Below are positions 1-64,000 of a DNA stretch of 64,000 nt, one piece after another. Position numbers and translations under genes: made by a program. The notes beneath the pieces were generated by a model, which ran no database searches, was not told where the DNA came from, and was given only the letters and a program-made list of their open reading frames with translations. The stretch is from Chlorops oryzae. Its lineage: Eukaryota; Arthropoda; Insecta; Diptera; Chloropidae. The DNA lies in contig CM035806.1 of the NCBI GenBank assembly GCA_020466095.1, forward strand, positions 99,331,090 through 99,395,089, given 5' to 3'. Every line of letters begins with the position of its first letter. Positions within the stretch are counted from its first letter, which is position 1.

Positions 1-1296
1 ATGATGCAGTTCAAAAGATAGTGGAATTTCCACCCATTTAGAAAAAAAATGGCTGATGTGTTTCATGCCATTACAAGGTTAGACCCTATGAAGCTCGTTA
101 TAATTTTAAAAAACACACAAATTATTTCTTATAATTTATAGCATAATTTTAGGAAGTTCCTTAATGTTCCTTATGGTCGATTTGACGGCTCGAAATCCAA
201 GAAATATTTTCTGTTGCCCTATATATATTATATACTTATAATAACTTTTAATTTTTTTTGGACACTCAGCACACTACTAGGCATTCAAAATTTATAGATT
301 TTTGCTTGAAAAATCAACATTAATCAACATTTTAAAATATTTATTAAAGAAAATATGCTTTTTGAGATGTTTACCCCCACAATGACGACAAAAAAGTAGT
401 CGAATTTGCAAAGAGAACCTTTGTTTACAATTGCGCAAGATTAATGCCATAAATAACTATATATGTCACTCAGGAGCCGTTTCCATTTTGGCTCTTTTCA
501 CCACGGTCTTGGGTAACCACCAAAATGAGAATTTTTCACTTAGGTACTCACCAAAAGTATTTCTCTCTCGCTCTTTATTTGCCTGCCCAGTAACATCTCT
601 TTCTAAATGGAGCAAAACGTCCCGCGTAATATCTATGAGACTGGCATACAGTAGTTTCGCTCTATAAGAAAGTCGATTTTGCCAAGAAATTTCATTCTTA
701 TATCCGGTTTCTTCTTATATAAGAGCCCGTTTATAAGAAAATTCGCTGTTATTAAAAAAAAGCCCGTATCCTATAATATATATTAATAACACTGTGCTTG
801 AATTTGATACTTTTTTTTTACCGACAACATGCAGACGAATGTCGTAAACATAATTGAGGGCCGCTGAATTCAGTCCCATCAACCATTTTTATACCCAGCG
901 TAAGCAGGGTATATTAGTTTTGTGCGAATCTTGTAACAGGGAGAACTAAGCTCCGGAGATATAGACATATAGTCCGACACGCATTTTGGGGGGAGGATTT
1001 GACACCTTGTCTTTAAAGTAATTGAAAAAATTTTACATTAATTTTTGTTGTATCATTAATTTTTTTAAATTGGCTACGAATAAGAAAACGGCTGCCTTGA
1101 ACATTTTTTTCCCAAATTCTATATTTACCATTTTATAGATTTTTTTACATACAAGCTGTCGCTTGTATACCGTCATGCCTTATATGTCGTGCATATATGT
1201 GAAGTAAGGTGGATCGTTTTGTACGACAACAAAAAAATTAAAATTGCCCTAGTGAAATAAGACTCTACAATTTTTTTTGGAGAAAGATTGCTCAGG
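1..1296. other. gene-poor AT-rich sequence
   Basis: No coding region is supported here. Around 888-910 there is a small palindrome (TATACCC...GGGTATA) of the kind found at the edge of many dipteran DNA repeats. About 300-440 shows a diverged resemblance to about 2990-3180 (shared wording around GAGATGTTT and AACCTTTGTTT), so both are probably old copies of one repeat. Confidence 0.5.
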
Positions 1297-1304
1297 GATA
1301 TGCC

Positions 1305-2884
1305 TAATGATACCAACTGTTCTGATTTAGGCAGGACAAGTTCTGAATTGCAGAAGCCAGTTCTGATTTAGTTTTAAGAAAAATCAGAACTCTGATTTTC
1401 CGGAATGTGTTCTGATTTGTTCTGATTTTCCATTGATATCTAAATATGGTAATCCGCATGTCCACCAACATTCATTTAAATGAACATTCACCCATTATTT
1501 CTTTTTTAAATTTAAAATCGAATAATCGATAGCATATACATATGTATATCGAAGCACATTGCAACACTATAAGACATACAATGACATCCCTATTCGCTAA
1601 TTCATTTTCTTCTTCGTTTTCTTCGCTTGAACAAACGCAATATTACATGATCAATCGAAATATGATTTTAAAGCAAGCAAAGAAGTAACGGCAGCCACTG
1701 CAAGTGCTAACAGCACAAGCACTTCAGCAAGCCACCACTGCACTAAGGGCTAGAAAGTCATTTTTTTTGGCGAAAAGTCTAGAAAAGGAGAAAGAGCATC
1801 GAATTTTAGCACAAAGGTGCAGAGAACAACTCTTAGATCGATGTTAAAATTAAATTTTTATTGGAAGATTTTTAAGGGTACCTCCAGTACTAGGGTGTGT
1901 TCGGGACAACACATAAAAGCGTCCAAAATCCGCAATTCCTAATTTTTTTCAATGAAAATCGGTGTGTGAGTTCGTTTTGTTTGGGACTTAATAGACAACA
2001 TTCTGAAGCTTCATTTCTGTATAGGTTTTATGGACTGCCGAGGACTGCTTCATATTTTTTGTTCTCACAGAACATAAGGAAAATTCAAAAATTTATTTAA
2101 AAAAAGCTTCAAGTGTTTAGCTTAACTTGTTTCATATACTAAAAAAAAACCCACACAAAAGAGTGATGAGGTTTTATTGTACATACCCTGAATGCTACTA
2201 TCCATATTTAAAAAAATTTAGTTTCGAAGAAATTGATTAAAAAATTTGAACAGACAATCTCACTTAATTTCAATTATTTGGAACGCCAAGCCGCATGTTG
2301 TTTGCTTTGTGAACTTTGACAGGCTGTCAAATTAAAAGGGTTACCAATAGAAAAAAATGAAGTCGTTTTTATAATGGTCAGAGTATTTTCTTACTATATG
2401 CATACTAATTTTTTCCAAATTACTACACAAAAATTTCGACTTTTTGTCAAAAAAAGCGGCCAGCTGGCACATAGTGCACTGGAGAAAGTCTTATATCGGT
2501 GTGCATAAATGATTCAGAAGAAGATGAGTAGCCAGTATCGGGGATATAAAAGTTTTAATTGTTATGGAAATGTATTTTTTTTTATGTTCAGCAGAATCCT
2601 GAGGTTTAGGTTTTATTGTTGTTTTAATAAAAGTGCTCTCAAAAATAAGGTTAATTTGGTTTGATTTCCCTAATGTTTTAATAACTGGCCCTTATTTTTT
2701 GTTAAGATTTGCCTAGAGGTGTAAAAAATGTACTAAAATGAACATTCAGATTTTAAAATGTAGTCTGATTTTTGTTCTGATTTATGTTCTGATTTTTCTA
2801 GCCCATGTTCTGAATAGTTCTGCCTTTTGAATTCGATTTGTGGCCGATGTTCTGCTTTTTCTTCCCAAACAATTGGTATCATTA
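1305..2884. mobile_element. non-autonomous DNA transposon, hAT-like (8-bp TSD)
   Basis: The ends TAATGATACCAA and TTGGTATCATTA are inverted repeats. They are flanked by the same 8-bp sequence, GATATGCC, at 1297-1304 and 2885-2892. An 8-bp target duplication is typical of hAT elements and a few other superfamilies. Both subterminal regions carry clusters of a TTCTGATTT motif, in the same orientation at each end. No transposase is visible, so this is a deletion derivative or a MITE-like element. Confidence 0.7.
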
Positions 2885-3305
2885 GATATGCCTAAAAGCA
2901 TGCTACAAATTATTGAAATTTTTACCTAATCAAAAAATTTTGAATTGAATCTGTCACATTTTTATTGTTAGCTTAATTTTAGGCATGGGAAATAATAAAA
3001 ATTTGCTTGAAAATAAATTGGTCATTTGAAGATAGTTATTAAAGAATATATACAATTTGTTCAATGGCTTGAGTTTTGGGGGACGTTGAAGTGATTGTTT
3101 CTCTGCTTTTTGAGATGTTTTCACCAACAATGATGACCAAAATAAGTCGAATATAGCATGAAAAACCTTTGTTTGCCAAAGCGGAGGGTTAAAATTCACA
3201 TTTGACCTATAGTTTCTTCGGCATAATTATTAAGTATGGGCAACAGAATAATATTCTGCTAGGGCAATTGGAGGTTACAAAATCGATCCACTTTATTGTA
3301 TATAT

Positions 3306-4332
3306 CAGAGCTGTAAAAAATTTAAATCATTTCGGATTTAAATCATTTTGATTTATTTATCTTTTGATTGCAATCATTTTAATCGAAAATCATGAAGATT
3401 TAAATCTGATTTAATTCTTTGATGATTGCCTTAAGATGATTTATAAATCACTTCTCTGCAATCAATTGATTTATATTTTGAATTGTCAATCATTTGATTT
3501 AAATCAAAAAGGATTTAAATCATTTGATTTAATTCAAAATGATTTCAATCATGTGATTTAAATCCAAAAAGATTTAAATCATTTGATTTAAATCAGAAAG
3601 ATTTCAATCATTTGATTTAAATCCAAAAAAATTTAAATCATTTTTGAATGCAATCAGAAAGATTTCAATCATTTGATTTAAATACAAAAAAATTTAAATC
3701 AGTGTTGATTTAATTCAAAAATGATTTAAATCACTCTATGTAAATCAAACAAGTGAGACTGATGTAGTAGTAGATATAAAAAGTGCATAACCACTAAACA
3801 GATAGTTTTAGTGAAATATGAAGTGCACTAATTCGGGTTTGTAGTGTCGGGCTTACCTGACCACATCAGTCTCACTTGTTTGATTTACATAGAGTGATTT
3901 AAATCATTTTTGAATTAAATCAACACTGATTTAAATTTTTTTGTATTTAAATCAAATGATTGAAATCTTTCTGATTTCATTCAAAAATGATTTAAATTTT
4001 TTTGGATTTAAATCAAATGATTGAAATCTTTCTGATTTAAATCAAATGATTTAAATCTTTTTGGATTTAAATCACATGATTGAAATCATTTTGAATTAAA
4101 TCAAATGATTTAAATCCTTTTTGATTTAAATCAAATGTTTGACAATTCAAAATATAAATCAATTGATTGCAGCAAAGTGATTTATAAATCATCTTGAGGC
4201 AATCATCATAGAATTAAATCAGATTTAAATCTTCATGATTTTCAAGTAAAATGAATTAAATCTTTTTTTTCTAATCAGGCTGTGATTGATTCTTGAATCA
4301 ATCTTGAAATGATTGATTCATTTACAGCTCTG
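3306..4332. mobile_element. hAT-like foldback element with long inverted arms
   Basis: The element begins CAGAGCTGTAAA and ends with its complement, ...TTACAGCTCTG. The flanking 8-bp target duplication GTATATAT (3298-3305 and 4333-4340) is exact. The arms, about 460 bp each, are nearly perfect inverted copies separated by a short centre of about 90 bp. Each arm is itself built from dozens of short ATTTAAATCA-type units, so the arms are internally repetitive as well as complementary. No coding capacity is seen; it would have been mobilised by a hAT transposase supplied elsewhere. Confidence 0.85.
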
Positions 4333-4555
4333 GTATATATGTATAATAAAAACTCAAATTGTGTGTACAAATTGTTTATCAAATAAATGTCTATGGTATA
4401 TATATTTTAGTTTTTGGTGTGCCGCGGAGTTAAAAAAAAAAAACAAAACTGGTGGGCCGTGAGTGAGAAAAGGTTGCGAAGCACTGGTCTACGTGATTGT
4501 CTACGTCGACGTGTAGACAATTACAAATTGGCGTAAAATGCCCAACACTGGTGCT

Positions 4556-4834
4556 ACATATAATAATTAATAAAATAAATAAATTTAAAAATAGTCAAAA
4601 CAAAAAATGAAATTTTTCTTTTTTCTCAGTCGCTGGTGCTAGGCCATTTTCCTGCCCCTTTTCGCTAGCGAAATGACTGGTTAAAGGTGGCGCATAAAAG
4701 GACGACCTGTCCCCGGCAATGAGATCGTAATGTTAAATTCGCCAGCGTCTTGGATAGGAAAGGGACCGATCTCCGACACCCAGTGACTAGTGAAATCGCT
4801 AGTGTTGTGGTGGCTCCGCTGACTACTGGGATGT
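4556..4834 (+). repeat. dispersed repeat, inverted copy at 34.9 kb
   Basis: About 280 bp here match the reverse complement of 34941-35213 with few differences. The match ends at CTGACTACTGGG, which is one of the terminal inverted repeats of the element at 34941-35865. This is therefore a truncated copy of that element. Confidence 0.75.
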
Positions 4835-5253
4835 CAGAAGTCGATCACGCCGTTAAAATTTTGTCTAACCAAAGGCGTTCATCTGTGTTTTTTATTCAAG
4901 GCAATGTACTTCTCCGAATAGCACAATTTGGGATAAAGATAAAGAAGGAATTTTCTCCTTTTTTGATTGAAATGATTTAAGTTTTTTTTTTTTTAAAATG
5001 GAATGAACTTCAAAATACATAATCCGAAATATTTAAATTTTCGTAGGTATACATATATGCAATGGCTGAATTTTTTCTCTGTGCAGGCTCGCCTGACTAT
5101 AAAACCCTTAATTTTTGGATTTTTATTTGATTTCATTTAATTTATGTACGAATTTTTGATGACAATTTGGTCCGCTCTTGATAATTTACATTTCTTTCAT
5201 ATTAAGACTATTTCATAGAAATTTATTTAAAAAAAATATTTCTTTTGTTTAAG
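4835..5253. other. upstream intron sequence of myoglianin
   Basis: No exon is recognised here. The stretch ends in a good polypyrimidine tract and AG (ttcttttgtttaag, to 5253) in front of the myoglianin exon, so it is probably intron. The 5' exons of myoglianin are not recognised further upstream in the window. Confidence 0.5.
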
Positions 5254-6163
5254 TCCCTCGTATTAGGCACAGCAGAAGAAGTGATTTTCTGAGTTTTCGA
5301 TTTGAAAAACAGGAAGAAATGAAAATAACACGGACTATTTTGCATTTTTACATACGCGGGAGGGAGTGGATATCAGAACACGAGCCAGAATTATTAAAGC
5401 GACTGGAAGAAAATAACGCAAGAGATAAATCTTCGGATATAATAATAAGCGTTCATTTGGCTTTGAGGCGAGCCAATTCATTTAACTATACGCATACAGT
5501 TCAGTTAACGGAATCACGCCACAGTATATCTGATGGACTGGGAATTTGGCAGGCGATCGATCTCAAAGACTTGGCGGATTATTGGGAGCAGGGCGATGAT
5601 CCAAATCAGATAATCGTTATAAAAACTTCCGATGTATGGATGCGGTATTTCGTTGTCACTGGAACGAAAGATGTCCGAAACGAAATGACAACAACAATGA
5701 ATGCGGCGGCGCTGGTATGTTCGAAATTGCTAAACAAATATCGGAAAAATAAAAGATTTCTTTCTCCCCCCGCCCCCTCTTTTAGACAGCTTACATTGAA
5801 GTTCGTACAGAAAATAGGCCTGGGCGACACAGAAATAAGAGAAGTACATCCATGGACTGTAAAGAAAGTGATAAAGAGGAGCGATGCTGTCGTTATCCGC
5901 TAAAAGTCAATTTCACAAGTTTCGGATGGTCATTTGTGGTCGCTCCTACTGATTTCGATGCTTACTTTTGCAATGGCGAATGTAAGCTTGGGTTTTTAGA
6001 GCAAAATCCGCACACACATATCGCCTCGCTTTCCAGATCTGCCTCGCCGTGCTGTTCACCCACTAAAATGAGCTCGTTAACTCTTCTCTATTTCAATACG
6101 GAACACAATTTGGTTATTAGTACGATACCAAATATGACTGTCGAAAAATGTAGTTGTTCCTAA
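5254..6163 (+). CDS. myo: myoglianin (GDF8/11-type TGF-beta ligand), last two coding exons
   Basis: Two exons, 5254(or 5267)-5714 and 5786-6163, are joined across a 71-nt intron (GTATGT...TTTTAG) that restores one reading frame. The first encodes part of the TGF-beta prodomain, including LHFYIRGREWI. The second carries a furin-type site, RHRNKR (last Arg codon 5840-5842), followed by a mature ligand of 106 residues with nine cysteines. It contains CCRYPLKVNFTSFGW, the FDAYFCNGEC knot and a C-terminal CSCS. This pattern is that of the GDF8/GDF11 branch, called myoglianin in insects. In flies it is a secreted ligand acting through the Activin receptor branch in muscle and glia, with roles in neuron remodelling and metamorphosis. 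The upstream part of the prodomain and the signal peptide lie outside or are not recognised, so the start is partial. The exact 5' acceptor is uncertain. Confidence 0.93.
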
Positions 6164-6292
6164 AAAAAAAAAAACAATTTCAATTGCGAGATTGTTAAAT
6201 ATTTTTTTCTTAAGGACCTGGCAAACCATCGACTCACTAATACCATGTTAATGAAATCATATGCATTTATCATTATTTAATTAGATATAGGT

Positions 6293-6298
6293 AATAAA
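6293..6298 (+). terminator. AATAAA poly(A) signal of myoglianin
   Basis: An AATAAA hexamer lies 130 nt after the myoglianin stop codon, which is a plausible 3' end for this transcript. Confidence 0.5.
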
Positions 6299-6920
6299 AG
6301 AAAACGTCCTTCAATTATTTTTTAAAAGTAAGCAGAAGAAGCTTAGCTGGGGAAATCAAATCCAAGACTTTTATTCAATGTGGAAAGCTTTTCGGGCTGA
6401 TCTTTACTGCCGATGCAATGGAATGAGATACACAGTATGGAAAAAAACTAGGTATATGTACATATGTAAGTATATTGCTCTGACTGTTATTCCAAAACAT
6501 ACTAACAGAGATCTGGGTGACGGTGTTTGAAGAAGCCGTTCAAGATCCATCGGTAATTATAGAAACCATTACATAATGAAGTCTCTTAACTTTAAAAATC
6601 TAAAAATTTTAAACTTCTCACAGACGGTTATAGAGTTAGAGCGAAAAACGTGAAGGAACCCAATTTTTGCCCGGTATATTCAGTATTTTTGATAACTATA
6701 AATGAATTATTCGTGTGTTCATTTTTTTCTAAAGCGTCATCTCCTGCCTCCTTGCTCTCAGTTTCATTGAAAAGTAACTCTAACAGTCCTTCAATGGTGT
6801 CATCTTTGTCAGTTGGTTTTCTCGAAAATTCTCGCTTAACAAAATCTGTTTCAGCTTTAGTGTCATCTAACGGATTTAATTCTTCATTTACGATCTGTTC
6901 CCTACTAAATGTGTTGTATG

Positions 6921-6978
6921 GCGTTGAATCTGATTCGTTGTTATTAAGCGTTGTGTCAAGATCATTTAATTTTCTATA
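6921..6978. repeat. 58-bp direct repeat, left flank of mariner
   Basis: The 58 bp starting GCGTTGAATCTGATTCGTTG recur exactly at 8314-8371, on the other side of the mariner. Mariner elements normally duplicate only TA, so this long duplication needs another explanation. Confidence 0.9.
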
Positions 6979-8313
6979 ACAGGTTGGCTGATAAGTCCCC
7001 GGTCTAACAAAGAAAAACACTTTTTTTTTTGTCAAAATTCGTTTTTATTATTCAACATAGTTCCCTTCAAGAGCGATACAACGATTATAACGACCTTCCA
7101 ATTTTTTGAAACCATTTTGGTAGTACTCCTTCGGTTTTGCCTCAAAATAGGCATCAGTTTCGGCGATCACCTCTTCATTGCAGCCAAATTTTTTCCCTGC
7201 GAGCATCCTTTTGAGGTCTGAGAACAAGAAAACGTCGCTGGGGGCCAGATCTGGAGAATACGGTAGGGTGGGGAAGCAATTCGAAGCCTAATTCATGAAT
7301 TTTTGCCATAGTTCTCAATGACTTGTGGCACGGTGCGTTGTCTTGGTGGAACAACACTTTTTTCTTCTTCATATGGGGCCGTTTTGCCGCGATTTCGACC
7401 TTCAAACGCTCCAATAACGACATATAATAGTCACTGTTGATGGTTTTTCCCTTCTCAAGATAATCGATAAAAATTATTCCATGCCCATCCCAAAAAACAG
7501 AGGCCATTACTTTGCCAGCGGACTTTTGAGTCTTTCCACGCTTCGGAGACGGTTCACCGATCGCTGTCCACTCAGCCGACTGTCGATTGGACTCAGGAGT
7601 GTAGTGATAGAGCCATGTTTCATCCATTGTCACATATCGACGCAAAAACTCGGGTGTATTGCGAGTTAACGGCTGCAAACACCGCTCAGAATCCTCAACA
7701 CGTTGTTGTTTTTGGTCAAATGTGAGCTCGCGCGGCACCCATGTTTGCACAGAGCTTTTTCATATCCAAATATTGATGAATGATATGACCAACACGTTCC
7801 TTTGATATCTTTAAGGCCTCTGCTATCTCGATCAACTTCATTTTACGGTCATTCAAAATCATTTTGTGAATTTTTTTGATGTTTTCGTCGGTAACCACCT
7901 CTTTCGGGCGTCCACTGCGTTCACCGTCCTCCGTGCTCATTTCACCACGCTTGAATTTTGCATACCAATCAATTATTGTTGATTTTCCTGGGGCAGAGTC
8001 CGGAAACTCATTTATCAAGCCAAGTTCTTTGCTTCCACTGTATTTTTTCACAATCTTCAGAAAACAGTATTTTATCAAAACACGAAATTCCTTTTTTTTC
8101 CGATTTTTAGTTCACTAATAACAAAAGTTGCTTCACAATAGACGCTCTATCTTCACAAGACTAATTAGCAACTTAGCAGAACGTCTTTAAATTTTCAGAC
8201 ATTATTTCGAATCATTTGAAGGTTCCACTGAATATTTCAGAAAAATAATAATGCATTTAATACTAGTCGACGCCATTTAGTGTCAACGGGACTTATCAGC
8301 CAACCTTGTTTGA
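6979..8313 (-). mobile_element. decayed mariner transposon
   Basis: Terminal inverted repeats are visible: ACAGGTTGGCTGATAAGTCC at the left and the complement of ACAAGGTTGGCTGATAAGTC at the right. A TA precedes the left end but no TA follows the right end; instead both sides carry the same 58-bp host sequence. The body encodes a mariner transposase on the minus strand that is broken by frameshifts. Confidence 0.9.
7048..8078 (-). pseudogene. mariner transposase, frameshifted
   Basis: Minus-strand segments reproduce a mariner transposase in order. There is an N-terminal helix-turn-helix region (8078-7716), then a WVPRELT motif, then catalytic-core pieces TMDETWLYHY, HQDNAPCH and, in another frame, YSPDLAPSD. 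The last is followed by the usual C-terminal region to a stop at 7048. This is the D,D34D arrangement of mariner. At least two frame changes are needed, one near 7716-7750 and one near 7290, so the protein is not made whole. Confidence 0.88.
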
Positions 8314-8371
8314 GCGTTGAATCTGATTCGTTGTTATTAAGCGTTGTGTCAAGATCATTTAATTTTCTATA
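8314..8371. repeat. 58-bp direct repeat, right flank of mariner
   Basis: Exact second copy of 6921-6978; it also belongs to the coding sequence of the split minus-strand gene. Confidence 0.9.
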
Positions 8372-8614
8372 TGTTATTATAACTTCTTCTCTTCTATTAC
8401 GACAGTTGTGAAACCGATAAAACCAAACGGCTGTCTTTCTCTTGAAGATTATAATTAAGCTTAGTATAAAAAGCCATAGAAATTCAAAAACGCTGGTTCC
8501 ATTTTCGCCTTCAATGCATTCTTCATCTTGAATGTCTTGTCTTGATTCATTTCTCCCATTTAATATTTCTACCCTTTCGGAATGAAAATAAGTTATTAAA
8601 TTGTACGTTTGCAT

Positions 8615-9397
8615 TTGTTTTTAGTGGATGTTTATACTCGTAAACTCCCAGGGGCCTATTCTCTACGTTGAAATTCTTCCTTTGACTGTTTTTTAATTAA
8701 ATTTTTTTTTTTTACTTTCGATATTTTTTATTTTATTTACGAAGTGCAAGTTTATTTCGTCTTTGAGCACAATATCATCTATATACCTATTTGCTATTGA
8801 AGAATTTCTATTCTTTATTTTTAACAAATTTTCCTTTTTACTTTCTATATTTATTATACTCTATTAAATATCCCGGGCCTATTATCTAAATCTTCGAAGA
8901 AGATCTTTCCCCTGGTTAAATTTTTAAAGGATGGCATTATTGTATTTCTATTAGTTCGAATTCAAATTAGCGTTGATAAGTGGTTTTTCGCTTCGGACTA
9001 CATTTTGGCTGTGATTGCAAAACCGTTTTTTAAATTTAATATGCCGTTTATTCTCAATATAACTCATGTTTCTAAAATATATGTAAAAAACTGTGCAATT
9101 ATTATTCTGAGCCTCGGACGTGAATAAACAAGTGAATCTAACCAAAATATTGGAATTCATTGTTAACTTGTTAACAGTAAGGACTTTGGGCAAAAAAAAA
9201 AAATATTTTATTCAAAAGTTTTTTTTTTTTTTTTTAACTCACCATATTTTTGTGCGTGTCTTACGCTCTGTCGATTTTCTGCTTTCCGTCTTCCGATTAT
9301 TTCTTTGGTCTTCAGCTCTGTCTTTTTACTCTATTTTATTATACAATTTTCGACTAATCTTGGATTTTCTTATACAACTCTTAATAAGCCGTATTGC
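8615..9397. other. intergenic sequence, no gene seen
   Basis: AT-rich sequence upstream of the minus-strand membrane-protein gene. Short chance frames only; no family resemblance or splice-consistent coding was found. Confidence 0.5.
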
Positions 9398-9615
9398 TAA
9401 GGTGTCCTTTGGAGTTATCAACTCTCCCAGACCCTGTTGGATTTGGTATCACCGCTCTCCAACAGTTTATAACAGTACAACTTAAATAAAGTTAATATAA
9501 AAATGATCGGTGTTATTCCGCCCACTTCGCGCCGTTTTTACTAAGGTGTCCTTTGGAGTTATCAACTCTCCCAGACCCCGTTGGATTTGGTATCACCGCT
9601 CTCCAACAGTTTATA
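9398..9615. repeat. two 75-bp direct copies separated by 68 bp
   Basis: Positions 9398-9472 and 9541-9615 are the same 75-bp sequence (starting CTAAGGTGTCCTTTGGAGTT) with one mismatch noticed. They abut the truncated internal part of the LTR element to their right. Function unknown. Confidence 0.85.
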
Positions 9616-9746
9616 GTAACTGGTTCGAAAATGGGTGGAATATTCACCAATTTTAACCGATTATCAGGATTGTCGTTCTTTGAAAACCGCACGGATCGTA
9701 GTTCGTTCCCGACTTAACTTTATTCGAAAACCGGCTGCGCCATAAA

Positions 9747-10494
9747 TGTTGTGTCGTCTAGGGAGCGCGTCTAAGTAGATTAACGCAAGGAATTGCTCCA
9801 AACCCTTTAATGTTGAATATAGCTTTTATTTATTTCTTTTAAAGCTAACATTAAATCCTTATGCTAACTAACTTAACTGAGCTATTCCCTAGCTAACACG
9901 GAGATCCACACTTTAACGTCCTGGCTCGTGAGTAGGTGCGTTAAAGTTGAGATCTACTGAATACTTCGGTTCACGGTTCTGACTGTAGTCCTCTTCCAGT
10001 GCACGAATCTCAGTTTAAATAAAGAGATATTGCTGTTCTAGCAATATCGGTTGTTGCGACACTCTTCTGGGTCATCTCGATTGTTGTTGTTGCGCGTTCC
10101 CAATATATCAGGCCGATCAGGTCAGCTTACTCATTGTTGTTGCGTGCTGCTGTTGCTTAATACCTCTAGCGTCAGCTTTATTCCAGTATTCGCCTGCTAC
10201 GTGTTGTTGTTGTTGTTATTATTATTGGAGCAGGTCAGTATTTAAGACGAATGAACTTCTTGTGCATAGCTTATGCGACACTAATTGCTGACTAGATGTT
10301 TCGGCCATTTCGTCTTGCCGCTCACTCGCCCGATCCAATCGTCTGATGTTCTTAGTATTTGCGATCATTGGCTTTGATTGTTTACGCCAGCGTTAATGTT
10401 TTATTGATTCTGAACGCCGGTGTTTTCGCTGTTGTACTTTATCGCATATCGAAATAAGGTATAAGAACTGTTTGTGCGGTTGTGACACACAACA
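9747..10494 (-). mobile_element. old minus-strand LTR with adjoining primer-binding site
   Basis: The segment starts TGTTGTGT and ends ACACAACA on the + strand, the TG...CA inverted termini of an LTR. Just outside its left end (9723-9746), read on the minus strand, is TGGCGCAGCCGG, the same primer-binding core that follows the 5' LTR of the intact element at 50821. It is thus a 5' LTR plus a short piece of leader from a related retrotransposon in the opposite orientation. The rest of the element is gone. GTT/GTTATT microsatellite tracts are present inside. Confidence 0.65.
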
Positions 10495-10496
10495 TA

Positions 10497-10660
10497 CACG
10501 AGGCGTTTTTAACGCGCGTTTCGTCGCTCGCGTGTCGAGTTTGTAGTATAGTGGTATAAAGATGTAAGCGAGGTAGGCAAACACGCAAGGGCAGCTCTAC
10601 CCCGCCGTCCTACTAACTGGACACGTGAGTTAAGAAACGCGCATTAAAAAACGCCTCGTG
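10497..10660. mobile_element. MITE with TA target duplication
   Basis: CACGAGGCGTTTTTAACGCG and its near complement form inverted ends about 28 bp long around a centre of about 100 bp. TA flanks both ends (10495-10496, 10661-10662), as for Tc1/mariner-type MITEs. Confidence 0.6.
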
Positions 10661-11254
10661 TATAACAGCACTTACTTGTATTTTTTTTTTAATTATCGAT
10701 GTTGCAAGCATTCAGAACCTTAAAACGATGGCCAGAGATATAATATGACCGGAGATAATACGTAGATGTTACCAAACGCTTATTTTATGGTTCATTTACT
10801 CCGAAAATTTAATAACTCTCAACATTATAATACAAAAATGCATAAATCTAGTTGCTGGCCGTTTCTGCGATTTGGCCTCCATCCATAAAATTTATCGATA
10901 AATCCTTCAACACACACTGTACAAGCCTTGTGCGCGCAAAGATGGATTTTCAGTCCGCATTGACATGTTTCCATTTCCTTTATCCGCACACTCGATCTCA
11001 GTGGAATCTCGATAAAATTGAGATCTTTTTACCAACACATAATACAAACCGCTTCTACAAACATCGCCGAAAATCAATATATTTTGATCTACGCGAAATG
11101 TACGCGCAACACACTCACACAACATGCTTGTACAATCATGGATTTGTGCAAATGCTTGCATGGTGTATTTGAGGCTTTACCAATCCACAGATTCGATAAT
11201 TAGGGCGATACTGGTATCGATAAACTCGCACGCCTAATACGCTATATACACGTA
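10661..11254. other. intergenic sequence, no gene seen
   Basis: Mixed composition without a convincing exon. Short overlapping frames near 10850-11200 on both strands show no recognisable family. Confidence 0.4.
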
Positions 11255-11502
11255 AATGGGCTCTACGCAGATATGCAGGAAGTAAACCTATACTAAACAC
11301 ATGCAAAAAACCGAAAAAGTACTTTCAGTTACTTCTGATACTTCAACGAATACGCAGATTAAAAGCAATCGAGCATGCAGGGTTGCATTTGAGTCATACA
11401 TTTTCTATATATCTGTCGACCTGTCATCGAAATTTCAACTCTGATTTCCTTTTTTAACAAGAACGAGCTCTATACTTCCTGCATATCTGCGTAGAGCCCA
11501 TT
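11255..11502. mobile_element. MITE with 29-bp inverted ends
   Basis: AATGGGCTCTACGCAGATAT at the left is matched by its complement at the right end (GCGTAGAGCCCATT), with the pairing extending over about 29 bp. The body has no coding capacity. The superfamily is not clear because no certain target duplication was found. Confidence 0.7.
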
Positions 11503-11679
11503 ATGGTACAATCCAAAAACTTTAAATTTTGCAAAATTTGGCGAATGGTGGCCATGGTCACTGTTTAACCCAAATAGTGCACTATATTTGGCTGCTAAAC
11601 GCCCGATTTCAAATAGTGAAAATTAAAGTTTTTCAAAACTTCGCGAATGGTGGTCATGGTCAGATTATAACCGTAATGA

Positions 11680-12249
11680 GGCCTTTTACACTAGGCAATT
11701 ATCGCCGGCAATTTTTTTCGTTTGTTGGCGAGACGCAGAGCGGGGTGGTAGATAAAAATTGCTCGTTTCAGAATTGCCCGTACTCGGCAATTCCGTTTTG
11801 CTCTCTTTCGTTTTGTCAAACGTGAAGTTGGCTGCGAGCCGATTTTTGACGTTTGCTTCATTCGCTTTCTACTTTCGAGGTGTTAACAACTGAGATTTTT
11901 CGGGAAATATAAAATTTTAAATTTCAAATGTCGGGGAAGTGGCCGCGCGAATGCATAGAAAAGCTAATTGTGCTAATGCAACAAAATCCTTGCATTTATT
12001 ATATGAAATCGCCGGAATATGCCAGGACGCGTCTTTTTAGTCTTAAAATCAACCCGAAATCAGGGATACATAATTGTGTTATTCTAATTTATTCCAAAAA
12101 TCAACCCTGCATGACCGGGGCAAACGTCAAAAACAGGCAAGAAAATAAAAATTGCTCGGCAATCTTTTTAGACGTGTAAAAGCGAAGGCAACTCCAAAAG
12201 AGAATTTGAAAAAAAATTGCCGGCGATAATTGCCGTAGTCTAACAGGCC
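11680..12249 (+). mobile_element. Harbinger-like deletion derivative with MADF remnant
   Basis: The ends match as inverted repeats of the form GGCCTNTTANACTANGGCAA plus about 15 further bases. Inside, from 11928, a reading frame begins MSGKWPRECIEKLIVLMQQN and continues with NPCIYYMKSPEYARTR. This resembles the start of a MADF (Myb/SANT-like) domain, in which a Leu/Ile-rich helix is followed by Pro and a 'spY' segment. PIF/Harbinger elements encode such a DNA-binding protein beside the transposase. The frame decays after about 40 residues, so this is a remnant. Confidence 0.55.
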
Positions 12250-12490
12250 GCCATCATGCAAAAGAATGTCATGCCTGTTTTTCATACATTTTTTGGTTTT
12301 ACATGGTCATTCTTTTCAATCACGCCACGCATGACTGCAGGTAAACGTGATCATGTAAAGGACGCTTATGACACACCTTGTCTCATGCTAAGTTCGTAAA
12401 CATATATGATCGTGTAAAGGGCCCTAATGAGAAAACCATCGATAGTGATAAAAAGCATCGATAGTCTCAAAAATTTGAAAGCATCGTTAT

Positions 12491-12498
12491 TATCGATA
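12491..12498. promoter_or_regulatory. DRE-type promoter motif TATCGATA upstream of GlcT
   Basis: TATCGATA is the DREF/BEAF-bound element common in Drosophila housekeeping promoters. It lies 122 nt before the ATG, with further ATCGATAG half-matches at about 12438-12465, so this is a likely GlcT promoter region. The ATG at 12621 is directly preceded by ttttacag, so a 5' UTR intron is possible. Confidence 0.5.
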
Positions 12499-12620
12499 GT
12501 GCAATCGATTGTTTTCCAGCTCTACTGAAAGGTGCTTATAAACGAGGATGCACGGACACTCATGTAAGCTTGTTCATAAACACAAATGCAACAAAAAATT
12601 AAAGAAATTCATTTTACAGA

Positions 12621-15600
12621 ATGTCTAAAGACTTGCCGCTTCCTTTGTATGGCTTTGCGATATTCTTTTTGATCTTTTGGGCAGGCAATTGGTTTCTACA
12701 CTTTATGGCTATATTTTATGGAAAATATAAATACAAGTACAAAAAAGCTTGCAAAACTCCGCAAGAGACGCCGCTTTTATCTGTTTCGGTTTTGAAGCCT
12801 TTAATGGGAGTGGATCCAAATCTTGAGCACAACCTTGAGACTTTTTTCACAATGGATTACCCCACCGTAAGATAACTCAAATTTTTAAGTTGATGAATCA
12901 TTTTTTTCAGTTGAATTTCATATTATTAGTACGAGCTTCTATTTTGTGTTGAAAGTTCTGAAGATCCAGCGATAAAGATTGTTGAAAGTCTACTCTCAAA
13001 ATATCCTCAAGTGGATGCAAAATTATTTATTGGTGGCTCAAACGTCGGTGTCAACCCAAAAATAAACAACATGTTTCCTGCCTATGAAGCGGCCAAGTAT
13101 GAGCTGATTTTGATTTCAGATAGTGGCATTAAAAGTGAGTAAAAGAACTTAATAATATAATGATAAGGAATTTAAATTATTTTTGTTATTGTTGTTGTAT
13201 AAAATGAAAAACAGTGCGCAATGACACATTATTAGATATGGTGCAAAATATGACAGATCGATACGCCCTTATTCACCAAATGCCATTCACATGTGATCGA
13301 GAAGGTTTTGCCGCTACTTTCGAAAAGGTAATTTCAAGTTTTATTCCCAATTTTCAAATAAGAGTATCGTTTACCTTAATGTAGAAAGGCCCTAACAACA
13401 AATTTAGAATTTTACAGGAGAGAGAAAAATCTTTATTAAAACCAAAAAAATAAAGAAAATAAATTTCTTTTGATGCAGTTTAAGGGGGTCTTCTCATTGA
13501 AAAAATTCTTATTTGAAAACGCAAAGAATAATTGAAAACTTTTTTTATTTATTGTATTACAAAAGGTTCAAAGTAAATTTAAAAAAATTTTTTGCCTCGA
13601 TACGTGGGCTGTTCAAAAAGTAATGAGACTTCAAAGTTGGTGGTGAAAAAAAAGGTGCCATCACGGCGGCCACGATTCCGGGTCTCCGGAGCGTCCGAAA
13701 TGGAAAAAAAAAAAACGGGGTTATAATCAGTATAGATGTAATTCTCGGGTGAACCTCAAGCTTAATTTTGTGATTTTTTTTGACAAAATGGCGGCCATTC
13801 AAAAAAAAAATTTCAATTTCGGGCTTTTTTTTTGTAGTTTAGTGTAAAAAAAAAAATAGTAAACCATTTTTTAAAATTATGGTCGAGGTTCACCCGAGAA
13901 TGGTGACAATTCTGCGTCGATTCCACTTTGTTTCATGAAAATCGGTTCAGTTGAACTGGAGATATCATGGCCGCCAGTTCGAAAAACGTGGTTTCGAGAT
14001 AAACGCGTTTAAAGTTTGAAGCAACGCAAAAATTACTCGTTTTAGCGCAGATCTTGCTCGACAAAGAAGGCTATATCCTCTAAACTATTTCGAATTTCAA
14101 AAAATCCTTTTAGGGGCATATTCACAACTACCCAAGCTATAAATAAATGCAAAAAAAAAAGTTGTTCAATGAGAAGACCCCCTTAAGTTTAATAATGGAG
14201 CACCTACTCAAACAAAATTGTATTTCTTTTTTTTTATAAAGTTATGTCATATAGGGCTTTTTGAGTGTGAATTTCTTAAAAGTTAGTTTATTTATTATTA
14301 TTGTTAGTTATGGCTTTTTGGATCAAGTGAAAGGTTGCACGTTTATCGCAGAATAATGATGATAACTATAAAAAAAGGTCCCGGTCCCACGGGAGGGATC
14401 GTTTCTCATGAAATTACCCGAAGAATAAATTTAAATAGAAATATATTAAACGGAAAATTCATGCCAACTATGTTGCATAGGGTAGAGTATCATGAAAATG
14501 AGCGCAGTTAGGAGGCATCAATATTTTTAAATGTAAATGTAAATGATCCAATTATTTTTTGTAAACAGAATTTTTTCCCTTTAAGACAAGCAGGAGTGAT
14601 GTCTTCCATACAATGTTTCGATCTTTGAGGAAATAGCTCATACTCGGTATTTATGTCGGTTTTGTAATAGATTAATTGCGATTAGTCATATCAACGGGCG
14701 CGTAACGTATTAACAGCGATGAATTTGAGTGTTTTTGTTATCTCACATTTTTTTCTTTGGTAAGGCTGGGCCGGTTTTTTTTTTTGTGTTAAAAACGCAT
14801 TTAAATTTTACAAATAAATAACATTCACCCGTGTTTTTGAAATTTTCATACGATTTTCCGGGGGTTCATAAGTGCATAACTTTGAGTGGACGTGGAGCAA
14901 TAAGTAGGCGTGGCAGCATATCAATGTACAGCTGTAAGACCAGTTCCAAATTTCAACTCAGTGGATCCAAAATTGTGAAATTTAGCTACCACAATAGAAG
15001 TGAGTTAGGGCTTCATTTTTAAATGATTGTATATCCGTTATTTTTGATCTAAGAACATTATTTTTTTTTATCATGGTGTATTTGAGGGCGGTATATCGAA
15101 ATATGCAAAAAAGTGAATTTTGGAAAAGAATTTAGTTGAGGTCTTTCTACATTAAGGTAACGGTATGCAAATAGATTTTATTTTATTTTCGTTCTTGGGT
15201 TGATGTAAATAAAACTACTTATGTATTTACTTATTTTGTCCAACGTTTCGATCTTTTTTGGGAATCTCTGCAGGATCAGTCCGATTCTAAATATTCTAAA
15301 TTTTTCACTGTGGATTTGAAAAAAAAAAAAAAAAGTAAAGCAGCAATAATCTCGAACGTTTTTAAGCAAGGGTCATCACATTCTTTTCTTTATTGATGCA
15401 TAGAACACTTCCTTTTTGCGCGGATTATAATATTCATATATAAGAGAATAATAATTTAAACTATGCGGAGAAAGCAATTTAGACTTGGGCGTATTTTCAA
15501 GTTTTCCAATCACTTATGTACATGTTTTTTTTTTTTACATTTTATTAAATCATTATTAGCATGTTTCCACATAGTGAATTAACTAAATGAATTAGAGTTA

Positions 15601-18600
15601 TTTCGGACATTTAGAATCGTATAATTACGATTATTATTGAAAATATTGGTTCAGGAGACTAAAAACAAATAATAATGTTGATAAGATTTGATGCAGATGC
15701 TTTACAGACTCTAATCCATATGGTTAAATCACTATGTTAATTCAATGTGGAAACATGCTATATCGCACCCTTGCTACTAAATCGGCACAATTCAAAATTT
15801 CGCATTTTTCGAAAGTCACACGATCTCTCTTGAAACTAAGGAGAAATAATATTTCTAAACTTATATTACTCTCAATCGACTGCTTCATATATCATTATAA
15901 GCGTTAATTTTTTAGGTGTTGGGTTTCTTACCCAAAATGCAATCGAACATAAAAAAAAATGATTAAAAAAATTTGGAACTGTGCCGATTTATTAGCAAAG
16001 GTGCGATATGTTATTTGAACCAAAATAATTTTCAAACGTCAAATTAATATTTTTGCCCAGAAATGTTTGTAAAATAATGAATAGAAAATGTTGTTTTAAT
16101 AATTACTAGGGGGCTTCGCCCCCTGTTCGCTTCGCTCACCAACCCCAACCCTCCCACGATCGCTTCGATATCACCCTCTCTTTCACTTTCACTCTCACTA
16201 TCTCAGCCTCTCACCCTCTCACCCTCACAACCGACCAACCTCCCAACCCCTCTCCCTATCACCATCTCACCCTCTCTCCCTCCCCCTCTCCCACTCACAC
16301 TCCCTCCCCCTCTCCCACTCACCTTCTCTCCCTCTCTCCTTCTCACCCTCTCTCTCTCTCTCACCATCTCACACTCTCATCCGACCACCCTCCCATCCTC
16401 TCTCCCTCACTCTCTCTCTCACACTCTCTCCCATTCACCCCCTCTCCCTCTCACCATCTCACCCACTTTTCATTTTTGAAAAAAGTCAGACGATCGCTTC
16501 GCCATCTCTCTCTCTCTCTCTCTCCCATCCAACCTTCCCACCCTCTCACCATCTCAACATCACTCCTTCCCTCTCACCATATCTCTCCCCCTTTCACCCT
16601 CTCCATCTCTCCTTCTTTCTCTCTCTCTCTTTCTCACCTTCTCTCCCTCTCACGCTCTCATCTTACTCTCACGCTCTCTCCCCCTCTCCCTCTCAACCAC
16701 TCTCCTTCTCACCCTCTCAGACTCTCACCATATCACCCTCCCACCCACTCACCCTCGCTCCCTCTCTACCTCTCTCCCTCTCCCCATCACCCTCTCTCCC
16801 TCTGTCCCAATCACCCACTTTCCATTTTTGAAAAAAGTCAGCCATATTGGATCCGCCACACAAAAATAAAAGTACACGCGAAAAAAAAAACTTTTTTGTA
16901 TAATAGAGAGATAAGGTAACTGACTCAGATTATGCCATGCTAACGGTTTTTGCAAAAATTGGTTAAACCTAGAAAGAGTTTGGATTTTAATCGCTTTTTT
17001 TAACCTTTTCTTTATTCGAAAATGTAAAAAAGGAACTAAAAAGTGTTTAAAACTATTCATTTGAGACATTTTATAAATTGTCCCTTTTTTTTTTGACATA
17101 TTAGGAACCCCATGTCTTAATAATGCCCAATTCTGATTGCTCTCAAAAACGTGCGAATAAATAAAGAAAAAATAAAAATTATTATTTGATTTCATTTTAA
17201 AAGTTTATTTGAGATCAAAAATTAACCCGAATCAGCCCCGCGTTATGAAATGGTCACGCTGTATTAGTTGACAAAAAATAACATCAAATGAAAACGAAAC
17301 AAAAAAATAAAAGCTGTAGACCAACGATCAGACAAATGCTCTCTATAACGGCATTTGCGTAAACGTGCAATATTAATTGTATAATTGTTTTATTATTTCG
17401 TGTGAAAAGCGATCGCAAAATTTTTACCTAAGGGCTGATTCCGGTTAACATAACTAACTCCCAGGGTTCGGACTATACTCCGATCGGAGTAGATCTACTC
17501 CTTTTTTTTTAAATTTTTGAAATCTACTCCGCCACTACCCTATACCTGAAATCTACTCCGATTTTTTCACTTCACCAAACTCAAAATAATTTTGCCTATG
17601 TCACGATTTAGACGTGATGAGAACGAGTTTTTTGTGTTCCCTCGTTCGCAAACAAATTGTCGTTTTCCATACAGATGTCTCTGTATGTAAATCTTTACTG
17701 ATGGAGATAAAAAAATATAAGTAATATGTAAATGTAAGTTATAAATGTTTGCTTCAAATAAATTGTTGACCTTTTTTTTTTTTTTTGTGCGAAAATGAGA
17801 AATTCCAATTTAGTACCCAAAAATTCATTTCTACTCCGATTTTGTCGATCTTCTACTACGAAATGGGATTTCCGTAGTCCGAACACTGCTAACTCCTCTT
17901 CACAGCTCTTCTCTTATAAAATAATATTTTAAAAACTTAACGTTCTATATTAAAATGGAGGTAGTAATAGGCATACTTTTGTTAACTTCCTGCCAATTGC
18001 ATTGAAAGACCTTCTTTCTCATTGTTTTTAACTGCTTGGTATATTAAATTCCATTCGGGGCCTCCAAAAAAAAAATTTTTTTAAAGAAACAGTTCCAAGG
18101 TGAATATTATGGGCCTTTTTATAACGTTTTATTCGGAATACAACAAAGCCAGAGGTTTTTTGCCAACCTTTTTATTTCGAATAAAGTCCGACTTTTGATA
18201 TGGGCATCAAGACTTAAAAAAATTATCAACATCTTTTAGAAACACGTTCTTCTTCTCACGCAAAATTAGATGAAGCACGTTGTTTTCACTTCTTCCTACT
18301 TTGTTGGACGATTACTACTCACCCAGCTAAGCAATCGACGCAATTTTTTTTCCTTTGTGAGCTAAATATAAACGCTTTAGAACATGCAAAAAATCATTGT
18401 GCTAGAAATATGTTTTCTGAAAATCGGGCCTTATTAAGACCATGGTCTTAATTGGCTCGAGTACCTTATATTAAAAATTAAAAACGGGATTTCACTTAAC
18501 ACTTACATACTCATACATATGTATATCACAGCTTACAGAATAAACTAAACGAATTTTGTGTATGTCCTCCTTGTTGTTTATAAATGCTTTGATGAAAACA

Positions 18601-21600
18601 AAGTTTCAGGTTTCAAGTTTCTTCTACTTATTTCACTGTACCATGTGTTCAAACCAAAAAAAAAAAATTTTAAACTAATCTTAAATAGATTTTATATTTA
18701 CTTTATGGATTACACTAGCTTACCGCATTTTTAACTAGTAGATCTAATTTACTTATGGACTTTAGCCTTCTAAACGACAGAAATATTTAAACAAAATTTT
18801 ATACAAGCCTTTTTTCATCTTGATTTTTGGAAAAAAAAAATATTTTAAGGGGGCATTGCAGCTTCAAGCAGAACTCGACAATGCATTATCAATTTTCAAC
18901 AAATTATCCCTCTAATTAAATTAAATTAAATCGTCTTAGGCCCGTTTGCTAATGTTCCGATTAAATTTGTTCGTTCCGAACAACAAAAAGTTCTTATGAA
19001 AATTTTGATATTTTCGGAGGATATCGAAACGAAAAATTTTAACCGGGAAATGAGGCTTAATGTCACATAATAACACTCGTTTACAGCCAGATTGCTTATA
19101 TTGGCTTTATCCCCTCACTTCTAAAGTTTTAACTTCGACATTTATCCATGGATTTTAAAAACTAATATACTGTTTTGTTGGGTAAGGACCCACCTTTAAA
19201 TCAAAAATGTAAAAAAAAAATTGTCTTTTTGGAATCTATTTTTTAGATGCCGATAAATGAAAAAGAAACATGTATTTTTGCTACAAAAATATTTTTTTTT
19301 TAGGTTTATAGGTCTACAGAATCTTAGTTTCCTTACCAATCTAAAAACTATGTAGGAAAGAGTCTTAGAGGCGTTAGTTTTCTTTAGTTTGAGTGGTACT
19401 TTATTTGAATTGGTCGATGCATGGCCGAGTTCTGCTCAAAAAATCTATAATATCTCCGAAAAAAAAACATTTCTTTTTTTAAAAATTAATATAAAATAAA
19501 CGCTTCCATGAAAAAATTTTTTAAATATTATTTTCGTGTTTAGAAGGCCAAAGTATATAGGAAAAGTGCATTGAGATCTCCTGAACACGCGAAAAATTAT
19601 TATTTGTAAACTAGTGTAATCAGTCTGGACTATTAACTGGAAGTAATTTTCTTTCTGAATCGATGAGATTTTAAGTTTTTCTCTTACTAGGAAGAAGTAA
19701 AAAGAAAATAAATTTTCTCAACTTAAGCCCAAAATCCATCATTGCGAGAGCGCGAGACGAGACGCACACAAATTTCAATACATTCAATCATATGGTTCAA
19801 GCTCCAATGTATCGCACTGCGAGACCTCGTAGCGAGAAAATTTTGAAAAATTGAATATTTCTCGTTGCGAGGCATTTTTGACAGGTTAATGATGTAGCTA
19901 TTTTTTTAATACTCGCTATTGGGTACTCGTTTTAACTAATAAAACAAAAAGTGTTCACTGTTCCTGCGAAAAAGAGCTTTTAAAATATTTCGCGAACTTT
20001 GGTTCATTTTGAAAATTTTTGAAAATTTTGAATTAAAATTTAAACTCAAGTGATGACGTATAATTTTTATGAGTACTCGGTGCTCGTTAGATTGGTACTT
20101 GGTACAAATATTGCATTACTAGAAGCGAAATTATGCTATCTTCTGCGTGACGCAAAACTCTCATTGGAGATTGAAATGCGTCACGCAAAACATTTTCGTG
20201 ACGTCGCGCACTCTCGCATCGGGCTCTCGCAATGTTGGATTTTGGGCTTTATCTGACCTTAAAAACCAAAATTTGAAGTGAGAGAAATTAGTCATAGTAC
20301 GAAACAGAATTTTGAATTATTGCTCATTTCAAACTTCGAGTGTAAAATAGTAAACTTCGAACAGGTTTAAAAATTCGGTATATTTCAATTAAGATAATTA
20401 GAAACAATATTGCATTATTTTTCCGGGACAAAGAAAAATCAATCGCGATATCACATTTGCATTTTTTTATTGTCTTTAGATGTATCTTACGACGGTACGA
20501 ATAAATTAAAAGCTGGATATAGGAGTAGAGTTGATTCATTCCGTATTGATGCCTTCTTTTCGAAAACCTTTTTCAAAATTTCTAAACTTTTTATTAACAA
20601 TGAATGGCTTTATTGAATATATTTAAAGACTTACATTCGCTCCTTACCAAATCTACTCAAAATGAATCTCACTTTCAAAAATGTAACTTGAAAACCCAAT
20701 AAAACAAATAAGAAAGCTAAAGTCGGTCAAGCCCGACTGATGTACCCAGCGTCCCAACTTGGTAATCCAATCTCGCAATCTCGCAAATTTCGTGTGTGCA
20801 ACATTTTGATTGGTACGGCCCTTTGAACGAGATCCGACAATTGACGCACGAGCAGACGGACTAAATCGATTCAAGCCTGAATTCCAATTGCGCAGGAGCT
20901 GCGTAGTGAATTCCTGCAAACAATCAACACATGAAAACATTGAACTAGTTCGAATCAATTTCATGCATGCTCACGACGACGCTCGAGTTCGAAAAATTGA
21001 ATATTTCCTGCGCGTGAGCTACATGACAGCTGAGTATAACATTGAAAAAAATGAATATAACAGTGTTGTAGAAACGATTGAGTACTTTTTAAGGTACTTG
21101 GTACTACGGGCATACTTTTTTCTCAATCAATAAATGCATTAAATTATTATTTTCTTGAAAGCTTCGATTGTCTATATAATGATTTCTATAATTTATTTTT
21201 TAAGTAAAGGAATATTACATTCCGTTCATAGAAAAATAAGACGAGTACAAGAGTACTAAAAATGTACTGATGTCAAGTTCAGATCCAAAACCGCAGCAAT
21301 GACATGCTCATGCACACGCATTATTGGAAATTGCATTTTTCCTGCACCTCCTGCAGCAGGAAATTTCCTGCAGCTCCTGCGCAATTGGAATTCAGACTTC
21401 AGTTTTGATCCTGACCAGGAGTCTATAGCTGCGTAGCTTAGATCCGAACAAAACTATTATACCTTTCTTACGCTAGGTATAAAAATATCCCATTTTATAT
21501 GCAAAAAAATTTAATTCTCAAAAATTCAATTAAAAAATTTTTTTATTTAATTTTGTTTTTATTTTCGTTGAGAAACCTCAAGAAAAATTGCGAATATTAC

Positions 21601-22449
21601 GATATATATTGTATGTATACTGTTTTATGGTTCTCCAATTTTAAAGGTATTCTTTGGTACTGTACAGTCACGAATATACCTATCCGCAGACTTACTTGGT
21701 ATTAACTGTCATACAGGAATGTCGAGTTTGTTGCGAAAATCAGTCATTGATGAATTGGGTGGCATAAAAGCGTTCGGATGCTATTTAGCGGAGGATTTCT
21801 TTATCGCCAAAGCTATCACGGACTTGGGCTGGAAAATGAGAATAAGTAACCAGCCTGCTTTGCAAAATAATGGAATTTGCAATATTAGCAGCTTTCAGCA
21901 ACGTTTAATAAGATGGGCGAAACTTCGTGTGGCGATGGTACCCACAACGATTCTTTTGGAGCCCCTTTCCGAATGCATGATACTAGGAGCTTTTGCAGCG
22001 TGGTCATCATCGATTCTACTTAAATGGGATCCATTGGTACATTTGCTATTTCCTATAAAAAAAAAAAAACTATAATTTACTACAGAAAAATTCTATATTT
22101 GCTATTTCTATATATTTTAGGTGTTCTATTTAGTGCACATTCTAACATGGTTTTTATCTGATTGGATGTTATTATCTATGGTGCAGGTTCGTATGTTAAC
22201 TTATTTCCAACATGTTTAATTTGACTTACAAAAAAAAAAAAAATACAATCCTAGAACGGAAGCCTTCCTTTCCATAAATTTGAATTCGTTGTTGGGTGGT
22301 TGTTTCGGGAGTTAAGTGGCCCATATTTGTTTCTACATGCCTTATGGAATCCTGCTATAAGATGGCGAACGCGAACCTTTAAACTTCACTGGGGGGGAGT
22401 TGCGTACGAACTTCATACTCTTAGCACTAAACCCACGCTGACATCATAA
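12621..22449 (+). CDS. GlcT: ceramide glucosyltransferase, complete six-exon gene
   Basis: Exons: 12621-12866, 12930-13134, 13215-13327, 21647-22036, 22121-22186 and 22255-22449. All borders are GT-AG and the joined frame gives 404 residues, close to the usual ~394. The enzyme transfers glucose from UDP-glucose to ceramide at the Golgi/ER membrane, the first step of glycosphingolipid synthesis. An N-terminal membrane span is clear ([18 protein letters not shown]). GT21-family signatures follow in order: [25 protein letters not shown] (first Asp), ILISDSG (second), CYLAEDFF (third Asp) and QQRLIRW ((Q/R)xxRW). The C-terminal span and tail ([30 protein letters not shown]) are intact. Exon 2 ends in phase 1 and its junction makes an ATG codon. 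Intron 3 is 8.3 kb and carries several transposon copies. No frame defect was found. Confidence 0.95.
13490..14186. mobile_element. TTAA-flanked non-autonomous element, copy 1
   Basis: GGGGGTCTTCTCATTGA and its complement TCAATGAGAAGACCCCC close an element of about 0.7 kb flanked by TTAA on both sides. It lies in GlcT intron 3 and lacks a short internal piece near the left end that the other copies have. TTAA duplications are typical of piggyBac and some other superfamilies; the class is not settled here. No transposase frame is present. Confidence 0.85.
14187..15556. other. GlcT intron 3 sequence, nothing recognised
   Basis: Ordinary AT-rich intronic DNA with poly(A) and poly(T) runs; no exon or clear element borders found. 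Confidence 0.4.
15559..15758. mobile_element. 200-bp MITE with TA target duplication
   Basis: GCATGTTTCCACATAGTGAA at the left is mirrored at the right end by TTCAATGTGGAAACATGC. TA flanks both sides (15557-15558, 15759-15760), as for Tc1/mariner MITEs. Lies in GlcT intron 3. Confidence 0.7.
16109..16123. repeat. GC-rich hairpin GGGGGCTTCGCCCCC
   Basis: A perfect 15-nt hairpin stands at the left edge of the pyrimidine tract, in DNA that is otherwise AT-rich. GATCGCTTCG-like words recur inside the tract, suggesting hairpin and tract belong to one repeat. Confidence 0.6.
16128..16815. repeat. CT-rich low-complexity tract
   Basis: About 690 nt of almost pure pyrimidine on the + strand, built from CTCTCCCTCTCACC-like words, with a short non-repetitive break near 16468-16500. 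It is intronic. The Ser/Pro/Leu-rich frame that crosses it reflects composition, not a protein. Confidence 0.9.
17462..17888. mobile_element. hAT-like MITE, TSD CTAACTCC
   Basis: Ends CAGGGTTCGGACTA and TAGTCCGAACACTG are inverted repeats. The 8-bp CTAACTCC is duplicated exactly on both sides (17454-17461, 17889-17896). The interior repeats CTACTCCG words. Lies in GlcT intron 3. Confidence 0.85.
18752..19557. mobile_element. large inverted-repeat element with a nested MITE
   Basis: TGGACTTTAGCCTTCTAAAC at the left and GTTTAGAAGGCCAAAGTA at the right form inverted ends. A second internal pair (AGCAGAACTCGACAATGCAT against GCATGGCCGAGTTCTGCT) extends the arms inward. A fragment of the same family is at about 63136-63180. 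A Harbinger-type MITE sits inside at 18939-19056. Confidence 0.55.
18939..19056. mobile_element. Harbinger-type MITE, TSD TTA
   Basis: Begins GGCCCGTTTGCTAATGTTCC and ends with a diverged complement. It is flanked by TTA at 18936-18938 and 19057-19059. Same family as 37264-37389 and the partial copy at about 47333-47440. Confidence 0.55.
19725..20249. mobile_element. inverted-repeat element, GCGAGAGC ends
   Basis: AAGCCCAAAATCCATCATTG at the left is answered at the right by CAATGTTGGATTTTGGGCTT. The pairing includes the neighbouring GCGAGAGC. The element is about 525 bp, without a credible coding frame, in GlcT intron 3. Confidence 0.65.
20879..21393. repeat. inverted repeat, possible DNA element
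   Basis: The 23-nt segment starting GAATTCCAATTGCGCAGGAG at 20879 recurs as its complement ending at 21393. The outer limits of the element are not clear. Confidence 0.5.
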
Positions 22450-22569
22450 CGAACACATCAATTACAAAAACATCCTAATAACTTAATTTAATTCTAGAAA
22501 AGTTCTTTATATAAAAGGGAATAATGTAAATATTATATGATACACACATATTTAGGTTCAAAGTTTTCC

Positions 22570-22575
22570 AATAAA
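22570..22575 (+). terminator. AATAAA poly(A) signal of GlcT
   Basis: AATAAA lies 121 nt downstream of the GlcT stop codon. Confidence 0.5.
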
Positions 22576-23042
22576 TGTAAATAGTTTTAGTAATGTTGTA
22601 GTTTCTAGTGCAGTTTGATCATATACTTAACTTCATAATGAGATCAAATTATAAGGTAACTATAAATGTTATTATTTCAAAGAAGTTTCCAAAGCATTTT
22701 TCAATTTGTTGTAACGGATTTCGACAGTTTGTCCGCATGGACCCCAACCACAAAAGTATTTCTCCGCTTACATTATTGCTCTTGGGACATTGCCATCTTA
22801 CCATTTGTGAGTTCTTAACCGATTGTAACAATTTTGGTAAGATGATTTCATTTTGGGCACTTATTTTATATATATATCGCACCTCCGCAACAAAGAAGTC
22901 ACAACTCAAAAGTTTTCATTTTTCAGAAAACGCAAAGAACAAAATTCGTCGCAGTGTCAATCAGAGCAAGCTTTTTTTTTGGCTTTTTATAATAAGAAAC
23001 CCGGAATAGAAATTTGTGTGCAGATAGATTTGTTACTTATGA
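22576..23042. other. intergenic sequence, no gene seen
   Basis: Between the GlcT 3' end and the first MITE of the GlcT/unc-13 spacer. Short frames on both strands show no family resemblance. Confidence 0.4.
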
Positions 23043-23283
23043 ATAGAGCTGTCAAAAAGCATGCATTTATAAATTTAAAGCATACTTTATGGGGGAAAAC
23101 TTTTCTTACCAACATTTTGCGAATAAGTCTAGTGAAGTTGAACTTCAAACGGCTTTTCTACCTTCATAAAAATTCTTATTGAAGTTAAAAATCTATTTGA
23201 ATCTTAACTTTATGCGAGTTGAACAAAATTTTTACTCCATAAAGTATGCTTTAAATCTATAAATGCATATTTTTGACAGCTCT
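23043..23283. mobile_element. hAT-like MITE, TSD ACTTATGA
   Basis: The ends AGAGCTGTCAAAAA and TTTTTGACAGCTCT are inverted repeats, with the inner AAAGCATACTTTATGG also mirrored. ACTTATGA is duplicated at 23035-23042 and 23284-23291. The core AAAGCATACTTTATGG is shared with the MITE at 62848-63092. Confidence 0.8.
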
Positions 23284-23569
23284 ACTTATGAAATTGCCTC
23301 GGAATTTGAATATGTAAAAAATGAAAAAAAAAAATTCAAAATTTATTCAAAGAAATTAAAAAAAATGCAAAAAATTCCAAATTATCAAAAAAATCAAACA
23401 AAAATGCAAAAATTCAAAATATTCAAAAAATTCATGTCAAAAATCCAAATTATTCGATTAGTATGCTATAAAATATTGAATTCTCAAATAACAAAAAAAA
23501 AAGCCTATTCAGTAATAAAATATTCATAAAAGCACAGTTAAATGCAAAATAAATTCAAAATATTCATAA

Positions 23570-24128
23570 ATTCAAATAATTCAAAAAATTCAAAATATTC
23601 AAAAACCGAGCTTTATTATGAAAAAGATCCAGAGCAAAACTGAAAATTCCGAATTTTGACTTGTGACTATTTGTTGTAAATTCAAATAATTAAAAAAATT
23701 CAAAAACCGAGCTTACTTATGAAAAAAAGATCCAGAGCAAAACTGAAAATTCAGAAATTTTGACTTGTGACTCTTTTGTTGTAAATTCAAATAAATCAAA
23801 AAAAATTCAAAATATTCAAAATCCGAGCTCTACTTATGAAAAAGATCCAGAGCAAAACAGAAAATTCAGAAATTTTGACTTGTGACTCTTTTGTTGTAAA
23901 TTCAAATAATTCAAAAAAATTCAAAATATTCAAAATCCGAGCTTCTACTATGAAAAAAGATCCAGAGCAAAACAGAAAATTCAGAAATTTTGACTTGTGA
24001 CTCTTTTGTTGTAAATTCAAATAATTAAAAAAAAATTCAAAATATTCAAAATCCGAGCTCTACTTATGAAAACGATCCAGAGCAAAACTGAAAATTCAGA
24101 AATTTTGACTTGTGACTCTTTTGTTGCG
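23570..24128. repeat. tandem repeat, ~110-120 bp unit, about five copies
   Basis: A unit carrying TTCAAATAATTCAAAAA, then CCGAGCT..TATGAAAAAGATCC, then AGAGCAAAACTGAAAATTC and TTTTGACTTGTGACT is repeated head to tail with small changes. A related AT-rich lead-in starts near 23310. Lies in the spacer between GlcT and unc-13. Confidence 0.85.
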
Positions 24129-25070
24129 GAAGTGCGATATATTTCTAATTGTTCTCTGATTTGATTTGCAGGAAAGTCTTATTTTGCTTAACTTTCCCTG
24201 ATTTGATTACACAGGCCTTGTTCCCAAATTTTATTCGATTCAAATATTGGTTGAGCATTTTACTGATCCTAAGTATTAGTACCCAAGTTCTAGAGCGCCT
24301 TTTATTGAGGAACATGTACATGTGTTTAAAAAAAATCTTTTGGGTGGAAACATCATCACTGAAAGACTGAAAGACGAAAATCTGAAAGCTTCCAAATAAT
24401 CGATAAATCCTACAAGCAAATGCGCAGGCGCTGAAATGTTATTGAAGTAGGAATTGACACTATAAGCTATTCTTGCTTTTGACATTTCGTTTTGAATATT
24501 ATTTATTTCAAGTCTGAGCCTACGGTAAATGCAAATCAAAGAAAAATGAAGTGGCCCATTTAATTTTTATACGTGCATATAGAACAAGTGATCATTTATT
24601 CCATTCAAGTGACAAAAAAACAAAATGCAATATTCGCAAATAGAGATAAATAAGAAATGAAAGGCAATCAAATGATTTTCATTTTCATGTGCATATGTAT
24701 GCGTGCGCATTCGTTAACTGATTGTCAATGGTCAAAATGATAAATTTGACAATAATTTGTGTGTATTTAAAATTGCACAAAAAAAAGTAACCCGATGGGC
24801 CGTTTTGCACAGTGAATGTTTTGGTTTTTGAGTTTGTTTTTTTTTTTTGTTTTTTTGCGAAAATTACAAGAGTTGAATTTTTGGCAGCTCCTGCTGCTGC
24901 CAAAGAAAGAATAATAAGAAAGTATTTTTACAATCCGTTTATCTTTAAGAAATGCTTATAATACGACTTCAAAGTGTAAAATAACTACGAAGATGTTATA
25001 AAATTGTAAAGGTTTTTTATTTGGAACTTTTTAATAAACGTTTCTCCATCGGACCATTGTTTTTGCTTGA

Positions 25071-25112
<42 letters not shown>

Positions 25113-25684
25113 ATTACATAAAATTAACAAATTAACAAAAAAAACTTTTTAATTCCTCTACACACATGGAAACATTTTTAAATCTATGTAATTACATTTT
25201 GTAAAGATTGAAAAGATTGAAAAGAAGCGGATGGGTTAATAATGACCAAAACATAAAGGGCAGTCAGTCCATTTCGAGGAAGGCATAAAAGTTCTTCAGC
25301 ATTGAACAACGTTAATGATATGCAAAAATTTATCGTCGTGTTTAAGCTTACTCTTGCTCTTTTTGAACTGATGTGCAACCTGCAAATTTTCAAAAAAGCT
25401 GTACTGCAGTCAAAAAATCAATCGGGAAGCTTATGAAGCATTTATTTGAACAATGGTAAGTTCGCTGGTAGTCCGAAGGTGGCTTTATAAAAAACAAATT
25501 CGATATATTTTCTCTCATTGCAGCTAAAACTATTTGTTGTAAATACGTTATTTCTCAACTACATTATCAAGTGGAGAGCGCAATCATTCATGTGTACATA
25601 ACCTTCCGAATGATATTTACACACAACTTTGGCAAAAAATTTATCATGTTCACTGTTATCGGATAGCCTCCATGCATTTTCAAA
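24129..25684. other. spacer upstream of unc-13, possible promoter side
   Basis: No exon is recognised. A pure T run of about 37 nt lies near 25074-25111. The last few hundred bases lead to the proposed unc-13 start at 25685 and may hold its 5' UTR, but no core-promoter motif was convincing. Confidence 0.4.
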
Positions 25685-25690
25685 ATGACG
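25685..25690 (+). CDS. unc-13: proposed two-codon start exon of unc-13 A form
   Basis: CAAAATGACG followed directly by GTGAGT gives a start codon in a good fly context, one more codon and a strong splice donor in phase 0. The large exon at 25834 begins in phase 0 after a pyrimidine tract and CAG, so Met-Thr would join it without a frame change across a 143-nt intron. No in-frame start exists between the upstream TAG and this ATG. The large exon could instead be fed by an exon further upstream. Confidence 0.5.
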
Positions 25691-25833
25691 GTGAGTGAAA
25701 GCCAAAAAAAAAAGGGAATAAAACATGCTGCTCCATCTGCAAAATAATTGCTTTTTCCCCACATAATTTGATTTTAAGTAGGAAATACTCATTTGTTTCA
25801 GTTAAACTTATATATAATTTATTTTTTTTTCAG

Positions 25834-28800
25834 TCGTATTCGAATGATTCATGCGTCTACCCGTCATACAACAATGAGAACGATGCCTTTACTTGCAATA
25901 GTCGACCAATAAGCAGTGTTTTGCAAAACGGAAAATATAGCAGTGGCTTTGAAAACGCCGACGGATACTACGATTACAGAAACGTGAGTCATAATTCTGA
26001 CTTGAAAAGGACTTTAGACACAAGCTTCCAAAAACTGCCAATCGAAAACACGACCATAAATCGTATGAGTATGACATCCTGCTATGCGGCAGACACAGAG
26101 GACACTGTAGGACCGCAACATCTTGGTGGTGGCTATATTGTTAATAATAGCAATGATTACACCGACCGCTTGAGGGCTTTAGATGATGGATTCTCATCGA
26201 ATGAACTGCCAAATGAGCCGTACTTGAAGCAAAGCTGCAGTATGTATGATGGTATGTACTCAGCTACAGGTGGCACAGGTGGTTGCGGAGGTAGTATGCA
26301 ATGGCAAGAGGGTTTCACGGCGACACCACCAGTAGCAAGGTCGAGAATGTTACCGCATCCGCTCTCCGGCGGTGTCGCCGCCACAGCCGCCGCCGCAAGC
26401 GAATTCGCTTCACATAAGCCGCAGCATGCTCGGTTTGAGGGTCCACAGAAATATACGAGCACTGTCTCTCTTCAAGGAGGCAGTGGTGGTGTTGCGTCAC
26501 AGCCTCGAATACTGCCACAACCACGTGCACCGCTGTCGAAAACTTTCGCCGCCGGTACTTATAAGCTAAACGGTCAACATTTTCAAGATGCGGTTAACCA
26601 CGATACGTTCACGCCAAAATATTTTTATGATACGACGACAATAACTAATGATTCATGCCGAAATATTGGTGAAAGTTGTGATATTTATGCATGGGCGGAG
26701 AGTTCGACAGCGCCTTATAATTCCACATTTGATATCAATAATACAGGCCCAATTCAAAATCAACGGCCGCATACATCAATGGCACCATATAATTTTAATA
26801 ATATTGATGGGGGGGACTACTACGGCCAAACAGGCTACGCAGATGATAATTTATCAACGTATAGCGATACGCCGATTGCATTATCCAGTACATCATCGAC
26901 ATCACATTTATCCGCAGCAGCTCAACAGAAACTACAACAACAACGCAAGCTTTCTCTTCTAATGGCAATGACCACAGCTTCAGTGATAGCATCAGGTGAC
27001 ACGCGAATTGCTCCAAAAAAGCAAAAACACCAACCTAAAGTAATCTCTCCAACAAAAACAGGCACTGAATGTAGAGATATTTCCAAAACTGCAACATATA
27101 CTGATAATAATTATTCTTCAACAAAATATGAGTCGAGCTCTGGAGGAACCTCTTTACTATTGCCGAATAATAGTAGTCCAACAATGAAAACAAATTGCCG
27201 AATTAATTCCGAATTAGACAATATTTGCTCAACCACAACTAACACAACCAATCGAACTTCACAACTCTGGGATACGACCACTGTTACAACAGATGCAGAT
27301 GCACCAACAAAACTGTACAATTCAACCACTTCAACAATGCCCGAAAATGTACCATCTAAAACATTGACGGTGATTAGATCAACAAGAGCTAGAAAATTGC
27401 CAAAATGTCTGCCCATGATTCCTAAGTCGAAAAAAATGAATACCGACAACGGTAATGCTGATACAGTCACGGCAATCACTGCGGTCAATAGAACTAAAAT
27501 CCTACCAAACGTACCAGTTATACCTCAGAGTAACAACAATTTATTAGAGAACGACTCATTTTTAATGGCTGAAGAAACAGCGACATCTGCTGCGATATCC
27601 AAACCCCCATCAAATCTTCCCGAAGTAGTTGACGTAGATACACTAATAGCTTCTACTGCTTCAAATATTCAACCAATCGAAAGTTTTTCTTATCAAAATG
27701 CGAGTGATAACAAAATCATCAGTTTAACATCATCAGATCTTAGTAACAACAATAGAAATGCCATTCTTAGCCACAATTCATTCAATGTTTCTTCAAGCAA
27801 TGTAGATAAAACAACCACCTCATCAACCTCCACTAGTAATGCTATCAATTACGTGTTTAACTTATCTTCATCCACGACAGAAGCAGCAGAAAACTCATGT
27901 TCATCAATTAAAACGTTATCATCTCCTGCTTTAATGGGCACATCTTCAAACATCGATTATTTAAATTATTTGAAATCCTACTCATTGCCAACGGAAGAAA
28001 AACCCATAGATGTTGAAAGAACTGTTAGCAATACATCAACAATGACATCAGCCGCCGGTTCTGACGTCGTTTTGTCTTCAAGAAGAAAATCGGTTGCAGA
28101 ATTAAAAAATATTGGCTTAACAACTGATGGTTTCCATTTTAATGATGTAGCGTCAACAAAAGCATCAGCAATTCCTGAAACAATAACCGACTACTCCGCC
28201 TACATAGATTCTCTTACCACAACAATTGCTTCTTCACCATTAGCATCTTCAAAAGTATTTAGTAAAGATTCCGAATCATTAGTGCCTTTGGAGTCAACGA
28301 CTTGCATGAGTTTCACTAACACATCCATAAGTTTTAATACATGCAATTCATTCATGGATTCATTGGTTCCCAGTAGTAGTGAAAGCATAAAATTTGTTGA
28401 CTCTATCGTTCCAACAACATCTGCAATTGAATTATCCTTACAAAGTCCTTCTAGCCCCAAAAGGAAAACGCTTTTCTCCAATGCAACAACTGAAAGAAAA
28501 AATAATGATAATATTGCTCAGCCTCAAGATACTGTTGTTATTGATACTTCTTATTCTCTAGACACCAATCAAAATAATGAAATTTTTACTGAAAGCTACG
28601 CTGACTACATTAAAAAATTTGAGCTTCCTGAGCTGCCACCATTACTAACTGCTATGGATACGAATACCGATGTTCCCAATAGTCCAATTTCAAAAGAAAA
28701 TGAAAATTGCAAATTTGATAATATGTGGGAAAACGTTGAAACGAGTACTAAAGATTCTGATCAGAAAGAGAAAGAAAAATTGCTCATTCCTCATGGAACA

Positions 28801-31800
28801 GATTTTTTAAAGAACGATTATAATACTAGAGACGAATTTATTTATAACTTCAAAGATGATAAATTTCAAGGTGAAACCAGCACTGAAACTTTCGCGGTTC
28901 CTGATTCTGATTTACCAAACATTTCTGTCAAAAATGAAACATCATGTCCTCTTTCAATGGCAAGCTCAACATCTGAATCTGCAGCAGCTTTTACTTTGAC
29001 TGCGGCACAAGAATCAAAAGAAGAAGCAAACAAAACTCAACCCTTAAATTATAGCAACGAGAGAAAATATGCTTGGAATTTCAACGATGACAATTTACCA
29101 ATAACGACGATAGAGTTATCACATGACGCAAACTTAATGAGCAGTGAAAATTTTTTGCCGGATTCTTCAAATATTTCAACAGCCTTTGATGATAGTTTCT
29201 ATGACAGTTTCAAAGTAGATTTGGATACGTTAACAGCAGCAATCACTTCTGATGAACAGTATTCAGTGACTACAACTATCACAACGGCAACAAGTGCTTT
29301 GGCGGAAAACGGTTTTTTTTTGCAGCAACTTTCATCAAAATCATCTATATTCAGTCAGTCTGAAGATACAGCGATGAGTACTCAAGAAGCGAACTATTTG
29401 CCAACAAACATTCAAGTAGAAGAGTACAACAAAATTAGTCAAAGTAACTCAATTACAGAACTTTTATCAAATTCAGCTTTACCCAATAGTTATGATGAAG
29501 CTGTAGCTGTTTCATCTTCAACTTCAAGCAGTCAAGGAGGGTACTATCGCCCAGCAAATGCGAAACCGTTATCCGCACCAGCCGAAGAAGCTACCAAGCC
29601 TAGTTACAATTCTACTGCGAGTAAAGCAACAAGCTTAATTGGTGGACTATCGAAAGGAATAAAAGGTAGTCTGTTTGAGAGTGTGCTTACAGGTGGCAGT
29701 GCAGCAGCAACAACAACAACAACAACAAGCTCACAACAAACACAATCATCAACAAAAAAAACTTTTGGATTCACTTTAGCTTCCAAGTTAGTGCCCAATG
29801 TCGGTGGGCTTCTCTCTGGTGCATCTGGAAATAGAAGCACAACAAAAGCAACAACAACCACTGCACCAGCGAGCCCATTTACTAAAGAAGCTGATCCTAT
29901 TGTAACAACAGCTGTAATAAATGCACAAAACGATCAAATTGAATGCTATTCAATAGAAAATGATCGTCAAGGACCTGAAAATTATGTTGAAGAAAGTTCT
30001 TTTGACTATCAAAAAGCAGATGATTTTTGTGATGTTGATTACAATAACCAAGCACAAACAGTGTACGGATTTGGTATGCGAAAACCTGATGATACTGGTA
30101 TTGGTATTGGTACTGAGGATAATAACACAACAGAATATGATGAGTATGGTGTTGGCATCTACAACGAGTATGATAAATACAACATGGCTAGTGTATACGC
30201 TGTTGAAAGTGTCGTAACAACTGACACATTAACCTCTCACATACCTATTACTTTATCATATCCAGCTGATGACATCAAAAGCTCATCATCCGGTTCATCT
30301 TTGATCCCGTCAATCACAAATGTTGTTGATCAACATCAGCGACAAAAATTGGAAACAGCTCAATCGAAACCTTCTAGTATGTTCGGATCGTTCCTGGGAA
30401 AAGCAGCAGCAGCGGTACAATCGGCAACTCTAGCTGTCAATCAAGGAGCCGCGGCAATTGTTCAGCATCAGAAAGTACCAGCCACAACAACAATAACAAC
30501 AACGACCCAAGATCCAATGGTCACTATAGCACTGAACAACGCATATAATAGCCAGAAAATGCATCCGGCCACGCATGACTCGTTGTTAAGCCTTCAAACA
30601 TACTCATCAAACATCGTTACGGCGGCTGGCGCTGATTATGAGAATAGCAACTTTGCTGTTTATAATAATGAAGTCTCCAATTCGGGATTGAGCACCAACA
30701 ATTACTATTCAAATGGCAATCAAAGTCAGCCGCCAATTGTCACAACTGCAAAAATGCTACCGACAGTACCAGCAGTGGGTAAAAAACTGCCAGATATCAG
30801 CAATGGTAATAAGTCTGGCATTGGTTATTTGATCAAGCAACAACCAACTGAAATTTATGATGATGATGATGAATGATGATGATATGGTGGAGGAATACGA
30901 AGAACCAAAATCTCCAAATTATTTAAATGAAAATAGGGAGCATGGATATTATGGGAATCTTGAGCATACAGAAGATTCAGTACAAAAAGTTACACATGTA
31001 AACGGTTATTATGAACAACAACACATTTTCAATGATACAGCCGGGACGAGTAGCGGTAGTTACGATTATCGTGAGGATTATTTTGACGAAGAAGATGAAT
31101 ATAAATATCTTGAAAGGGAAGCAGAGGCAGAACAAGAAAGACTTTATCGGCAGCAATGTAAACAGCAAAAACTACTCAGTCAACATCAGAAGCAATCATC
31201 CTTAGAGTTTATTGAAGAGTCTCAAGAAGCAGATGATGATGATGGCGATATAGAAGACGAGGATGAACCGTTTAATGATGATAATTATCCAAGTGAAGAC
31301 AGTGGCAATTATCTAGATGAAAGTTCGAGTGGTAGTGTTGGTGGAATGGCAATTAAAACTCACGTTGATAGAACTAAGACTGCAATAGCTGATTCGAAAT
31401 TGTTGCCGTCAGTAGTGGGAAAAACATCTTCTTTAACTCGTCCATCAGTTACGATTGCGCCGTCAATGACTGGTCTACTACACCAACAAATTAAAAAGCA
31501 AGACAGTATAATTTTAGAGGAAGATGAAAAACTTCCGTCCGATCTGACAGAAACTATGATTGAATCCCCCGAGTCATTGATCGAAAATTTGAACTCTAAC
31601 ATCTCAGCAAATGCCGCCTTAAGAAGAAAGTCAAGCGATCATGATGATGATCTTTCAATTGACGAAAATGTAGATGATAAACTTGGAGAACTACCGCTGA
31701 ATAGCCAACGAAAGAAAAAAGTTTTAATACGTAGCGAAACTGAGGAAGTGGTTAGTGGTCATATGCATATAATGAAGCGTCAAAAACCTGAAGTTACGGG

Positions 31801-31849
31801 TAAGCAGCGTTGGCATTGGGCATACAACAAAATTATTATGCAGCTAAAC
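25834..31849 (+). CDS. unc-13: unc-13, large alternative N-terminal exon (A form)
   Basis: A single exon of about 6.0 kb runs from the acceptor ttttttttcag to the donor AAC|GTGAGT. It encodes about 2,000 residues of Ser/Thr/Asn-rich, largely disordered protein, then an acidic region, and ends with KQRWHWAYNKIIMQLN. That last segment matches the calmodulin-binding helix of Munc13/Unc13 (W..A(F/Y)NK..MQL). The donor is phase 0 and fits the shared exon at 48517. In flies the A form is the main active-zone synaptic-vesicle priming factor, and its N-terminus places it near calcium channels. The frame is interrupted once: in the GAT run at 30859-30883 an extra A (30872 or 30873) creates a TGA at 30874 and moves the rest to the next frame. 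An indel error or a real lesion is more likely than an intron. Confidence 0.88.
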
Positions 31850-31922
31850 GTGAGTATTACTTTTAATTGTACTTATAAAATATGAAATTGCAATTCCAAA
31901 GAATAACCGAAAATTCATTTGA

Positions 31923-32160
31923 TTAATTTTTTTTTTTATACACGAGGGTCAATTTCGTTTGTGTGGTTGTGGTGTGTAACACCCAGAACCAGTCGAGATA
32001 GACCGTAAAATATGTATGGAAATGATCGTCATTGCCAGGAGATTCCATGTATTTAGCTATGTCCGTCATCCGTCTGTCTGCATACAGTTTCCTTATCGAA
32101 GGAGGGAGCAAGAATTTCGAAAATTTTTTAGCAAAGGTCGTAAAATGTTGTCTTTAATTG
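31923..32160. repeat. diverged repeat shared with 46990-47140
   Basis: CCAGGAGATTC and, further on, GTCCGTCTGNCTGNATACAG with GAAGGAG are common to this place and to 46990-47140. The family is not recognised. Confidence 0.45.
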
Positions 32161-32603
32161 ATGCTAGATTATTTACTCCCATTATCCGCGGAGAAAACAT
32201 ATTAGGGCAAAAATTCCTGGGGAATATTCATTTAGAATAGGGCGGATAGCTTTTGAGACAAAAAAAATTTGTTTCATGAAAAAAAAGCACCCGCCTTCGG
32301 TAGAACTTGAACCTCAACCCACCCGCAGGGAGATAGAGTTACCCATTGCGCTAACTAAGCTTTGTAAATTTCGCGTTCAGAATACGTATTTATGTACGAT
32401 ATACAGACCAAACGAAATACAAGGCGTATCTTTATTTTTACTCTCAGAAAGTGGCTTTTTCTTTAAAAACGTTCTTACGTGGCTTGATAGTTATATAGTC
32501 TATGGTAGTCTATAAGATTGAAGAACTATTGACGAACTATTGACGTGGGTACCATTATGTAGACAAAAGTGACTTGAGTACGTCAATGTAAAACGACGTT
32601 TCT

Positions 32604-32690
32604 AAGCCTTTCGTGGCTCAGTGGACAGAGTGCGAGCCTAGCCATCTCAATCCCACGGGTTCCAATCCTCCGTTCAGGCCGGTATCGATT
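32604..32690 (+). repeat. tRNA-derived sequence (SINE head or tRNA pseudogene)
   Basis: GTGGCTCAGTGGACAGAG resembles a tRNA A box and GGGTTCCAATCC a B box, at tRNA-like spacing. The sequence runs straight into the TTAA element at 32697. A full cloverleaf could not be drawn with confidence. Confidence 0.5.
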
Positions 32691-32696
32691 TTTTTT

Positions 32697-33440
32697 TTAA
32701 GGGGGTCTTCTCATTGAAAACCCGTTTTTTGGACCCTTTTTAAAAAAATTCTTATTTGAAAACGCAAAGAATAATTGAAAACTTTTTTTATTTATTGTAT
32801 TACAAAAGGTTCAAAGTAAATAAAAAAATTTTTTTTGCCTCGATACGTGGGCTGTTCAAAAAGTAATGAGACTTCAAAGTTGATGGTGAAAAAAAAAGGT
32901 GCCGTCACGACGGCCACGATTCCGGGTCTCCGGAGCGTCCGAAATGAAAAAAAAAACGAGTTTATAATCAGTATAGATGTAATTCTCGGGTGAACCTCAA
33001 GCTTAATTTTGTGATTTTTTTTGACAAAATGGCGGCCATTCAAAAAAAAATTTCAATTTCGGGTTTTTTTTTGTAGTTTAGTGTAAAAAAAAAAATAGTA
33101 AAAAATTTTTTTAAATTATGGTCGAGGTTCACCCGAGAATGGTGACAATTCTGCGTCGATTCCACTTTGTTTCATGAAAATCGGTTCAGTTGAACTGGAG
33201 ATATCATGGCCGCCAGTTCGAAAAACGTGGTTTCGAGATAAACGCGTTTAAAGTTTGAAGCAACGCAAAAATTACTCGTTTTAGCGCAGATCTTGCTCGA
33301 CAAAGAAGGCTATATCCTCTAAACTATTTCGAATTTCAAAAAAATCCTTTTAGGGGCATATTCACAACTACCCAAGCTATAAATAAATGCAAAAAAAAAA
33401 AAAGTCGAAAAAAAGTTGCTCAATGAGAAGACCCCCTTAA
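32697..33440. mobile_element. TTAA-flanked non-autonomous element, copy 2
   Basis: Full copy with ends GGGGGTCTTCTCATTGA / TCAATGAGAAGACCCCC and TTAA on both sides (32697-32700, 33437-33440). It lies between the two large unc-13 alternative exons. Confidence 0.9.
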
Positions 33441-34546
33441 GAAGTAGAATATATGTAATTATAAAACTTGATAATTTCAATTATCTCGGCATTACACCTG
33501 GGAGACGAATTTTCAGAATTGAGTATTTAAAGTTCTCCTGAATCTTGGTAGATGGAAAATAGTCTCATCAATTTGGGAGTGGAATTCATTTCCCCGGAAA
33601 GGGAATCTCGAATTTATGGACTTTGGATTGCTGACCCCACAGGCTATCCACTATGCTACAGACAGTCTTCTGATTATTGGGTAGCAAATATGTTATAAGA
33701 GAGAGAAAATCAAACTATGGATGTCTCTTTGACCATCTCAATAGGATTTACTGCAGGGTAGACTTACAAAAATTGAATCTATAAATGCCTTGTTGACATA
33801 GAGCTTAATTACGTATATACCTCCTGACAGAAAAATTTTTCTAATGACACCGCTCTGAAATACTATTGACTTTTGAACTATGTATGTAGTTCACTTGTCT
33901 ATATTGGCGACAGTAGTATAGACATTAGGCCATATGGTGACAGGCTCCCTGCAGGGAGGCTACTTGAATGACCTTATAAATATACATATGTGTATGTTAC
34001 ATACACATTACATAAATTCTAAACGAAATCATGATAACCGGTATTGAATTTAGCGAATGATGTCTTAAAACTGTGCAATATCAATTTTTGTTTGCACTGT
34101 TCTACCTCATACTCTCAAAATGAATTGATTATCGATAACTCTCTCATCACTATCTTGTAACCTACTGTGCCTAATCATTAGACCATGTCGTCCTCTGAGT
34201 GGTTGTACATTATATTTATTAAAATAATTGTGCTATCCGATTCGACCCTTATACATTAGAAACAGTTTTGTCCCCAGCTGGTTAGGTACATAAAGTGCGG
34301 TTTCTTGCTTTCCATTTGGATTATCTGTACGCTCAAACAGAACTTGTTCGCGATAGAGCTTTCATTGTAGCAGCTAATCAGCAGTTTGAAGTATTTGTGA
34401 CTTATCCGATAGGGGCTCGAATGTTACTATGTAATTAGGAACAAAACCAAAAAAAAAAAAAAAAACCGAACTAGTCAAAGAAAATGTGTGCTTTAGTTAA
34501 CTCCAAGTTGTGAAAGAACGTAAAACAATATAATCTCTAAAGAGCC
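33441..34546. other. unc-13 intron/upstream sequence, nothing recognised
   Basis: About 1.1 kb of AT-rich sequence before the candidate short exon at 34547. It may include a promoter for that exon; no motif is decisive. Confidence 0.35.
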
Positions 34547-34801
34547 ATGAATTTTTTTTATATGTTATATGGTCGTGCAAAAATGCCATCAAAAGCGGCA
34601 GCATCATCGGCTGAAAATATTGTAATGGGTAGTAAAAACTGCTTAGACAATTCAACAGGCGTCTATGTACAAGACAGCGAAATTGCAAGAACTCGAAATA
34701 CGCTGCATGCTGCTCGTCAGCAAAGAATTTCGTCTGCGGAGCGAACTCGCAAACTTTCACTGCTATTAAAACGCCATCGACGCTCCCATACTATATCATA
34801 T
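34547..34801 (+). CDS. candidate short alternative first exon of unc-13
   Basis: From ATG 34547 (or the in-frame ATG at 34583) the frame encodes a Ser/Ala/Arg-rich, natural-looking stretch including KNCLDNSTGVYVQDSEIART and SSAERTRKLSLLLKRHRRSH. It ends exactly on a codon at TAT|GTATGT, a good splice donor in phase 0. The shared unc-13 exon at 48517 starts in phase 0, so direct joining would keep the frame. It lies between the two large alternative exons on the same strand. No homology to a known short Unc13 N-terminus is claimed. It could also be a chance frame next to a chance donor. Confidence 0.4.
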
Positions 34802-34940
34802 GTATGTACAAAAAAGTTTTTATTAAATATGTAAGTGTCCTCGTTTGTAAACCCCAGATTATTTCAACGGAATAGTTCATATCCAGGGTCACAATGAAAA
34901 ATTATAATAAACACAAATAAGTCAGGCAGTCTTCATAATA

Positions 34941-35865
34941 CCCCAGTAGTCAGCGGAGCCACCACAACACTACCGATTTCACTAGTCACTGGGTGTCGGG
35001 GATCGGTCCCTTTCCTATCCAAGACGCTGGCGAATTTAACATTACGATCTCATTGCCGGGGACAGGTCGTCCTTTTATGCGCCACCTTTAGCCAGTCATT
35101 TCGCCAGCGAAAAGGGGCAGGAAAATGGCCTACCACTAGCGACTGAGAAAAAAGAAAAATTTCATTTTTTGTTTTGAATTTTTTTAAATTGATTTATTTT
35201 ATTAATTATTATATTTTTTTTGTTTATATATTTTTTATTTTAAATCTTTTTTTATCTTACTTCTTCTTAAAATTTTCTCGCCTCCACCAAGCCCCGAACC
35301 GCTGACCAACAGATCGCTGGGCGAACGCCTTAACCATTTCGCTAAACGAACGAATTTAAATTCTTGGTCAAAATGCTCACTTGAGTTGCTAGGGTTGCTC
35401 AGATTTTGGGAAACGTATTTAACGAAATTTTTCACTCCAAAAATTTTTTACTTGAAAATGAACCATTAAAAAAAAAAATAAAAATAAAACCTTAAAAATT
35501 TAGAGGAAAATGTTTGTCTTCCAAAATAACTGAACTATGAACAAAAAAAAAAAACTAATTTATAAAAAAAGTAAAAAATTTAGGAAAAATTCTCTCCGCC
35601 CGCAGGGATTGAACCCCGAACCTACCGGCTGTCGAGTCACAGTTTGAACTACTGAGCTATCGAACGCTTGACGGGCAAATGATCAGAATGCGAGGTTAAA
35701 AGCAGACAACAGCAAAAACAATCATACGCAGCGAATAGGGAAATGTGAGCTGAGGCCTATCTACTCTTTCAGGTTCATGTGGTAGGCGAAATGGCTAGTC
35801 ATCAAGGACTGGCACTTTGGCATGTCACAAATATCGGGGGCGACCTACTGACTACTGGGATAGGT
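34941..35865. mobile_element. inverted-repeat element, CCCAGTAGTCAG ends
   Basis: CCCAGTAGTCAG (34942-34953) and CTGACTACTGGG (35853-35864) are exact inverted ends. The left 270 bp match the reverse complement of 4556-4834. Two tRNA-like segments on the minus strand (35236-35340 and 35595-35670) lie inside, so this may be a composite. Confidence 0.55.
35595..35670 (-). repeat. tRNA-derived sequence, minus strand
   Basis: Read on the minus strand it contains GATAGCTCAGTAGTTCAA (A-box-like) and GGGGTTCAATCCC (B-box/T-arm-like) about 45 nt apart. A second, weaker one at 35236-35340 has GGTTAAGGCG and GGTTCGGGGC. They are probably SINE heads or tRNA pseudogenes, because the arms are not all intact. 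Confidence 0.45.
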
Positions 35866-37260
35866 ACTTATTTGCAGAGGTTGTCAATGAGCAAAATTTA
35901 TAAATTAATATTTGTTTTTAAATATTATTTCGTAATACAAAAGGCGTGTTTGCAAGGCGTCCTATAAAAAGTGGACGGAGGCGGATTTGGAAAAACTTTT
36001 GCAATTTTTAAGAACCAATCGACAAATGAAAAGCCAGCATATGTTTTGACATTTAACAAACAAACATTTGCTATTTCAATTCGGCTGCTCTGAAGAAGGG
36101 CTGCTCACGTTGAATCTTTTAAGACGTCGCAATGTTTCCACATTAAAACTTTAATATGCCTTTGTGAATACCCTTAATATTTCATTTATTTAGGGCCAAT
36201 ATTACCAAGCATATTTAAAAAATTTTTAAAATTAAATTAAAATTTTTTTAAAATAAATTTTATTTTCAATATCGCAATTTTTTAAGCATCAAATTTTACG
36301 GCAGCACCGTCTACTTCCAGGGCTTGAGTACATATAACAGCTGATTAGATCGTTATTTTTAAAAACGGATTCTATAAAGAGCCATTCTCACGATTGTTTC
36401 GTACTCCAAATTGCTGCCCTGTGACTTAAAGCTTTTAGTCCAAAACTACATATAAAAAAAAAATTATTTCTTTGAATATTTCCAAACGGCTGGTTTTTGA
36501 AAATCGAACTCAAATTTGATATCATATTTAAACGCAGTGCCGAGGTGATTTAATAGATATTTTCGATACAAGTGTCGAAATGAAGCTTTTTTACAATACC
36601 ACGTGGTTAGTTCAACAATTTAAATTTAAATCCATTTTTGAAAATTATCATGTCAATTCAACCTGAAATATGGTTGATTAAAAAGGAAAATCTATTTTTT
36701 CCAACAAGAAAAATTGTTAAAATTAAAAATATTCCTTGTTGAAGCCGTTTTGAATGTTTTTCCTTTTGATTTAACCAGTTTTCTGGTTGATTTTTTTCCC
36801 TGTGTACGCATGTTCAGCATTCTGTTGTAATTTTTGCGATTTCGCTGACCTTTCCAGGTTTCTTGCACATTCAGCACATACAGTGATACCTCGTGCATGG
36901 TGACAACCTACTCACAGCACGCTTACAGCAAGGCCAATATTACCAAACATATTTAAACAATTTTTATATGTAAATTTATAAATAAAAATCCCATTCGTTT
37001 TTACAATCCAAACTAGTCGGAACAAAGGCGCTTATAAGCTGTAAGAAAGCGATTTTTAAAAGCAGTGAAGCTCTTATCTCTCCTTGTAAATGCACATGAT
37101 TTTAACATTGGCTTGTTTTAGGAGCTAATCACTTTATATCAGCAGTACTTTGCGCTTGTAAAGCGCTTAAAACTGATCGAAAATAACACATGTTTGTGTT
37201 TGCGCCAGTTGAAACCAAAATTGAAACGCTTATAAAGCGCAAGAAACATGATTATTACAC
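35866..37260. other. unc-13 intron sequence, nothing recognised
   Basis: AT-rich sequence without a supported exon or element border. Confidence 0.35.
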
Positions 37261-37263
37261 TAA

Positions 37264-37389
37264 GGCCCATTTTCTACTGTTCCGGTTAAAGTTTTACGTC
37301 ACGATATCCTCTCAAAATGTCATCATTTTCATACAAATTTTTTTGTTCTTCGGAACGAAAACTTTAATCAGAACAGTAGCAAACGGGCC
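37264..37389. mobile_element. Harbinger-type MITE, TSD TAA
   Basis: GGCCCATTTTCTACTGTTCC at the left and GAACAGTAGCAAACGGGCC at the right are inverted ends, flanked by TAA on both sides (37261-37263, 37390-37392). Same family as 18939-19056. A further tRNA T-arm-like segment, GGGGTTTGAACCCC, stands at about 37500. Confidence 0.7.
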
Positions 37390-38346
37390 TAAGGAAGCGC
37401 TTGGAATGCGGACGAAAAAAAAAAAAATTGATAAATAACATTTTGAGGTTTTTACGCCTTTAAGACTTTTTATTTCTTCCTTTTTTGGATTCCCTATCTG
37501 GGGTTTGAACCCCGGAACTCGATACCGTTCCTTCCAAATCGAAAAACAAAAGAATTTTAAATAAAAAAAAATTGTTTTTTCTTTTGCGTGCTTTAATAAA
37601 AAAAAAAATAAAAAAAATAGTTGGCCGCAGAAAAAACAAATAAGAACTTCAAAGAAATACTAAAATTTCTTATTAATTTATTTAAAAAAAAAATCCTCTC
37701 AAAAATACATTTATTCGAATTATTGAATATTTATTTATTTATTCAATAGAATAGCCAATAAAAAAATTCCAATAGCCATTGGAAATTCGTGGAACCGCAA
37801 TTACGAACTACCAGACGTCAATGGTATCGAAAATGAAATTAAAAAAAAAATATTTGTTTCATTTAATAATAAAAGTTTCTTTAAATATATATGTTTGGTA
37901 ATATTGAGACAAAGTTCAGTAATTAAAAGTTGAAATGGTTTTAGAAACTTATTATGGGAATTCATTCGAACCCTCGAAGGAGTGAACTCTGAGAACTTAT
38001 TTGCGATAACTGTCAAAATACATGGAAGCTTTGACGGCTGTTTAAAAAGTTCTCAAAGTTCACTAAGTTCGAAGTCTGAATGAATACCCATAATATTTTA
38101 CGATCTTCAAATTCCTATGGAAATTGAAATCTTTCTGAAAACAGAGAGCTGCAACCTCTTTCCTGATTGCATACTACTTTGGATAGTTCAAACTAACATA
38201 AATAAATAGTCTTTGTTTTTCATTATAGTTGTAAGGATATTGCAGGCTTAGCTGTAAAATAATTTCGTAAGTTCTTCCAAATTCCTAGGAACAGTTTCTG
38301 CATAATAGTGTTTTTTATTCGCATTATACCTGCTAAGGCTATGTTT

Positions 38347-39089
38347 TTAAGGGGGTCTTCTCATTGAAAACCCGTTTTTTGGACCCTTTTTAATTAAATT
38401 CTTATTTGAAAACGCAAAGAATAATTGAAAACTTTTTTTATTTATTGTATTACAAAAGGTTCAAAGTAAATAAAAAATTTTTTTTTGCCTCGATACGTGG
38501 GCTGTTCAAAAAGTAATGAGACTTCAAAGTTGGTAGTGAAAAAAAAAGGTGCCGTCACGGCGGCCACGATTCCGGGTCTCCGGAGCGTCCGAAATGAAAA
38601 AAAAAGAACGGGGTTATAATCAGTATAGATGTAATTCTCGGGTGAACCTCAAGCATAATTTTGTGATTTTTTTTTGACAAAATGGCGGCCATTCAAAAAA
38701 AAAATTTCAATTCCGGCCTTTTTTTTTTGTAGTTTAGTGTAAAAAAAAAAAATAGTAAATTTTTTAAAATTATGGTCGAGGTTCACCCGAGAATGGTGAC
38801 AATTCTGCGTCGATTCCACTTTGTTTCATGAAAATCGGTTCAGTTGAACTGGAGATATCATGGCCGCCAGTTCGAAAAACGTGGTTTCGAGATAAACGCG
38901 TTTAAAGTTTGAAGCAACGCAAAAATTACTCGTTTTAGCGCAGATCTTACTCGACAAAGAAGGCTATATCCTCTAAACTATTTCGAATTTCAAAAAATCC
39001 TTTTAGGGGCATATTCACAACTACCCAAGCTATAAATAAATGCAAAAAAAAAGTCGAAAAAAAGTTGCTCAATGAGAAGACCCCCTTAA
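38347..39089. mobile_element. TTAA-flanked non-autonomous element, copy 3
   Basis: Full copy with the same GGGGGTCTTCTCATTGA inverted ends and TTAA on both sides (38347-38350, 39086-39089), about 1.2 kb before the second large unc-13 exon. Confidence 0.9.
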
Positions 39090-40267
39090 AGATTTGAATT
39101 TAATTAAAGCACGTTACAGCATTCAAAAAAACAATTGTTAACAATGGTTCTTTTTGTAAAATTCTTTTTTTTTTTTATTATAATATAACGTCAACTTGAT
39201 TGAACGAGAACGAATTGAAATTTCAAAGCTTTTAAAAGCTTTTATTCTTGCCTGCTAATGAAAAGAAGTTTTCACCATGTTATCGATAACAATTGGTATC
39301 AGCAGCCCCACATACTGTTCCCACACGAACGAAGTAAATGTGTACATATATATATATATTCCAAAAAGCTCAATGCCGACTAGTCTCCTTTAGAATATCG
39401 TGGCATACATTTCAGCGTGCATTGACCTACGGCGCATATCAAAACTCCATTACTTTTTCTATTCAACAATAATGTTAAATTTGGAAATTAGTAATTCAAC
39501 ACATACAAGAACAAATACATTATTATCGTCGTAGAGCAGCGAGATTTCACGATACAAAACAATTGATTTTTTTTTTGTTGGACTAAACAAGAAAATTTTC
39601 CGTGCTCAAAAATGCGTATACATACTTTGATAGCTGAAAAAAAAAGTTAGGCAAGCCTTGCGCGTGAAATTACTTGAATTTAGACGGGAATCGTGCTTCG
39701 TGTTTCGTGTGTTTTTTTTTTCGCATAAGCTTAAAAGCAATTTTTCCAAAAAAAAAAAAAATACAGTCTTACTTATAAAAGAATTTAAACGAGTGCATGA
39801 CAATATACAATTTTTCGTTGGCAAAGCCAAAAATTTTTAACACTTTTACACAGCAATGTTCAGACGCGAGTAGTATAAAAGCAACAAATACAAATATATT
39901 TTCACGTTTGTGTATTCATATCAAAGGCAATCGAATACAAACTTTTCTTGTTGCTTTCCATCCATGTTATTTTTTTTTTTTACGTCTATAAAACTTTGCC
40001 AGACTGAATATGAAATTTTTTTATTTGTTTGTATTTAGAGTCTTCAATGCCCTTTAATTTGAATTGAAAATCAGTGTCAATCTTTAAAAAAAGTTGTGCG
40101 AAAATAAGAAAATCAAAATCACATGCAAAAGAAAAGAAAGTTCAAGTGAATCTTTAAAAAAAAAAAAATTAAAGTGAATCTTTAAAAAAAAAAAATTAAA
40201 AAAAAAATAAAGAACAGCATTAAAGTCAGAAATATTTAAGAGCAATTAACCCCGGCTGATAATAAAT
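39090..40267. other. probable promoter and 5' UTR region of unc-13 B form
   Basis: No exon is seen. The final 250 nt are A-rich and lead into the ATG at 40268, consistent with a 5' UTR. No core-promoter motif stands out. Confidence 0.4.
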
Positions 40268-43200
40268 ATGGCATCATTGGTAACGGCGTCGCCTAAGATG
40301 GCGCAACATAAGTCGTCCCACTGTATTCAAGATGAGCAGCAGCAGCAGCAGCAGCAGAGTCATGCCCAACTTCTTTGTTCGCAAAAGCCCCTTAAAATGC
40401 ATTCCGTGTCGAAAACCATAAATGAATCTAACGAATCAGGTAGAATGAACTTTTTCGAAGAAAACGATCTGCCAACTATGAGGAATGCTTTGGGTGATAT
40501 GCAACAAAAACAACAACAACAACAACAACGAACTGAGATATTAAATCAGAAGCAAAAACAACAATCTTTAAATATGAATCACCTTGGTGCGCAATTCAAC
40601 GAATTGGAAGGGATTTTTGCTCTTGGCACTCATCAGCAACAACATCACCAACAGCAGCAGCAGCAGCAACACCGAAACGATGACCGCTTTCTAAGCGGCA
40701 GCAGCACCACCAATCAGTCACAGCTTTCTGTATTTCATTCAGCTGAGTTTGAAGGCAACAAAAAATCTCTAACTGCATCTGCTTCAAATATGAACAACGT
40801 TTTGAATCCTGAAGCGCCGCAACAAGCCAATCATCATTCGAATTGTGGTGGCAGCCTAATGTCGTTGTCCAGTGAGCAGCAATTATGTCAGCTCTATAAT
40901 GCTCAGCAGCATTCTGATTACATTATTTCGGACTACATGGATAAAATAGCTACTCGAATTAATCTTCTTGAGACCGAACTGAAATTTGCTTGGCGTGCAT
41001 TGGATTTGTTGTCTGGAGAATATGGAAAAATTTGGGCCCGCTTAGAAAAACTCGAAAATATATCGTCCGAACAGCAAACAGTTGTAACTAACCTTATGGG
41101 TCTGATTGCATGGAAACAACAACAGCAACAGCAACAAGAGCAAGAACAAGATAGTGACCGTGAATTGAATTTCTTTGCTTGCGCCAATGAACCCCCGGTT
41201 CCAAACAACCTAGCAAAAGATTTTTTCTTTGGCCGTCATTTTACAATGGAGGACGACGACATTGGCGATATGGAAGATTTAAAAGACGAAACACTTATGT
41301 CAGCGGGAATTTTATCAGATGACCACCACCACCACATTGTTGTCAACAACTCCACATCAAATGCCTTTGAAGAGCACCAATTGAAATCGGCATCTGCTCG
41401 GGAAAAACTTTACTCCGATTCGGATCTGATTTTCTATGAACAGCAAAATTTGTTAGCGCAAAATGCCAAAAGACAATTAATCGAAGAGTTTTTACATGGA
41501 CGTACACTGCTACAAAATATAACCCAACGTAATTCAGCTTTACCAACTGGCAGCATGCGAAATCTTTCTACAATGATCCAGGACGTTCCAGATTTTCGAG
41601 AGGGTCTAAGCTGGTTCAAGCTAGCAAGAGCACGTTCCGATGCTCAGTTAGGAATAAATTCTGTGCAGCATTTTCCTTTTCCATTTTCCAAGGACTTCAG
41701 TGAATGTGAAATGCGTAAAATGAATATGGCGGAAAAAGAATACTTTTCTAACGAGCTGGACACACTTATGGCTGAGACGAAGTTTTTTCGCGAAACTGCC
41801 TCTAAAAAAAATGAGAACTTATATGGTGCACCAATTGAAGATAGCGGAGGAACAAAGTCCATAGAAATTCGAACGAACATTAAATTAGAGGATGGAGACA
41901 CAGAGTCATTAGGCAATAACGAAGTGAATGAAGATTTCTATAAAGTGTTAAACGAAACGTACCGTCACAATGGCTTAAGTGCTGAAATAACAAATATGGA
42001 ACGGTTGCTGCAACAATCGGAAGCAACTTCTGGAAATCCTATTGTTAATTCGTTACTTTCTTCGGCTGCTAATAACAGTGGCAGCGTTGCGTAGCGTTTC
42101 AGCACTAGATATGATTCACGAAGACGAGGAAGACGTTGATATTATTAAAAATAAAAAAAAAAATATTTGCCACGAACAATCAACTGAATTAGCAATTGTA
42201 TCAACAGCTGCATCTCCGTCTTCTAAAAAATTTCACAAGAAAAAGAAAAAACAACACAATAAAAATGAAATGGAAATGCTGAATAATTTGAAAACCGCAT
42301 TGTCTCTGGAGCAAAGTCATGGTAGTAAAAATATTGACTTAAAATCATCATCTAATAATACCATCTCGAGACTCTCTGAGTTAAATGCCATCAATAATAT
42401 AAAGATTCAAAAAAATCCGGAGCATCGTACTTCAACAGCTTCTTCATCAACCGAAGATGAAGTAATAGACGACAACCAGACAAGTTCCATTTTAAAAAGT
42501 ATTAATGAAGTTCTTTTAATGGAAATCAATAAAATAAGAGACTTTCAGTCCATTACACCAACTCAGAATTTAGATCTTCGTGACTTAATAAGAACCGAGC
42601 AAAAATTCTTTCTGAAGTTACACCAAGTCGATAAGAATCTTGTCTTACTACTTCTAAATCCGGTAACAATGGCCGACGAACTTCGTGGTATTGTTGACAA
42701 CTCACTTAAATTTAATCTCATAATGAATAAATTGGAAAAGAATATTGAGACGCTCAAGAAACTCGTTGGGAACTCATTTGAGGACTATAAGAAAACCTAT
42801 TTACCTGAAGTTCCAGATGAAAACCAGCCCAAAACTAAGGCTCAAAAAAGCGAGTTCGTTATATATAAAGAAAAGAAATTTGATTTTGTAGACGGAGATC
42901 AAAAAACCCTCAATAGTAGTAATACAGAATTTTATGACCAAAGTGAACGTCGTCTACTGCGAAACAACTCCAATCTCGATGAGCAGCTAAAGTTACTCGA
43001 AACCGAAGAAAGTGAAATGCGTAAAAAGAAAACCCTATTAAATCCCCCGTCACCGTCTCCGTCTCCAGCACAAAATGATAACATTGGTATCGCATTGGCA
43101 ATCACTTCTTCTAGTTCCTATTCAACGCACTATGGATCCTCAACAAATATTTATAGCAACGATGAGTACATAAAATCATTGAAAAAAAGTCTCGAACGGC

Positions 43201-46200
43201 ATAACAGCATGCTTTTCTTGCTCCATTTGCAAAACCCAGAACATAAGGGCGAACCAATTAATACGTTTGCAACTGCAGATACGGATATGCTTCTAGATGC
43301 AGAAGGTGCTAACAGCCCACCTCCGCCAGCACCGAACGACTGTCCAACAATTAAAAATTTAGACGCAAAGCCGCCAACCCCAACCAAAAATCCATTCTTA
43401 GATGAGCAATCGAGTATGAAACAAATAGTTGCTTCTTCAGCCGCAAAGCAAATAAAATCTGATTCTGGATTAGCTTCCCTAAGCGGTTTTTCGAATTGGG
43501 AAAAACCATTAAATTCACCGAATCATATTTCTGATATTAAATCTGCTGATAACACTTTTCAAACTAGACGCTTTAAAGATGCAAACATAAATATACCGCA
43601 TTTCATTCCCAACGCCTCTAATTTTAACTATGAAGACGTCGATACAATAACCAAAAATCAGCCAGTATATTCGCCTACACTCTTCGACAGGCCAACAACA
43701 ACAACAGTCAATCAATCGAATGCAAAAGATCACCAAAACAAAATTATACCATTAGAAGAAAATTTAAACTACATTCGAGAATTAGAGAAAAACATACCGA
43801 TTTGTTCAATATACGAAAATAAATCAATATACAACATATTCAAAGATGACGACGACAATGTCTGCACTATTGATGACATGTTAGCATGGGATCAAAAGCA
43901 GCAACAAGAGCAACGAATCATCGCAGCTCTTGAACAGCAGCCGCCAAAAGAGATTCATTTGAATTCGATGAAAGACGACATCATCAGTAGTAAAAAACAA
44001 CGCATACCGGATCTACTTAAATCTCAGGATATGCCTATACAAAACGCACCTGATCGGGCTCCATCTTCGTATATAGAAACAGATATTGATAGCTTGGAAT
44101 GGATGGAGAAATCTAGAAAGCGCAACTTGATAGATCGTTTGGTTTACTATCCCACTTCGAACACTATAGCTAGCAATAATTTAGACTATTTTGAAAACTG
44201 CGAGCGCCCAAATAGAAGAACAGAGAAAAGAAGAATGCTTGAAAATGGTGACAGACGCGGTGCGTTCGACCAACAAGAGTCTCTTCAGAGCTACCAAGCG
44301 AAGAAGTATTCATTAGAATCCCAAAGAGATATTAATTCAATACCACCTTTGCTTCTTAAGAAAGAGACCGTGGATACGACGTCACACCTGCTCGAAATCA
44401 CTAATGCGGAACCGAAGAATCCAAAAGTGTGGAATAAAATTGGAAGCTTCCTACCCGATAACTTTAAACTGAAACGTCCAACGCGCTACAATCGCTCGCA
44501 ATCATTGCCCGCCGCCGACGAAATCGACCATATTGACACTTACAAAAAGAAGAATGGTACAAATGCTGGTAGCTTTGATCTTTCAAAACGTTTCCATAAA
44601 ATTCCTGCTCACTTCATTCAACGCTCTAAAGATTCAAAAACTGCAGATCAGAGCGACAAAATAACTGACGAGAAATCGATAAAACGACACTCCTTTTCGG
44701 CTAAGATGAATAACTTAATGCAGAAAGCAGCCAAAACCTACAAACGCCGACATAGTATGAGCTTACGCCACACATTGGGAGCAAGCTTTTCAGATCCAGA
44801 GCACAGTTTGACTTCTTCGGACAACGAATTAGACGATTCACTGATGGCCAGTGAAAACTATAACAGATTTCCGGAAAATATTGAAAACGATTTTGATAAT
44901 GATGAAAGGCTTGAATCGTCACGAAATGAAGACATTAAGTTTGAGAGAGTCGTAAAACCATCGAAAAATGAAATCAAAGAAGAAGTTGATGAGTATTGGC
45001 AATTTTCTAATATTGAAAGAAGCATAGACATTGCAGAAACAAGCAGCAAACCCCTTCAAGAACTCTTTCCTTTGATGGGAGCCACCAAAAGAAATACACC
45101 GCATTATGAGATTACAAATGACTTAAATATAAAATTGGAAGAAAATGATTCAATAACACCTTCGAAAACAATTGAAATGGACGAAAAAAGTATGGAAAAT
45201 TGCGAGGACTTTCATGGTGGTAGCTATGGGAAAAACTCTTCTCCACAAAAGTTGTCTGTGTCCAATGAGCACCATTTACAAAAGGCTGCATCAATTTGTA
45301 TTGATATAGTTGAAGAGGATTGTTTTCCAATAGGTAATACTTCATCAAGCGAATTGGAGCAGAACTCGCAGCCGAAAGGTTTGACAAGTGATAGAGATAC
45401 AACAGAAACGATATTGAGAAACCAGGAAAATGCACAGCGTCATATCCAATATAACAACACTCGCTCTTGGGCAGCACAGCAATCTCTAGATATTCCAAGT
45501 AGTATGAGCAGAGAAGATGAAGATAGTCGCAGTCAACATTCCTTTCGCACATTATCGTCCTCACGCCGCCAGAGCACCGAAGACAGCATTGATACCGATG
45601 ATGAATATTATTGTTATGAGCTGAGACAGCTTGAAGAACTTGAAAGGCAAACTGCAGCCGAAGCTGAAGCAGCTGCGATTGATTTCGGTAAAGACCCTGT
45701 TAACACCAAGCTTTTCACGGAAATTGGACAGCTCAGTAGAGGCGACGATGTCGATAACAATCTAACGCCAGATTCACATGTGAAAGAACTAATGACTGCA
45801 GTCTTGCAGGAGCTAAAAGATGTAGTTAAAGAACAGGTAACAACAAAGGAAGACATATCGAAAAAAGAAAACCTCCAAAAGTTACACACAAGACGAATCT
45901 CGAAAATAAAACAAAGTCAACAGCTGAAATATGAAAAAATTGATGACTTACATAGTGCGTGGCAAGATCTGAACGAAAATGATGTTCCACTTAACGTCCC
46001 TGGCATTGCAAAAATTGAAGACATTCCAAATAGCCATATAGTATCAGATCTTCAAACTTTTGACGGAGCAAGTATCCCTGTTGAGCAGGACAAGAGACAA
46101 AAGCGATTCAAAAAGAAAAGACGTGGTAATCGACGATCTTCTGCTGATGATACAAACTCAGATCCCAAATATACATCTAGCTCTACATATTCATCAGAGG

Positions 46201-46892
46201 AAGAAAATAAACGGCCAATCAAAAGTGAAATTCAGAAAAGAGATGAACGTGATAAATATGAAAGCAAACAGCAGCATTTCAACTCCTCAAAAGGAGTTGA
46301 ATCAATTTTTTTGGCGGACGGCGATTATAAGTCAGATGAAGACAACGAGCTTAAGGACGCATCGTCTGGAGCAACTTCTGGACCTGATAGCCCTGCGGAT
46401 GAACTCAGTGATGAGAATGACGATGCAAATGATGAAGCAAACCAACTTTTCAAAACAGTCACCCCAAATTATCAAGCTTTTAAAGAGAGCCTGAAGGGGA
46501 AAAGGACTTCCAAAACCACTGAGAATAGTAACATGAAAAACGATGAAGGCGAAGTAAATGATTCCATAAAAACGGACAAGAAGTTAGATGAAAAAATTGA
46601 GATTACTGAACAATCGCCAACATCAAAAACACTTCCGTCACCAACGACTGGGCCCGCCACTAGCTCTATGGACTCAGACCAACTTCATCACCAATCAGCA
46701 GCACCCACTCGTCTCATAAGTCAGGATTCTAGTGTAGATGGGGCCTGTGTAGTCAATGGCACTAGCGGTTCTGGTGCTGCTTTCGGAAGCAGCAAATGGA
46801 AACTACTTAAAACATTGAAAGAACGAAAAATCGAAGAGAAAATTAATCAAGATAAAATAAAAGAAGAAGGATCACAAAAACCCCGAGAAAAG
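40268..46892 (+). CDS. unc-13: unc-13, large alternative N-terminal exon (B form)
   Basis: A 6.6-kb exon starts at ATG 40268 and ends at the phase-0 donor GAGAAAAG|GTAATG. The first part (40268-42094) has several glutamine runs and a probable coiled-coil segment near 40940-41100 (KIATRINLLETELKFAWRAL). The second part (to 46892) is highly charged and disordered, with basic Ser/Arg clusters and long acidic stretches. Phase, strand and position fit splicing to the shared exon at 48517 as an alternative to the A exon; the B form in flies supports looser vesicle coupling. The two parts are in different frames: the first hits TAG at 42092-42094, while the second is open from 41991. No plausible intron removes the shift without deleting good coding sequence. 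So one extra base, or a +1 frameshift, is implied near 42060-42094. Confidence 0.8.
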
Positions 46893-46989
46893 GTAATGAA
46901 AATTAAAAAATGGGTGTGTGTAAATTGAGAAACAAAGCACTGTTTTTAAAACAATTCAAAACTCTGCAAACAGTATGCAAAATAAGTGT

Positions 46990-47140
46990 TCGTACACCCA
47001 ATTTTTATATCCGACACACTTTGTGTCGAGGGTATATCGCACTTGTGCGTACGTGTGTCACCAGGAGATTCGATCCAGACATGTCCGTCTGCCTGTATAC
47101 AGTTTTCTTACTGAAGGAGTTGAGCTATCTTCTCTGTCTA
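46990..47140. repeat. diverged repeat shared with 31923-32160
   Basis: Carries CCAGGAGATTC and GTCCGTCTGCCTGTATACAG as in the copy downstream of the A exon; unclassified. Confidence 0.45.
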
Positions 47141-47332
47141 TACTTTCCCATTTCATAAAATTTTTGTATAAAGGAAATATCGTTAATTATGCGGTCAAAG
47201 TGAAAAAATCTGATTCAATTCAAATTTTTATACTTTCGAAGCCATTTTGTTATGAAAATTGTATAATTAACACCTAAATTTTTTATTTTATTCAAAATGC
47301 TGGATCGATTTCCATTAATTTGGTGTACTATG

Positions 47333-47440
47333 GCCCATTTGCTACTGTTCCGGTTAAAGTTCGCTACGATATCCTCTCGAAATGTCAAAATTTTCATAAA
47401 AATCTTTGGTTTTTCGGAACAAAAAAAAAATTAATCGGAT
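47333..47440. mobile_element. partial Harbinger-type MITE
   Basis: GGCCCATTTGCTACTGTTCC and the following GGTTAAAGTT match the left half of the MITE at 37264-37389; the right end is degraded. Confidence 0.5.
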
Positions 47441-47571
47441 ATATATTTAATTTTCTCATCTTATTTTCAAAAAAATTATTAGACATAAAGACTGCTTTGT
47501 CGTTTTAAGCTATGGAATGAATATGGAATTCATATACTTTTTTAAGTCAATAAGACTTGCTATTAATATTA

Positions 47572-47907
47572 AGGGGCTATTTCCACTACATCGCATTTAG
47601 CATTTGCATCTTTAAAGATGCTAGACCCGTTTCCACTGCGTTTCGCATTTAGCATTTTGTGAAAATTTGAATTTTTGTTCGGAAAAATATTTGAATTCTT
47701 TGAAGTAGGCTTTGAAATGTTAAAAATTTGAAGAAAATATCAATGAAAACTAGACGGTTTTTAGCATTTTTATCGCATTTTCTCAAGATGCTGAAAAATG
47801 CTGTTTTAAGAACAACAACAATTACATGTAATTCAAAGCCGCATTTTTGAGCATTTTTTAAAAATGCTGAAAAATGTCTAAATGCGACTGTAGTGGAAAC
47901 AGCCCCT
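47572..47907. mobile_element. MITE with AGGGGCT inverted ends
   Basis: AGGGGCTATTTCCACTACAT at the left is mirrored by CTGTAGTGGAAACAGCCCCT at the right, and the neighbouring CGCATTTAG/CTAAATGCG also pair. No coding frame; target duplication not certain. Confidence 0.65.
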
Positions 47908-48516
47908 CAAAAGGCGATTTTCTTCCCATAAAGATAACTTATCAACACGTCAGTTTTATAAGAATGTCACATAGTTTGATTGATATGGTCACCTTATTTT
48001 TTTTTTTTACTATATCAAGAAGTTTTCCATATTTTTCAAAAAAAATAATGACATTTTCATGAAATATATGAGGATATCTATTAAAATGTTTCAATAAGAT
48101 TTTCTCTATAGATTCAAAGAGTTTTCTCTATGGAAAAAGCATACTATTCATATAGTTAAAGCAGATTTCTCTATTAAATCGCGGTTAATAAGGGGATCTT
48201 ATCGATTTTATGGGGTCATATTTTTATGTGTGTGATTCTCAAAAATCTAAAATTTTTTAAAACGTTTAAGAATCGTTTAGCACTGAAATTACCCAATTTG
48301 TGTTCTGAATGGCTGTTACGGGTGTCACGGGTATGACAGTTTCTTGTGGTATTGCCCTTCGGTCAATAATTTTTTATATTCAATTGTGAAAATTTTAATT
48401 GTTCCTCCCCATAAATATGCCTACTTTACTATTTTAATAAAATAATCAGAAATTGGTCACAACTTTTTTGCCTCTTTAAACGTAATATACATATATATAT
48501 ATTATATTTGTTTTAG

Positions 48517-48645
48517 AATGGAACTGGAGGAGACGTTGGACTCCGCGGAAATGGACATCCAGGAGATAACCCTTTTTATAGCAACATCGACAGCATGCCA
48601 GACATAAGGCCACGTCGAAAATCTATACCTCTTGTATCGGAATTG
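48517..48645 (+). CDS. unc-13: unc-13, first shared exon
   Basis: A 129-nt exon lies between tatatttgttttag and GTAAGT. It encodes NGTGGDVGLRGNGHPGDNPF and then YSNIDSMPDIRPRRKSIPLV and SEL. This segment is characteristic of Unc13/Munc13 just before the C1 (diacylglycerol-binding) domain. The exon is phase 0 at both ends, so either large upstream exon can be joined to it. The following C1, C2 and MUN-domain exons are not in the window. The retrotransposon at 50168 lies in the intron that follows. Confidence 0.93.
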
Positions 48646-49377
48646 GTAAGTCGAAGATTGTTTTTCTTATCTTCTTTTTTATAACATTTAAAGAAGCAAT
48701 AAAAATTTTGTTTTGGAAAAAGTTTTACGTAAAGGGTAAGAATGAGATCCTATATTGTATATTAGGGCGTTACTAAGTACTCTAAAGCATTAATTATTGA
48801 AAACAAAAAAATGGTTCAGATAAAATACATTCTAAAAGTTGATGATTTTATATCAGCCATTTACACTTTCCAGCAAAAGAACTCACAATAAATATAGTCT
48901 TTTGTCCTCTTAGAAGATAAAAGACTGCTGCTATACGCTTAATTAAAACAGTAAAAAAATAATTTTTAATAACTTTTTAATGAAGTTTATCGTTCTCTTG
49001 CAATCTCCTATGCTAAACTTATATATCCGTTTTGTTGGATACTTAGGTGCTCAAGGTATACCATCACGTGAAATTAAGTAGTTTTTTAAGTCTTTGCTAA
49101 TTTTGCTATTCTGTGTATGATATTTAGAATTATAAAATGTTCGTAAATAATAAGTAGCACAAGACTGGTAAATTGGTTGAAACTCCAATTCCGTCTTAAA
49201 TAACACTGGTCGGCAAAAAATTACAAAAAAAAAGTCGTTAGCAAGAAATTTGTTCTGTGATTTTCGTTGACTTTAGTTTGATGAATCCAAAACTTTTATC
49301 CCATTGGTTCAATCACGTCTAGTTTTTGGGCTTTTCTTACTTATATTGGTTTAAAAAAAATTAGAAAAATAAGAGCC
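48646..49377. other. unc-13 intron sequence, nothing recognised
   Basis: Intronic AT-rich DNA after the shared exon. Confidence 0.5.
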
Positions 49378-49889
49378 AGGCGAGCCTAACAATAAAATAC
49401 CCGACACAGACATACATGTTTAAATAATTTTTAAACCACGCCCAAGAAACAGGACCACTAAGTAAGAATAATCAAGAGGTTTTTAAGGCCATTATGGGCC
49501 CCATATACCGACTTTTGTTAAATTTCTTTATGAAACCCGTCCCTTTTCCACGCCCACTTTTCCAATGTTTTTGCAATCTAATCGGAGGCTTAAATATACG
49601 CTCAAATCCCAAATTTCATTGAAATATTTCGGAAAAGTCCGATATTGAGGCAGTTTTGGGATTTTTGTGGCAGAGCCTAGTACTGGAAGTACCCTTAATA
49701 GTGTACTGATCAAGGAAATTTTTTGGGAGGATGTTTATGGCTACAAAGGATGCCAAATTTCGTTGAATTTCCATTTGAATTTCGGGTGTAGGAGACAATT
49801 TTCGAAATACGCCCTTCTGCCACGCCCACTTTTACAATTTTTGGAAATCATATTGTCTGTGTCGGGTATTTTATTGTCAGACTCGCCTC
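49378..49889. mobile_element. DNA element with ~40-bp inverted ends
   Basis: AGGCGAGCCTAACAATAAAA at the left and TTTTATTGTCAGACTCGCCT at the right are inverted ends, and CCCGACACAGAC/GTCTGTGTCGGG pair just inside. CCACGCCCACTTTT words occur twice, as in many dipteran DNA repeats. A related end may be present near 5085. Confidence 0.65.
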
Positions 49890-50167
49890 TCTACAGGCCT
49901 AGTTGTGACACTCTTGTTGTACATGTGCGATATATTTACACAGTAAAAACTAAAGGTTTAAAATTAAATCTTTTCTGTATTAAATTTGAATTTCAATACA
50001 AAAAAGTCTTATTTTAATACAATTTGGTCTTAAATGATCTCAAAAACGAACAAATTTCTCAAATTGTCAAATTGTTCCCGCGATTATATTGCTATCATAC
50101 ATACATACGACGCGTCTATAGTTCGATTTTCTCGAACTTTGATAAAAGGCAAATGCCTGGTGGGCCC

Positions 50168-50817
50168 TGTTGTGAGTTACAACATTCGTGTACTCACTGT
50201 ACGACCTAGCGTGAATCGAGCAGCCAACCGTTTTCGCAAGAACAGCGAATACTGGACAGAAGCAAACAAAAGAAATGCAACGATCGGAGACAATGACACA
50301 ATATCGTCACCAAAGCAGAACTAGAACTGGAACGCAGAAGTAGGTCAGCGGTAATGAGAGCAACGACTACGTCAGCACCAGCTGTTATACGAAGTTATGG
50401 AGAAAAGCGAAATTGGGCAATGGGCGATTGCACAGCAGCAGTTCGTCATTTGCGGAAGTGTTGCAGATTTGGCGAGAAAGTGCAGCCTAAGCACTTTCTA
50501 CTTATAAAAGAGAAGAACCAACATCGAAAAAGGGACTCTTGATTCAGTATTCAAAGTCTCAACTCCGGTGCACGTACTCACCCAAGGGCCACGACAACGG
50601 AGCGTAGACTTAAGTGTTAGACAGGGAATTAGGGAAGTCCTTCGAGTCAATTAGGAGCTAGAGTAGGATCTAAACATTGTAAATTAAAGTAATAAGTAAA
50701 TCAATAAAAGGACTTAAATGAATTCCCTGTGTCCTGGTTTTTATTTATAAAGGATATTTAGGTCTGGGTATTAGTCTGGAGGAGTCAGACTGATACATTC
50801 CCCTAATAATCACAACA
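50168..50817 (+). repeat. 5' LTR
   Basis: 650 bp, TG...CA ends. A TATAAAA box at 50503-50509, an initiator-like TCAGT at 50544 and an AATAAA signal at 50703-50708 give a plausible promoter and polyadenylation layout. Confidence 0.95.
50503..50509 (+). promoter_or_regulatory. TATA box in 5' LTR
   Basis: TATAAAA in the context CTTATAAAAGAG. The nearest initiator-like TCAGT is about 40 nt on, slightly far for a standard TATA-initiator pair, so the exact start of R is open. Confidence 0.5.
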
Positions 50818-50820
50818 TTT

Positions 50821-50838
50821 TGGCGCAGCCGGTATTCG
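50821..50838 (+). other. primer-binding site
   Basis: TGGCGCAGCCGGTATTCG begins three bases after the 5' LTR. A TGGCGCAG(T/C)CGG core is found in insect Gypsy elements of the 297/17.6 type, where it pairs with a serine tRNA; that assignment is inferred here. The same core adjoins the old LTR at 9747. Confidence 0.75.
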
Positions 50839-51264
50839 ACCGACTTTCGGTTGGATTCGAATCAAGGATAAGAATTTTTAAGGAACTATCCTAATGCGTT
50901 TGTGCGGTGTGGCATATGAAAATAAGAGTTGAGTGAAGCGGAACCTTTTTTGGTTTTAAAACCTGATAAAATCAGACCCGGGTGAACGAAGCTCTAAAAT
51001 TCATGTGTCTAGCGGCGCAGGCGTATACGGTGGTTAAATCGAAGTAGGTATCCAGGAGTAACGTTTGATCGTGCTCTGCCGGTACTCCTTTCAGAAAAAT
51101 TTTTATCCTGTGAAAAAAAAATTTTGTATGTAATTTTTTTTTTTAAAAACGGAACAGTGAGATTCATGAGTCCAAAAGCAAAAAAAAAAATAAATAAATA
51201 AAAATAAAAAATAAAATCAACGGTAGCAGATTCATCGCTGACGAGGGAATACATTGAAAAAAAA

Positions 51265-51309
51265 ATGTTAGCAAACAGAAGAATGAAAATGGTGAGTACA
51301 GATTTTTAA
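51265..51309 (+). other. short upstream reading frame containing a splice donor
   Basis: ATG at 51265 opens a 14-codon frame before gag. Within it, ATG|GTGAGT at 51291/51292 is a strong donor. With the acceptor at 58196-58197 it could make a spliced message for the third frame. It may also dampen gag initiation. Confidence 0.4.
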
Positions 51310-51362
51310 CTAACATATTTAACTACCATATTTAAAATTTTTTTTTTTTCCGAAAATTTCCT

Positions 51363-53360
51363 ATGGAACAGGAATTAGAAAAACTTAGACAGACTTTACA
51401 TCAGTCAGAAATAGATGCGAAATCAATTGTAGCAGATACGTGGGATTTAGTAAAGGAGGTGAATTTGAATAAGGAAATCTCGCAACTAATTAAAGATCAA
51501 GCCGTGTTAGGCCAATTTACAAAACTGGAAGAAGCGAGTTTCCTCATTAACAAAGTAAAAGATACAGTAGGTCCTTTAAGTCAGGTATCAAAAGATAAAG
51601 TTAAAAAATTAGAAGAAACTATAACACTCCTTGACAGAAACTGTAAGAAGTTAAGAAAACAAATTGAAGAAAAGGATAATTTAATTAAAGTATCGGAGGA
51701 GCAGAACGACAATCTCAGGGAAATATTAAAACGAGCTGTAGGAAAAGAAACAGCAGAGGTGATCGAGCAGGATAGAGCAAGTCTGAAAGCAAGTGAAGAA
51801 GAAGTAAGTTATTTGAAACAAGAAGTTAAAAAATTGAAAAACAACCTAAGGACAGTCTGTGCCACTTCTCCCACTCCAAATCCGACACGAAAAATAAGAA
51901 CGACAAGTACAAATACAGTAAATATTGAATCTTCACCTGTTGCGTTCACAAGCACAGCCCCACACCAAAATAACATTACACCGGTGACGGTGTCAAAGAC
52001 AAATCCTTCAATAAAAATTATTGAACCTAACAGTGACACAACTAATTTTCAATCTGAACCCTTTGTTGCGAGCAGTTTGCCTTCAGTAAGAATGACAATG
52101 AATAATCCAGTACAAGTAGATGAGCTAATGAAAAAGGTAACTCGCCTTGTGCCTTACTTCTCAGGATCAAATAATCCAGAATTAAGCCTGGAAGTGGACA
52201 AATTTGTAACAGGAATAGAATTATTAAAAAGCGTAGTAAATGGTAGCGATATAAGGGACATTATTAAATGCATAAAAAATAGACTTTCTGGCGTAGCTTA
52301 TGTAAAAATTAACCAGCGGACAATTAATAGCCTGGATGAGCTTTGTGACATAATAAAAAGGGAGTTCTTAAAGCGTAGGAGTCTCGAAACGATTAGATCA
52401 GAAATAGCAGGAGCAGCGCAACAGGATACCGAGAGAGCGTCAGCATTTGGGGGAAAATTGGAGTTTTTATTAAATGAGGCAGAAGAAATTATCAGTAAGT
52501 CGTGGAATTCTTCCGAAGCGGTATCCGCATTAAGCGAGTATAGAAAACTGGCCACAAACAAGTTCATTTTTGGCGTTAGGGATCCCTATATGCAAAACAG
52601 ACTCGAAACTAATAAGGATAAGCCGATTTCTGATTTAATCAAATTAGCAGAAGAGTCTGAAGACCTTCACATTGAAAATAATATAAAATCTAGTTCTAAC
52701 AATTTTGTGACTCAATGCCCTCCCACAGCCCCGCAGCCAATTATTTGTTCTTTTTGCAAGACAGTAGGTCATACTTGGGACATATGCCAGCAAAGAAGGA
52801 ATACCCCTTACTGCGAGGTTTGTGCCGAATATAGGCACCAATATAGCAGAAAATGCAATTTAAGCGATAGCAAGAACACACGCTCGGATGCACAAACTTG
52901 CACTTATTGTGGAAGAAGAGGCCATGTAGATAGTAATTGTTTTGGCAGGCTTAGGAATCTATTTTGCAATATATGCAAAACAAAAGGTCATGAAAGTAAT
53001 AGATTTTGTAGATCAAGGCAGGAAAACACCAATGGGCAACCAAATCAGCAGAATATCAGACAACAATTCAATAATTCAGAGCAAAATATAGAGCAGCCAA
53101 ATTCAAACCCGAAACAGCATTTTAATCCATTCAGATCTCAAAATTTAAACACTACAAATTTCAATGAAATAGGAAATCAGAATTTCAGTACACAAAATGT
53201 CAATCAAACAACTAACGAGCCGGGCAGAGAAAACAATCGCGCGCCTACAAATAGGCAATGTTATAAGTGCTCGAAATATGGGCATATAGCGAGATTTTGT
53301 AACTTAGAGCAACAGGATAATAAGAAGGGAAACTCTCAGCGGCCCGGTCAAGGCCTATAG
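51363..53360 (+). CDS. gag: Gag polyprotein
   Basis: 665 residues from the ATG at 51363 to TAG. The N-terminal third is helical and charged, with a coiled-coil-like run (residues ~60-125: KVKKLEETITLLDRNCKKLR). A Ser/Thr/Pro-rich linker and then a capsid-like middle part (residues ~245-440) follow. The C-terminal part is nucleocapsid-like. It has three canonical CX2CX4HX4C knuckles (CSFCKTVGHTWDIC from residue 462, CTYCGRRGHVDSNC, CYKCSKYGHIARFC) and two variants with five residues before the last Cys (CEVCAEYRHQYSRKC, CNICKTKGHESNRFC). Five knuckles are many for a Gypsy Gag. An Asn/Gln-rich spacer separates the last one. Gag would assemble the cytoplasmic particle and bind the RNA. The last codons overlap pol and contain the frameshift site. 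Confidence 0.93.
   Translation: MEQELEKLRQTLHQSEIDAKSIVADTWDLVKEVNLNKEISQLIKDQAVLGQFTKLEEASFLINKVKDTVGPLSQVSKDKVKKLEETITLLDRNCKKLRKQIEEKDNLIKVSEEQNDNLREILKRAVGKETAEVIEQDRASLKASEEEVSYLKQEVKKLKNNLRTVCATSPTPNPTRKIRTTSTNTVNIESSPVAFTSTAPHQNNITPVTVSKTNPSIKIIEPNSDTTNFQSEPFVASSLPSVRMTMNNPVQVDELMKKVTRLVPYFSGSNNPELSLEVDKFVTGIELLKSVVNGSDIRDIIKCIKNRLSGVAYVKINQRTINSLDELCDIIKREFLKRRSLETIRSEIAGAAQQDTERASAFGGKLEFLLNEAEEIISKSWNSSEAVSALSEYRKLATNKFIFGVRDPYMQNRLETNKDKPISDLIKLAEESEDLHIENNIKSSSNNFVTQCPPTAPQPIICSFCKTVGHTWDICQQRRNTPYCEVCAEYRHQYSRKCNLSDSKNTRSDAQTCTYCGRRGHVDSNCFGRLRNLFCNICKTKGHESNRFCRSRQENTNGQPNQQNIRQQFNNSEQNIEQPNSNPKQHFNPFRSQNLNTTNFNEIGNQNFSTQNVNQTTNEPGRENNRAPTNRQCYKCSKYGHIARFCNLEQQDNKKGNSQRPGQGL
53327..53333 (+). 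promoter_or_regulatory. -1 ribosomal frameshift site GGGAAAC
   Basis: In the gag frame the bases read G GGA AAC, the canonical X XXY YYZ slippery heptamer. A slip of -1 enters the pol frame, which is open from 53324 (just after a TAA) and overlaps the end of gag. Ten bases downstream, CCGGTC (53344-53349) and GACCGG (53360-53365) can form a 6-bp hairpin with a 10-nt loop; the gag stop lies in its 3' arm. Confidence 0.88.
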
Positions 53361-56300
53361 ACCGGAAAGCCCTTAATACATTCGAAAATGAAAGGCCTAA
53401 TTTAGTTACAATAAGGACGCATGTAAAACGAGACAAAGAAGAAGAAACAAAAAAATTGAAGGATACAATGAATTTAAAGGACCTAAAAGTAAACAAAATT
53501 TTTTTTGATGAATTAGACGAAAGAGAAAGGGATAATAACATCATAAACTTACGCGGTAGAAAAGAAATGTCATTACAAGTAGAAGATTCTAGTGAGAAAG
53601 AGGAAAGGAAAGGATATAGACAGGATATTGCCACAAAGTTAGTCACACATTGTCAGAAGCTTAAAAAGAAGGAGACCGTAGAGGCAGTATCGGAGGACGC
53701 GTTTATAGTGTTTCCATGCGGACAAACTAAAACGAACAAAGTCACTTTATTGGTGGACACTGGCTCTGATACAAGTTTAATTAAAATAGAAGCACTAAAA
53801 GACATGACTAATTTCAATGTTTCAGAAACAAGCCGGCTCGTAGGAGCATTCGGGGGTCACATAAATAGTGCAGGGACTACTGAAATTTCCCATTCTGATT
53901 ATCCGGAATTAAAATTCAAACTTCAGGTGTTGCCCGAAGGAAGCAGAATTCCGGCAGATGGACTTTTAGGTAGAGATGAGCTATGGAATCGATCAATAAT
54001 AGATGGTATCAATAAGGAAATCATTTTTGGTCTTGGGGGACGAATTACGTCACTACCCCTGATAGCTTCTAATCCTAGTGAAAGGATTTGTGTTGCTGAG
54101 GCAGTCACAATCAATGCTAGGGAAGCGAGAATAATAGCAATATGCGCAAAAGGACTCGAAGGAAATGTTGTATTGAATAAAAAAGAGATAAAACCAAATG
54201 TTTTCGTAGGAAGCGCGCTTACGAGAATCATTAATGGAAAAGGTTATGTACCAATCTTAAATACGAATAGTAGTGCCATCAGATTGAGCACCGATATTGA
54301 ATTAGAATTTGATCGAGAAGAAAATTTCGAAGAATTACACATCCCAAATGTAAATCAGTTGAATAAATGCAGGAATGAAGATATTCGCTATGACCTCTTA
54401 GTAAAAACGGTTACTTTAGACAGTAGTCTTAATAAAGATGAGTTGAATTCAATACAAAGCATATTTAAGGATTACTCAGATGTTTTCCATTTACAAGGAG
54501 ATAAACTTTCATACACTACAGTCCTGAAGCACCAAATACCCACAGCAGTAGACCACCCACCCATTAATTCTAGGCAGTACAGACTGCCGGAACACCAAAA
54601 GAAAGAAATAAACTCCCAAGTGAATAAAATGCTTGAGGAGGGCATCATCTCACAAAGCAAATCTCCATGGAATTCTCCAATAATCTTAGTCCCTAAAAAA
54701 TCAGGAAAAAATGGTGAAAAAAAATGGAGACTGGTAGTAGACTTTAGAAAATTAAATGATATCACGATCAAACAAGTTTTTCCAATTCCGCGGATTGACG
54801 AGATCCTTGACCAACTAGGTTACAGCCGTTATTTTTCAACACTAGACTTGGCCAGTGGCTACCACCAAGTGCTATTGGACGATAATGATAAGGAAAAAAC
54901 AGCATTTAGCACAGGTTTAGGACATTTCGAATTTTCAAGGATGCCGTTCGGGCTCACAGGGGCACCTGCGACCTTTCAGCGCATAATGAACAGTATCTTA
55001 ACGGGCTTACAAGGAATTGACTGTTTTGTATATCTCGATGACATCGTCATCTATGCCAGAAATTTAAATGAACACGAGATGCGGTTAAGAAGAGTACTCG
55101 AGGTATTGAGAAAAAACAATCTAAAATTGCAAACAGAAAAATGCAATTTCTTACAAAGAGAAGTGGTATATTTAGGCCACAAATGTTCTGAAATAGGAGT
55201 CTTGCCAGACCCGGAAAAGGTAAAATGTGTGAAAGACATAGCGGCACCAAAAAATATTAAACAGTTACAGGCATTTCTGGGTTTAATCAACTATTATAGA
55301 AAGTTCATTCCAGATGCTGCAAAAATCTCACTGCCCTTGACAAAATTATTGAGAAAAGAAGTAAAATTTGAATGGACTATAGATTGCCAAAAGGCAATGG
55401 AACAATTAAAAAACGCAGTCACAAGTCCTCCCATCCTCCAATACCCAGATTTTGAGAAACCATTCATTTTAACCACAGATGCTAGTAATGAAGCTCTAGG
55501 AGCCGTCTTATCTCAAGGTGAGCCAGGACAAGACCTCCCAATATATTACGCTAGTAGGGCGCTTAGTGCCACCGAAAGACGTTACTCAACGATAGAAAAA
55601 GAGTTTTTAGCAATAGTGTGGGCAGTAAAGAATTTTAGGACATATCTTTTAGGAAAACATTTCAAAATCTTTACAGACCACAAACCATTAAAAGGAATAT
55701 TTAATTTAAAGGACCAGGATACAAGATTAGGACGTTTTCGACTGAAACTTTTAGAATATGATTTTGACATTTGTTATAAGCCCGGGAAGAACAATTTAAA
55801 TGTAGACGCTTTAAGCAGAATAACGCCCTTAAAAAATAAAATAAATATTGTAACTAGATCACAAACGACAACTGTAGAGGAAGCAGAAGGTAACCCACAA
55901 AATGAAAAAGTTCAAAACGTGAAAGGAGAAGACACAGCTGTTTTTCTTTCAGATCAGGGCGAAATTCAAAAGGTAATAAAGATTTTTCATGACACCCCAA
56001 TTGGAGGTCATAAAGGTTTCTTTAAGACGTATTTAAGAATACGGAGTCAATACAAATGGGAGGGCATGCAACGCCAAATTAAAGCATATATAGATACATG
56101 TAAATTTTGCCAAAAAAATAAAAGCTCAAAAATAGACAAAATGCCTTTGACTATCACGGACATATCCCATCGACCATTCGACAAGGTTTACATGGACATA
56201 GTTGGTCCACTTCCGATCTCGTCAAGAGAAAATAAATACATCCTAACTTTTTTAGACGACTTTTCTAAGTATTTCATCTGCGTGGCAATTCCAGATGCTG

Positions 56301-57865
56301 AGGCATCAACTGTGGCGCGAGCATTTTTCAACGAAATAATTTCCAAGTTCAACATCCCTAAAGTATTGGTAACCGACAATGGTACTAATTTTACATCCAC
56401 ACTTTTTAAAGAAGTTTGCAAAATTTTAGGCGTAAAGAAGTCACAAACTTCCCCATACCACCCCCAAGCGAATGGCTCATTAGAAAGAAGTCATCGCCCA
56501 TTGGCAGAATACCTTCGGAATTTTGTTTACGAAGACGGAACTAACTGGGATGAATGGCTGCATCATGCGATGCACGTGCATAACAATACAGTTCATTCAT
56601 CCACGAAGCAAACACCATGTAGAATATTATTCGGTTTTGATTTCGAGATTCCCGTCAAACTAAGACAGAAACCTGCTCCGATTTACAATGAAAATGACTA
56701 CAGTAAAATTTTGAAGTACCAAATTCAACGAACTTATGAGCTAGCAAGAGAAAATCAGAAATCCGCTAAAGAAAAAGCTAAAAAATATTATGACAAGAAC
56801 TCAAAAACACGAGACTTTTTGGTAGGAGACAAGGTTTGGTTGAAAAACCAGAATAGAAAAAACAAATTTTCTCCCATTTGGGATGGACCATATGAGGTTA
56901 TTTCCAATCCGACGTCAACAAACGTACGCTTAAGAATTAAGGGTAAAGAAAAGACTATTCACAAAAATTTAATAAAAAAATGTCATGAGAAGCAAGAACA
57001 AGTATGTGCAATAAAAAAAGACATAAAAATTTCGGCACAGAAAATCGAAGAATCGCTTAAAGAATTGGGCGAGAAAGGCTTAAAGAAAGAACATCGTTTG
57101 GTTGTAAAACGATCACCTAGTGGGGAAATAAACAATTTTTTAAAAAATAAAGAAAAAAACAGATACGCTAACGTACCGTGCCTCGATCACAGCAGAGTAA
57201 AACTCATAAACGCAAATGAAAGCGGCTCTAATTACATTCATGCCAACTACGTGAGCGCGGTTAAAAATGCAAAAGAATATATAGCAACGCAGGGACCATT
57301 AAGAAACACAACAAATGATTTTTGGCGTATGGTATGGGAACAGAATTGTTTCAACATAATAATGTTAACAAGAATAAAAGAAGGAGGGGTAGAAAAATGT
57401 TACCAGTATTGGGGAAAAAATGAGGGAGAAATTTTTAAATGCAATCAATTTGAGATAAAAACAGCTAAGAAAATTTCAGAAAACGACTTTGTAATAAGTC
57501 AACTAGAAATAAAAAATTTGAACAAGGGGATTTCGCGCAATATTTTGCATTGGCAATTTTTAACGTGGCCCGACAATGGCACGCCCAAACCTAGTGCACT
57601 GCTAAGATTTTGGGACGAAATTCAGCAACAAAGCAAACCGAAAAAATCAAAAACTGTAGTACATTGCAGCGCCGGCATCGGCCGCACTGGTACATATATA
57701 GCGTTAGATATAGCACTTACTCGTTGGACATTGGGAATGGAAATAAGATTTCCGGAAATTGTTAAAAAAATTCGAGCTCAAAGAGCATATTCTGTTAGTA
57801 GTCCGATTCAATACATATTCTTGTACAGAACATTAATGCAGTATGCAAATTGTAATCGGATTTAG
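53327..57865 (+). CDS. pol: Pol polyprotein fused to a tyrosine phosphatase domain
   Basis: One uninterrupted frame. The first clear ATG is at 53468, but entry by -1 slip at 53327 is more likely. Domains in order: retropepsin-type protease with LLVDTGSDTSLI (catalytic Asp codon 53756); reverse transcriptase with WRLVVDFRKLN, RMPFGLTGAPATFQ and catalytic YLDD at 55031-55042; RNase H with TTDASNEALGAVLSQ, EKEFLAIVWA, TDHKPL and NVDALSRI; and integrase. The integrase has the HHCC zinc-binding N-terminus (GGHKGF to CKFCQ) and a D,D35E core (Asp 56195, Asp 56375, Glu 56483). It then has a GPY/F-type C-terminal module (WDGPYEVI). No chromodomain is seen. Instead the frame continues through a charged linker of about 60 residues into a full classical PTP domain (57155-57856). 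All catalytic residues checked are present, so every Pol activity could be functional. Confidence 0.95.
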   Translation, partial: GKLSAARSRPIDRKALNTFENERPNLVTIRTHVKRDKEEETKKLKDTMNLKDLKVNKIFFDELDERERDNNIINLRGRKEMSLQVEDSSEKEERKGYRQDIATKLVTHCQKLKKKETVEAVSEDAFIVFPCGQTKTNKVTLLVDTGSDTSLIKIEALKDMTNFNVSETSRLVGAFGGHINSAGTTEISHSDYPELKFKLQVLPEGSRIPADGLLGRDELWNRSIIDGINKEIIFGLGGRITSLPLIASNPSERICVAEAVTINAREARIIAICAKGLEGNVVLNKKEIKPNVFVGSALTRIINGKGYVPILNTNSSAIRLSTDIELEFDREENFEELHIPNVNQLNKCRNEDIRYDLLVKTVTLDSSLNKDELNSIQSIFKDYSDVFHLQGDKLSYTTVLKHQIPTAVDHPPINSRQYRLPEHQKKEINSQVNKMLEEGIISQSKSPWNSPIILVPKKSGKNGEKKWRLVVDFRKLNDITIKQVFPIPRIDEILDQLGYSRYFSTLDLASGYHQVLLDDNDKEKTAFSTGLGHFEFSRMPFGLTGAPATFQRIMNSILTGLQGIDCFVYLDDIVIYARNLNEHEMRLRRVLEVLRKNNLKLQTEKCNFLQREVVYLGHKCSEIGVLPDPEKVKCVKDIAAPKNIKQLQAFLGLINYYRKFIPDAAKISLPLTKLLRKEVKFEWTIDCQKAMEQLKNAVTSPPILQYPDFEKPFILTTDASNEALGAVLSQGEPGQDLPIYYASRALSATERRYSTIEKEFLAIVWAVKNFRTYLLGKHFKIFTDHKPLKGIFNLKDQDTRLGRFRLKLLEYDFDICYKPGKNNLNVDALSRITPLKNKINIVTRSQTTTVEEAEGNPQNEKVQNVKGEDTAVFLSDQGEIQKVIKIFHDTPIGGHKGFFKTYLRIRSQYKWEGMQRQIKAYIDTCKFCQKNKSSKIDKMPLTITDISHRPFDKVYMDIVGPLPISSRENKYILTFLDDFSKYFICVAIPDAEASTVARAFFNEIISKFNIPKVLVTDNGTNFTSTLFKEVCKILGVKKSQTSPYHPQANGSLERSHRPLAEYLRNFVYEDGTNWDEWLHHAMHVHNNTVHSSTKQTPCRILFGFDFEIPVKLRQKPAPIYNENDYSKILKYQIQRTYELARENQKSAKEKAKKYYDKNSKTRDFLVGDKVWLKNQNRKNKFSPIWDGPYEVISNPTSTNVRLRIKGKEKTIHKNLIKKCHEKQEQVCAIKKDIKISAQKIEESLKELGEKGLKKEHRLVVKRSPSGEINNFLKNKEKNRYANVPCLDHSRVKLINANESGSNYIHANYVSAVKNAKEYIATQGPLRNTTNDFWRMVWEQNCFNIIMLTRIKEGGVEKCYQYWGKNEGEIFKCNQFEIKTAKKISENDFVISQLEIKNLNKGISRNILHWQFLTWPDNGTPKPSALLRFWDEIQQQSKPKKSKTVVHCSAGIGRTGTYIALDIALTRWTLGMEIRFPEIVKKIRAQRAYSVSSPIQYIFLYRTLMQYANCNRI
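57155..57865 (+). other. classical protein tyrosine phosphatase domain at the Pol C-terminus
   Basis: About 235 residues, with the conserved motifs in canonical order. They are KNRYANVPCLDHSRVKL (pTyr loop and substrate Tyr), YIHANYV, YIATQGPL, DFWRMVWEQ, IIMLTRIKEGGVEKCYQYW, HWQFLTWPDNGTP (general-acid Asp, codon 57572), VVHCSAGIGRTGTYIALD (nucleophile Cys, codon 57665; Arg, codon 57683) and RAQRAYSVSSPIQYIFLY. Such domains hydrolyse phosphotyrosine. The wording is closest, from memory, to the PTPN9/Meg2 type. In the Q loop the first of two usual glutamines (QTxxQ) is replaced (SSPIQ), while the second is kept. That may slow phospho-enzyme hydrolysis. No intron interrupts it, as expected for capture through RNA. 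It may act while fused or be released by the protease. Confidence 0.93.
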
Positions 57866-58072
57866 ACCCAGATTTCCGTCGTGAAAAAAAACATACCGCG
57901 GAAATGCAGACAAGATGCAAAACCCCGCTACCCAAAAAGAGTGTTATATTTCGCTTATTTATTTTTGTTTGCATTCCCGTTTTCGATATTTTTTATTTCT
58001 TTTTCTGGACAGCAAAAGCAAGAAGGTATCGGGTATCCAACTTTGCGAAATGGTCAGTCAACTCATAAATAA
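57866..58072 (+). other. in-frame extension after the pol stop, with hydrophobic segment
   Basis: After TAG (57863-57865) the same frame stays open for 68 codons to TAA. It encodes a basic stretch (KKNIPRKCRQDAKPRYPKR) and then a strongly hydrophobic run of about 22 residues (VLYFAYLFLFAFPFSIFFIS). There is no ATG, so it is not a free-standing gene by the usual rule. Stop readthrough would give the phosphatase a C-terminal membrane anchor. It may instead be a remnant of a longer ancestral frame. Confidence 0.4.
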
Positions 58073-58195
58073 GTAAAAGCTTTTGACAATGCAATTTTCT
58101 AACTAATGTTTAGACCAGGTAGATCGTGTAGAAAATATGAACAATAGGAAATAGGGACTCAGGGCATATTAACGTGATTATTTTTGTGTCTTTTT

Positions 58196-58197
58196 AG
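58196..58197 (+). promoter_or_regulatory. candidate splice acceptor before ORF3
   Basis: ttatttttgtgtctttttag is a strong pyrimidine tract with AG, about 110 nt before the ORF3 ATG. Paired with the donor at 51292 it would make a subgenomic message, as known for env of insect errantiviruses. A second donor-like GTAAGTAT lies at 58268-58275. Confidence 0.45.
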
Positions 58198-58307
58198 GCA
58201 ACCTTGAGAAGCCACGGACCACTAAGAGAACAAAAAGGAAACAAATCAACAAGCGTAAGAGTAAAGAGTAAGTATATAAAAAAAAAAAAAAATTTTTTTT
58301 GAATAAA

Positions 58308-59162
58308 ATGACCACCGACATGACCGAGAAACAAAACATTACTTACAAAATAGGAAAAAGATCGACTGTTATAACACAGGATGATTACCACAGGGTAATT
58401 AATAACCGGTGGTTAAATAGTGCGCATATCGATGTTTTTATGGACTGGCTGTTGGGTTTGCATTATTCCATTCAAAAAGAAGTGCATGTATTCAGTTCCT
58501 TTGCCTATCAAAGTATGAAAGCGGCAAGGGAAGCACCCAACAAGGCAATAGCCGAATTCCGGATAAAGCCGTTGATAAAAGGCATTGATATGAGCACAGT
58601 TAAAACATTCATTTTTCCAATATGCGAGAGTAACCATTGGATGTTAGTAGTAGCAACAACAGATCATACATACCTATTGGATTCTCTCAAGCCACATAGC
58701 ACGGTAGAAATCTTTGCAAATATTGAATTTTTTTTCGGAAAGGTTAGAGAAATAGTAAAGGACATGAGCTTTTCTCAGGAAAGAACTTGTGTATATCCTA
58801 ACTGTCCGCAGCAGGATAATACGATTGATTGCGGGCTGTTTACACTGAGATTTGCAGAAAATCTTTTTGAGTCAATTGAAGCAGGAAGAGGGTACAACCC
58901 AGACGAAAAAATGTTGGTCGGGGAGCAAATCAGTTTATCCAGAGAATTATTGGGGGCAGTTATGAGAGATTGGAAGGAAATATCACAGGATCAAAAAGAG
59001 ATAACATTGACGGAAAGAAAAATGTTGACTAAAATATTGAAATCTTTAAACAGAGCCAAGAAAAGAAATACAAGAATCGGGAAAAAGGTAGCATTGAGAG
59101 GAAAGGTGTTCAGTCTTAAGATTAGCGGGAAAAATAAATTTTCAATAAGAAATTGCACATAA
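58308..59162 (+). CDS. Ulp1/SENP-like (C48) cysteine protease, ORF3
   Basis: 284 residues from the first ATG (58308; the frame upstream is closed by TAA at 58269). The fold signature of SUMO-type proteases is visible. NNRWLNSAHIDVFMDWLLG resembles the 'WLnDevInfYm' start of the C48 domain. The catalytic His is in ESNHWMLVVAT (residue 110), the Asp in YLLDSLKPH (125), the Gln (169) and the Cys (175) in CPQQDNTIDCGLF. His-Asp and Asp-Cys spacings of 15 and 50 fit SENP/Ulp1 proteases (17 and 53 in SENP1). The C-terminal ~60 residues are Lys/Arg-rich and may bind nucleic acid or localise the protein to the nucleus. It likely cleaves SUMO or a similar modifier from proteins. Particle processing, as by the related adenovirus-type proteases, is an alternative. 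It stands where env is found in errantiviruses. Confidence 0.9.
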   Translation: MTTDMTEKQNITYKIGKRSTVITQDDYHRVINNRWLNSAHIDVFMDWLLGLHYSIQKEVHVFSSFAYQSMKAAREAPNKAIAEFRIKPLIKGIDMSTVKTFIFPICESNHWMLVVATTDHTYLLDSLKPHSTVEIFANIEFFFGKVREIVKDMSFSQERTCVYPNCPQQDNTIDCGLFTLRFAENLFESIEAGRGYNPDEKMLVGEQISLSRELLGAVMRDWKEISQDQKEITLTERKMLTKILKSLNRAKKRNTRIGKKVALRGKVFSLKISGKNKFSIRNCT

Positions 59163-60684
59163 AGTATGTGGGTAATTATTTTTTTTTCTTTAAATTTTTT
59201 TTTATATAACACAACGGTGGAGGGATTCAGGTTCAGGAAAAAGGTGGAGGGTAGAATAGAATAAGACTATATGTAAGACCTCGAAAAACGCAACAACACT
59301 AATAGTTGCTGAAATTGTCAAAACAAAAACTTAGATATATATATATATAAAAAAAAAAAAAAAAAAAAAAAACACAAAAAAAAAAAACAACAAAAAAAAA
59401 AACAAAAAAAAAAAAAAACAATAATAAAAAAAAAAAACGTTACATTAAACACATTAAATAAAATTGTTTTTTGAATTGAAAACATACCTTGAAAGTATGA
59501 ATTGAAAATAACAAACGTGAAAAAAAAAAACCGAAATTCGAAAATTGAACAAATTGATGAGAAGAAGAGAGATAAAAAAAAAATGGAAATTGAAAACATA
59601 CTTTAAACAAATAAAAAAATAATAATTAAAAAATCCACGCTAAACTTTGAGAAAATGTAATAGTTGTTATTCTAAAAAATAATAATTTAATAATTGTAAT
59701 ATTTGCGTATGGTTATATAAAATGTGAGAAAAACAAATATATTACGAGATATATTAGAAAAAAAAAAAAAATAATAATAATAATAATAAATATTCAAAAC
59801 AAAGTGTTCATTCGAAAAATTTTTATAATTAATTGTAATAATTAATTTCGGTTTTAAGCAAAGAATGTTATTCGAAAATTTTGTATTAATTTGTAATAAT
59901 TTATTTTGGTTTTAAGAAAAGAATGGTGATCTACAATTTTGTATAAAGAAACTATGTTTGGTTTTAAGACAGTTAATTAGCAAGCAAAGAATGGTAGTTT
60001 ACAAATAAGAATGACTAATATTTTTAAGTAAACATCGGCAGCCGCTCTGGTACATCAACATGGCTCATCAACATAACAACTAAAGAACATCATGAGGCAA
60101 CCGTCTAAATTGCCCAGCAACAACTTCCGGCACCGAAGAACAGAGTAAATCAGTATAAAAGACAGCCGTCCCAATGTCTCGTAGTACAACAGCAAAGACT
60201 TTGACAGAACCGTTTCACAGTCACGATGCTCGCGACTCCGTTAAGAGGGGAGAGTTGGCAGTCAATAAAGACTCAAGAGCTATTGGTCGACAAAAAACTA
60301 CAATCTTCGAGCATACATCAGATATCCACACATGGCCATTGTCAAGGTCGAATCATAATTGCGTCATCAGCGCGTTTTGGGAATAACAACAAATTTTACC
60401 CAGCTGCATTTATTTAATTTTTCAAGGCCGAATCAGAATTGCTGCACCAGCGGTTTTTGGAAAAGTATCAACGAAATATCAACAGAACCTACTCGACATT
60501 AAGTCAATGAAACATAATAGCGGATGCATTCGAGAGGAGTACACAAACACACAAAAAAAGGAGAACAACACAACACCAAGGCATAATCAAGATATATCGT
60601 CTTGAGGGCACGAAAACAACACCTTACTACCCTAAGGACTAATTGCCGTCACGATAAACGCGACTTATTCAAAAGGAGGAGGGA
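59163..60684 (+). other. long A-rich non-coding tail of the retrotransposon
   Basis: About 1.5 kb between ORF3 and the 3' LTR. 59335-59445 and 59755-59800 are nearly pure A with AT-rich spacers. 60050-60670 is less biased and has only short frames (for example 60174-60386) without family resemblance. It may be the 3' UTR and packaging or export signals. Confidence 0.6.
60671..60684 (+). other. polypurine tract
   Basis: AAAAGGAGGAGGGA directly precedes the 3' LTR, the expected primer for plus-strand DNA synthesis. Confidence 0.9.
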
Positions 60685-61334
60685 TGTTGTGAGTTACAAC
60701 ATTCGTGTACTCACTGTACGACCTAGCGTGAATCGAGCAGCCAACCGTTTTCGCAAGAACAGCGAATACTGGACAGAAGCAAACAAAAGAAATGCAACGA
60801 TCGGAGACAATGACACAATATCGTCACCAAAGCAGAACTAGAACTGGAACGCAGAAGTAGGTCAGCGGTAATGAGAGCAACGACTACGTCAGCACCAGCT
60901 GTTATACGAAGTTATGGAGAAAAGCGAAATTGGGCAATGGGCGATTGCACAGCAGCAGTTCGTCATTTGCGGAAGTGTTGCAGATTTGGCGAGAAAGTGC
61001 AGCCTAAGCACTTTCTACTTATAAAAGAGAAGAACCAACATCGAAAAAGGGACTCTTGATTCAGTATTCAAAGTCTCAACTCCGGTGCACGTACTCACCC
61101 AAGGGCCACGACAACGGAGCGTAGACTTAAGTGTTAGACAGGGAATTAGGGAAGTCCTTCGAGTCAATTAGGAGCTAGAGTAGGATCTAAACATTGTAAA
61201 TTAAAGTAATAAGTAAATCAATAAAAGGACTTAAATGAATTCCCTGTGTCCTGGTTTTTATTTATAAAGGATATTTAGGTCTGGGTATTAGTCTGGAGGA
61301 GTCAGACTGATACATTCCCCTAATAATCACAACA
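60685..61334 (+). repeat. 3' LTR
   Basis: 650 bp, no difference from the 5' LTR noticed by eye; AATAAA at 61220-61225. Confidence 0.95.
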
Positions 61335-61576
61335 GCCCCCAGTGCACTGTATCTGGGATCAGTACTCATGGAATAAGGATTTTTTTATTTATATTTTTTT
61401 ATTTATGAAGTTTATTTCAGATAAACTTAAAATCTCCATTTTACCAGTTTTTTTTTTTACCTGTAAGGTGTTTTTTCTTAGGTAACGCGGCCCCATTTTT
61501 CATACGCCCAGTGGGCCCTTTGACCCCCAGTCCGCCCTTACCCACCAGATCTATTTCCATCCGTCTTTCTCTTGAC

Positions 61577-61772
61577 GCATGATACAAAGAGAGCAAGATA
61601 GCGCCACTTCGGGTACCGCTATTTTGTAGCATTCGCATTGTTGTTGTTTCCCATGCTAAAGTATAGTTGCGACGTTGGGCTTAACATGCAAAACAACAAC
61701 AACGAAGCTCTCATTTTGCATTTGTGACATCATCGGGCTGAAGTGGCGCTATCTTGTTTTCTTGTATCATGC
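61577..61772. repeat. short inverted-repeat element
   Basis: GCATGATACAAAGAGAGCAA at the left pairs with TTGTTTTCTTGTATCATGC at the right, and GATAGCGCCACTTC/GAAGTGGCGCTATC pair inside. It abuts the hAT-like MITE at 61780. Confidence 0.65.
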
Positions 61773-61779
61773 TCTTGAT

Positions 61780-62284
61780 CAGTGCCGGCCACGGAAGCAA
61801 GATAGAAGCAAAAAGAGCGTAAGCACTCGTATGCCAAAAATTCGTTCAGTTGAGTGGAAAAAATCAAACGAGACGGAGCTGCGTCGGATGAAGCTAGATG
61901 AGAACGTAAATTTTTTCAGCCTTGATACACTTCGAAGAAAATGAATTTTTTATACTTCAGGAATTTTCAGTTATTTTATTATATAACATAATATATATAA
62001 ATTCAGCACATCATTGATTTGTACAATAATTCTCTGCTCTGCACTGTAAATTTTCAATATAAAACAGCTCAAGTTGAGCTGAAAAAGCTCCAAAATGACC
62101 CATCCCTACCTCTTGGACGAGGCATCGAGTTTTTGCGACATATCGATCCAGTTTTAAAGAACAAAATTTTTCGGCTCTAAAAAAAAATTATGCAATTTTG
62201 TATGAAAACATCCACAACTGTTTCTCGCTGTGTAATGTGAACGCATACAAACGCAATTAGTAAATGTAGTGGTGGCCGGCACTG
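61780..62284. mobile_element. hAT-like non-autonomous element, TSD CTCTTGAT
   Basis: Ends CAGTGCCGGCCAC and GTGGCCGGCACTG are perfect inverted repeats. CTCTTGAT is duplicated exactly at 61772-61779 and 62285-62292. The body is about 505 bp, with no transposase. Confidence 0.9.
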
Positions 62285-62847
62285 CTCTTGATGTATCTAA
62301 CCTAACGTCACGGACTGCTACATTTTTATGAAAGAAAAATTGCTCGATGGGACTTAATAGTATTGGGCCAACTGTTTTGGAGGAGCACCGAGATTCGAGA
62401 TTTTTATACTAATATGAAATATAAACAATTCTTATGAAAACGAAATTTGCATATAGCACAAAAACTAGACGTGCTTCATAAATTCTGCTTGCATATTTAC
62501 AATTATCTTGTCGATATGAATCGATTCCACATATAAATTTTTTAGTTTAAAATTTCATGCCGACCAGTGTAATATAACAATTGAATTTAGCAGCTTATAT
62601 TTAACATTTTTATAAACACGAATTTTTGCTGTCATAAAGGTTCACTTTAATATTATAATGGATTTCAGTTGTTTGCAACGTGGTCTTGAATGTTTGAAGG
62701 CCTGACACGAGAAAATTTTTAATTTATTGCTTGTATTAACTTACGGTAAACGCAAATATAAGAAAACAATAAATTTTGATATGATAAGTTGATTATATGC
62801 ACCGCACTTGACTTCACCGACAACACTAGCTTACAAATATTTATGTG

Positions 62848-63092
62848 TAGGGCTCGGATTTTGTTGACTTTTATAATATTAAAGCATACTTTATGGAGCA
62901 CAGATTTTGTTCATCTCACCTAAAATTAGGATTCAAATCGATTTTTGACTTCAATATGAATGTTTTTCGAAATTAAAAAAGCGATTTGAAGTTTAACTTC
63001 GCTTAACTTATTCGCAAAATGGTGGTACGAAAATATTATTGCCCCATAAAGTATGCTTTAAATTAATAAAAGTAATTAAAATCCGAGCCCTG
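62848..63092. mobile_element. hAT-like MITE, TSD TTTATGTG
   Basis: Ends (T/C)AGGGCTCGGATTTT are inverted. TTTATGTG is duplicated at 62840-62847 and 63093-63100. It shares the AAAGCATACTTTATGG core with the MITE at 23043-23283. Confidence 0.8.
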
Positions 63093-63100
63093 TTTATGTG

Positions 63101-63602
63101 TTATTATTTCAGGACATATGTAAAAATGCACTTTTCTTATGGACTTTGGCCTTCTAAACACGAAAACAATGTTTTAAAAAGTTTTCCCCGAAGCCCTTTT
63201 CTAATGTTAGTGGTATGCACGATGATGTCGGTAGTTCGATAATTCGTTAGTCGATACTTTTTTAAAAATGTATTTTCAGGGACGTGAACCGGGTTTGAAC
63301 CGGAAAACCGCTTTTATCTGCTGATGAACCGAACCATTAACCGAATTGAAGTTTTTTACAAATGTTTAAACCGAACCGCAAACCGAACCCCTTTTTTGTA
63401 AAGGTTCAGGATTTCATTTTTGCCTCCAACCATGCACAGTGGTCGATCCCATAGTCCAAATTTAGAAAAATCGAAGTCGATATTCTTATGAAATTATTAT
63501 CGATACCGTCTCTAATATGAGTACGGTAACCACCACAAACATTTTTTTGTGCAAGTTTTAATCCAAAATGGTAAAAAATTGCGTTAGAAGTGGGAGCACG
63601 TG
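63101..63602. other. unc-13 intron sequence with repeat fragments
   Basis: Contains a fragment (about 63136-63180) of the family at 18752-19557; otherwise nothing recognised. No C1-domain exon of unc-13 was found before the window ends. Confidence 0.4.
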
Positions 63603-64000
63603 TTAAGGGGGTCTTTTCATTGAAAACCCGTTTTTTGGACCCTTTTTAAAAAAATTCTTATTTGAAAACGCAAAGAATAATTGAAAACTTTTTTTATTTA
63701 TTGTATTACAAAAGGTTCAAAGTAAATAAAAAAAAATTTTTTTGCCTCGATACGTGGGCTGTTCAAAAAGTAATGAGACTTCAAAGTTGGTGGTAAAAAA
63801 AAAAGTGCCGTCACGGCGGCCACGATTCCGGGTCTCCGGAGCGTCCGAAATGGAAAAAAACGGGGTTATAATCAGTATAGATGTAATTCTCGGGTGAACC
63901 TCAAGCTTAATTTTGTGATTTTTTTTGACAAAATGGCGGCCATTCAAAAAAAAATTTCAATTTCGGGCTTTTTTTTGTAGTTTAGTGTAAAAAAAAAAAT
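63603..64000. mobile_element. TTAA-flanked non-autonomous element, copy 4 (cut by window end)
   Basis: TTAA at 63603-63606 followed by the same left end and body as the copies at 13490, 32697 and 38347; the right end is beyond the window. Confidence 0.9.

What the first reader, a model, noticed from the sequence alone, without database searches (positions are those of the whole stretch)
57155..57865. A classical tyrosine phosphatase domain fused in frame to the Pol polyprotein of a Gypsy retrotransposon
Seen: one open frame runs from protease through reverse transcriptase, RNase H and a D,D35E integrase, then into a domain with every major PTP motif, including HCSAGIGRTGT and WPD. It lies between LTRs that look identical, so it belongs to the element. 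Known: Gypsy Pol normally ends after the integrase C-terminal module or a chromodomain, and I know of no tyrosine phosphatase there. Inference: the element captured a cellular or virus-borne PTP through RNA (no introns) and kept it active, perhaps to alter host signalling or silencing, or to act inside the particle.
Basis: partly seen in the sequence, partly recalled or inferred. Interest (0 to 1): 0.97.

Follow-up and report, generated by a model that had tools for sequence, protein, structure and literature searches.

The report
Insect retrovirus lineage carries tyrosine phosphatase
A whole family of retrovirus-like mobile elements, probably of an insect, carries a tyrosine phosphatase domain (the kind of enzyme that erases a common cell signal) fused to the end of its replication protein and kept under selection, so it likely helps the element by acting on its host's signalling.

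Summary
Confirmed and enlarged. In an 11.2-kb LTR element (50168-61334; identical 650-bp LTRs; GCCC duplication) one Pol frame runs PR-RT-RNase H-integrase into a complete classical PTP domain (PF00102, 3.8e-76). It is no assembly join: 150 of 150 scored genome candidates match; of 60 loci read, 38 carry integrase and PTP in one frame, in 10 families; two metagenome Pols (47% identity) have the same fusion. Between families the PTP evolves under purifying selection (omega 0.158; integrase 0.057). Nucleophile Cys, P-loop Arg and WPD Asp are kept in 56 of 56 rows, while the PTP1B-Gln262 position is changed in 56 of 56, predicting slow turnover. A conserved GGGAAAC frameshift cassette suggests the PTP is made as Gag-Pol-PTP. 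It lies nearest PTPN9-type PTPs; grouping with LAR D1 is rejected. Most likely mechanism (inferred): a particle-borne phosphatase acting on host phosphotyrosine signalling. The open-access listings searched showed no precedent.

The parts
50164..50167 (.). target-site duplication GCCC, left
   Evidence: flanks read
50168..50817 (+). 5' LTR, 650 bp
   Evidence: identical to 3' LTR, 0 differences
50821..50832 (+). primer-binding site TGGCGCAGCCGG, complement of a tRNA-Ser 3' end (tRNA match recalled)
   Evidence: sequence; tRNA identity from memory, not tested
51283..51298 (+). leader ATGAAAATG followed by a splice-donor-like GTGAGT (inferred)
   Evidence: sequence; splicing untested
51363..53360 (+). 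gag ORF, 665 aa, with CCHC-type and C2H2-like finger matches below the Pfam cut-offs
53324..57865 (+). Pol-PTP open frame
53327..53333 (+). GGGAAAC, G_GGA_AAC in the gag frame: likely -1 frameshift site
   Evidence: present in 7 of the 8 families compared
53341..53397 (+). conserved hairpin and GGCC/GGCC pseudoknot candidate after the slippery site
   Evidence: sequence conserved, no covariation; z-score 0.01
54692..55183 (+). reverse transcriptase
   Evidence: PF00078
55448..55759 (+). RNase H
   Evidence: PF17917
55955..56485 (+). integrase zinc-binding domain and core, to the last residue of D,D35E
   Evidence: PF17921 and PF00665 to 56464; E1010
56972..57145 (+). fast-evolving linker between integrase and PTP; similarity changes abruptly here between some relatives
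57146..57838 (+). classical protein tyrosine phosphatase domain (WPD Asp codon 57572, nucleophile Cys 57665, Arg 57683, Gln262-equivalent Ser 57800)
58308..59162 (+). separate ORF, SENP/Ulp1-like (C48) protease with its His, Asp, Gln and Cys
   Evidence: PF02902 8e-14; SENP7, SENP2, Ulp2 in PDB; motifs
60671..60684 (+). polypurine tract AAAAGGAGGAGGGA
60685..61334 (+). 3' LTR, 650 bp
61335..61338 (.). target-site duplication GCCC, right

Best explanation
The end of this element's Pol protein is a selection-kept tyrosine phosphatase domain that is likely made as part of Gag-Pol, packed into the particle and predicted to remove or hold phosphotyrosine on host proteins in the cell where the element replicates. 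Shown: the domain is complete, lies in one frame with integrase in 10 families of one lineage, evolves under purifying selection about three times weaker than integrase, changes partners between families at the linker, and is kept in copies without Env. Inferred: production by -1 frameshift at GGGAAAC; packaging with Pol; release by the element's protease in the linker; action on host signalling. Predicted from sequence: because the Gln262 position is changed throughout while Cys, Arg and Asp are kept, the enzyme would form the phosphocysteine intermediate but hydrolyse it slowly, so it may partly hold its targets. The neighbouring SUMO-protease-like protein would be a second eraser; its possible target, the SUMO-dependent nuclear piRNA silencing of flies, is a guess.
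For: Full-length PF00102 match and confident PTP fold. 150 of 150 scored candidates in the own genome match, out of 570 first-look candidates; of 60 loci read, 54 have the PTP (query 8-222 or more of 245) in one open frame and 38 also have integrase in that frame. Two metagenome Pols have the same order at 47% identity over 99%. ML codon model over 10 family representatives: omega PTP 0.158, integrase 0.057; omega 1 is worse by 304 log units for PTP. Amino-acid identity of five pairs, 0.39-0.66, lies above the maximum of 200 neutral runs for each pair. W147, D149, C180, R186 in 56 of 56 rows; 31 of 245 columns invariant in 14 representatives whose mean identity is 0.45. PTP kept in Env-less copies L001, L002, L003, L006, L007, L012. 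L047/L048: 64-87% nucleotide identity in windows within integrase, 94-99% within PTP. GGGAAAC at the gag-pol overlap in 7 of 8 families, in a gapless conserved stretch.
Against: No RNA, protein or activity data could be had. The Gln262 position, Gln in 24 of 25 other PTPs of alignment A1, is changed in all 56 element rows, and a P-loop Gly is Asn in 5 of 14 representatives (16 of 56 rows), so some may be weak or dead enzymes. Within families the small numbers give PTP pN/pS of 0.18 to 1.19, and dS between families is near saturation. The 40 divergent loci were picked by me among matches without stops, so absence of stops proves little. P0243 and P0247, inside the same integrase clade, show no PTP in Pol; the fewest changes on that tree are two gains, against one gain and two losses. 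In L047/L048 the similar block goes on downstream (88% over the Env part), so it is not the PTP alone that is exchanged. The frameshift hairpin is no more stable than shuffles (z 0.01) and shows no covariation. Packaging and host target are untested.
Confidence: 0.55

Rival explanations
1. The PTP works as a binding or structural module of the particle, not as an enzyme, as the captured baculovirus PTP does in one documented role.
For: Gln262 position changed in 56 of 56 rows and P-loop Gly to Asn in 5 of 14 representatives; baculovirus PTP acts as a virion structural protein without need of its activity for the behaviour studied (PMC3320614, abstract and passages); bracovirus PTPs without the catalytic Cys are proposed traps (PMC3573978, passages).
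Against: Cys, Arg and Asp are kept in 56 of 56, unlike the bracovirus PTPs that lost the Cys; they need not be kept for mere binding.
Confidence: 0.25
2. The PTP acts on the element itself, removing phosphate from its own Gag or Pol products to time assembly or integration.
For: Fusion to integrase puts it beside the integration complex; it is kept in Env-less copies, so it is not only an infection factor.
Against: L047 and L048 share a near-identical PTP although their integrases differ by 13-36% of nucleotides per window, which argues against tight co-adaptation; whether Gag or Pol carries phosphotyrosine is unknown here.
Confidence: 0.15
3. A passenger: a captured stretch that is carried along without use.
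For: Two relatives in the integrase clade have no PTP in Pol; within-family ratios near 1 in two of ten families.
Against: Omega 0.158 with omega 1 worse by 304 log units; catalytic residues 56 of 56.
Confidence: 0.03
4. An assembly join or chimeric contig.
For: None found.
Against: Integrase and PTP in one frame in 38 of 60 loci on many contigs and in two metagenome contigs.
Confidence: 0.01

Closest known systems
Errantiviruses / Env-bearing Ty3-Gypsy elements (Metaviridae)
   Same: LTRs, gag, pol in a -1 frame with PR-RT-RH-IN, 4-bp target duplication; Baculo_F-type Env in relatives
   Different: Pol goes on into a PTP; a SUMO-protease-like ORF is present; the window's own copy has no Env
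Bracovirus and ichnovirus PTP gene families
   Same: PTP domain in a virus of insects; the first named viral structures in BFVD are of these (two hits without a name rank 1 and 3); the Cotesia PTP P0132 joins the element PTPs with weak support (87/67) and also lacks Gln at the 262 position
   Different: Separate genes packaged by wasps, some without the catalytic Cys (PMC3573978, passages); P0132 has WFE in place of WPD; not fused to a polymerase
Baculovirus ptp
   Same: Captured host phosphatase that ends up in the particle (PMC3320614, passages)
   Different: Separate gene of a DNA virus; its activity is not needed for the reported effect
PTPN9 / PTP-MEG2
   Same: Neighbour in the tree and first in the solved structures, 38-40% identity there
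   Different: No further PTPN9 domain among the Pfam matches of Pol; Gln262 position changed
LTR elements that captured host enzymes: ALKB-type demethylase in orchid Gypsy (PMC9289625) and cytosine methyltransferases (PMC5890265)
   Same: Host-type modifying enzyme taken into a retroelement
   Different: Those act on nucleic acid; here a protein phosphotyrosine domain at the Pol C-terminus, with a SUMO-protease-like ORF

Membership tests
Ty3/Gypsy LTR retroelement | LTRs, target duplication, PBS, PPT | tested here: met
   (tRNA match of the PBS recalled)
Ty3/Gypsy LTR retroelement | Pol order PR-RT-RH-IN with D,D35E | tested here: met
   PR match is below its Pfam cut-off
Ty3/Gypsy LTR retroelement | RT placement in a Gypsy tree | not tested
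   no reference RT set at hand; integrase tree only
Errantivirus (Env-bearing) | Env ORF in the window's copy | tested here: not met
   no Env piece in 50001-61500 with two Env queries
Errantivirus (Env-bearing) | Env ORF in relatives of the lineage | tested here: met
   Baculo_F in 4 of 4 ORFs scanned, 3 above cut-off; Env-like stretch in 44 of 60 loci, in L024-L027 and L029 only a C-terminal piece
Classical class I PTP (PF00102) | complete domain with HCX5R, WPD Asp, KNRY | tested here: met
Classical class I PTP (PF00102) | Gln262-type Q-loop residue usual in active PTPs (role recalled) | tested here: not met
   Ser at residue 225; not Gln in 56 of 56 rows; usual, not defining for the fold family
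Classical class I PTP (PF00102) | phosphotyrosine hydrolysis | not testable with these tools
   needs an assay
PTPN9 orthologue | groups with PTPN9 | tested here: inconclusive
   neighbour of the PTPN9 group; one clade with it not rejected, p 0.197; with LAR D1 rejected, p 6e-5
PTPN9 orthologue | N-terminal CRAL-TRIO/SEC14 domain (recalled) | tested here: not met
   none among the Pfam matches of Pol
Bracovirus-type PTP | clade with wasp-virus PTPs | tested here: inconclusive
   one Cotesia protein only, support 87/67; element PTPs alone as one clade not rejected, p 0.174
SENP/Ulp1 (C48) SUMO protease | domain match and His-Asp-Gln-Cys | tested here: met
SENP/Ulp1 (C48) SUMO protease | SUMO cleavage | not testable with these tools
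   needs an assay

The most novel reading that the evidence does not exclude
A lineage of insect endogenous retroviruses carries a two-eraser kit, a phosphotyrosine eraser built into Pol and a SUMO eraser beside it, delivered with the particle to blunt host signalling and silencing; the PTP, with what lies behind it, passes between viruses by recombination in the linker, and the PTPs that parasitoid-wasp bracoviruses inject may come from the same mobile, Gln262-less stock.
Probability: 0.25. Interest if true: 0.95.

Novelty: new variant of a known kind. Interest (0 to 1): 0.86.

Why it matters
Retroelements are known to take up host enzymes that act on nucleic acids (PMC9289625, PMC5890265); a protein phosphotyrosine domain fused to Pol and kept by selection would be a new way for a retrovirus-like element to reach host signalling, and would make the question of what errantivirus-like particles do to the cells they enter directly testable. 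The lineage offers built-in controls: Env-bearing and Env-less members, PTP-bearing and apparently PTP-less relatives, and natural changes of partner between integrase and PTP. [quoted passage not shown]

Tried and rejected
Rejected: assembly join or one-off capture; LAR-type origin (AU p 6e-5 for a group with LAR D1), although plain sequence searches rank LAR-type proteins first, where two PTP domains add up; passenger.

Led nowhere: IMG/VR scans with the PTP, the C48 protein, the Cotesia PTP and an integrase alignment confirmed no relative. AlphaFold2 of the C48 protein from a single sequence gave pLDDT 36.9 and was not used. The frameshift hairpin is not more stable than shuffles, and its pairs hardly vary, so there is no covariation. 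Pfam finds nothing in four other window ORFs. Integrase and C48 searches of the own genome did not complete, so I cannot say what share of this integrase clade lacks the PTP in this genome, nor give a copy number.

Selections and dropped rows: one search scored 150 of 570 candidates. Loci L001-L020 are the tool's best 20; L021-L060 are 40 that I picked from its table among matches without stops inside, mostly full-length, many in long frames. Six of 60 loci had no PTP covering query 8-222 in one frame and were left out; 22 of 60 were left out because integrase and PTP were not both complete in one frame. The PTP tree used 15 element rows, 2 metagenome fusions and 27 other domains chosen by me from the hit lists. 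The integrase tree used those 38 loci and 35 Pols from the list. One search allowed a stop in the last three codons of the PTP (L008 has one TAG). The neutral runs are for five pairs only. Loci were read 1.5 kb (L001-L020) or 2.3 kb (L021-L060) downstream, so counts of Env and C48 are lower bounds.

Papers: absence from print rests on the listings in the open-access library alone. Seen: passages of PMC3573978, PMC3320614, PMC11952523, PMC12992720, PMC13172572, PMC9289625, PMC6431247; outline and abstract of PMC5890265; listing only for the rest, including the SUMO-piRNA papers. The words phosphatase and Ulp1 have 0 occurrences in the main texts of PMC11952523, PMC12992720, PMC13172572.
Full report
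What is there. The window lies at G000:C1:99331090-99395089 of an unnamed 442-Mb genome; that the host is an insect is an inference from the kind of element and from the Baculo_F-type Env of relatives. Between two identical 650-bp LTRs (50168-50817, 60685-61334), flanked by GCCC on both sides, lies an element of 11,167 bp with a primer-binding site, a gag ORF, a Pol frame, a third ORF and a polypurine tract. The Pol frame opens at 53324, overlaps the end of gag, and closes at 57865. Pfam gives protease (weak), RT, RNase H, integrase zinc finger and core, and then a complete classical PTP domain, E 3.8e-76, profile 1-233 of 234.

It is a lineage, not an accident. With the PTP as query the own genome gave 150 matches among 150 scored candidates of 570. 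Thirteen, the window's included, are full length at 97-100% identity; many more stand near 45-60%. I read 60 loci: the 20 best by the tool and 40 divergent ones that I picked among matches without stops. In all 40 divergent loci integrase pieces lie with the PTP on the same strand, 52-92% identical to the window's by piece and 73-81% where complete in one frame. In 54 of 60 the PTP is complete in one open frame, in 38 of 60 integrase and PTP are both complete in the same frame; these 38 fall into 10 families at 85% PTP identity. A search of 5.8 billion proteins with the integrase-PTP part found two Pols from metagenome contigs with the same fusion, 47% identical over 99% (P0241, P0242); among the 120 listed hits no other integrase-bearing Pol shows PF00102 in the precomputed domain column. 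In the integrase tree 40 PTP-bearing Pols and two others, P0243 and P0247, form a group with support 100/98. The fewest changes on it are two gains of the PTP; one gain and two losses is the alternative, favoured by the shared loss of Gln262 but not proved. Whether P0243 and P0247 carry a PTP as a separate ORF could not be seen.

Selection. Over the 10 family representatives a codon model gives omega 0.158 for PTP and 0.057 for integrase; fixing omega at 1 costs 304 and 1046 log units. Pairwise counts agree (medians 0.25 for 26 of 45 pairs and 0.06 for 24 of 45, where finite) and show the linker near 0.73 (32 of 45); dS is near saturation. For five pairs the PTP identity is above the maximum of 200 neutral runs each. 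Because I chose open copies, absence of stops is not used as evidence. Within families the numbers are small and the PTP ratio runs from 0.18 to 1.19.

Active site. In 56 aligned PTPs (54 loci, the window's among them, and two metagenome Pols) the WPD Trp and Asp, the nucleophile Cys and the P-loop Arg are kept in 56 of 56, while 31 of 245 columns are invariant among 14 representatives with mean identity 0.45. The residue at the PTP1B Gln262 position is not Gln in 56 of 56, although it is in 24 of the 25 other PTPs of alignment A1; the exception is a Cotesia protein, which also has WFE for WPD. A P-loop Gly is Asn in 16 of 56 rows. From recalled PTP1B biochemistry the Gln262 position guides the water that frees the enzyme, so I predict slow turnover with an accumulating phosphocysteine. 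This is a prediction.

Origin. The PTP model (pLDDT 93.3) has PTP-MEG2/PTPN9 first among PDB chains. In a tree of 44 domains the element PTPs lie beside the PTPN9 group; the Cotesia protein joins them with weak support 87/67. One clade of element PTPs alone is not rejected (p 0.174), nor is a group with PTPN9 (p 0.197); a group with LAR D1 is rejected (p 6e-5).

Env and the window's copy. Downstream of the PTP, relatives have an ORF with a Baculo_F match (7e-9 to 2e-5 in four ORFs; three above the curated cut-off), that is, an errantivirus-type Env. An Env-like stretch was found in 44 of 60 loci, in L024-L027 and L029 only a C-terminal piece. The window's copy has none. Within its own family six of 20 loci (L001, L002, L003, L006, L007, L012) have the C48 ORF and no Env piece, while 12 have an Env piece. 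Five of the six part company with the Env-bearing L004 within about 30 nt after the PTP stop, L003 some 230 nt after it. So loss of Env did not bring loss of the PTP. A C48 stretch was found in 21 of 60 loci, in 8 of them covering query 13-240 or more in one frame, with His, Gln and Cys motifs kept.

Expression. At the gag-pol overlap stands GGGAAAC, read G_GGA_AAC in the gag frame. In seven further stretches from seven families it is kept in six (L065 has GAAAAAC), and all eight sequences share, without a gap over 100 columns, a hairpin sequence and a downstream GCC able to pair with the loop. This looks like a -1 frameshift cassette, by which the PTP would be made at Pol level and packed as Gag-Pol-PTP. 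The pairs hardly vary, so covariation cannot test them, and the window's hairpin is not unusually stable.

Change of partners. L047 and L048 differ strongly through integrase (64-87% nucleotide identity per 60-codon window) but agree at 94-99% through the PTP. Aligned pieces give 78% over the integrase part, 93% over the PTP and 88% downstream, so the shared block is the 3' part from the linker on, not the PTP alone. L023 and L038 show the opposite: integrase 90% but PTP 50% identical in amino acids. The linker looks like a recombination joint.

How it most likely works. A phosphatase carried at the end of Pol travels with the particle and acts early on host phosphotyrosine signalling in the cell where the element replicates; the fast linker suits a flexible joint or protease site. 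All of this is inferred. That it is kept without Env argues that its use is not only in spread between cells. The rivals are a binding role without catalysis, as reported for baculovirus PTP in one function (PMC3320614, passages), and action on the element's own proteins. I give the best reading 0.55.

Novelty. Capture of host enzymes by LTR elements is known for nucleic-acid enzymes (PMC9289625, passages; PMC5890265, abstract). None of the listings of my open-access searches showed a tyrosine phosphatase in an LTR element. I therefore rate it a new variant of a known kind, of high interest.

Noticed in passing
window 58308-59162: SENP/Ulp1-like protease ORF in the same element, with His, Gln and Cys motifs kept in 8 copies of two families.
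   Followed up: partly
L028:3082-4560, L034, L044, L038 and others: Baculo_F-type Env ORF downstream of Pol-PTP in relatives; absent from the window's copy.
   Followed up: yes
window 51283-51298 and 58176-58275: Leader ATGAAAATG before GTGAGT and a pyrimidine-rich acceptor ending at 58197, followed by a short very basic stretch and GTAAGT at 58268: a possible spliced small basic peptide or a spliced C48 message.
   Followed up: no
P0255, P0276, P0332, P0259, P0261 (listing): Other Gypsy-type Pols carry other extra domains in the precomputed Pfam column: PF00443 (ubiquitin hydrolase), PF01661 (Macro), PF01585 (names recalled).
   Followed up: no
L050: The Pol-PTP frame runs on in frame into the Env part; the PTP match ends early, so a deletion is likely.
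   Followed up: no
L047/L048 and L023/L038: Integrase and PTP have changed partners between families, with the switch at the linker.
   Followed up: yes
window 7178-7750 (-): Partial mariner-type transposase (PF01359, 5.8e-24).
   Followed up: no
window 3366-4262; 4558-4830 with 34942-35214; 13451-14002 and three further places: Inverted repeat of 403 nt at 97%, a second inverted pair, and a dispersed repeat in up to four copies.
   Followed up: no
window 59163-60000: A-rich low-complexity stretch between the C48 ORF and the 3' LTR.
   Followed up: no
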